From Nitrobacter winogradskyi (GTDB taxonomy: Bacteria > Pseudomonadota > Alphaproteobacteria > Rhizobiales > Xanthobacteraceae): DNA of 35,713 nt. The notes under the pieces are model-generated. The model was not told the origin of the DNA. It worked only from the letters and a program-made list of their open reading frames with translations, and did not search any database. The first letter of the stretch is position 1; each line of letters opens with the position of its first letter. Where the stretch lies: assembly GCF_006539545.1 (NCBI RefSeq), contig NZ_BJNF01000077.1:1-35713 (forward strand), in the 5' to 3' direction. The position numbers and the translations under genes were made by a program. Positions 1 to 35,713 of the stretch are shown here, in pieces.

Positions 1-140
1 GCTCTAAGAGTCTCGCTTTCGGTCGATCGAACCTTACGTCTTCCGGTAGCGACTAACCGGCAGTTCACAGTCTTGCATTATGCGGATGGCGGCGAGCGCA
101 TGGCGTTCCTGAAGGGACGGCGCCTCGCAGGGAGAGTTTT

Positions 141-1139
141 ATGACCGGGTTCGATATTTTTGCGATTGCTGTTGTGGGACTCGTGATCCTGACGCTGCTG
201 GCCGGCGTCAAGACCGTGCCGCAAGGCCACGACTGGACCATCGAACGGTTTGGCAAGTACACGCGAACGCTCGGTCCCGGCCTCAATCTCATCATTCCCT
301 ATATCGACCGCGTCGGCCGCAAGATGAACATGATGGAGCAGGTGATCGAAATTCCCCAGCAGGAGGTCATCACCAAGGACAACGCGACTGTCACGGTGGA
401 CGGCGTCGCCTTCTACCAGGTGTTCGATGCGGCCAAGGCGAGCTACGAGGTGGCGAACCTCACCCAATCCATTGTGACGCTGACAATGACCAATATCCGT
501 TCGGTCATGGGCTCGATGGACCTCGACCAGGTGCTGTCGCATCGTGACGAAATCAACGAGCGGCTGCTTCGCGTCGTGGATGCCGCGGTGACTCCGTGGG
601 GTTTGAAGGTCAACCGTATCGAGATCAAGGACATCGTGCCGCCTGCCGACCTCGTGCAGGCGATGGGCCGCCAGATGAAGGCCGAGCGCGAAAAACGCGC
701 CGACATCCTTCAGGCCGAAGGCCAGCGCCAGTCGGCCATTCTCAAGGCCGAGGGCCAGAAGCAGTCACAGATTCTCGAAGCCGAAGGCCGAAAGGAAGCC
801 GCTTTCCGCGATGCCGAGGCGCGCGAACGGTCAGCGGAAGCCGAGGCCGAGGCGACGCGCATGGTGAGCGAGGCGATCGCGAAGGGCGATGTGGCGTCGC
901 TCAACTACTTCATTGCTGACAAGTACATCAAGGCGTTCGGGCAGCTTGCAAACTCGCCGAACCAGAAGGTCGTGATGCTGCCGATGGAAGCCACCAGCAT
1001 GCTGTCCTCGCTGGCAGGCATCGGCGAGATCGCCAAAGCCACCTTCGGCGATAATGCGGCGTCGGCCTCTGCCGCGCGACGGGGAGCAATGCCGAATACC
1101 GGCTCAAAGGTGCCGCCGCCGGTGCCCCCGCAGGGATAG
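141..1139 (+). CDS. qmcA: SPFH/Band 7 (stomatin-like) membrane protein
   Basis: A 332-residue protein of the SPFH/stomatin/prohibitin superfamily, which forms oligomeric assemblies on the inner membrane and affects membrane-domain organisation and proteolysis. An N-terminal membrane segment (about residues 3-22) is followed by the Band 7 domain, with the family stretches [19 protein letters not shown] and [16 protein letters not shown]. An Ala/Glu-rich helical region with repeats of the type ILKAEGQKQ and [14 protein letters not shown] (about 185-240) follows, typical of these oligomers. The tail is Pro-rich. The ATG is preceded by a GGGAG ribosome site. An NfeD-type gene begins 24 bases after the stop, the usual SPFH/NfeD pairing (as in E. 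coli qmcA-ybbJ). Family assignment is firm; the exact cellular role is not known from sequence. Confidence 0.93.
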
Positions 1140-1162
1140 ATCATCGGACGAGGGAGGGTTTT

Positions 1163-1609
1163 ATGATCGACCTGTTGGCGTCGTTGGGAAACTGGAACTG
1201 GCTGATCCTCGGTCTCGTCCTGGTGGGTCTTGAACTGCTGACGCCGGGTGTGTTCCTGTTCTGGCTCGGACTGGCGGCATTTCTGGTCGGCGCGCTGTCG
1301 TTCGTGGTGGATCCGACCTGGCAAACCCAACTCCTGATGTTCGCCGTGTTCGCGGCCGCCGCGGTGCCGTTATGGCGTCGGATGGCGCGTCGGGAGTCGA
1401 GCGCCGCCGCCAGCCCGTTCCTCAACCGGCGCGCCGAAGCGCTGGTCGGCCGCGTCTTCACGCTGGAGAAGCCGATCGTGGACGGGACGGGCACGGTGCG
1501 GATCGACGACACGATCTGGCGGGTTGCGGGACCGGACGCACCGGCCGGCAGCCGGGTGAAGGTCGTGAAGGCGGACGGCGCAAACCTCACCGTGGCCACG
1601 GAGCCGTAG
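1163..1609 (+). CDS. NfeD family membrane protein
   Basis: A 148-residue short NfeD-type protein. Hydrophobic helices fill about residues 10-75 (WLILGLVLVGLELLTPGVF, then FLFWLGLAAFLVGALSF and LLMFAVFAAAAVPL). A soluble C-terminal beta domain (about 90-145, starting near RRAEALVGRVFTLEKPIVDG) matches the OB-fold of NfeD proteins. It partners SPFH proteins, and here it follows the stomatin-like gene in the same operon with its own GAGGGAGGG ribosome site. The short class lacks the ClpP-like protease domain of long NfeD, and none is seen here. The gene converges on kdsD, with only about 70 bases between the two stops. Confidence 0.9.
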   Translation: MIDLLASLGNWNWLILGLVLVGLELLTPGVFLFWLGLAAFLVGALSFVVDPTWQTQLLMFAVFAAAAVPLWRRMARRESSAAASPFLNRRAEALVGRVFTLEKPIVDGTGTVRIDDTIWRVAGPDAPAGSRVKVVKADGANLTVATEP

Positions 1610-1680
1610 CAGGCGCCGGACCTCTCAGGGCGCGCTCTACCAAAGGGACCCGTCGGGTTTTCCTTTCGCTTGAACGCCGG

Positions 1681-2694
1681 TCAGGCCACACCCGCGCGCA
1701 GCAGGTCGTGCAGATGCACGATGCCGACCGGCTTTTTCCCCTCGGTCACGATCAGCGCCGTGATTTTCGACGAGTTGAGGATTTCAAGCGCCTCGCCCGC
1801 CAGAAGATCGCGGCCGATGGTCTTCGGATGGGGCGTCATGACATCGTCGACGCGGGCCGTCATCAGATCAGGTCTCATGTGACGGCGCAGGTCGCCGTCG
1901 GTGACGATCCCGACCAGATTTCCCTGGCCGTCAGTGACGCCGACGCAACCGAATCCCTTTGACGTCATCTCGACCAACGCATCCGACATCTTGGTCCCGA
2001 GCGGCTTCAACGGGATGGCGTCGCCGCTGTGCATGAGGTCACGGGTGTATTTCAACAGCGCGCCCAGCTTGCCTCCGGGGTGCAGCACGCTGAAGTCGAT
2101 CGAGGTGAAACCGCGGCCCTCCAGCAACGCGATCGCGAGTCCATCGCCGAGCGCGAGTTGCATCAGCGAGGATGTGGTCGGCGCGAGGTTGTGCGGACAG
2201 GCTTCGCGCGCCTTGGGCTGCACCAGCGCGACATCGGCGGCCTTGCCCAGCGTGGAGTCGCGCTCGGCGGTCATGGCGATCAGGGGGATGCGAAAGCGTT
2301 TGGCATAGGTGATGAGATTCTTCATCTCCGGCTGCTCGCCCGACCAGGACAACGCCATGATGACATCATCGGCGGTGATCATGCCAAGATCGCCATGACT
2401 GGCTTCCGCTGCGTGCACGAAGAAGGCGGGAGTCCCGGTCGAGGCGAAGGTCGCGGCGATCTTGCGGCCGATGTGGCCGGATTTTCCGAGACCGGTGACG
2501 ATCAGCCGCCCTTTGGCGTTGCGGATCAGGTCCGTCGCAGCCGCAAATGCGAGGCCGAGATCGGATTTGAGCGCCGCGGCAAGCGCAGACACGCCGCCAG
2601 CCTCCGCCTCGAAGGTCCGCAACGCGGACTCGATCGCGATGTTGGCCTGATCGGTCATGGCGGATGTCACCGTGCCTGATTTGAATGAGGTCAT
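1681..2694 (-). CDS. kdsD: Arabinose-5-phosphate isomerase (KpsF/GutQ family)
   Basis: A 337-residue enzyme interconverting ribulose-5-phosphate and arabinose-5-phosphate, the first step toward KDO for lipopolysaccharide. The N-terminal SIS domain (about residues 45-185) has the sugar-phosphate loop VTGLGKSGHIGRKIAATF, the family segment AAEASHGDLGMITADDV and LSWSGEQPEMKN. Two CBS domains follow (about 215-335), with DLMHSGDAIPL and DDVMTPHPKTI at their starts. Length matches the family. A second in-frame Met at residue 13 (MTDQAN) is an alternative start. The gene stands alone here, converging on nfeD, with a dispersed repeat immediately upstream of its start. Confidence 0.94.
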   Translation of the reverse strand: MTSFKSGTVTSAMTDQANIAIESALRTFEAEAGGVSALAAALKSDLGLAFAAATDLIRNAKGRLIVTGLGKSGHIGRKIAATFASTGTPAFFVHAAEASHGDLGMITADDVIMALSWSGEQPEMKNLITYAKRFRIPLIAMTAERDSTLGKAADVALVQPKAREACPHNLAPTTSSLMQLALGDGLAIALLEGRGFTSIDFSVLHPGGKLGALLKYTRDLMHSGDAIPLKPLGTKMSDALVEMTSKGFGCVGVTDGQGNLVGIVTDGDLRRHMRPDLMTARVDDVMTPHPKTIGRDLLAGEALEILNSSKITALIVTEGKKPVGIVHLHDLLRAGVA

Positions 2695-2707
2695 ACTGGT
2701 TCCACGC

Positions 2708-2812
2708 TAGAGCGTTTTCGAGCGAAGCGGATGACCTGTTCGCGGGAAGAAAACGCGTCAAATCAAGATCCGAGAGCCTGGCTTCTGATTCCATCAGAAA
2801 CTGAAAGGCTGG
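2708..2812 (+). repeat. Dispersed intergenic repeat, copy 1
   Basis: A roughly 105-base element beginning CTAGAGCGTTTTCGAGCGAA, containing GAAGAAAACGCGTCAAA, and ending with the hairpin CTTCTGATTCCATCAGAA. The same element, longer and in reverse orientation, lies at 16216-16345, and a fragment of its hairpin end is at 23295-23332. Elements of this shape are, from memory, very common between genes in Bradyrhizobiaceae. It occupies the space just upstream of kdsD and is not coding. Confidence 0.75.
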
Positions 2813-2988
2813 GACGCGAAGCAATGCTCTGTCCGAGCGGTGTGCTTAGCACGCCTGCTTGTGCGATGCGATGCAACTCCGCGTCCTCAACGGCCCGTTA
2901 ACCATAATTGTTTTAACTCCATTAACGATAGTGCGCCCGTTTCGGGCGGGCACCGCAAGTATATATTTTTCTTGGAGTTTTCGGGATC

Positions 2989-4680
2989 GTGTTTTCCGAT
3001 CCAGCGACGGGCTTTTGCCGGAGCGTACCGATCTGGCGCGCGGTTTTGACGTGCCTCGCTTTCATCGGTCCGGGATGCGTGACCGCCGAAGCCCAGACGC
3101 TGACCGGCGACCAGATCACGCCGCTTCGGGGCGGGCTGTTTCAGCCGCGGGAGTCTTCCTTGCGCCGGACCGGTGATGCCGACGGTGATGTGGCGTCGGC
3201 ATCCTCAACGATGGCTCCCTCCCGCATCGGCAGGATTCCGGCCTACGATATTCCGGCCGCGACTGGCGTGGGCGATACGGGTTATGATTCGCTCAATCGC
3301 CGGCGCAAGGAGAAGAAACTTTATCCCGGCGCGCCGAAACCGAAGCAGCCGCCGGGGCCGGGCAACTTCATCCCCGTTCCGCCGCCACCGCCGCTATCGG
3401 TTCCGCCGTCATCGACCGCCCATACGACGCCGATTGCTCCGGCGATGGCCGGAAGGGTCGAGGGGCAGCCCGCGCGGCGGCGTCTGAAGCGCGATGACGA
3501 TCCGTTCGGAGCCGTGGGTAATTATGTCGGCAGTTTTTTCGTGAAGTCGGCGGTGGAGTTGTGGGGCGGCTACAATACCAATCCCGGTCGCTTCAATCAG
3601 CCGAAGGGATCGGCGTTCTATATGGTCGCGCCGGAATTCGTGGCGGCGTCGGATTGGACGCGGCACTCTCTCCTCGTCGATTTGCGCGGATCGTTCACCG
3701 GTTTCGACAGAACCTTTCCGCCGGGAGTCGATAATCCGCCTCAGTCGGTCATCTCGGTGCCGACGGTCGTGGATCGGCCTGATTTCCTCGGCAGGGCCGT
3801 TGGACGTCTCGACGTCAGGCGCGATACCCGCATCAATTCGGAACTGCGGATGCGGATCGGCATCGACAATCCCGGCAGCCCGAACGTCCAGGCCGGTCTC
3901 GCCAGGTATCCGATCTTCGCCGTGACCGGGGCAACGGCCGGTATCGAACACGATATCAACCGGCTGCAAGTCTCGCTGCATGGATTCGCGGACCGCACCA
4001 TGTATCAGAACTCGCTATTGACGGATGGCACATCGGCGTCCAATGCGGACCGCAACTTCAACCAATACGGCGCCGTGGGGCGCGTCAGCTATGATCTGCT
4101 GCCCGGTTTCAAGCCCTTTGGCGAAGTCGAGGCGGACGCGCGCAACCGCGACACGCCGGTCGATCGCGATGGCTTCCAGCGCGATTCCCATGGCGGCTAC
4201 GCGAAAGTCGGGACCAGTTTTGAACTGACACGCTTGCTGATCGGCGAGGCCTCTATCGGCTATACTGCCCGCAACTATGCGGACCCGCGTCTCGACCAGT
4301 TGACCGGCCTGCTCACCAGCGGGTCGCTGATCTGGTCGGCGTCGGCGCTGACCACGGCGAGGTTCACCTCGGTGACTTTTGTCGATGAATCCTTCGTGCC
4401 CGGTGTCGCCGGCGTGCTGACCCGCTCCCACACCATCGAGATCGATCACGATTTTCGCCGCTGGCTGACGGGGATCGGCAGGTTCACCTATGCGACGCAG
4501 GAGTATCGGGGTTCAGAACGCTCCGACCAGATCTACTCGATCTCCGGCGATCTCATTTACAGGCTGAACCGGGAATTCCAGATCAAGGCGCAGGTGCGCC
4601 ACGACATGCTGAGCACGAACATTCCCGGCGCAAACTCGGCGGCGACCGTGGTGATGCTCGGCGTCCGGCTGCAACGCTAA
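2989..4680 (+). CDS. Outer membrane beta-barrel protein, secreted
   Basis: A 563-residue protein with a GTG start. The N-terminus (GFCRSVPIWRAVLTCLAFIGPG, cut near AEAQ) reads as a Sec signal peptide. Residues about 40-170 are low-complexity and Pro-rich (PKPKQPPGPGNFIPVPPPPPL), as in a periplasmic linker. The C-terminal 380 residues alternate polar and aromatic residues in beta-strand fashion (VELWGGYNTNPGRF, YAKVGTSFELTRLLIGEASI) and end with VVMLGVRLQR. This fits an outer-membrane beta-barrel of the type annotated 'outer membrane beta-barrel protein' in Rhizobiales. No function is recognised. It stands alone, and an A/T-rich tract (TATATATTTTTCTT) just upstream may be promoter. Confidence 0.82.
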   Translation: MFSDPATGFCRSVPIWRAVLTCLAFIGPGCVTAEAQTLTGDQITPLRGGLFQPRESSLRRTGDADGDVASASSTMAPSRIGRIPAYDIPAATGVGDTGYDSLNRRRKEKKLYPGAPKPKQPPGPGNFIPVPPPPPLSVPPSSTAHTTPIAPAMAGRVEGQPARRRLKRDDDPFGAVGNYVGSFFVKSAVELWGGYNTNPGRFNQPKGSAFYMVAPEFVAASDWTRHSLLVDLRGSFTGFDRTFPPGVDNPPQSVISVPTVVDRPDFLGRAVGRLDVRRDTRINSELRMRIGIDNPGSPNVQAGLARYPIFAVTGATAGIEHDINRLQVSLHGFADRTMYQNSLLTDGTSASNADRNFNQYGAVGRVSYDLLPGFKPFGEVEADARNRDTPVDRDGFQRDSHGGYAKVGTSFELTRLLIGEASIGYTARNYADPRLDQLTGLLTSGSLIWSASALTTARFTSVTFVDESFVPGVAGVLTRSHTIEIDHDFRRWLTGIGRFTYATQEYRGSERSDQIYSISGDLIYRLNREFQIKAQVRHDMLSTNIPGANSAATVVMLGVRLQR

Positions 4681-4734
4681 AAATATACCCTGGCGTTTGT
4701 CCTGGTGTTTCTGTTGGCGAATGAGCAACGACGC

Positions 4735-5298
4735 CTATTTCATCACCTCGCAAACCGTCGAATGATCAGGGCGGCGCAGGCTGCTGGCGGGCGTGGACAC
4801 CAGGCTCCACCACGCATCCAGCGATTCGTAATCGCAATGTAATTTGACGGTCATGCCGTCGGCGAATTTGATCAGGTCATCAAAATGATGGTGAGGCACC
4901 GCGATCACGACAGGAATGTCGTTGCCGAGCGCGCGCTCGATCAGGTGGGAGAAGCCTCTGCCCTTACGCTCCTGCCGGCCAAAACGGTTGACGATCAGGA
5001 TATCCGCGCCTGCGTCGAGCGTTGTCGCAATCCGTTCACCGGCGCTCGTCAACTGACCGACATCGAGCCGGCATCCTGCCGACTCCTGATCGAGGCTTTG
5101 ATGGAGCTGAAGATGCTCGCCCGTCGGCATCAGCATGGCTGACAGGCCGGCATCGATGCAGTGGCGGCCAAGCTGGACGATGCCCACGGCGCGGTAGCCG
5201 CTCGCGTTCAGACCGGAAGCGAACTCATAAAGGACATTGTCGGGATTTTCTCCCTCCATATAGACCAGAGCGGCAAGGTCGCATTGGGCGTCGAACAT
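4735..5298 (-). CDS. DUF2478 protein, molybdenum-associated
   Basis: A 187-residue soluble protein that I assign to the DUF2478 family. It opens LAALVYMEGENPDNVLYEFA and has LDAGADILIVNRFGRQERKG (about 97-117) followed by NDIPVVIAVPHHHFDDLIKFADG. The family resembles a nucleotide-binding fold without a clear Walker A, and its members often sit near molybdate transport genes. The biochemical role is unknown. Context agrees: a ModE-like regulator lies upstream on the same strand, and a good ModE box (5398-5425) sits about 100 bases before this ATG. It is therefore probably a member of the Mo regulon. The family call rests on recall and pattern, not on a search. Confidence 0.75.
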   Translation of the reverse strand: MFDAQCDLAALVYMEGENPDNVLYEFASGLNASGYRAVGIVQLGRHCIDAGLSAMLMPTGEHLQLHQSLDQESAGCRLDVGQLTSAGERIATTLDAGADILIVNRFGRQERKGRGFSHLIERALGNDIPVVIAVPHHHFDDLIKFADGMTVKLHCDYESLDAWWSLVSTPASSLRRPDHSTVCEVMK

Positions 5299-5397
5299 GG
5301 TCCGCCTCCTTCAAGTTCGCGTCGCGTTCGTCATGATCCGCCGGCGGTGTGGAGATCCGAAACCACGCATTCGGCTTCTCCTCCCGTCATCGGCCTT

Positions 5398-5425
5398 ATC
5401 GATATATCCGATTATATATCACGAA
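5398..5425. promoter_or_regulatory. ModE (Mo-box) operator upstream of DUF2478 gene
   Basis: Arms ATCGATATATC and TATATCACGAA are separated by the six bases CGATTA. Against the E. coli ModE consensus (ATCGCTATATA, N6, TATATAACGAT) each arm matches at 9 of 11 positions. The site lies between the ModE-like gene and the DUF2478 gene, 100 bases upstream of the DUF2478 start on the minus strand, a plausible promoter position. ModE normally represses when molybdate is plentiful. Confidence 0.75.
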
Positions 5426-5543
5426 GGAAAAGGCGAGACCAGAGCGCAACTCGGGGGAGGGTGGCCTCACAGGATGGACGCGAGCGTCCGGGTTCCGGTT
5501 CGGCATGACGCCGCCGCGGCCACCCGATAACAAGCGCTCCGGA

Positions 5544-5948
5544 TCAACGAGACTTGACGTTCCTGTCTCGTTCCGTGCTTTTTTTCGGGTGCCGGATATC
5601 GTTTCGCAGCGCCTCCAGCTCCTTGTGGACCGCGCTGGCGGCGTCGCGTTCGATCTTGCGATAGCGGGCAACCAGCGACACCCCGAACAGGGTGAGGACC
5701 GCGCCGCCTCCGTTCTTGCCGCCGGTCTGTCGCGCGACCGCCGCCTGCCGGCAGATGCGATTTATTTCATCGACGAGATCCCACGCGCGCTTGTAGGACA
5801 TGTCCATGGCGCGTCCGGCGGCCGAAATCGAGCCGCAAGTCTGTATGCTCTCGAGCAGTTCAATTTTACCCGGTCCGATGCGGCCCTTGGGATCGAGATC
5901 GATCCGTAAACTCAGTGAGGGAAGTGATCTGTTGGACGAAGCCTGCAT
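5544..5948 (-). CDS. modE: ModE-like winged-helix regulator, DNA-binding domain only
   Basis: A 134-residue protein matching the N-terminal LysR-type winged helix of ModE. The recognition region reads GPGKIELLESIQTCGSISAA followed by GRAMDMSYKRAWDLVDEIN, the hallmark of this family. A wing (GGAVLTLFGVSLVARYRKIE) follows, then a short basic helical tail. E. coli ModE is about 260 residues and has two TOBE/Mop molybdate-binding domains; none is present here, so this is a single-domain regulator. How it senses molybdate is not visible: it may depend on a separate Mop protein. It lies upstream of the DUF2478 gene with a Mo-box between them, and is the obvious candidate to read the three boxes in this window. 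Confidence 0.85.
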   Translation of the reverse strand: MQASSNRSLPSLSLRIDLDPKGRIGPGKIELLESIQTCGSISAAGRAMDMSYKRAWDLVDEINRICRQAAVARQTGGKNGGGAVLTLFGVSLVARYRKIERDAASAVHKELEALRNDIRHPKKSTERDRNVKSR

Positions 5949-6015
5949 TTCATGCTCGGTGGTTCACGATCCAAGCCAACTGGAAACCGAACTATACATC
6001 ATTCGACGGTGAACG

Positions 6016-8547
6016 TCAGCTTTCTATTGATCTTATCCGCCGCCGTGATGCTCCGGAACGCTCGCCGTCGGCAAGGTCGCGCACCAGGGTTTCGATGCGA
6101 TCGAGGTTGTGCACGTGCAGGTCCCGCTTCGCGTTCGGAAGCTCGATTCCTTCCTTACGGAAGCGCTTGAGGATCTCGAGCCTCACCTCGTTGGCGGCGC
6201 CTGCGTCGATGCCGATGTGCGCCACATGAAAGAAGGCCGAGAATTCCAGCGCGTCGGGGCCGAAATTATTGAGAATTGCGAACGGTTCAGGTGACTTCAG
6301 GGCGCGGGGGTGGCGCGAGACGATCTCGAGCAGGATCGCAAGAACCTTGTCCGGGTCCGCGTTGCTGGAGGTGCTGACCGCCACGGACAGACGGGCCGAA
6401 TAGCTGCCATGCATCCAGTTGACCACCTGACCGCTGATCAGTTCCGCGTTGGGCACGATCACCGAGACGTTATCATAGGTGGCGATCTCGGTGGCGCGGA
6501 CGTTGATGCGCTTCACGACGCCCATGCGGGTGCCGACCTCGATGCGATCTCCGACCTTGATCGGTCGCTCTACAAGCAGAATCAGGCCGGAGACGAAGTT
6601 GTTGATGATGGATTGCAGTCCGAAGCCGATGCCGACCGACAGCGCGCCGGCCACGATAGCGACGTTCTGCAAGTTAAGTCCGACATACGACAGCGCGATC
6701 AGGGTCGCGAGAATGACCCCCGCATAGCCCGCGCCGGTGCCGATCGAACTGCGAACGCCGACATCGAGATTTGTTTCAGGAAGGAAACGCTCCTCCAGCC
6801 ATCGCTTGAGCGCGCGTGTGGCGAAGACACCGATCGTGAGCACCGCAAGCGCGCCGAGAATCTGGGACGGCGAAATGGTGATGTTGCCGATTTGAAAACT
6901 GAAGAACGCCGACGACATCGACGTGACGACGTCGTCGGAACGAATTCCCCACGTCGTGAGGATAAAAAAGGCTGTAAGTCCGATCAGAGACAGCTGGATG
7001 AGGCCGCCGAGCACCGCGGCGATCTGGCGGACCGCGCCGCTTCCCAGGCCAGCGGTTTGCCGCAGAAAGCGGCCGATCGCGCCATTGAAAGCGAACGTCG
7101 TGTTGACGAGAACCGCCGAGAACCGGCTCAGGAGGATGAAACTCATGAGCGCGACGACCATTACGACCATTTCGATCGTGATGAACCGGCCTAATGCGAC
7201 ATACCCTGCGAGGGGTCCGATAATGGCGGCCATGGCCATCATCCAGCCGATCGGAATCAACAGTCGCCACGCGGATCTTTGCGCGGAGGAGGGGGCCGCC
7301 GATTCCTCCTCGGCTTCTGTGGCGGCCGCAACGCGCAGCGCGCCCATGAAGAGAAGCGCTTTCGTGGTCGCAAGTATCGCCTGGCTTGCGATCGTAAGCT
7401 CGATTGGCGATGCGATCGCCAGACTGAGCGCGTCGAGAACGATGCCGACCGCGGTGACCATGGCGAGCAGCACCGAGTAGGAGATCAGTCCGTCGGCCGC
7501 GGCATTGTCCAGTTCGATCAGGCGCCATGATGGGCGGCCAGGTGCGAGGACCGCGCTGGTCAGCCGGATAAAAAAGAACCCGAAGGTGATACCCAGAAAC
7601 AGGGCCCGAACGATCGGCGTCACGTCGCCGGGGAGAACCTCGAGCGTCAGGAGCGCCTGGTACAGCACAAGCAGCGCGACGGCCGTAAGCGAGGTATCCG
7701 TGAACACGATCGCGGCCGCGGAACCCGTCTTTCGCAGCGCGCTGGGATTGGCGATCTCGGGATCGCGCGTCGTCCATCGTGACCACCAGCGCCTGCCCGG
7801 TGACAGGAAGAATCCGAGCACGACGATGGCGGCGATAACAAAGCCGGACGCGGCGCGAAGCGGCTGTGACGACAGGACGCGCCCCCATTTGGAGAGCAGA
7901 TCGACCAGGCGACCGGCGGCAATCGGAGCTGCGTTCGCGGCCGTGAGCCAGAACGTGGGATTGACGAGGCTTGCGGAGCGCTGCAGCACGGATTCGTTAA
8001 ATACCGCGCGCCGCCGATCGGAGATCGCGTCGATCGTTTGCTGGGCTCGCACGTTGATGAGCTTGGCCTGTTGAATGACGCCTTGCCTTGCGGCGATCTC
8101 GGCCAACAGTTTGGCCCGTTCGAGCTTCACCTCGTCAGGCTGCGGAGCGGTGGCTTCAGGACTTGGCGCGAGTTCGGCGGCGCGCGCGCTTGCCGCCTCC
8201 AGGCGAGGCGTAATTCTCGATATCAGCTCGCGTGCTTCGCGCTGCGCCGTCGCGGATCGATCCCGAAGATCGTTCAACATGGTGTCGTGAATGACTCTGG
8301 CGCGCAGCGTCGCCTCGACCTGATCGAGCGTCTGCTTCCACTCGTCGAGTTTCGACTGGGCTCGCGGAAACTCCGGCGCCGGGACGGACGGCAGATCCTC
8401 TGCGGGAGCAGGAGGCGCGGCGGGTGCGGCGGCCGGGCTTGCCGGCTTGCCGTTCCCGGCTGCCGGCGCCGTCGCGGCCGCCGCGGCATTCAGAGGCACC
8501 CAGGATAAGAAGATGATGAAGAAAATGGCCGCGCGAATTGTCTTCAT
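6016..8547 (-). CDS. MscS-family mechanosensitive channel with DUF3772 periplasmic domain
   Basis: An 843-residue inner-membrane protein. A signal peptide (MKTIRAAIFFIIFLSWVP, ending near AAAA) is followed by a Pro/Ala-rich stretch and a periplasmic helical domain (about 55-200; DUF3772 type). Many membrane helices follow (about 220-590). The C-terminal MscS pore and beta domain starts near residue 610, with the family stretch GIGFGLQSIINNFVSGLILL, then RPIKVGDRIEVGTRMGVV and SVIVPNAELISGQVVNW. Such channels release solutes on hypo-osmotic shock. Its stop is 67 bases upstream of the modE-like start on the same strand, so co-transcription is possible but nothing suggests shared function. Confidence 0.9.
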   Translation of the reverse strand: MKTIRAAIFFIIFLSWVPLNAAAAATAPAAGNGKPASPAAAPAAPPAPAEDLPSVPAPEFPRAQSKLDEWKQTLDQVEATLRARVIHDTMLNDLRDRSATAQREARELISRITPRLEAASARAAELAPSPEATAPQPDEVKLERAKLLAEIAARQGVIQQAKLINVRAQQTIDAISDRRRAVFNESVLQRSASLVNPTFWLTAANAAPIAAGRLVDLLSKWGRVLSSQPLRAASGFVIAAIVVLGFFLSPGRRWWSRWTTRDPEIANPSALRKTGSAAAIVFTDTSLTAVALLVLYQALLTLEVLPGDVTPIVRALFLGITFGFFFIRLTSAVLAPGRPSWRLIELDNAAADGLISYSVLLAMVTAVGIVLDALSLAIASPIELTIASQAILATTKALLFMGALRVAAATEAEEESAAPSSAQRSAWRLLIPIGWMMAMAAIIGPLAGYVALGRFITIEMVVMVVALMSFILLSRFSAVLVNTTFAFNGAIGRFLRQTAGLGSGAVRQIAAVLGGLIQLSLIGLTAFFILTTWGIRSDDVVTSMSSAFFSFQIGNITISPSQILGALAVLTIGVFATRALKRWLEERFLPETNLDVGVRSSIGTGAGYAGVILATLIALSYVGLNLQNVAIVAGALSVGIGFGLQSIINNFVSGLILLVERPIKVGDRIEVGTRMGVVKRINVRATEIATYDNVSVIVPNAELISGQVVNWMHGSYSARLSVAVSTSSNADPDKVLAILLEIVSRHPRALKSPEPFAILNNFGPDALEFSAFFHVAHIGIDAGAANEVRLEILKRFRKEGIELPNAKRDLHVHNLDRIETLVRDLADGERSGASRRRIRSIES

Positions 8548-9023
8548 GCTCTTTGCCTATTGAAACCGCAGAGGATAACGATGCAGCATTCCAGAACGGA
8601 ATGGCGGAGCCGGTCGTAACGGCTTTCCGGTGCTGTCCGACCCGTGTAATGCGCGTGAAAGCGCACAAGTTCATTTTGCGGTACAATAGGTAGAAATCCG
8701 CCTATTGTGTGTAGGGTGGTTCAGTCGCCGCTGACTTTAGCGAAATGATCCGGTATCCCGCCTCTCGTCAATGCTTGACGGGAATGCTTTGACGAGGCCG
8801 GCTGGTGGGAAGGTCCAGGGTGAACGCCCGGCCGGCCTGCAGGCCAATCTGTCGCGGTCGGTCGGGTGTCGCCGTCGGTCCGTGCCGGCGCCTTCGGTCT
8901 ATACAATTGATAAAATTAACATATTTCCTTGAGTGACTCACCTCACGGTTTCTCCCGGCTCAATGGATCAGGGTGGCGCATCGACACCGGCCGCAAGTTA
9001 CGGCCAGCCCGAGGAGCCTCGCG
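8548..9023. other. 476-base intergenic region with operator-like palindrome
   Basis: No convincing gene is seen between the divergent MscS-type gene and the small Cys-rich protein gene. It contains a perfect inverted repeat, ACAATAGG (8683-8690) and CCTATTGT (8701-8708), spaced by 10 bases, as expected for a dimeric regulator site. A GC-rich inverted repeat (GGCCGGC around 8796 and GGCCGGCC around 8830) follows, and then an AT-rich stretch near 8900-8935 that could hold the promoter of the downstream gene. Confidence 0.5.
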
Positions 9024-9299
9024 ATGACCGTCGTTCACGCTGAAACTGCCCGTCAAGTCTCCGCGATCCTGGCGGTCGCGACCATTCTGACCGCGCTGGC
9101 CAGCCCGAGCTTTGCTTTCACGGCTGAGGCACAACGACAGTGCACGGGCGACGCATTCCGCCTGTGCAGCTCCGAGATCCCGGATATCGGCCGGATCACC
9201 GCCTGCATGGTCAAGAACCGCCCCAGCCTTAGCTCGGGCTGCCGTGTTGAACTTGACAAAGGACTATCCGCGCGAACTCACCGGGTCGCCGCGCAGTAA
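9024..9299 (+). CDS. Small secreted protein with four conserved-type cysteines
   Basis: The start is placed at the ATG giving MTVVHAETARQVSAILAVAT, which leads directly into a signal peptide ending near SFAFTAEA. A longer reading from 8973 only adds an unconvincing N-terminus. The mature part is about 60 residues: QRQCTGDAFRLCSSEIPD, then ITACMVKNRPSLSSGCRVEL. The spacing C-x7-C, ACM...SGC resembles the short Cys-rich repeat of secreted or periplasmic proteins that recurs in Bradyrhizobiaceae. Function is unknown. The product is probably periplasmic with two disulfides. It stands alone. Confidence 0.72.
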   Translation: MTVVHAETARQVSAILAVATILTALASPSFAFTAEAQRQCTGDAFRLCSSEIPDIGRITACMVKNRPSLSSGCRVELDKGLSARTHRVAAQ

Positions 9300-9425
9300 A
9301 CCGCTGGATTTGTCAGGTGTCATCTGTTGTTGCTCCCCCTTTTGCTCCCTTATAGTTAGGGAGGTGCGCTTACGACGTCCGCTGCATGGGCGCGGTCGGC
9401 CAGCCGAACTTCAGGGGATTGTCAA

Positions 9426-10655
9426 ATGGCAGGTAGCGATCCTGGCACGCCCGCAACTCCGGCAGGGTCTGGCGCGGGCGACCATGCCTACGCGGCCGTG
9501 ATGGCGCGGGCGCGGGCGCTGGTGCCGGAGCTGCGTGATAGGGCTGCCAGAAGCGAGGAGTTGCGGCGTCTGCCGCCGGAGACCGAGAACGAATTTCATG
9601 AGGCCGGATTATTCAAGATCCTGCAGCCGAGGCGGGTCGGCGGCCTTGAATTCGACTACGTTGCGCTGGTTGACCTTGCCGAAGCGATTGCCGTCGCCGA
9701 CGCATCCGCGGCCTGGACGCTGGCCAACCTTGCGAGCCATCACTGGATGCTCGGCATGTTCGATCACCGGGCTCAGGATGCCGTCTGGGCGAAAGATCCC
9801 AATGCGTTGATCGCCTCATCCTTCGTGTTTCCTTCCGGTCGCGCCACCAAGGTCGAGGGTGGGTATCGCTTGCAGGGACGCTGGCCGTTTTCCTCGGGAG
9901 TGGACTGCTGCACCTGGAACATGCTCGCCGGGCACGTTTCATCCGATGACGAAGCTGATGGCATCGAGTACAGGATTTTCCTGGTCCCTCGCGAGCGCTA
10001 TCGGATCATCGATATGTGGAACGCCGCGGGCCTGAAAGGAACGGGCTCGAACGACGTCGCCGCCGACGATGTCTTCGTCGAGGAGGCGATGACCCTGTCG
10101 GTAGCGGAGATCGCGGGAGGCCTGTCACCCGGCAGCGCCGTCAATCCGAATCCGCTTTATGCGCTGCCGGTCTTCGCGCTGTTTCCGTTCGTGCTGTCGG
10201 GGGTGGCGCTCGGCAACGCCCAGGGGTGTCTCAATGACTACATCGAGATCGCGCGGCACCGCGCAACCACTTTCAACCGCGCCAAGCTCGGCGATCTTCA
10301 GTCCACGCAGATCAAGATCGCCGAAGCATCCGCGAAAATCGACGCCGCTCGCCTGGTCATGCGCTCGATCTGCATCAGGGCGATGTCCGATGCGCGGCGC
10401 GGGATTGTCCCCGACATGGCGGTGAAAACCGGATGGCGGCGCGATGGCGCTTATGCCGTGACCTTGTGCACGGAAGCGGTGTCGTTGCTGTTTACGTCAA
10501 GCGGGGCGCGCGGATTATTCGCCGCCGCGCCGCTGCAGCGCCAGTTCCGCGATGCGGTCGCGATCAATTCCCATATCGCATTCAGCTTCGATGCTGCGGG
10601 TACGGATTACGGCCGGGTCGCCCTCGGGCTGCCGTCGCAGAATCTGACGTTGTGA
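9426..10655 (+). CDS. Flavin-dependent monooxygenase oxygenase subunit (acyl-CoA dehydrogenase fold)
   Basis: A 409-residue protein with the acyl-CoA dehydrogenase fold of the HsaA/HpaH-type group D flavin monooxygenases. An N-terminal helical domain (ALVPELRDRAARSEELRRLP, ETENEFHEAGLFKILQPRRV) leads to a middle beta domain (RLQGRWPFSSGVDCCTWNML, GTGSNDVAADDVFV), then the type-2 C-terminal helical domain with ARGLFAAAPLQRQFRDAVAI and NSHIAFSFDAAGTDYG. It uses reduced flavin and oxygen to hydroxylate a substrate, often aromatic, or to act on a sulfur compound. The substrate cannot be read here. A flavin reductase starts 9 bases after the stop, the standard two-component arrangement. An AGGGGA ribosome site supports this ATG. 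Confidence 0.88.
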   Translation: MAGSDPGTPATPAGSGAGDHAYAAVMARARALVPELRDRAARSEELRRLPPETENEFHEAGLFKILQPRRVGGLEFDYVALVDLAEAIAVADASAAWTLANLASHHWMLGMFDHRAQDAVWAKDPNALIASSFVFPSGRATKVEGGYRLQGRWPFSSGVDCCTWNMLAGHVSSDDEADGIEYRIFLVPRERYRIIDMWNAAGLKGTGSNDVAADDVFVEEAMTLSVAEIAGGLSPGSAVNPNPLYALPVFALFPFVLSGVALGNAQGCLNDYIEIARHRATTFNRAKLGDLQSTQIKIAEASAKIDAARLVMRSICIRAMSDARRGIVPDMAVKTGWRRDGAYAVTLCTEAVSLLFTSSGARGLFAAAPLQRQFRDAVAINSHIAFSFDAAGTDYGRVALGLPSQNLTL

Positions 10656-10663
10656 GGCGTCTG

Positions 10664-11206
10664 ATGACTGACGGTTCTGAACTTCCCGATCCGCCGGATC
10701 CGGCCCGTGAACTGGCGAGCGGGGAGTCGGCTCTCGATCCGCGCGACTTCCGCAATGCGCTCGGAACCTATGCGACGGGAGTCACCATCATCACGGCTGT
10801 CGACGAGGAAGGAACGCCGCACGGGTTAACGTGCAATTCGTTCGCGTCGGTCTCGCTGAATCCGCCGTTGGTGCTGTGGAGCCTCGTGATCTATTCGCGA
10901 AACATGAGCGTCTTTCAGAACGCCAGCCATTTCGCCGTCAATGTGCTCGGGGCTTCACAGCAAGAGTTCGCAACTAAATTCGCGCAGCCGTCGAGCCGGA
11001 AGTTCGAGGGGATCGACTGGAAAGCCGGTCTCGGCGGTGCGCCGCTTCTGGCGGGCAGCGTTGCGAACTTTGAATGCCGAACCGTCGATCGTTATTACGG
11101 CGGAGATCACGTCATCTTCCTCGGCGCCGTGGAAGCCTATAGCTATAACCGGGACGAGGCGCTGTTGTTTGCCCGCGGCAAGTATGGCCGCTTCGTTGGC
11201 GAATGA
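10664..11206 (+). CDS. Flavin reductase, partner of the upstream monooxygenase
   Basis: A 180-residue flavin reductase-like (FMN-binding split barrel) protein. The core begins with DPRDFRNALGTYATGVTIIT, followed by GTPHGLTCNSFASVSLNPPL and VLWSLVIYSRNMSVFQNASH. It ends with GGDHVIFLGAVEAYSYNRDE and LLFARGKYGRFVG, all typical of HpaC/HsaB-type reductases that supply reduced flavin to an oxygenase. The ATG at 10664 is preferred because it lies 9 bases after the oxygenase stop; the frame is open further upstream, but that part overlaps the oxygenase gene. Confidence 0.9.
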   Translation: MTDGSELPDPPDPARELASGESALDPRDFRNALGTYATGVTIITAVDEEGTPHGLTCNSFASVSLNPPLVLWSLVIYSRNMSVFQNASHFAVNVLGASQQEFATKFAQPSSRKFEGIDWKAGLGGAPLLAGSVANFECRTVDRYYGGDHVIFLGAVEAYSYNRDEALLFARGKYGRFVGE

Positions 11207-11354
11207 CGGCCCGCTGGGCCAATACGGCAGCAGACTGAATTCCGGCGATGTCCCACGAGCCGGCACGTCGAATATCCTTGCCGCGGCATTTCCGACCTGA
11301 CTTTCCTCCACCTCCGGGGCGGGTTCGTCGCCGCCCGTATCCTGCCGCGATTGA

Positions 11355-12590
11355 ATGTCTGGGAGCACGATGGCCGATCCGATTCTGATTGTTGGAATAC
11401 CCCTCGATTTCATCTTCTTTGCGTTCATCCTGCTCGGCATTGCGCTATTCCACCGGCATACGCTTCCGATCGCGTTGACCGGTCTCGCTGTGATCATCGG
11501 TTATAAGACAGGTTTCACGGGCTTCAGGTCCGGCGCGGGGTTGAGCGGCTTTGCCCATCACATGGCGCATGAATGGGTCATGCTGGCCAACCTGTTCCTG
11601 CTGCTGATGGGATTTGCGCTGCTGTCGCGGCACTTCGAGGAGAGCCGGATTCCCGACGCGATGCCAGCCCTGTTGCCCGATGACTGGAAAGGCGGCGTCG
11701 TCCTTCTCGTCATCATTTTCGTTCTGTCGAGCTTCCTCGACAACATCGCCGGCGCGCTGATCGGAGGAACGGTGGCGCGCCATGTCTTTCGAGGGAAAGT
11801 GCACATCGGTTATCTGGCTGCGATCGTCGCGGCCTCCAATGCGGGTGGCGCCGGAAGCGTCATCGGCGATACGACGACGACAATGATGTGGATCGACGGC
11901 GTCAGTCCGCTCAGTGTGCTCAGGGCGTATGTCGCGGCCATCGTGGCGTTCGCGATCTTCGCGGTTCCGGCCGCGATGCTGCAGCATCGCTTTTCGCCGA
12001 TCGTGAAGGATTCGCGGCGCGGCGTGTGTGTGGACGGCGCGCGAGTCTTCGTCGTTGCGGTCATCCTCATCGCGGCACTGGCGGCGAATGTGACCGCCAA
12101 TCTCAAATTCCCGGCGTTGCTGGATACGCTTCCCGTGCTCGGGCTCGCTGTCTGGGCGGCGATTTTGCTGACGGCCTTCTTGCGAAGGCCGGACTGGAAG
12201 GTGATGCCCGAAACGTTCAAGGGCACGGTCTTTCTTCTGGCGCTCGTGACCGCCGCCTCCATGATGCCAGTCGAGACACTGCCGGCGGCATCGTGGCAGA
12301 CGACGCTTGGCCTTGGCTTTGTTTCCTCGGTTTTCGATAACATCCCGCTCACCGAGCTGGCGCTCAAGCAGGGCGGCTATGACTGGGGATTTCTCGCCTA
12401 TGCCGTGGGCTTCGGCGGTTCGATGATCTGGTTCGGCTCCTCCGCGGGCGTGGCGCTTTCGAGCATGTATCCCGAGGCGAAATCCGTGGGGCTGTGGGTC
12501 AGGAACGGCTGGACCATCGCGGTCGCTTACGTTGTCGGCTTTTTCGTGATGCTGGCCATCCTCGGCTGGCATCCCGACGCGCCCCATTGA
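11355..12590 (+). CDS. Ion transporter superfamily permease (citrate transporter-like)
   Basis: A 411-residue polytopic inner-membrane protein with about 10-11 hydrophobic helices. The fold features of the ion-transporter superfamily are visible: two re-entrant-type segments, VLSSFLDNIAGALIGGTVAR in the first half and FVSSVFDNIPLTELALKQGG in the second, plus NAGGAGSVIGDTTTTMMWID. The paired 'S-x-DN' motifs resemble those in NhaD/ArsB/CitM-type carriers. The substrate is not inferable: either sodium/proton exchange or a di- or tricarboxylate is possible. An internal ATG (MADPIL) five codons in is an equally likely start. It lies 148 bases after the flavin reductase and may be independent. Confidence 0.82.
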   Translation: MSGSTMADPILIVGIPLDFIFFAFILLGIALFHRHTLPIALTGLAVIIGYKTGFTGFRSGAGLSGFAHHMAHEWVMLANLFLLLMGFALLSRHFEESRIPDAMPALLPDDWKGGVVLLVIIFVLSSFLDNIAGALIGGTVARHVFRGKVHIGYLAAIVAASNAGGAGSVIGDTTTTMMWIDGVSPLSVLRAYVAAIVAFAIFAVPAAMLQHRFSPIVKDSRRGVCVDGARVFVVAVILIAALAANVTANLKFPALLDTLPVLGLAVWAAILLTAFLRRPDWKVMPETFKGTVFLLALVTAASMMPVETLPAASWQTTLGLGFVSSVFDNIPLTELALKQGGYDWGFLAYAVGFGGSMIWFGSSAGVALSSMYPEAKSVGLWVRNGWTIAVAYVVGFFVMLAILGWHPDAPH

Positions 12591-12770
12591 AGGCGAGGGC
12601 GCATCAGCCCGACAGCGTTGCGTGGCGCATGCGGCGCGTTTCGCCAGTTCAGGTTAAGCCGGTTTTCCGGTCGGGAAACACCCTAAAATTTCCGCAATGA
12701 TGCTCAAGGTAACGATTTTGCAAGTCATTGAAAGTTACCGATTAGTTCAACCTGTACTGGAGTTATTAAC

Positions 12771-13775
12771 GTGAGCGACCATTCGTCTGATCGGACTGCC
12801 GGTGAGCGCGATGACAAACTCCCTGAGACGGGGGACAGGCTGTCGCCCGGCGACAACAAGCCTCGGATCGCCCCCGCGACCGACGCTGAGACCGACGCGG
12901 AAGCTCCGGCGATCAAGGCGCTTCGGGGCGAGGCTGATGCGGAAGGGCAAGCTCGTGCGGTGGAGGTCTCTCCGGTCGGGCCCGAGGTTGAAGTCGAACA
13001 TTCCAGGTCCGGCCTGCCGCGAGAACTCGGCAAGGCCATGGTCGTGACGCCGTTTCATGATGGGGGCTGGGATCGTGCGGCCAGTGATCACGGCCCGGCG
13101 GCAGCCGACGGCGCGCGAACCTCGAGCCGGTTCGGCAAACGGCGTCTCGCCGCCGTTGCGGCGATGGCGGCATTGGCCGCGATCACCGGTGCGATCGGCG
13201 GTTCGCTTGCCACCTCCGGCTTTCGCCAAGGCATCGCGGATGAACAGTCGTCAGCGGCTGCGGACCGCACTCAAGCCCTCGAAACCACGATCAAGCAGCT
13301 CGAATCCGAAATCGCCTCGTTGAAGACAGGCGTCGATCGCTCGGCCAAGAATGAAGCGGGCCGGTTCGCCAAGGTCAACGATCGTCTGGACAAGATCGAG
13401 AAGGCGCAGACTGACTCGGCGGCAAGGTTGACGAAGCTCCAGGAGACGCTGGACAAGCCGCATTCGGCTGCGGCGCCGGCAGCACCGACCGCGCCAGCGG
13501 CGGCGACCGCTGCGGCGAACGTGACAGGCTCGATTCCAGTTGCCGAGCCGGTGCCGCTGCCGTCGCCAAAGCCCGGCATCGCGCGCCTGCCTACGGTCCA
13601 GGGTTGGATCTTGCACGACGTCATGGACGGCGTTGCCTTGATTGAAGGCCGGAGCGGCGTTTACGAGGTTCGCTCCGGTGATCCAGTCCCGGGGCTCGGC
13701 CGCGTCGATGCGATCCGCAAACAGGACGGTCGCTGGGTCGTCGTGACCAGCCGAGGCCTGATCGGAGCACGCTGA
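12771..13775 (+). CDS. Membrane-anchored coiled-coil protein, function unknown
   Basis: A 334-residue protein with a GTG start. A charged, probably disordered cytoplasmic region (1-120) is followed by one membrane helix (about 126-150: RLAAVAAMAALAAITGAIGG) and a predicted coiled coil (about 165-230: LETTIKQLESEIASLKTGVD, DRLDKIEKAQTDSAARLTKL). An Ala/Pro linker leads to a small C-terminal domain (GWILHDVMDGVALIEGRSGV, then YEVRSGDPVPGLGRVDAI). Proteins of this layout are common and uncharacterised in Bradyrhizobiaceae. The C-terminal domain is probably periplasmic. No operon partner is evident. Confidence 0.8.
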   Translation: MSDHSSDRTAGERDDKLPETGDRLSPGDNKPRIAPATDAETDAEAPAIKALRGEADAEGQARAVEVSPVGPEVEVEHSRSGLPRELGKAMVVTPFHDGGWDRAASDHGPAAADGARTSSRFGKRRLAAVAAMAALAAITGAIGGSLATSGFRQGIADEQSSAAADRTQALETTIKQLESEIASLKTGVDRSAKNEAGRFAKVNDRLDKIEKAQTDSAARLTKLQETLDKPHSAAAPAAPTAPAAATAAANVTGSIPVAEPVPLPSPKPGIARLPTVQGWILHDVMDGVALIEGRSGVYEVRSGDPVPGLGRVDAIRKQDGRWVVVTSRGLIGAR

Positions 13776-14009
13776 CACGATCTCCGTGCCTTGCAACAGG
13801 ACGAGGCGTTGTGGGGAGACGTGGCATTTGTTTTAATGCCGTGTCTTTGAACTATTCTTGCAAGATGTAGCGCGGTCATAATCGCTTAGTTTTTGGCAAG
13901 GTGGCGGTCCGCTAAGCGCGCCGGGTGAAAAATCCGGGGCAGGAATTCATTGACTGCGCCGCTATATATGCGTCAATATGCCGCTACGTTACTTACCTTT
14001 ACTCCCGGT

Positions 14010-14037
14010 ATCGATATATTCTAAAAAATATATCGTA
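14010..14037. promoter_or_regulatory. ModE (Mo-box) operator at the TonB receptor promoter
   Basis: Arms ATCGATATATT and AATATATCGTA flank the six bases CTAAAA, the 11-6-11 layout of a ModE box and a near-perfect palindrome. The left arm matches the E. coli consensus at 9 of 11 positions, the right at 7. The box ends 16 bases before the receptor ATG at 14054, so it must overlap the core promoter or start of transcription. Bound ModE would block expression. Confidence 0.7.
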
Positions 14038-14053
14038 TTTTCCGGGGGTGATT

Positions 14054-16219
14054 ATGATATTGTCGATGAATTGCATGAGCAGGAGCGCGCTCCTGTCGTC
14101 GGTCGCAATTATTGCGATGACGGTCGGCGCGGGCGCGCAAGATCGTGAAGAGGATCGTAATCATCAGGGTCGTGACGGAGTTTATCAACTCGGCGAGATC
14201 TACGTTTCCGGTGGAGGGCGCACCGGAAGCGGCAGCGGAGGCGGCGTCGGCGGCTCGACGGTGACGCGCGAGCAGACGTGGACCTTCGACAGGCAAACGC
14301 TTGACCAGGCGGTGAACCTCGTGCCCGGTGTTAACGGCACGCTATCGGCCAATGGTCAGCGGAACGAGACCGATATTTTCGTGCGCGGCTTCGGCCGCTG
14401 GCAAGTCCCGTTGATGATCGATGGTGTGCGCGTCTATCTTCCGGCCGACAACCGGCTCGATTTCAGCCGTTTCCTCACCGGCGACATCGCCGAAATCCAG
14501 ATTCAGAAGGGTTATTCTTCGGTGCTCGACGGGCCGGGCGGGATGGGCGGGGCCATCAACCTGGTGTCGATCAAACCGGTCAAGCCGTTCGAGTCTGAAC
14601 TCAACGTCAGCTCGATGTTCGACAATCGCGGAGCATTCCAGGGCTGGAACAGCTACGCGCGGATCGGCTCGCGCCAGGAGAAGTTCTACGTTCAGGGCAG
14701 CGTCAACCAGCTCGACCAGGATTTCTGGTCGCTGTCGCGCGGCTATTCGCCGTACCCGGCGCAAGGCCCTTACGCCGGCTCGCTCGAGGACGGCGGACGG
14801 CGCAACGGTTCAGATACCCACGACTGGCGAATTAACCTTAAGGCGGGTTACACGCCGAACGAAACCGACGAATACAGCATCAACTATATCAAGCAGTCCG
14901 GCGCCAAGGGCGCGCCCCTGAACGTCTACAACAATCCGCCGTCGAGCCAGAACAGCTTCTGGCTGTGGCCGAAATGGGATGTCGAGAATCTGTCCTTCCT
15001 GTCGCATACGCAGCTCGGCGACGCCTCCTATGTCAGGACCAAGCTTTTCCATAATAGGTTCGACAACGTGCTCTCGGCGTATGATGACATCACCTATTCG
15101 TCGCAATCGAACAATGGACGCTTCAACAGCTTCTATGCAGACAGCGCGCGTGGCGGCTCGGTCGAGGCCGGCACCGAATTGATCCCGATGAATACCCTGA
15201 AGGGGACGTTCCATTATCGGCAGGATTTCCATGCCGAGTGGAATCACAACCGGCCGACCCATCCGACGCTGGCTGATCTGGAGCCGAGGCAGAATCAGGC
15301 GCAGACGACATGGTCGGTCGCGGCGGAGGACACTTTCCACGTCACCCCGAACTTCGATCTGGTGGGAGGCGTCAGCTACGACAGATACCAGATCAACAGG
15401 GCCGAGGAGTGGGACAGCGCCGGCCGGTTCATCTATGAAAACCCGAAGGGCGGCGCCGAAGCCCTCAACTGGCAGACGGCAGCGATCTGGCGTTACAACG
15501 AAACCGGGCAGGTTCATTTCAGCGTATCCGACCGCGCGCGTTTTCCAACCATCTTCGAGCTTTACAGCCAGCGCTTCGGCAACGCGATTCCAAACCCCAA
15601 CCTCGGTCCCGAGCGCGCCACCAATTACGAGCTTGGCTGGAAGGGTCAGATTGTTTCCAACCTGAAGGGAACGGCGGCGATCTTCTACAGTGACGTACGG
15701 GATCTGATCCAGGCGGTTCGCGTCAGTCCAACTCAGTCGCAGACGCAGAATATCAACCAGGGACACTTCTACGGATTTGAGGCATCGCTCGAAGCGCAAC
15801 TCTCCGCGCAGTTCATGCTCGGCGGCAACTACACCTTCATCGAGCGGAACGTCAGCGACGTATCCATCCCCGGCTTCAGGCCCGTCGGCGTGCCGACCCA
15901 GAAGGCGTTCATCTATGCGACATGGCGGCCGATCGCGCCGCTCGCCATCACGCCGAGTCTGGAGGTCACGAGCGACCGCTGGAGCGATGTCTTTGTCGGC
16001 ACTCAGGCTCAGAACGCGCCGATCCGCGCCGCGTTTCCTGATCTCTATATCCGAACCGGAGCCTATACGCTCGCCAACGTCAACGTGAACTACAGGTTCA
16101 CCGAGAATTTCGACGTGGCGGGCGGCGTGAGAAACCTGCTCGACCAGAACTTCGAGCTTGCGTGGGGGCTGCCGCAGCCGGGACGCACCTTCTACCTGAA
16201 GGCGCGGGCCACATTCTAG
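14054..16219 (+). CDS. TonB-dependent outer-membrane receptor, probably Mo-regulated
   Basis: A TonB-dependent receptor of about 721 residues. The reading frame opens further upstream (GTG at 13925), but that would place the Mo-box inside the gene. The ATG at 14054 gives a clean signal peptide (MILSMNCMSRSALLSSVAII to AGAQ) and is preferred. The plug domain shows GEIYVSGGGR, LVPGVNGTLSANGQRNETDI, FVRGFGRWQVPLMIDGVRVY and KGYSSVLDGPGGMGGAINLV. The 22-strand barrel follows and ends FYLKARATF with the terminal Phe required for outer-membrane insertion. Such receptors import chelated metals, cobalamin or similar ligands using TonB energy. The ligand is not known; the ModE box suggests a molybdenum compound or molybdophore. 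The downstream secreted protein and di-haem peroxidase may be partners. Confidence 0.92.
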   Translation: MILSMNCMSRSALLSSVAIIAMTVGAGAQDREEDRNHQGRDGVYQLGEIYVSGGGRTGSGSGGGVGGSTVTREQTWTFDRQTLDQAVNLVPGVNGTLSANGQRNETDIFVRGFGRWQVPLMIDGVRVYLPADNRLDFSRFLTGDIAEIQIQKGYSSVLDGPGGMGGAINLVSIKPVKPFESELNVSSMFDNRGAFQGWNSYARIGSRQEKFYVQGSVNQLDQDFWSLSRGYSPYPAQGPYAGSLEDGGRRNGSDTHDWRINLKAGYTPNETDEYSINYIKQSGAKGAPLNVYNNPPSSQNSFWLWPKWDVENLSFLSHTQLGDASYVRTKLFHNRFDNVLSAYDDITYSSQSNNGRFNSFYADSARGGSVEAGTELIPMNTLKGTFHYRQDFHAEWNHNRPTHPTLADLEPRQNQAQTTWSVAAEDTFHVTPNFDLVGGVSYDRYQINRAEEWDSAGRFIYENPKGGAEALNWQTAAIWRYNETGQVHFSVSDRARFPTIFELYSQRFGNAIPNPNLGPERATNYELGWKGQIVSNLKGTAAIFYSDVRDLIQAVRVSPTQSQTQNINQGHFYGFEASLEAQLSAQFMLGGNYTFIERNVSDVSIPGFRPVGVPTQKAFIYATWRPIAPLAITPSLEVTSDRWSDVFVGTQAQNAPIRAAFPDLYIRTGAYTLANVNVNYRFTENFDVAGGVRNLLDQNFELAWGLPQPGRTFYLKARATF

Positions 16220-16345
16220 AGCATTTTCGCTTCTGATTGAATCAGAAGCGAGCTCTAGATTGTCGTTTGACGCGCTTCTTCATGCGAACAGGTCATCCAC
16301 CCTCGGGTCAAGTCCGACGGCATGCTTCGCTCGAAAACGCTATAG
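16216..16345 (-). repeat. Dispersed intergenic repeat, copy 2 (reverse, full length)
   Basis: The reverse-orientation, longer copy of the element at 2708. It starts with a large stem: CTAGAGC (16216-16222) pairs with GCTCTAG (16252-16258), enclosing TCGCTTCTGATT paired with AATCAGAAGCGA. Reading leftward it contains GCGTTTTCGAGCGAAGC and GAAGCGCGTCAAA. The TonB receptor stop codon lies within its first bases, so the element abuts the gene and its hairpin may act as terminator or mRNA end. Confidence 0.78.
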
Positions 16346-16470
16346 CTTAGTGCGGTGGTCGCGGCGAGGAGATGCACGTCAGCCCTCCGGCGTGCATCTC
16401 CCAACGGCGCGATGCTGATCGTTTCCGTTTGAACGTATGCCCACTCATGTGCGGTTGCTGCGCGGACAGA

Positions 16471-16498
16471 TACGTTATATTCATATAAATATAGATTT
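16471..16498. promoter_or_regulatory. Candidate weaker ModE box upstream of the secreted protein/peroxidase pair
   Basis: Arms TACGTTATATT and AATATAGATTT flank CATATA. The inner halves are a perfect palindrome and the left arm keeps CGTTATAT, but the right arm lacks the CG, giving 7 and 6 matches of 11 to the E. coli consensus. It lies 24 bases before the ATG at 16523, close to the spacing seen at the TonB receptor, and is separated from that gene by the dispersed repeat. This is the least certain of the three boxes. Confidence 0.5.
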
Positions 16499-16522
16499 GG
16501 TGATGGGGACGGGGAGGGAATC

Positions 16523-17059
16523 ATGCGCAGGAAGATGTTATGGGGTCCGGTGCTGGGTGCGCTGGCCGTCGTCATTGTCGCAGTAGGGTCGACCGAAGCG
16601 CAGGAGGCCGCCCAGCCTGCCTGTGCGGCGCCGGTCGCGCCGACAGGTGAACTGGCGCCCTGGACTACGCCGTTCCCGTTGCAGGCGGCCGGCAGCGAGG
16701 AGGGCATTTCAAGCGCGAGCCTGCCGGTCGGCCGGGCCGCGCGCCTGACGTTGTTGCAGACGCCGGAGGTGCGCTATCCGCTGCGTCCCGAGAAGCCGGG
16801 CGGCTCGGTCAGCCATGGCGGTCTTGTACGGATCGATGTGCGCGAAGCCGGCACCTACCGGGTGGCGCTCGACTCAGCCGCCTGGATCGACCTCGTGCGT
16901 GATCAGCAGGCGTTGAGATCGACCGCGCACGGGCATGGACCGCACTGCACCGGGGTTCGCAAGATGGTGGATTACTCTCTCACTCCAGGTCCTTACATCC
17001 TGCAGATATCGGCCAATGGCCAGCCGCAGATGACGGTCCTGCTCGCGCGCTTGCCCTGA
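16523..17059 (+). CDS. Secreted protein of unknown function, partner of MauG-like peroxidase
   Basis: A 178-residue protein with a signal peptide (MLWGPVLGALAVVIVAVGST, cut near EAQEAA). The mature part contains LARLTLLQTP-like beta strands and ends with AGTYRVALDSAAWIDLVRDQ, PHCTGVRKMVDYSLTPGPYI and LQISANGQPQMTVLLARLP. The C-terminal half looks like a small beta-sandwich of pre-peptidase type, but I do not recognise the family. There are two cysteines in the mature part. The ATG follows a GGGGAGGGA ribosome site, and the next gene (di-haem peroxidase) starts 4 bases after the stop, so the two are co-translated and probably act together in the periplasm. Confidence 0.8.
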   Translation: MRRKMLWGPVLGALAVVIVAVGSTEAQEAAQPACAAPVAPTGELAPWTTPFPLQAAGSEEGISSASLPVGRAARLTLLQTPEVRYPLRPEKPGGSVSHGGLVRIDVREAGTYRVALDSAAWIDLVRDQQALRSTAHGHGPHCTGVRKMVDYSLTPGPYILQISANGQPQMTVLLARLP

Positions 17060-17063
17060 TCCC

Positions 17064-18068
17064 GTGCAGATCCGGCGTTTCTCGCGTCCGTTGCTGTCAG
17101 CCGGGCTGCTGCTGATCATATCGTTGTCAGCCGCGCTGCCGATGGAAGAAGCCTCGACATGGCGCTGGACGCTGCCGGCCGGCGTTTCGGCGCCACCGAT
17201 CCCGGCCGATAATCCCATGACCGCTGCCAAGGTCGAGCTCGGGAGGCGTCTGTTCTACGACGCCGATCTGTCGGTTGACGGCACCATGTCCTGCGCCACC
17301 TGCCACGTGCAGAAGCACGCTTTCGCCGATAGCACCCGCACCCGCCCCGGCGTGACCGATGAACCGGGGCGACGCAATGTTCCCGGGCTCGCCAATGTCG
17401 CATGGTTCACGCCGTTGAACTTCGCGGACCCGGCAGCCGCGACGCTTGAGATGCAGGCGGCGACCCCGGTATTCGGCACTCATCCGGTCGAGATGGGCAT
17501 GGCGGGGCGTGAAGCCGAGATCGGCAGGCGGTTCGGACGCGACAGCTGCTACCCGACGATGTTCGCGCGCGCCTTTCCCGACAATGGCGGTCGCATCGAC
17601 TTTCCCAATGTGGCGCGCGCCCTGGCGAGCTTCGAACGCACGCTGATCTCCTACGGCAGCGCCTGGGACCGGCAGCAGCTCGGTCCCGAAGCGCAAGCTG
17701 GTTCCGCGCTGTTCGCCCGCGATTGCGCGAGCTGTCATTCAGGAGCGAACTTCACGGATTTGACCATGCACCGTCTCGGCCCGGTCGATCCCGCGCTGGC
17801 CGATCAGGGGCTGTTCGAGAAGACGGGGATCGACACCGATCGCGGCAAGTTTCGTACGCCCTCGCTGCGCAACGTCGCGCTGACCGGCCCCTGGTGGCAC
17901 GATGGATCGGCGCGGACGCTTGATGAGGCTATCGTCAGGCACCGGCTGACGCACGACGCGGGCGAGGTGGCGCAGCTGATCGCTTTCCTCAAGGCTCTGT
18001 CCGATACCGAATTTACCGGGCGCAAGTCGCTCGCCATGCCTGAAGAGGCCTGCGGCAAGCGGCTGTGA
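17064..18068 (+). CDS. MauG/cytochrome c peroxidase-like di-haem protein
   Basis: A 334-residue periplasmic di-haem cytochrome of the CcpA/MauG family. The start is GTG, and the signal peptide is FSRPLLSAGLLLIISLSAAL. The first haem site is MSCATCHVQKHAF (about residues 75-80) and the second is RDCASCHSGANFTDL (about 225-230). Between them lie family stretches TPVFGTHPVEMGMAGRE and ALASFERTLISYGSAWDR, and after them FRTPSLRNVALTGPWWHDGS. Members reduce peroxide or carry out protein-residue oxidations (MauG, MbnH). It overlaps functionally with the secreted protein immediately upstream (4-base gap). Placement behind a TonB receptor resembles metallophore systems in which a MauG-like enzyme modifies a small periplasmic partner; that link is inference. 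Confidence 0.91.
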   Translation: MQIRRFSRPLLSAGLLLIISLSAALPMEEASTWRWTLPAGVSAPPIPADNPMTAAKVELGRRLFYDADLSVDGTMSCATCHVQKHAFADSTRTRPGVTDEPGRRNVPGLANVAWFTPLNFADPAAATLEMQAATPVFGTHPVEMGMAGREAEIGRRFGRDSCYPTMFARAFPDNGGRIDFPNVARALASFERTLISYGSAWDRQQLGPEAQAGSALFARDCASCHSGANFTDLTMHRLGPVDPALADQGLFEKTGIDTDRGKFRTPSLRNVALTGPWWHDGSARTLDEAIVRHRLTHDAGEVAQLIAFLKALSDTEFTGRKSLAMPEEACGKRL

Positions 18069-18176
18069 ATAGCCCCGGCCGGAGGCTTGTTCACCGATCG
18101 GCTGTACGCGTCGGCTGCGCGAGAATGATCCGCGCCATTGATCGCCATGGTCAGTGATAGCCGCCGGCCGCGTGAT

Positions 18177-18617
18177 TCATGATGAGTTCTTGCTGCCACG
18201 CTGCGGCGGCTGGGGATTGTTTTCGGGATTCGTGTCGTATTTGGATATTCGCGTAATGAGCCCGCCGGCGGCGAGCGGTTGCAGATCGGACTCCAGACTG
18301 TCGGCGATCTCCCTGGCATAGACCTCCTGATCGTCCACATAGAGCGTGAAGGATTTCAGGTATTTTTCCTTCTTCGCCGGATTCTCGATCGTCGCCTTGG
18401 TCCACTGGTAAAGCGGATAGCCCTCGACGCCGCGCTCTTCCGCCGTGGCGACGTACTCCGAAAAGGCGTCGAACTGCGATTTCGGCACGGCGCGATGTCT
18501 GGCGAGGATCTCGAAGAGACGCGTCAGCGCCGGGTCTTGCGCCTTTCTTCGTATCGATTCCGAGATCGCCGGATCGACGACATCGAACCGGACCTGATAC
18601 TGCCATTGAGGAACCAT
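18177..18617 (-). CDS. Hypothetical soluble protein
   Basis: A 146-residue protein without signal peptide or membrane helix. It is rich in charged and aromatic residues (MVPQWQYQVRFDVVDPAISE, FDAFSEYVATAEERGVEGYP, LYQWTKATIENPAKKEKYLK, FTLYVDDQEVYAREIADSLE). The tail is polar and Pro/Gln-rich (NPQPPQRGSKNS). The regular composition and clear helix periodicity suggest a real protein, but I do not recognise the family. It converges with the di-haem peroxidase gene, and its start is 158 bases from the divergent selO gene. Confidence 0.65.
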   Translation of the reverse strand: MVPQWQYQVRFDVVDPAISESIRRKAQDPALTRLFEILARHRAVPKSQFDAFSEYVATAEERGVEGYPLYQWTKATIENPAKKEKYLKSFTLYVDDQEVYAREIADSLESDLQPLAAGGLITRISKYDTNPENNPQPPQRGSKNSS

Positions 18618-18775
18618 GTGCTTCCACGCTCCCTGATCGCGCCCTCGGCATAAAGCCTAATGTTCGCGTATCATGATGTCCAGCAGCCGATCCACCTGCA
18701 ATCGGTCCACGCGGCCGTTGAAGAGGTTCAGCGCTCAACCTTGCTTTTTCGGAACGGAGGAACGACTTTAAGCGC

Positions 18776-20293
18776 ATGAGCCAGCTTGCAGAGAAGTCGT
18801 GTGTCACGCCCGCGGATGCGGCCGCGCCCATTCCGTTCGACAACACCTATGCGCGGATGCCCGAGGCGTTTTTTGAGCGCGTGAAACCGGCGGCGGTGGC
18901 GGCGCCGAAGCTCCTGCGCGTCAATGACGCGCTGGCTCGGCAACTGCGCATCGATTCGGCGTTCCTCAAGAGCCCGGAGGGTGTCGCTGTTCTGTCCGGC
19001 AACGAGATCGCGCCTGGATCCGACCCCATCGCGCAGGCTTACGCGGGGCACCAGTTCGGAAGCTTCGTGCCCCAGCTCGGCGACGGCCGGGCCGTCCTGC
19101 TCGGTGAGGTCGTGGACGCTGCGGGCAAAAGATTCGACATTCAGCTCAAAGGCTCTGGCCAGACCCGGTTCTCCCGGCGCGGCGATGGCCGCGCTGCGCT
19201 TGGTCCCGTCATCCGCGAATACATCGTCAGCGAGGCCATGGCCGCGCTCGGCATTCCGACGACACGCTCGCTCGCCGTGCTGCTGACCGGCGAACAGGTC
19301 ATGCGTGAACGCGTACTGCCCGGCGGAATCCTGACCCGCGTTGCGTCGAGCCACTTGCGTGTCGGCACGTTTCAGTATTTCGCCGCGCGTGGCGACGTCG
19401 AAAACCTTCGCGCTCTGGCCGATTATGCCATCGCCCGGCACTACCCGGATGTACGCTCGGCCGGGGATCCTTATCTGGCTTTCTTCGACGTAGTCGTCGC
19501 AGCGCTGGCCCGGCTGTCGGCACGATGGATGCTTATCGGATTCATCCACGGCGTTCTGAACACCGACAACACCGCGATCGCGGGCGAGACGATCGATTAC
19601 GGGCCGTGCGCGTTCATCGACGCCTATCGGCCTGACAAGGTTTTCAGTTCGATCGATCAGTTCGGACGCTATGCGTTTGAAAACCAGCCCGCCGCCGTGG
19701 CATGGAATCTGGCGCGGTTCGCCGAGGCCTTGCTGCCGTTGATAGCGGATGGCGGCGCCAAGGCGATTGAATGCGCGAATGCCTCGATCGCCGCCTTCGA
19801 TGATCACTTCAATGCCGCGTATCTCGCAGGCATGCGCCGGAAGCTTGGCCTTGTCCGCGAGGTGGAGGGCGATCTCGAACTCGCGTCTGATCTCCTGGCC
19901 CGGATGGCGGAGAATGGAGCGGACTTTACGTTGACTTTCCGCGCTTTGTGCGGGGCCGCCGCCGATGCGAAAGGGGATGCGGAGGTGAGGGGGCTGTTCG
20001 CAAACCCTTCCGCTTTCGACGAATGGGCCGGACGGTGGCGGCAGCGCCTGTCGCTTGAAGAACAGCCGGCCGAGATGAGGCGCACCGACATGCTTTCCGT
20101 CAATCCGATGTTCATTCCGCGCAACCATCGCATCGAGGCCGCCATTCGCGACGCGGAAGCGGGACGTTTCGAGACGTTCCACGAGCTCGTCGAAGTGCTG
20201 GCGCATCCCTTCGATGACCAGCCGAAGTTTGCCGACTATGCGAAGCCGCCCCGGCCGGAAGAGGAAGTTCGGCAGACTTTCTGCGGGACATAG
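18776..20293 (+). CDS. selO: SelO family protein adenylyltransferase (YdiU/UPF0061)
   Basis: A 505-residue pseudokinase-fold enzyme that transfers AMP from ATP to protein Ser/Thr/Tyr residues (AMPylation), linked to redox stress in E. coli. Family landmarks: FDNTYARMPEAFFERVKPAA near the start, AYAGHQFGSFVPQLGDGRAV, LKGSGQTRFSRRGDGRAALG and YIVSEAMAALGIPTTRSLAV, then the catalytic region GFIHGVLNTDNTAIAGETID with YGPCAFIDAY. The C-terminus is MFIPRNHRIEAAIRDAEAGR. Bacterial forms end without the selenocysteine motif; the end here (PPRPEEEVRQTFCGT) carries a Cys in that position. Length is normal. A GGAGG lies about 16 bases before the ATG. Confidence 0.95.
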   Translation: MSQLAEKSCVTPADAAAPIPFDNTYARMPEAFFERVKPAAVAAPKLLRVNDALARQLRIDSAFLKSPEGVAVLSGNEIAPGSDPIAQAYAGHQFGSFVPQLGDGRAVLLGEVVDAAGKRFDIQLKGSGQTRFSRRGDGRAALGPVIREYIVSEAMAALGIPTTRSLAVLLTGEQVMRERVLPGGILTRVASSHLRVGTFQYFAARGDVENLRALADYAIARHYPDVRSAGDPYLAFFDVVVAALARLSARWMLIGFIHGVLNTDNTAIAGETIDYGPCAFIDAYRPDKVFSSIDQFGRYAFENQPAAVAWNLARFAEALLPLIADGGAKAIECANASIAAFDDHFNAAYLAGMRRKLGLVREVEGDLELASDLLARMAENGADFTLTFRALCGAAADAKGDAEVRGLFANPSAFDEWAGRWRQRLSLEEQPAEMRRTDMLSVNPMFIPRNHRIEAAIRDAEAGRFETFHELVEVLAHPFDDQPKFADYAKPPRPEEEVRQTFCGT

Positions 20294-20506
20294 CGGGCGG
20301 GCCTCGCGCAGGGATCGCGTCTCAATTCCTGTCGGCGCAACTTGCTTAAGTCAGGTACGGCGCGACGAGCCGGGCCTTGCGCGGGAACCCTTGCAACGTT
20401 CGAAAGTTGAAAGAGGCTTTCTCCCACCGAACCGCAACGTTCGTAGATCGAGTCTACGTACCGGCGACCTCTTTGTCATAACATCAATCGGCGGCGGACA
20501 TACCGG

Positions 20507-23353
20507 ATGACCCTTGATCGACGGGACCAGCCTGACCGCAAGCCGATCCCGCGCGCCACCTACCGGTTGCAGCTCAACAAGGATTTCGGATTCGAGCAGG
20601 CGGCGGCGCTTGCGCCTTATCTCGCCAGGCTGGGAATAAGCCATGTTTATTGCTCGCCCTATCTGCGGGCCCGCCCCGGTAGCACCCATGGCTACGACAT
20701 CGTCAGCCACACCGAGCTGAATCCGGAGTTGGGCGACACCGCAGCCTTCGAGCGGATGGTTGCCGCGTTCCGGACGAACGGTCTCGGCCAGATCCTTGAT
20801 TTCGTCCCGAACCATATGGGAGTGGGCGGCGCGGACAACCCGTGGTGGCTGGACGTGCTTGAATGGGGACCGGATTCGCAATTCGCGGGCTGGTTCGATA
20901 TCGACTGGGAGTCGGATCGCCGCTACCTGCAAGGCAAGCTGCTTGTGCCGTTTCTGGGCGATCAATACGGCGCCGAGTTGCAGTCGGGCGCGCTCCGCCT
21001 GAGGTTCGATGCCGAAGCCGGCTCACTCGCTGTGTGGGCATATGAAACCCACAAGCTTCCCATTTGCCCGCTTCATTACGAACGGGTTCTCGGTGATCGT
21101 CATCCGGACCTGGAGCGCCTCGGCGACGCGTTCGCGCATCTCTCGACATGGCGGCCGCATATCGACCGCCGGGCTGCCGATCTCAAACTGGAACTGGCCG
21201 AGTCCGTTCGGGACAATCCCGATCTGGCGGTCGCGATCGAGGTCGCGGTGGACCGTTTCAACGGCGAGACCGGCGACCTGCAAAGCTGGTCGAATCTTGA
21301 CGCGCTGATCCGCGACCAGCACTGGCGCGCGGCCCACTTCCGCGTCGCGGCCGACGACATCAACTACCGGCGTTTCTTCAACATCAATGATCTGGCCGGG
21401 ATCCGGATGGAGCTTCCCCAGCTTTTCGACCACGCGCATTCGCTGGTGTTCCGGTTGCTCGAGCAGGGCGTGCTCGACGGAATCCGGCTGGACCACGTCG
21501 ACGGACTTCTCGATCCGAAGGGATACTTTTCACGCTTGCGGGAGAAGGCGCCGCGTCCATTTTATCTCGTTGTCGAGAAGATCCTCGCCTCGCATGAAAA
21601 CCTGCGCGATGACTGGGATGTCGAGGGGATGACCGGCTACGAATTCACGAACCTTGTGACCGGTCTTCTGAACGACCCCGCGGGTCAGGAGAATCTCACC
21701 CGCCTCTATGCCGATTTCACCGGTGAACAAGCATCGTTCAGCGTCATCGTCCGCGATTCGAAAATGCGGATCATGGAGAACGAGATGGCGAGCGAACTGA
21801 ACGTGCTGGCGAGGGAAGCAGCCAGAGTGGCGCGCTCGAATCCGCGGACCGCCGACTTCACCAACAACGTCCTGCAGCGGGCGCTGAAGGAAATCATCGC
21901 GGTCTTCCCCGTCTACCGCACCTATGTTGACGGACGCAGCGCGCCCACCCCTGCCGACCGTCGCGACATCGATTGGGCGCTGGCGCAGGCCCGCCGCAAT
22001 GGCGCCGCCCTGGACCCCAGCGTTTTCGACTTCCTCCATCAACTCCTGACCTGCGATCTCGTCGCCGGGCCACGCAGCGGCTTCAGCCGCGTGGAGGTGG
22101 TCCGTGTCGCGATGCGCGCGCAGCAATACAGCGGCCCCGTGATGGCCAAGGGCCTCGAGGATACCGCCTTCTATCGCTACAACCGGATGCTGGCGCTGAA
22201 TGAGGTCGGCGGTCACCCCGACCAGTTCAGCGTAAGCGTATCCGCTTTCCATCATGCCAATGCGCAGCGGGCGAAACGAACGCCGCATGCCATGCTGAGC
22301 ACCGCCACGCACGACACCAAGCGTGGCGAGGATACGCGGGCGCGTATGGCGGTGCTGTCGGAGATGCCGGACGACTGGGCCCAGCACGTTGCGCTCTGGA
22401 GCCGGATGCTGCGGGCGCGCAACGCAGGAGCCGGGGAGGTCGCGCCGCCCGACCGTAATGACGAGTATGCGTTCTACCAGCTCCTGCTCGGGGCATGGCC
22501 GGCCCAACTCTCGGCGGGCCAGCTTGATCCGGAGGAGGTGGACGCCTTTCGCCAGCGGATCGAAGGCGCGATGACGAAAGCCTTGCGCGAAGCCAAGGTC
22601 CACACGACCTGGGCCGCGCCAGACGCCGCATACGAAGACGCCGTGCTGGAGTTCATTCGCTATGCGCTGGACACCTCGCGCACCAATCCCTTCCTGGAGT
22701 CTTTTTCTGCATTTCAGCAGCGCGTGGCCACCCTTGGCGCTCTGAACAGCCTCATTCAGGTGGTGCTGAAGCTCACGGCGCCCGGCGTGCCGGATGTCTA
22801 TCAGGGCGCGGAGCTCTGGGATTTCAGCATGGTCGATCCGGATAATCGTCGCCCGGTCGATTACGACATCCGGAGAACAGCGCTGGCATCCCTGGAGTCC
22901 GGCGAGGGCGATCTTCCGGAGCTTCTGGGAGACTGGCGTGACGGCCGTTTGAAACTCCGCCTCATTGCCGAGACCTTGGCGCTACGCCGACGCGAACCCG
23001 ACCTCTTCATGAATGGCTCCTATGAAGCGCTCCACGCCACAGGGCCGCAGGCCGATCGCCTCTGTGCGTTCATGCGCGCGGGCGAACATAGCGCGCTGGT
23101 GACCGCGGTAGCTTTGTACCCGTCCCGTAGGCATCAAGCAGACGCATGGGACGACTGCACCCTCGCTCTGCCATCCGAAGCCGCTCCGCAACAATGGACC
23201 GAACTGTTCAGCGGACGTGAACTCACACTCTCGCAAGGATCGCTTCTCGCTCGCGACCTGTTCGCCAGCCTCCCGGTCGCGCTGCTTACGCCTTCCGCTT
23301 CAGATTCCACCAGAAGCGGAAAGGCTCTGGCGGCGGAGCCCGTGATAGTCTAA
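20507..23353 (+). CDS. treY: Maltooligosyl trehalose synthase
   Basis: A 948-residue GH13 enzyme that rearranges the reducing end of maltooligosaccharides into a trehalosyl unit, acting before TreZ. The N-terminus reads IPRATYRLQLNKDFGFEQAA and SHVYCSPYLRARPGSTHGYD. The catalytic region is LDGIRLDHVDGLLDPKGYFS (nucleophile Asp), FYLVVEKILASHENL (acid/base Glu) and MLSTATHDTKRGEDTRARMA. The C-terminal part has TAPGVPDVYQGAELWDFSMV and DPDNRRPVDYDIRR. The family is usually 800-950 residues. No treZ or glgX is in the window, so the partner genes are elsewhere. The last 20 or so codons overlap a fragment of the dispersed repeat. The ribosome site at this ATG is weak. Confidence 0.95.
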   Translation: MTLDRRDQPDRKPIPRATYRLQLNKDFGFEQAAALAPYLARLGISHVYCSPYLRARPGSTHGYDIVSHTELNPELGDTAAFERMVAAFRTNGLGQILDFVPNHMGVGGADNPWWLDVLEWGPDSQFAGWFDIDWESDRRYLQGKLLVPFLGDQYGAELQSGALRLRFDAEAGSLAVWAYETHKLPICPLHYERVLGDRHPDLERLGDAFAHLSTWRPHIDRRAADLKLELAESVRDNPDLAVAIEVAVDRFNGETGDLQSWSNLDALIRDQHWRAAHFRVAADDINYRRFFNINDLAGIRMELPQLFDHAHSLVFRLLEQGVLDGIRLDHVDGLLDPKGYFSRLREKAPRPFYLVVEKILASHENLRDDWDVEGMTGYEFTNLVTGLLNDPAGQENLTRLYADFTGEQASFSVIVRDSKMRIMENEMASELNVLAREAARVARSNPRTADFTNNVLQRALKEIIAVFPVYRTYVDGRSAPTPADRRDIDWALAQARRNGAALDPSVFDFLHQLLTCDLVAGPRSGFSRVEVVRVAMRAQQYSGPVMAKGLEDTAFYRYNRMLALNEVGGHPDQFSVSVSAFHHANAQRAKRTPHAMLSTATHDTKRGEDTRARMAVLSEMPDDWAQHVALWSRMLRARNAGAGEVAPPDRNDEYAFYQLLLGAWPAQLSAGQLDPEEVDAFRQRIEGAMTKALREAKVHTTWAAPDAAYEDAVLEFIRYALDTSRTNPFLESFSAFQQRVATLGALNSLIQVVLKLTAPGVPDVYQGAELWDFSMVDPDNRRPVDYDIRRTALASLESGEGDLPELLGDWRDGRLKLRLIAETLALRRREPDLFMNGSYEALHATGPQADRLCAFMRAGEHSALVTAVALYPSRRHQADAWDDCTLALPSEAAPQQWTELFSGRELTLSQGSLLARDLFASLPVALLTPSASDSTRSGKALAAEPVIV
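23295..23332 (+). repeat. Fragment of dispersed repeat within the treY 3' end
   Basis: CCGCTTCAGATTCCACCAGA and GCGGAAAGGCTCTGG match the hairpin end of the element at 2708-2812 (CTTCTGATTCCATCAGAA, then CTGAAAGGCTGGG). The fragment is in frame with treY and encodes the terminal residues SASDSTRSGKALA, so the end of TreY seems to be supplied by the repeat. Confidence 0.6.
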
Positions 23354-23513
23354 GAAATCATTGCAATAGTAGAAGTCGAGATATCCCCACGAATAGACAT
23401 CAGCCCTATCAGTCTTGAATGGAAGGCGCCGCGACAGCGGCTCTCCTTTCTTGTCCGTTGTGAACTCCATCGTTTTCTTCAACAACAACGAACCCAGGCG
23501 GTATTCGCTTATC

Positions 23514-23735
23514 ATGCCTATTTTCAGCTACTTCATCACAGATCTGGCCGAGCGCAAATCGAAACCCATCAAGGTCCCCCTGCAGAACCACGAGGAGGCC
23601 GTGATGTACGGAAATCTCCTGGCTCGCGAGATGCTGGGTGACACGCCCGACCTCCCTGATAACGGGATGTGCATCACCATTCTTAACGACGAGGGCGAAA
23701 CCGTTTCCATCCTGCCTTTTGGTTCCGTGAACTGA
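23514..23735 (+). CDS. Small DUF6894-like protein
   Basis: A 73-residue protein, start ATG 23514 (MPIFSYFITDLAERKSKPIK). Features are EAVMYGNLLAREMLGDTPDL and MCITILNDEGETVSILPFGS. The pattern, an aromatic opening strand, a central helix with AREML and a closing strand with a 'DE/EG' turn ending in an aromatic-Gly motif, fits the small DUF6894 family common in Bradyrhizobiaceae and Methylobacteria. No function is known. A longer reading from 23415 is not supported by a better start. It lies 160 bases after treY. Confidence 0.68.
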   Translation: MPIFSYFITDLAERKSKPIKVPLQNHEEAVMYGNLLAREMLGDTPDLPDNGMCITILNDEGETVSILPFGSVN

Positions 23736-24151
23736 TCCAAAGATACTGATCGCGAACGTCATGGGCGTTCGTTCGTCGAGCGTCAGGATCGCTTGACAGC
23801 GGATGGCATGCCGATGGCTGAGAGCACATCGGCATGTTGTCTTCGCAAGCCGCTCGCTTATCGATCTCCCGCCTTTATGGGTGCGTTGCGGATCGGTTTA
23901 TTAAAGTAGTTCTAGAATCTCCATATTTTGACGCCTTCTCTTCACGCGAGCCAGTTCAAGGGCACGTTGCCGGTCGATACCGCCTGGTCGAGGTGATGGC
24001 GACGGCTCGCCACATCGAGCGTGTGCAGGTCGTGACGGGCTTGTGCCGGGACGGCTGGCCGCCGCGCTACGCGGCGAGCACGTCGGAACGATCATTCATA
24101 CCGGCGCACATCAGGGCTGAGTCCGGCTCTGGCTATAATGGATAACCCGGC
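23736..24151. other. Gene-poor interval, about 415 bases
   Basis: No convincing gene is seen. A plus-strand reading frame at 23834-24145 has no ribosome site or recognisable protein pattern. A locally A/T-rich stretch at 23895-23935 (TTTATTAAAGTAGTTCTAGA) stands out from the GC-rich surroundings. The region ends with a probable terminator for the minus-strand pabAB gene. Confidence 0.4.
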
Positions 24152-24183
24152 CGGCTCCCCGGTCGTCGATCGTGGGGGAGCCG
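24152..24183 (-). terminator. Hairpin downstream of pabAB
   Basis: CGGCTCCCC (24152-24160) pairs perfectly with GGGGAGCCG (24175-24183) around a 14-base loop. It lies 28 bases beyond the stop of the minus-strand pabAB gene and is likely to end its transcript. There is no strong T run, so termination may be weak or Rho-assisted. Confidence 0.5.
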
Positions 24184-24210
24184 TTCACGCATGTGAGTCT
24201 CGGAAATGGC

Positions 24211-26331
24211 TCAGCCTTGAGCCATGCGATCGCCGGATTCCACCAGGCGATATTGATTTTCGCTGAAGCTTCCCAGGGTGGCGAGGACGATCGATTTGAT
24301 CGAAGCCTCGGCCTTCAAGAGCATCTCTTCAAATTCTCCCTCGGGCGTGGATTCCGCGACCACGCCGCCTCCCACGCCGATGGAGAACCGCCCATCAGCC
24401 AGTACGATGGACCGGATCACGATACTCAGATCGGCGGCGCCGTCATCGCCCAGCCAGCCAAGCGAGCCGGAATAGATGCCCCGGGCGCGCTGCTCCAACT
24501 GATCGATAAGCTCCACAGTGCGGAATTTCGGCGCTCCCGTCATTGATCCGCCCGGAAACGCGCCGCCGCGCAGCACATCAATGAGCGTATGCTCCGGCTT
24601 CAGAACGCCGCGTATCGTGCTCACGAGCTGGTGGACGGTCTGATACGTTTCGACCTCGAACAGGCGCGAGACCGATACGGTTCCGGTCTCGCAACAGCGT
24701 GATAGATCGTGACGCAGGAGGTCGACGATCATTCCATTCTCGGCCCGGTTCTTTCGGCCAGCCCGCAGCATTTCGGCCAGTTTCTTGTCCTCCACCGGAT
24801 CGGTGGCGCGCCGGATCGTTCCTTTGATCGGCTTTGCTTCGATGTTGCCCTCGGTATCGACTGCAAGGAATCGCTCCGGCGAGGCGCTGAGGATGGCTCC
24901 GCCGGGCCATTTGAGAAAAGCAGCAAACGGGGCGGGATTGACGCTTCGCATTGCGCGGTACACCCGCAGGGGCTCGACCGTGGCGGGGCAGGACAGCTCG
25001 CTGGTCAAACAGACCTGATAAGTTTCTCCTTGCGCGATCAGGTCGAGACAACGGGCGACCTTGGAATGATAGTCCGCTCGTCCATCCTTCATGAGGAACG
25101 CGAGCGGATGTGGGTCAACCACGTCGGGAGAATTCAGCGGCGGGCGGCTAGCCGATTCGATCCGCTCGAGCGTGGAGCGAATCCAGTCTTGCGCGCGGCC
25201 GGCTTCCTCGGGACTGTCGATCGCGCATACGTAGGTTTTCCCATCACGATGATTGACGGCGATGAACCTGTCCGGGCGGATCCATAAGGCGCCGGGTGTT
25301 GCAGCCCGCCGCGTGGTCGGCGAGCCGCAATCATGTCGCAGCTCGTAACCAAACCATCCGACATGACCGCCGGCAAAAGGACAGGGCGGCGCCGATTGCG
25401 GCCGGCCTGGCTGCTCCCTTTGAAGGTACTCGAATATATCGGCGTTCTCTGTCCGGCGGCCACGAGCATCCTCGATAATGATCTGCCGGTCGATGCTGCG
25501 ATACTGCACCGTCGCCGCATGGGGTCCTGATGCGTCTCCTATGTATGACCATTGCGACAGCGGGGATCCGGCAAGATTGCTGTCGAGCCAGAAGGCGAAA
25601 GGCTGGTCGGCAAAGAGTGAACAGAACACCGCCTCGGTGTCGATCGCGCGCGGGATTTCGAGCCAGAATGCTTTGCGGGCCGTCGCGACAGGCGGCATGG
25701 CGCGCCGCTTGTTCGTCCGTGGTGGCGGCGGCGTTGAGGTTCTAGCCGTGAAACGCAACGAAAGGTCGCGAAAGTTTTGTAGCAGGACTTTGCCGTCTTC
25801 GGTGAGGAATGATTCCGGATGAAATTGAACACCCCATTGCGGCCGTCCGTGACGGGCGATGCCCATGATGAGGCCATCCTCGGTCCAGGCAATTTCCTCA
25901 AGAGTGGAGGGAAGGGGACGCTGGACTACGAAGGAGTGATAGCGGGCAGCGTTGAACGAGGGCGGCATGCCGGAGAAAAGGCCAGACCCCTGATGCTGGA
26001 TTTGGGATGTATGTCCGTGAATGAGCGAGGGAGCCCGCGCCAACGACGCGCCTGCCGCGAGGGCGAGACCCTGATGTCCCAAACAGACGCCAAGCAAGGG
26101 AACAGTGGCCGATTCGATCGCAGCCTTCGATAAGCCGAAATCGGCCTCCCGGTCGGGTCGCCCCGGGCCCGGCGAGATAACGATATTATCGAATCGTTTT
26201 CCGGAGAGTTCGTCCCATGTCACCGCATCGTTGCGGACGACCAGGGGATCTTCCTGGTTTATATCTGCGATCAAGTGCACCAAGTTGTAGGTGAATGAAT
26301 CGTAGTTGTCGATTATCAGCGTCCTCACCAC
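24211..26331 (-). CDS. pabAB: Fused aminodeoxychorismate synthase (PabA-PabB)
   Basis: A 706-residue fusion making 4-amino-4-deoxychorismate from chorismate and glutamine for folate synthesis. Residues 1-190 are the class I glutamine amidotransferase: ISPGPGRPDREADFG, nucleophile Cys83 in LLGVCLGHQGLA, and the His171-Glu173 pair in GVQFHPESF. Residues about 215-690 are the chorismate-binding domain: GGHVGWFGYELRH, QGETYQVCLTSELSC, ASPERFLAVD, and GGSMTGAPKFRTVELID. EAKPIKGTIRRAT carries Lys503, the lysine that marks PabB (anthranilate synthase has Ala there), so this is the folate enzyme rather than TrpEG. The gene stands alone, and a hairpin (26352-26376) lies in the leader. Confidence 0.93.
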   Translation of the reverse strand: MVRTLIIDNYDSFTYNLVHLIADINQEDPLVVRNDAVTWDELSGKRFDNIVISPGPGRPDREADFGLSKAAIESATVPLLGVCLGHQGLALAAGASLARAPSLIHGHTSQIQHQGSGLFSGMPPSFNAARYHSFVVQRPLPSTLEEIAWTEDGLIMGIARHGRPQWGVQFHPESFLTEDGKVLLQNFRDLSLRFTARTSTPPPPRTNKRRAMPPVATARKAFWLEIPRAIDTEAVFCSLFADQPFAFWLDSNLAGSPLSQWSYIGDASGPHAATVQYRSIDRQIIIEDARGRRTENADIFEYLQREQPGRPQSAPPCPFAGGHVGWFGYELRHDCGSPTTRRAATPGALWIRPDRFIAVNHRDGKTYVCAIDSPEEAGRAQDWIRSTLERIESASRPPLNSPDVVDPHPLAFLMKDGRADYHSKVARCLDLIAQGETYQVCLTSELSCPATVEPLRVYRAMRSVNPAPFAAFLKWPGGAILSASPERFLAVDTEGNIEAKPIKGTIRRATDPVEDKKLAEMLRAGRKNRAENGMIVDLLRHDLSRCCETGTVSVSRLFEVETYQTVHQLVSTIRGVLKPEHTLIDVLRGGAFPGGSMTGAPKFRTVELIDQLEQRARGIYSGSLGWLGDDGAADLSIVIRSIVLADGRFSIGVGGGVVAESTPEGEFEEMLLKAEASIKSIVLATLGSFSENQYRLVESGDRMAQG

Positions 26332-26351
26332 ACGACCTCGGCATGCACTGG

Positions 26352-26376
26352 TTCCCGCCGGACGGGTTGGCGGGAA
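26352..26376 (-). promoter_or_regulatory. Perfect hairpin in the pabAB leader
   Basis: TTCCCGCC (26352-26359) and GGCGGGAA (26369-26376) pair perfectly around a nine-base loop, 20 bases upstream of the pabAB start. This could be an operator or a leader RNA hairpin affecting translation. No known regulator site is recognised. Confidence 0.35.
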
Positions 26377-26420
26377 TTGATCGATCGGAAGTGATCGCAG
26401 GAAGAGTTAAGTACGAACAT

Positions 26421-26615
26421 TTATCCGCGAAGTCTCGCATTCGCCATAGACGGCGAGGCTCCTGATAGCCTCACATGTGGCGTATACAGCGCTTCCATTC
26501 TGGCAATGAACCATTGTTTCGTTTCGGGATGATCGATCAGGCACGAAAGAACGCCACGCGCACTGGAACGCTGGTAGGTTTCGAGCTTTGAGATCGCCTT
26601 GATTTTCGATATCAT
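26421..26615 (-). CDS. Possible small hypothetical protein
   Basis: A 64-residue reading frame (MISKIKAISKLETYQRSSAR, then GVLSCLIDHPETKQWFIARM) between the divergent pabAB and universal stress protein genes. Composition looks protein-like (amphipathic helices, Trp, Tyr), and it fills an otherwise empty 320-base gap, but no clear ribosome site precedes it and no family is recognised. It would share an upstream region with the usp gene, divergently. Confidence 0.3.
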   Translation of the reverse strand: MISKIKAISKLETYQRSSARGVLSCLIDHPETKQWFIARMEALYTPHVRLSGASPSMANARLRG

Positions 26616-26652
26616 ATTGCTGCGGCGGATGTCAGATTGAGGAGGATATTAT

Positions 26653-27447
26653 ATGCTTAAAGACATCATTCTTCATCTGGAGCGCGACCCCTCGCGGGAT
26701 ATCGCCCGTGATTTTTCTGTTTCGATAGCCGAAGCTTTTTCCGCCCACTTGACGGCGCTTATATTTAACTTCGAGGCGAACATTCCCGCGGATGCTCTCG
26801 GCGATCTCTTTGCCGAGAGTGAGGTGGAAGCGCGTGGCGCAATTGAGCGTTTTGAACTGGCGACGAAGCGCGGCGCTCTCTCAGCTGAATCGCGTCTTGT
26901 TTCAGGAACACCGAAGACATTCTCGGAAATGGCGCGGTGTTCTGATCTCAGCATCGTCATGCAGTCCGATGATCATAAGGGCATCAGCAACAGCATCCTT
27001 ATCGAAACGACGCTGTTTGATTCCGGACGGCCGCTCATTATCGTTCCCAGCACTCAGCGGGAAACTCTGAAGCTCGAAAAAGTCGTGTGCTGTTGGGATG
27101 GAAGCCGCACTGCTGCGCGCGCCATTAATGATGCGTTGCCGTTTCTGAAAAAAGCCAACGCTGTGGAGTTGCTCATTGTTGAAGATGAGACAACTGCGAA
27201 TGAGCAGGTTAAAGGAATTGAGATCGGCCGGCATCTCGCTCGACATGATATCAAGGTAGTGGTGGAGACGATACCAGCGGCTGATATGGACATCGCGAAT
27301 GCAATTCTATCGCATGTTGCGGGCAGTCCGACGAGTTTGCTTGTCATGGGCGGCTATGGACACTCTCGCCTGCGTGAATTTGTATTCGGCGGAGCGACGC
27401 GCGGAATGCTCTCGGCGATGACCGTTCCCGTTTTCATGTCGCATTGA
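26653..27447 (+). CDS. Universal stress protein (UspA family)
   Basis: A 264-residue soluble protein. The first half (MLKDIILHLERDPSRDIARD, IAEAFSAHLTALIFNFEANI) is a degenerate Usp domain. The second (about 140-264: EKVVCCWDGSRTAARAINDA, LPFLKKANAVELLIVEDE) ends with the nucleotide-binding signature LVMGGYGHSRLREFVFGGAT, which matches the G-x2-G-x9-G(S/T) pattern of ATP-binding Usp proteins. Two-domain Usp proteins of this length are common in Rhizobiales. A strong GAGGAGG site precedes the ATG. The gene is slightly richer in A/T than its neighbours. Confidence 0.92.
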   Translation: MLKDIILHLERDPSRDIARDFSVSIAEAFSAHLTALIFNFEANIPADALGDLFAESEVEARGAIERFELATKRGALSAESRLVSGTPKTFSEMARCSDLSIVMQSDDHKGISNSILIETTLFDSGRPLIIVPSTQRETLKLEKVVCCWDGSRTAARAINDALPFLKKANAVELLIVEDETTANEQVKGIEIGRHLARHDIKVVVETIPAADMDIANAILSHVAGSPTSLLVMGGYGHSRLREFVFGGATRGMLSAMTVPVFMSH

Positions 27448-27474
27448 AGTGGGATGGCGGTGCTGAAAGGACCA

Positions 27475-27512
27475 TTGCGCTAGAACGCCTTCAATCACCG
27501 GTCCGCTAGAGT
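27475..27512 (+). repeat. Eroded orphan CRISPR repeat
   Basis: The 26 bases at 27487-27512 (GCCTTCAATCACCGGTCCGC followed by TAGAGT) match positions 11-36 of the CRISPR repeat at 23 of 26 positions. The preceding ATTGCG (27475-27480) may be the eroded GTTGCG start, with three extra bases between. No second copy is seen 66 bases away on either side. It lies 1.24 kb left of the array, beyond the FkbM gene, in the same orientation. Confidence 0.6.
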
Positions 27513-27800
27513 GCGCGCCAGATCCTGGCTGGCGCGCCAGGCTGGGTTTCGTCGTTCATCAACAGAGACTTGAGCGACGCTCCCAGATTGCTGCCGTTGA
27601 ATTCGAGATTCGTCACTTTTTACCCGCATCACGCGAGTCATGACAGTGATCGACACGTATAATCAACGGTCGGATTCTGCTACGAGGTTTACGAGTGGTC
27701 CTTACGGGATGGTGGTTGTTATCTCTTTGAGAGATCATACCCGAAGAGGCATCCGAGCAGAACACCAATGGCAACGACTGCCAAGCCAACGAACTGATCT
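27513..27800. other. Intergenic region between orphan repeat and FkbM gene
   Basis: No convincing gene. It contains the 12-base palindrome CTGGCGCGCCAG (27529-27540). Short frames on both strands lack ribosome sites. This is where the sequence becomes noticeably less GC-rich on the way to the CRISPR locus. Confidence 0.35.
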
Positions 27801-28577
27801 TCACCCACGACGAGATGCCTCTTCCGGAAACTGGTTATAGATGTTTGGTCCGATCGTCGTGCCGATCGCCTCTGGCGGGAAGAATAGAAAATCGCGATGG
27901 CCGCCTACGCCAAATTTGTAATGTGCTTTGCGGCTTGAATAGTTCAAATATCGGTCGCCTATGATCATGACACCGGAATACCCGAGCCCGATAAAGAAAT
28001 CGAAAACGCCTTGCGCTTCTTCTGGCGTGGCTTCGAACTGAACTACCGGCCGATAGCGGCGGATGGTTTGCTCTGCACCGCAGAATACGTCGTGCTCGTG
28101 TCCCTCGACGTCGCACTTGATGAATTTGAGATTACTGAAATCCATGTTGATGGTGTCCAACTTTGTAGTGACGACCATCAGAATTTCGTCGGTGAGGTTT
28201 CGACGTGAGGTTTGCAGGGAGGCGCTGCCGTCTCCCACCTTCTGGCGCGCAAGACTCGCCACTCCGTCGACGCTGGAAAGCGCAACGTTGAGCACCGTCA
28301 TGTTACACCATTTGAAGATCGACTTGAGTTGGCTGATCGCTACGTTCATTTCTGGCTGGGGCTCGAATGCGATCACCCGGCCAAGCTTGCCTACTGCACG
28401 GGACATCCAGAAGCAATAAATACCCTTGTTGGCCCCGATATCCAGAACGGTGGCGCCGCGTAGATCGAGTCGCATCATCGTTCGGATCTGAAGTTTTTCT
28501 GTCCGGTAACGATATCGCAGGCACCGCACCAGGAACCGCAGGGCAGAGTAATAGGTTGAGAATTGCGTGGGTGCCAC
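27801..28577 (-). CDS. FkbM family methyltransferase
   Basis: A 258-residue SAM-dependent methyltransferase with a GTG start. The SAM-binding loop is GATVLDIGANKGIYCFWMSR (about 40-58), followed by RVIAFEPQPEMNVAISQLKS and NLKFIKCDVEGHEHDVFCGA (the DVEGHE motif of the FkbM group), then GVFDFFIGLGYSGVMIIGDR. FkbM enzymes O-methylate sugars or polyketides and are frequent in surface-polysaccharide clusters, but no such cluster is present here; the gene stands alone. It separates the orphan eroded repeat from the CRISPR array, so it may be a passenger inserted at the old end of the locus. Substrate unknown. Confidence 0.88.
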   Translation of the reverse strand: MAPTQFSTYYSALRFLVRCLRYRYRTEKLQIRTMMRLDLRGATVLDIGANKGIYCFWMSRAVGKLGRVIAFEPQPEMNVAISQLKSIFKWCNMTVLNVALSSVDGVASLARQKVGDGSASLQTSRRNLTDEILMVVTTKLDTINMDFSNLKFIKCDVEGHEHDVFCGAEQTIRRYRPVVQFEATPEEAQGVFDFFIGLGYSGVMIIGDRYLNYSSRKAHYKFGVGGHRDFLFFPPEAIGTTIGPNIYNQFPEEASRRG

Positions 28578-28755
28578 TGGTGTATCCCTAAGCGGTTCGC
28601 AGCCTCGGTTTCATCCGACACACGTTAATTACCCAACGTTGCATCGAGTGTCGACAGGCAACCCGGAGTGGTCAGAAGATGCTACGGTTCGCCGATCACG
28701 TACAGGCTGGACAAGATCGAAGCGGCCAAGGCACTCGTCATCGAGTAGCTTGATG

Positions 28756-29976
28756 GTTGCGGTTGGCCCTCATCACCAGTCCGCTAGAATCCTAGGCAAT
28801 GCCATGTCTGGTCAAAATATGTTGCGGTTGGCCCTCAATCACCAGTCCGCTAGAATTCCCGGCCAGCCGAGGCGGTGTGTGTGCCCGTTGCGGTTGGCCC
28901 TCAATCACCAGTCCGCTAGAATTCAAGTCGCAACAACGTTGAAAGCCGCTGGGTTGCGGTTGGCCCTCAATCACCAGTCCGCTAGAATTCTCGCGCGACG
29001 TAGCCTCGGTGAGCGTGTGTTGCGGTTGGCCCTCAATCACCAGTCCGCTAGAATCCAGCTTCACGCCTTACCCATTGAGCAATTGTTGCGGTTGGCCCTC
29101 AATCACCAGTCCGCTAGAATCCATTCCAATCTTTCCGGACATACCGGTGGTTGCGGTTGGCCCTCAATCACCAGTCCGCTAGAATCAGCGCCGAAATCAG
29201 CCGCTTCTTCGGATCGTTGCGGTTGGCCCTCAATCACCAGTCCGCTAGAATAAGCTGCGGGGGCTTTTTATATGGAGCTTTGTTGCGGTTGGCCCTCAAT
29301 CACCAGTCCGCTAGAATCCGCGGTTGCCGTGCTCGGCGGGTGCGCGAGTTGCGGTTGGCCCTCAATCACCAGTCCGCTAGAATTTATGCTGGCTTTACTC
29401 GGGGAGGTTGTGGGTTGCGGTTGGCCCTCAATCACCAGTCCGCTAGAATTCGCTCGACTACAAGGTTTACTACGGCGACGTTGCGGTTGGCCCTCAATCA
29501 CCAGTCCGCTAGAATCCAGCTTCACGCCTTACCCATTGAGCAATTGTTGCGGTTGGCCCTCAATCACCAGTCCGCTAGAATCCATTCCAATCTTTCCGGA
29601 CATACCGGTGGTTGCGGTTGGCCCTCAATCACCAGTCCGCTAGAATCTCGGCGTCGGCTTCGGAAAGATGGCCGGCGTTGCGGTTGGCCCTCAATCACCA
29701 GTCCGCTAGAATGACGCGATCCACCGGGTGCGCAAGGGCGTGGTTGCGGTTGGCCCTCAATCACCAGTCCGCTAGAATTACGCCACCCTTTGAACCCTGA
29801 CCGTTTCTGTTGCGGTTGGCCCTCAATCACCAGTCCGCTAGAATTCGAGCATGAGTGTCGTCAAACTGATTCAGGTTGCGGTTGGCCCTCAATCACCAGT
29901 CCGCTAGAATAACAGAACAGACGCGTCAACGACGTTTTGGGTTGCGGTTGGCCCTCAATCACCAGTCCGCTAGAAT
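28756..29976 (+). CRISPR. Type II-C CRISPR array, 19 repeats, 18 spacers
   Basis: A 36-base repeat starting GTTGCGGTTGGCCC and ending CCAGTCCGCTAGAAT recurs every 66 bases. Spacers are 30 bases except spacers 6 and 13 (29 bases). The first repeat (28756-28790) lacks one A and is 35 bases; the other 18 are identical. Spacers 5 and 6 (29055-29084, 29121-29149) are repeated exactly as spacers 12 and 13 (29516-29545, 29582-29610). The repeat start (GTTG) and end (AGAAT) and the anti-repeat at 35230 put crRNA on the plus strand, opposite to cas9-cas1-cas2. The array ends 73 bases from the cas2 stop. Confidence 0.98.
28828..28856 (+). promoter_or_regulatory. Repeat-embedded promoter (shown for repeat 2; present in 18 repeats)
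   Basis: Within each repeat, TTGGCC (repeat positions 8-13) and TAGAAT (31-36) are separated by exactly 17 bases, a good sigma70-type promoter (4 of 6 and 5 of 6 to TTGACA and TATAAT). Transcription would begin a few bases into each following spacer on the plus strand. This matches the processing-independent crRNA promoters described in Neisseria meningitidis II-C repeats. The first repeat, missing one base between the two boxes, has 16-base spacing. Confidence 0.65.
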
Positions 29977-30049
29977 CCAAGTCGGATCAAGGTCTTGGAA
30001 ACAGGGCCTTTTTCCTTGCTGCGGGGAGGGGCGATCAACGTGAATTCCC

Positions 30050-30355
30050 TCAGAACAGAACGAACTGATTCGGATTTTCCGGGCTCCGTTCGCGTTTCCT
30101 TCCGCGATAGGTCCGGATGTTTTCGTACTGCTTATCGGTGATCGCCATAATGTGGATCTTTCCGGACGCCGGCATGAACTGCTCGATCTTGCGTTCGTAA
30201 GCCGCAGCCTGTTCCTTGCCCGCGCAGAATCGCAAATATACAGAAAACTGGCTCATCTCGAAGCCCAGATCGAGAAGCTTCAGTCGAAAGCCGCTGGCCG
30301 CTTTTCGTTCTTTCTTGGTGCCGACCGGCAGGTCGAACAGGACGACAAGCCACAT
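30050..30355 (-). CDS. cas2: CRISPR-associated Cas2
   Basis: A 101-residue Cas2, the dimeric core of the Cas1-Cas2 spacer integrase. The start is placed at the ATG giving MWLVVLFDLPVGTKKERKAA, since the beta-strand with the conserved Asp (LFDLPV) must be near the N-terminus; a longer frame to 30511 would overlap cas1. Further features are GFEMSQFSVYLRFCAGKEQA and KIHIMAITDKQYENIRTYRG, and the end NPNQFVLF. It is the last gene of the cas9-cas1-cas2 operon, 59 bases after cas1, with the array directly downstream. Confidence 0.95.
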   Translation of the reverse strand: MWLVVLFDLPVGTKKERKAASGFRLKLLDLGFEMSQFSVYLRFCAGKEQAAAYERKIEQFMPASGKIHIMAITDKQYENIRTYRGRKRERSPENPNQFVLF

Positions 30356-30414
30356 GATCCGATATCCCGAAAGTGCCGGCGGTGATCTCGATCGGGTCGG
30401 GGCGCCCGCCATGT

Positions 30415-31314
30415 TCAAAAGCCCAGAGGCAGACCCGGCTGCGGTAAGGTCAGTTGATTGGCTTCGCCGGCGTAGGCTTTCGCCAGTGAACTTGTCAGGC
30501 GCTCGAGGCAAACCATCATCGGGCTCAATCCCTCGCTCGTGGGGAGGTCGATGACCATCGTGCGAGCCAGCGCCGCCTTGGCATCGGTTGTGACATCGAC
30601 GACTCCCTCGATCTTAAGTCGATGGACTTCGCGGTCCACCACCGGACGGAACGGCTCCATCAGGTCATCGACCAGGACAAGCGCATTGCCTCGGTTCGAG
30701 TGTTTCAGTCCAAGGCTGGGATGAAGGCCCGCAGCCATGACAGCGCGCGCGGTGGCGGCGCGCAGCACCGCGTAGCCATAGTTGAGCAGGCCATTGATGC
30801 CGCCGCCGTCCTGATCGCGTCGAAAGTCAGATCCGAGCAGAAGCCGCCAATAGCGCCGCGCCGCTTCGGCTTCGACATTGTCCGGATCGCCGGTCCGCAC
30901 CTTGCGGGCCAGCAGCCTGAATCCTCCAGCCTCTGCTCCAACCGCGGCAAGCGTGGCGCCTTGTGCAAGGATCTTGGCCTGAACGATCTGCTGCCAGAGT
31001 CGCTTTTTCAGCGGCGCCGACGCATTGGCTTGATCGTTCATGCGGCCGGCCTGTGCATGATGGCCGTCGACCGGCCACACCACGGCTGCGGGACGGTGAT
31101 TGGCTCCGCAAAGAACCACCGGCACGCCGCGAGCCGCCAGATTGACAAGCAGGTTGTTCGAGTAGGTCAGGCCATGCGCGTTCGCGATCACCGCCGCGAC
31201 GTCATCGAGAGGCACCCGTCCAATTTCGCCGGCCTTCTCGGACACGATCATGAAGCCGCGTTCGGTCGCGAGATGCCGACCGTCGCCGGCGACTTCCACT
31301 ACGCGTCCCACCAT
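30415..31314 (-). CDS. cas1: CRISPR-associated Cas1, type II
   Basis: A 299-residue spacer integrase. The N-terminal beta domain (MVGRVVEVAGDGRHLATERG) carries VPLDDVAAVIANAHGLTYSN, NLLVNLAARGVPVVLCGANH. The catalytic helical domain has the metal-binding set Glu148 (DNVEAEAARRYWRLL), His205 (GLKHSNRGNALVLVDD) and Glu220 (DLMEPFRPVV). The type II subfamily fits the small size and the cas9 context. A strong GGAGGTT ribosome site precedes the ATG. It sits 87 bases after cas9 and 59 bases before cas2. No csn2 or cas4 is seen, so the system is subtype II-C. Confidence 0.97.
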   Translation of the reverse strand: MVGRVVEVAGDGRHLATERGFMIVSEKAGEIGRVPLDDVAAVIANAHGLTYSNNLLVNLAARGVPVVLCGANHRPAAVVWPVDGHHAQAGRMNDQANASAPLKKRLWQQIVQAKILAQGATLAAVGAEAGGFRLLARKVRTGDPDNVEAEAARRYWRLLLGSDFRRDQDGGGINGLLNYGYAVLRAATARAVMAAGLHPSLGLKHSNRGNALVLVDDLMEPFRPVVDREVHRLKIEGVVDVTTDAKAALARTMVIDLPTSEGLSPMMVCLERLTSSLAKAYAGEANQLTLPQPGLPLGF

Positions 31315-31401
31315 GTGGTGAACCTCCTGCGGGCGAGCCTTCGCGTCGCAGGATTATGAGGCGGTGCTACGAATGCTCGCAACACGTGTGTTAAGACAAG
31401 G

Positions 31402-34400
31402 TTAATTCGGCACGATGCGCCATACCCGCCCGAGTTCGTCAACGCGCACCGGCACGGCATTCAGCTTCTTCAGCGTATTGTAGGAGGCCATCAGCCAGCG
31501 GAAGGGATCGATCTCGTTGTCGGTTGCATGACGCTTGTCGAGATTGCCGGTTTCGTTGTGCTCGGCGAGCTTGAAACGTGCTGCTGACGCATCGAGCCGA
31601 TGGACAACCATGATCCGGGTTCGGCCGTCATGATCGAGCCTGATCAGATCCCCCTTATGGATTCGCATCACCAGCTTCGCGCCTTCGGCGTTACGCCATT
31701 GCACCGCATGCGCTATCCTTGGGCCGGCGTTCTTCTTGTTGGCATCGAAACGACGCACCGCCTCGCCGTTCCATTTACCGTCGGCCGTCTCGAAAACTTC
31801 CACACAGAAATTCTCGCCCGCACTGTATGCCTTGTATACGGCGCCGGTGGTTTGGTTGGTAATCGGAACGAGGTAATCCGCCTTCTCCTTCTTGAGAATT
31901 CGGATGTGCCGCAAGCCATGCTTGAGTTGCGGATACGAATCGGACGGTTCTTTCAACTGTCGAAGCGCGTCAGCCAGCGCCACGCCCTTTTTCTTTTCGG
32001 CATCAACATGCTCGCGCACGATTCTGCGCAGGCGACGATCGCGGATGCGATCGACCTCGTTCTCATTCAGCCCTTCGATCGCCTTGCGATAAACAAGGTT
32101 TCCGTCCTCTTCTTCTGTCTGGCCCGTGATGTCCAATGGCTTGACGAAGCCGTAGGCGCTGTCTTCGTGCAGCTTGCCTTCGATGCCGTGATCAGGCTTG
32201 TGCGAGACCACCATTTTGTCGAGCGACGTCTTGAGATCGTCGCGCATGGTCGGCCATGGCGGATCGATGATGAATTTCTCTCGTTCCTCGTCATAGGCGT
32301 TAGCCATCTTCCAGAGCAGTGAGCGATCCGTCAGCGCAACGACCAGGCCGTCGATGGCGTGATGGCGGTGATCGGCGCGGTTCTTGACGCCGGAGAACTC
32401 CATGTCGTCGGTGGACGCAAGGAATTCCTCTGCTTTACCCTGCACGCCGGCATAGTTGTGATCCGGCAGCAGTGCATTGAGACTCCACTTGCCGCGCAGC
32501 ATACCGGTGAGGCGGCCGGGCACCACCCAGATCCGGTTCGGATCGGTCACAGCGCCGAGATACTGTTTCGCAAGCCGCGCCAGCCAGCCCGTTTCGTTGA
32601 GCTGCCGCGCGAGAAAGCCTCCGCGCTTGTCGAATTCCCCACGGGCGTCGGCGTCGAATCGCCAGCGCTTGTTGCGCGGCAGACCGGCGGCGCGGGCCGC
32701 GATGTCGTCCCAATTGTAGCGATGGCCCTGAATGGTCGGGCTCGATCCGAACGCCTCGAACGGGGTCATCTTGCGCTTGTGGCGGTTGGCGTAACGCATG
32801 CAGATGATCTTGTTGGCCGCGCTGTCATCCAGCGTCATCGCGACCGGAAGGATGTGGTCGATGTCGACCTCATCGGACAGGAGCCGTTCGATGCTGATCT
32901 GCTCGCCCGTGTAAACGCATTTGCGATCGAGAGGATCATGCGCGAGTTCTTCCCACAGCCGCATTTTAAGCAGGTTGCGCGGATTTGCGGGATGCCCGAA
33001 CTTGGCCAGCTCCTCAGCGCGCGCTTTGTTTTTCTCCTGGTTCCTGCGTTGCTCGCGCTGCTTCTCCGTCTTTTGCTGTTCGGACAGCTTCAGTGCGCGG
33101 GTGAATTCGATCGAAATTTCGGCAGGCGGACCATACTTGTCGATCAGCTCATTGACGATGCGGCGCAATTGCCCCAGCCCGATATGTACTGTCGGATTCG
33201 GAAACTGGCCGTATTGTTTCTCCTTCTGATCCCGCGCGTCGCCGCTGCCGACCACGGCGTCCTGTAGCCACTGGCCGTAATACGGCAGGCGGTCGAGCTG
33301 TTCTCCGGTCGGTAGCTTTGCATGGTCGTAGCCGGCGCGTTGAGCCGCGATATGATAGCCCGCGCCCGACACTTCATCATCATCTGCTTCGTTCTGCATG
33401 ATGGGCAGAATATTCCGGATCGCACGCAGCCCGAGCCGGCAGTGGCCGTCCGGCAGCGTCGTGTTGGCGACGCGCGCCGCGGCCGCGCCATCGAGCGCGC
33501 ATTCGCTTGCGAGCCATGCGATCAGTTCGTTTTCGTCTTCGGTTTCTTCAAGCTTCGCCACGATTGCGATCTGCCGCTCCAGCGGGAAGCCGCGCCACGC
33601 CTTGCCGAACCCTTTTTTGTCCGACAACCTGGCTGCGGTCTGGTCGCCGTCGAGCGCCGCGCGCCGGTCGGATTCGAGATTGAACTTCGCTTCCGCAGGC
33701 AGCTTGAGCAGCGTGCGCAGCTTGTCGAATTTTACTTCCTTGTTGGCCAGCAACGCGGCGACGACGAGGTCGCTTTGCTCCTTGGTGAGCTTGCGCGATC
33801 CCTTGCCGGTTTCCCGAATCTCAAGGTTGCGCGCCTCCGAGAGAATACGAAACCGCTGCGCCAGCGGATGCGACCATGGCGCGCGATAGCCTTCCGGATC
33901 TTCCTTGAAAGGACGCGTCGCGGGATCGAGCGTGCATTTGCCGACGATCGCGGGTTTAAGAGGACGCTGGAAGAAGATGATGTGCGCGATCTCCGCCCTC
34001 GCATCATCCGTCATCGCCGCATGATGCGCGCGCTGTGCCGTCCAGATGGCGTTGAATTCATCCAGCAGCATCGCGCGGGTGGGATAGAAATCGTAGCTCG
34101 CCTTGGCGCCTGAGATGTGGGCGCGGGCACGGACGCCATCCGGCGCATCTCCCTGGGGCAGCACCTCGTTGCCGAACAGGCGCTTGCGGACCCTGGCCCA
34201 GATCTTCTTGCGGGCGTTGCCGGTGAGATGGTCCTTGCCGAGCCGTACGAGTTCGGCGCGGATGGCTTTCTGCCGCTCTTCATAGGATTGGCGCAGGTGC
34301 ATGTCAGCGAAGAATGCGCCGAGCGTGCTGGCGTTTGCTTCCTTCATCGCCGCATCGAGTTTCGACGCCGCCTGCTTGATGGCGCCGCCCTCGCTCTGCT

Positions 34401-34854
34401 TGCTGTCGGTCTTGCGGTTCGACTGAAAGCCGCGGCGCTGGTTGAGGTGAAACAGCGCGCGACCGACATGATGCGCGGGCAGGGCATCTGTCAGCGCCGT
34501 CTTGCGCAGCGCATAGGGATCAAGGGTTTCAAGCGCCTGGCGCGGGCGGGTATCGTTCGGAAGCAATCCGTATTTGATGAGCGCTGCGATCAGTTTTTTG
34601 CGACGATCGACGAAGCGGTCGCGCCGCTTGCGCGCGCCGCGCGCCATCCGGCGATCGACGGCGTTGGACATGCCGGACTGCGGATCACGGCCATCGGGAA
34701 AGATGCGGACGCCGCCGGGACCGAGCCCAACGGGCTCATACCGTTCGCCGCGCTTCTCAAGATACGTGACGAACCAGCCGAGGGAGTTGGAGCCGAGGTC
34801 GAGGCCAAGGCGGTACAAAACTGACGAGACTCCGGGTATCTCAATCTTTTTCAT
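31402..34854 (-). CDS. cas9: CRISPR-associated endonuclease Cas9, type II-C
   Basis: An RNA-guided DNA nuclease of 1150 residues, counted from the ATG at 34854 (MKKIEIPG); a TTG 24 bases upstream is less likely. RuvC-I: Asp19 in YRLGLDLGSNSLGW. Arg-rich bridge helix at about 68-88 (RRMARGARKRRDRFVDRRKK). REC lobe to about 570. RuvC-II: Glu583 in EISIEFTRAL. HNH: VDIDHILPVAMTLDDSAANK with His667 and Asn681. RuvC-III: RADHRHHAIDGLVVAL with His832 and Asp835. The C-terminal wedge and PAM-interacting region is from about 880. All catalytic residues are present, so it should be active. Length is typical of larger II-C Cas9 proteins. It heads the cas9-cas1-cas2 operon; the ribosome site (GAGAGG) is 16 bases from the ATG, longer than usual. 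Confidence 0.98.
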   Translation of the reverse strand: MKKIEIPGVSSVLYRLGLDLGSNSLGWFVTYLEKRGERYEPVGLGPGGVRIFPDGRDPQSGMSNAVDRRMARGARKRRDRFVDRRKKLIAALIKYGLLPNDTRPRQALETLDPYALRKTALTDALPAHHVGRALFHLNQRRGFQSNRKTDSKQSEGGAIKQAASKLDAAMKEANASTLGAFFADMHLRQSYEERQKAIRAELVRLGKDHLTGNARKKIWARVRKRLFGNEVLPQGDAPDGVRARAHISGAKASYDFYPTRAMLLDEFNAIWTAQRAHHAAMTDDARAEIAHIIFFQRPLKPAIVGKCTLDPATRPFKEDPEGYRAPWSHPLAQRFRILSEARNLEIRETGKGSRKLTKEQSDLVVAALLANKEVKFDKLRTLLKLPAEAKFNLESDRRAALDGDQTAARLSDKKGFGKAWRGFPLERQIAIVAKLEETEDENELIAWLASECALDGAAAARVANTTLPDGHCRLGLRAIRNILPIMQNEADDDEVSGAGYHIAAQRAGYDHAKLPTGEQLDRLPYYGQWLQDAVVGSGDARDQKEKQYGQFPNPTVHIGLGQLRRIVNELIDKYGPPAEISIEFTRALKLSEQQKTEKQREQRRNQEKNKARAEELAKFGHPANPRNLLKMRLWEELAHDPLDRKCVYTGEQISIERLLSDEVDIDHILPVAMTLDDSAANKIICMRYANRHKRKMTPFEAFGSSPTIQGHRYNWDDIAARAAGLPRNKRWRFDADARGEFDKRGGFLARQLNETGWLARLAKQYLGAVTDPNRIWVVPGRLTGMLRGKWSLNALLPDHNYAGVQGKAEEFLASTDDMEFSGVKNRADHRHHAIDGLVVALTDRSLLWKMANAYDEEREKFIIDPPWPTMRDDLKTSLDKMVVSHKPDHGIEGKLHEDSAYGFVKPLDITGQTEEEDGNLVYRKAIEGLNENEVDRIRDRRLRRIVREHVDAEKKKGVALADALRQLKEPSDSYPQLKHGLRHIRILKKEKADYLVPITNQTTGAVYKAYSAGENFCVEVFETADGKWNGEAVRRFDANKKNAGPRIAHAVQWRNAEGAKLVMRIHKGDLIRLDHDGRTRIMVVHRLDASAARFKLAEHNETGNLDKRHATDNEIDPFRWLMASYNTLKKLNAVPVRVDELGRVWRIVPN

Positions 34855-34996
34855 AGCGAGATGGCCGACGCCTCTCAAAATGTGGAAAACAAACCTCTAT
34901 TAACATTGATGGTTGCTCGCAAGTCGAATCCATTCAATACACACAGCGTGTGCGTGTGGTCGTTGTAGTGTGATAGCTACAACGACAACTGAAACA

Positions 34997-35028
34997 GTTG
35001 CGGTTGGCTTACTCCAGTCCGTTAAGAT
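34997..35028 (+). repeat. Degenerate CRISPR repeat/anti-repeat between cas9 and tracrRNA
   Basis: GTTGCGGTTGGC (34997-35008) and CCAGTCCG (35014-35021) are identical to the array repeat, but the nine bases between them are replaced by TTACT and the end reads TTAAGAT. The internal shortening ruins the embedded promoter spacing. The element sits 142 bases upstream of cas9. Read on the minus strand it is an anti-repeat with 12-bp and 8-bp perfect duplexes to crRNA, followed by two small hairpins (34987-34999 and 34959-34986). Read on the plus strand it is a repeat 200 bases ahead of the tracrRNA anti-repeat. Confidence 0.8.
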
Positions 35029-35126
35029 CGGAGAAAGCTACAATGACGATAAGATACCTAAGAAAATTCTTTCCTCGTATGCTTTGGATTCGCTTTGATC
35101 TCAAGCTTCGATTCTAAGAATTGACT

Positions 35127-35158
35127 GTGTGGCTACCAGATGTTTCTGGTAGCCACAC
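35127..35158 (+). other. Perfect 14-bp hairpin between degenerate repeat and tracrRNA
   Basis: GTGTGGCTACCAGA (35127-35140), loop TGTT, TCTGGTAGCCACAC (35145-35158). There is no T run on either side, so it is not a classic intrinsic terminator. It lies just before the TTGACA box of the tracrRNA promoter. It could end a leftward or rightward transcript, or fold within a long tracrRNA. Confidence 0.55.
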
Positions 35159-35227
35159 CTCTTGACAAAGTTAGGGGTGATATTTCACAGTCTTAAGGTG
35201 TAATAGCGTTACGGCAGACTTACTGGT

Positions 35228-35313
35228 TTTAGCGGACTGGTGATTGAGGGCCTCCCGTTAACAAGCTTATGCACAAAATGGGGCACCCTGCGGGGTGCCC
35301 CTTCCATTTTGTG
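35228..35313 (+). ncRNA. tracrRNA
   Basis: The 23 bases at 35230-35252 (TAGCGGACTGGTGATTGAGG then GCC) are an exact reverse complement of repeat positions 11-33. They are followed by a bulge and CCGTTAAC (35256-35262 region), which pairs with the repeat start GTTGCGG with one bulged base. After a short single-stranded linker (AAGCTTATG) a strong hairpin follows: GGGGCACCC (35280-35288) and GGGTGCCCC (35293-35301) with loop TGCG, closed further by CACAAAAT (35272-35279) and ATTTTGTG (35306-35313). A perfect -35 box TTGACA is at 35162; the -10 box is not clear (TAATAG at 35201 is a candidate for a different start). The gene is divergent from cas9. The exact ends are estimates. Confidence 0.78.
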
Positions 35314-35713
35314 GTGACCGTTCCGTCAGAGATAACTCCCGGAGACTATACCGGCAGTGCGCTTGTTAGAGTCTGCATCGTTCAGCATTCACTGAACGAG
35401 ATGACGCGGAGCATGATGTCTTCGATAGCTGATTTACGCGCGTACGGAATGCTTTGTATCGGCCCGGACCTTCTCTGTAAGGATTGCTTGCAAGCACCAA
35501 GCGGACCCGAGCGCTTACGCACGAAAGCGAAGCTTCTACAAATACCGCGAGACGGATCCGGATGCATAATCCGAAGGCCGTCTCGCGCCTTGTCGTGCGG
35601 CATGAGGGCCTATGGTCCTCTTGCCGGATCGGTGTGGAAGCCGACGCCGACCGCGCCTCTGCGGATCGGGTAGTTATGAGAGACCGGATCGAGCTGCGGG
35701 AACAGGGCATCGA
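35314..35713. other. 400-base region with hairpins, no firm gene
   Basis: Two clear hairpins: TCGTTCAG (35378-35385) with CTGAACGA (35392-35399), and GCGAGACGG (35547-35555) with CCGTCTCGC (35578-35586), the latter enclosing CGGAT and ATCCG. Minus-strand frames (for example SFAFVRKRSGPLGACKQSLQ) resemble hypothetical proteins I recall as scattered across Bradyrhizobiaceae genomes, suggesting a dispersed repeated sequence rather than a gene. The window ends inside it. Confidence 0.35.

What the first reader, a model, noticed from the sequence alone, without database searches (positions are those of the whole stretch)
4735..18068. Three Mo-box palindromes define a putative molybdenum regulon including a TonB receptor
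Three 28-bp sites with the ModE 11-6-11 layout lie upstream of a DUF2478 gene (5398), a TonB-dependent receptor (14010) and a secreted-protein/di-haem peroxidase pair (16471), with a ModE-like gene at 5544-5948. The first two match the E. coli consensus arms at 9/11+9/11 and 9/11+7/11; the third is weaker. ModE is known for controlling modABC and molybdoenzymes. An outer-membrane receptor and a MauG-like enzyme under the same control would suggest active import of a molybdenum chelate under Mo starvation.
Basis: partly seen in the sequence, partly recalled or inferred. Interest (0 to 1): 0.8.

Follow-up and report, generated by a model that had tools for sequence, protein, structure and literature searches.

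The report
Molybdenum-switch sites control outer-membrane metal receptors
In a nitrite-oxidising bacterium, DNA sites of the kind used to sense molybdenum shortage sit in front of an outer-membrane import receptor, and the same pairing recurs in distant bacteria, which suggests an active molybdenum import route through the outer membrane.

Summary
The window is from a Nitrobacter species. In the ModE layout CGNTATAT-N8-ATATANCG the genome holds 9 sites with at most one mismatch (about 0.1 expected), 7 of 9 before metal-uptake or DUF2478 genes. The receptor's boxes are conserved: 11 of 14 orthologues have one with at most one mismatch, including a Syntrophorhabdales relative at 35% identity, and box arms are kept (0.96-0.97) while flanks drift (0.60). 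Among relatives, boxes track ModE-like genes; 19 of 35 sites read in ModE-bearing genomes lie by modABC, mop, modE, modD or DUF2478, 0 of 6 in genomes without ModE. In E. coli a receptor of the same clade closes an operon with modD and a FecCD transporter behind a perfect box; it is in 2,094 of 5,426 genomes and described as possible iron uptake. Best reading: a ModE-type, Mo-starvation regulon that includes outer-membrane import of a molybdenum species. Unproven: the ligand, the chelate, and how a ModE-like protein without a molybdate-binding domain senses Mo. The third box, before the di-haem pair, is weak and species-limited. No expression data were available.

The parts
5398..5425 (.). Mo box 1, promoter of the DUF2478 gene
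   Evidence: 1 mismatch to CGNTATAT-N8-ATATANCG at 5400-5423; a box with up to 2 mismatches stands before DUF2478 also in G002, G004, G053, G047 and G033 and before the DUF2478 gene of G005, which lies away from its ModE-like gene
4735..5298 (-). DUF2478 protein (PF10649), modelled as a THEP1-like P-loop NTPase fold
   Evidence: Pfam E 1.1e-43; AlphaFold2 mean pLDDT 77; Foldseek best hit THEP1 1ye8, E 3.9e-5; co-occurs with ModE-like genes in 101 genomes, p 2e-5
5544..5948 (-). ModE-like winged-helix protein, DNA-binding domain only
   Evidence: TIGR00637 E 1.7e-25; PDB 2ijl E 4e-32 and E. coli ModE 1b9m E 2e-15; no TOBE
13958..13985 (.). Mo box 2a, distal box of the TonB promoter (not in the finding)
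   Evidence: 1 mismatch at 13960-13983; present with up to 2 mismatches in all 6 Nitrobacter orthologues and the Hyphomicrobiales MAG, 52-55 bp from the proximal box
14010..14037 (.). Mo box 2b, proximal box of the TonB promoter
   Evidence: 0 mismatches at 14012-14035, perfect inverted repeat, 18 bp before ATG 14054; arms 0.97 conserved against 0.60 for flanks in seven promoters
14054..16219 (+). TonB-dependent outer-membrane receptor (likely start ATG 14054)
   Evidence: Plug and beta-barrel domains; in an 18-member clade, support 100/100, with the E. coli modD-operon receptor
16471..16498 (.). Mo box 3, weak, before the secreted protein/di-haem pair
   Evidence: 2 mismatches at 16473-16496; kept in G004 (2 mismatches), decayed in Nb-311A, none with up to 3 mismatches in G003
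16523..17059 (+). Small probably periplasmic protein, partner of the di-haem enzyme
   Evidence: no family; relatives beside TonB and di-haem genes in Sphingomonas, Methylorubrum and G090
17064..18068 (+). MbnH/MauG-like di-haem enzyme
   Evidence: TIGR04039 274 bits, under its cut-off of 363; PDB 6e1c E 2e-61; two CXXCH motifs

Best explanation
The boxes are binding sites of a ModE-type regulator (most likely the ModE-like protein encoded at 5544-5948 or its paralogue on contig C93). When molybdenum is plentiful the regulator holds these promoters off; when it is scarce they open and the cell makes outer-membrane TonB receptors, periplasmic carriers and FecCD transporters of the MolB family that import a molybdenum species, with DUF2478 as a cytoplasmic accessory. 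Shown: the sites, their excess, their conservation, their statistical link to ModE-like genes and their placement by molybdate genes in relatives. Inferred: that the ModE-like protein binds them, the direction of control, the molybdenum response, and that the receptor's cargo is molybdenum (as a chelate or other large complex, since free molybdate passes porins).
For: Excess: own genome 9 sites with at most 1 mismatch, 0.11 expected. Placement: 7 of those 9 precede TonB, FecCD, binding-protein or DUF2478 genes. Conservation: 11 of 14 TonB orthologues carry a box with at most 1 mismatch, that of G046 some 300 bp upstream; arms 0.96-0.97 conserved, flanks 0.60. Regulator link: 102 boxes in 53 genomes with a ModE-like gene, 7 in 48 without, Fisher p 5e-7; outside the genus 24 of 45 against 6 of 47 genomes, p 4e-5; reversed-pattern control 13 and 11. 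Molybdenum link: 19 of 35 sites read in ModE-bearing relatives lie by modABC, mop, modE, modD, a ModA-like gene or DUF2478, 0 of 6 in genomes without ModE. A TonB-ModA operon stands behind a box in five Nitrobacter genomes (loci fetched because of the boxes, so not a blind sample). Receptor beside full-length ModE in G046, G017, G051. FecCD permeases: best solved match MolB (HI1471) in 2 of 2 tested. E. coli operon with modD and a same-clade receptor behind a perfect box in 4 of 4 loci read. P. aeruginosa receptor beside moaA and nar genes with a 2-mismatch palindrome 14 bp before its start.
Against: No expression or binding data. modABC of Nitrobacter has only a 3-mismatch match, in 2 of 9 genomes. 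No TOBE domain in 4 of 9 Nitrobacter genomes, this one included, so the local regulator cannot sense Mo in the known way. 3 of 14 orthologues (G017, G051, G090) lack a good box although two of them lie beside full-length ModE; in the wider clade 4 of 18 have none and 2 only a 3-mismatch one. 9 of the 35 sites read in ModE-bearing relatives have no evident link to Mo. Of this genome's 9 best sites, C41:47237 (rpsT-dnaA gap) and C90:30703 fit no uptake gene. Two Nitrobacter with a ModE-like gene, DUF2478 and boxes lack this receptor (G002, G008). The genomes are related and the tests do not correct for it.
Confidence: 0.75

Rival explanations
1. Iron rival: the receptors and FecCD transporters are ordinary siderophore systems, and the regulator has been recruited to iron or general metal control, so that the boxes no longer report molybdenum.
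For: Receptor models and database labels say siderophore (labels); a non-ribosomal peptide synthetase cluster with a ModE paralogue and a 2-mismatch box lies on contig C93; Nitrobacter modABC lacks a conserved box; the local regulator lacks TOBE. The E. coli cluster is described as possible iron uptake (passages of PMC1890555 and PMC12928451).
Against: The same box serves modABC and mop in relatives, with modD nearby, and modD sits in the E. coli receptor operon. Two FecCD permeases tested match MolB before haem, hydroxamate or B12 permeases. No iron-type box was looked for, so this rival is not excluded directly.
Confidence: 0.15
2. Copper rival: the receptor, small periplasmic protein and MbnH-like di-haem enzyme form a copper-peptide system like the methanobactin importers, and the boxes coincide with copper need.
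For: MbnH-type match; receptor, small protein and di-haem genes are together in four Nitrobacter, G090, Methylorubrum and Sphingomonas.
Against: The score is below the MbnH family cut-off (274 of 363); the partner matches no family and its low-confidence model (pLDDT 65) has collagen-binding beta sandwiches as best, weak matches; the pair was not found beside 9 of the 14 receptor orthologues (for two of these, G001 and G006, only 1.5-2 kb downstream were held), of which 7 keep a box.
Confidence: 0.07
3. Chance or another AT-rich palindrome: the sites are not regulatory.
For: AT-rich dyads arise in intergenic DNA; boxes in the rpsT-dnaA gap and before fabA have no Mo link.
Against: Shuffles, Markov expectation, the reversed-pattern control, footprinting and the ModE co-occurrence all disagree.
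Confidence: 0.03

Closest known systems
ModE regulon (E. coli modABC, Mo enzymes; Mo-repressed alternative nitrogenase elsewhere)
   Same: Box layout and arms match the E. coli consensus ATCGNTATATA-N6-TATATANCGAT (passage of PMC545781); modABC, mop, modE beside boxes in relatives
   Different: Box-bearing genes include outer-membrane TonB receptors; the regulator here is the DNA-binding domain alone; Nitrobacter modABC is outside the set
MolBC-A molybdate/tungstate transporter of Haemophilus influenzae
   Same: Two box-linked FecCD permeases have MolB (2nq2) as best solved match, and the one binding protein tested also matches MolA (3psa); MolBC-A imports molybdate (abstract and passages of PMC4031551)
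   Different: Here joined to TonB receptors; the binding protein's best match is 4ovk, not MolA
prrA-modD-yc73-fepC cluster of E. coli
   Same: Same-clade receptor, a FecCD permease 45% identical to box-linked ones here, modD, perfect Mo box
   Different: Described in print as possibly iron uptake (PMC12928451 passage); no claim of molybdate control seen in the passages read
Methanobactin MbnT/MbnP/MbnH
   Same: TonB receptor with an MbnH-like di-haem enzyme
   Different: Partner is not MbnP by the family searches made; under a Mo box. Methanobactin genes were not searched for

Membership tests
ModE transcription factor | N-terminal winged-helix ModE domain | tested here: met
   TIGR00637 E 1.7e-25, though 89 bits is under the 98.5 cut-off; E. 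coli ModE 1b9m E 2e-15
ModE transcription factor | C-terminal TOBE (Mop) molybdate-binding domains | tested here: not met
   134 aa, no TOBE; PF03459 0 matches in the genome. So it is filed as ModE-like, not ModE
ModE transcription factor | Binds the Mo box | not testable with these tools
   Only indirect: co-occurrence of gene and boxes
ModE regulon | E. coli-type Mo box at target promoters | tested here: met
ModE regulon | modABC among targets in the same genome | tested here: not met
   Nitrobacter modABC: 3-mismatch match in 2 of 9 genomes, none with up to 4 mismatches in 7; box at modABC in relatives G009, G026, G051, G055, G070, G077, G083
ModE regulon | Response to molybdate | not testable with these tools
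   no expression data
TonB-dependent receptor | Plug and barrel domains | tested here: met
   PF07715 and PF00593 above cut-off
MbnH | Score over the curated cut-off with an MbnP partner | tested here: not met
   274 of 362.85 bits; partner has no family
MolBCA-type importer | FecCD permease closest to MolB among solved structures | tested here: met
   2 of 2 tested: 2nq2 at 2e-57 and 8e-59, next best 1e-43 and 3e-44
MolBCA-type importer | Binding protein closest to MolA | tested here: not met
   one tested: best 4ovk 3e-35, MolA 3psa fourth at 4e-10
Molybdophore system | A chelator that binds Mo and is imported by the receptor | not testable with these tools
   NRPS cluster with box and ModE paralogue on C93; its penicillin-amidase gene in 1 of 296 family genomes at E 1e-120

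The most novel reading that the evidence does not exclude
A ModE-controlled outer-membrane pathway for molybdenum, from Alphaproteobacteria to E. coli: TonB receptors, MolB-type transporters and, in this Nitrobacter, an NRPS-made molybdophore, all opened by Mo starvation together with Mo-free replacement enzymes in relatives (NAD formate dehydrogenase, aldehyde dehydrogenases, MsrA), and sensed in Nitrobacter without any TOBE domain, perhaps through the THEP1-like DUF2478 protein.
Probability: 0.25. Interest if true: 0.93.

Novelty: new variant of a known kind. Interest (0 to 1): 0.8.

Why it matters
Molybdate is taught as entering Gram-negative cells by porins and then ModABC. A conserved, ModE-type-controlled TonB route would mean that bacteria pay to pull molybdenum across the outer membrane, would give candidate receptors for the import of molybdenum chelates, and would move a gene cluster found in 39% (2,094 of 5,426) of complete E. 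coli genomes from the iron list to the molybdenum list. In Nitrobacter it bears on nitrification, since nitrite oxidoreductase is a molybdoenzyme (recalled). It is directly testable with a promoter fusion.

Tried and rejected
modABC of Nitrobacter as calibration: the promoter has only a 3-mismatch match in G000 and G004 and none with up to 4 mismatches in the other seven; Rfam found nothing there (in one search the G007 stretch was cut at the wrong place, and reads the right one). So calibration was taken from relatives. NRPS cluster as a general feature: rejected, its penicillin amidase is in 1 of 296 family genomes. P16523 as MbnP: no support. Studholme and Pau 2003 is not held and was seen only as a reference; what I know of it is recalled. 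Ten literature searches listed no title or abstract that ties a TonB receptor to ModE; I read passages of ten papers, the word 'mode' makes several searches blunt, listings were capped at 12-30 rows, and subscription journals are missing. A transcriptome paper on N. winogradskyi (PMC10781756, 12 of 26 passages shown) gave no molybdate data for these genes in what I saw. Counts: 41 of the 55 non-genus sites with at most 1 mismatch were read (35 of 48 in ModE-bearing genomes, 6 of 7 in others); the rest were not listed. In G009, G026 and G028 the box falls inside the called start of the gene; I take that start as called too early. The Markov expectation rests on 282 kb that is box-rich and partly overlapping. 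TonB receptors with boxes in this genome (5 of 41 barrel matches) were matched by eye; the 41 include pieces of one broken receptor on C81.
Full report
What it is. The window is contig C77 of a 3.96 Mb draft genome. The TonB receptor is 88% identical to one of Nitrobacter sp. Nb-311A and the flanking genes that were compared are in the same order there, so the window is from a Nitrobacter species. G004 (3,402,093 bases) is probably N. winogradskyi Nb-255; that name is recalled.

The observation. The core of the E. coli Mo box, CGNTATAT-N8-ATATANCG, is met at 14012 without mismatch, at 5400 and 13960 with one and at 16473 with two; four matches against 0.45 expected, reached by 0 of 100 shuffles. 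The site at 13960 is new. The receptor's likely start is ATG 14054, so both its boxes lie upstream, 52 bp apart, about five helical turns.

Genome-wide. One search finds 1, 8 and 13 places with 0, 1 and 2 mismatches; a first-order Markov model expects 0.002, 0.11 and 2.9. With 3 mismatches allowed the total of 85 is not far above the reversed-pattern control (55) and the model (49), so such weak matches mean little. The nine best sites stand before: the window's receptor (two), DUF2478 (window), a divergent pair of a TonB receptor and an unnamed gene-FecCD row on C81, an unnamed gene-FecCD row on C88, a TonB-ModA-DUF2478 row on C88, a divergent TonB receptor/binding-protein pair on C114, the rpsT-dnaA gap on C41, and no clear gene on C90. 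Two-mismatch sites include the NRPS cluster with a ModE paralogue on C93, an ShlB-ExbB-ExbD-TonB row on C95, and a luciferase-like monooxygenase on C114, whose relatives in G001 and G005 have a box with one mismatch; others, such as those on C10 and C41:37378, fit no such gene. The genome has 41 TonB-barrel matches; five have a box of at most two mismatches just upstream (by eye), so this is a subset of the receptors.

Conservation. Fourteen orthologues of the receptor were collected (Nb-311A counted once). Ten carry a box with at most one mismatch near the start: six Nitrobacter, a Hyphomicrobiales MAG (68% identity), two Afipia MAGs (62-63%) and a Syntrophorhabdales MAG (35%, two boxes); G046 has one some 300 bp upstream of its called start. 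G017 and G051 have none and G090 only 3-mismatch matches. In seven aligned promoters the arms of the two boxes are 0.96 and 0.97 conserved, the proximal spacer 0.64 and the rest 0.60. The spacer of the distal box is also conserved (0.86), so that site may overlap another element.

Link to ModE. In 101 relatives, 53 have a ModE-like gene. They hold 102 boxes with at most one mismatch; the 48 without hold 7; the reversed pattern gives 13 and 11. Outside the genus 24 of 45 against 6 of 47 genomes have a box (p 4e-5). G007, the one Nitrobacter without a ModE-like match at E 1e-8, has no box (89% complete). Relatedness of genomes is not corrected for.

Link to molybdenum. I read 41 of the 55 sites outside the genus. 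Of 35 in ModE-bearing genomes, 19 lie by modABC, mop, modE, modD, a ModA-like gene or DUF2478 (G009, G012, G026, G028, G043, G050, G051, G055, G070, G077, G083, G091); 6 lie by enzymes that can replace molybdoenzymes: NAD formate dehydrogenase (G028: 712 bits against a cut-off of 329; G050: 80% identical to it, behind a LysR gene), aldehyde dehydrogenases (G028 twice, G012) and MsrA (G022); one lies by nifH (G050); 9 have no evident link, two of these beside CoxE-like VWA genes. That the replacements serve to spare molybdenum is inference. Of 6 sites in genomes without ModE, none lies by a gene of the reference set. In Nitrobacter a TonB-ModA operon has a box in G000, G001, G002, G005 and G006; these loci were fetched because of their boxes, so this is a description and not a blind test. 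In G046, G017 and G051 the receptor's neighbour is a full-length ModE; two of the three were scanned and have two TOBE domains, and two TOBE matches also lie at the third. In Polymorphobacter a 129-aa ModE-like gene (45% to the window's) stands beside TonB and a ModA-like gene, with only a 3-mismatch box between.

E. coli. A search of plasmid records gave 23 with a relative of the receptor, of which I read 7. In E. coli the receptor (30% identity) closes a row of binding protein, FecCD permease, ATPase, methyltransferase and ModD between treA and ymgE, with a box without mismatch 24 bp before the first ATG in 4 of 4 loci read, Nissle 1917 and an O157:H7 strain included. At least 80% of it is present in 2,094 of 5,426 complete genomes; a K-12-derived strain in the list, XL1-Blue, matches only at ymgE. 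[quoted passage not shown]). Of the other six records read, Methylorubrum has a 1-mismatch box, P. aeruginosa a 2-mismatch one, Azospirillum a 2-mismatch one 2.8 kb upstream at the head of the gene row, Paracoccus aminovorans only 3-mismatch ones, and Bartonella sp. and Sphingomonas none by the receptor. A tree places the E. coli and P. aeruginosa receptors with the window's in an 18-member clade (100/100): 12 of 18 have a box of at most two mismatches at the gene or the head of its row, 2 only a three-mismatch one, 4 none (labels set by me; the program warns of long branches elsewhere in the tree).

Mechanism. ModE with molybdate represses modABC and, in some bacteria, Mo-free nitrogenase (established knowledge). 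The simplest reading carries this to the receptors. Free molybdate passes porins, so a TonB receptor makes sense for a larger species: a catecholate or other complex. The two FecCD permeases tested match MolB best, which fits molybdenum at the inner membrane; the one binding protein tested does not match MolA best. How Nitrobacter senses Mo is open: ModE is cut to its DNA-binding domain, ModC of this genome is 221 aa, and no TOBE is found in 4 of 9 Nitrobacter genomes, this one included, while the boxes remain. DUF2478 is the best local candidate partner: beside or one gene from the ModE-like gene in seven genomes read (G000, G002, G004, G008, G033, G047, G053), itself behind a box in six of them, co-occurring with ModE (34/19/10/38, p 2e-5), and modelled as a THEP1-like NTPase. 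That is a lead, not a result.

The third site. It is kept in G004, decayed in Nb-311A and not found in G003, where the secreted-protein/di-haem genes follow the receptor too. The pair recurs beside receptors of this clade in G090, Methylorubrum and Sphingomonas, so it belongs with the receptor; its own box is a local feature. Its role, perhaps oxidative handling of the cargo, is unknown.

Verdict. Observation confirmed and enlarged; the regulon reading is well supported, the cargo and sensing are inferred.

Noticed in passing
L237, L244, L245, L246 (E. coli): The treA-ymgE gene row with modD and a TonB receptor, described as possible iron uptake, has a perfect Mo box 24 bp before its first gene in 4 of 4 loci read; present in 2,094 of 5,426 complete E. 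coli genomes.
   Followed up: partly
L115 6645-18373, L208 1996-4407, L210 3492-4258, L212, L214: Mo boxes beside enzymes that could replace molybdoenzymes: NAD formate dehydrogenase, aldehyde dehydrogenases, MsrA; looks like a molybdenum-sparing response.
   Followed up: partly
L025 and L130 (contig C93): NRPS cluster (about 7,000 aa of NRPS, TauD-like, penicillin amidase, PPTase, thioesterase, ABC ATPase, a relative of a periplasmic binding protein) with a ModE paralogue and a 2-mismatch box; the amidase gene is in 1 of 296 family genomes.
   Followed up: partly
G000, G002, G004, G005: No TOBE domain found in these four of nine Nitrobacter genomes, though modA and ModE-like genes remain; ModC of G000 is 221 aa.
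   Followed up: partly
L026 7238-7261; L136 7786-7809: A one-mismatch box upstream of dnaA (in G000 between rpsT and dnaA) in two Nitrobacter genomes, with no molybdenum link.
   Followed up: no
L028 6912-6935; L137 9892-9915: A box upstream of fabA in two Nitrobacter genomes (2 and 1 mismatches).
   Followed up: no
L098 9830-13640; L110 4428-6399: DUF364/DUF4213 putative heavy-metal chelation proteins close to the receptor in a Syntrophorhabdales MAG (with ExbB and ExbD) and in G046.
   Followed up: no
window 28750-34878: cas2, cas1 and cas9 (Pfam matches) with a CRISPR-like array of 66-nt period at about 28750-29976; 29019-29186 and 29480-29647 are identical.
   Followed up: partly
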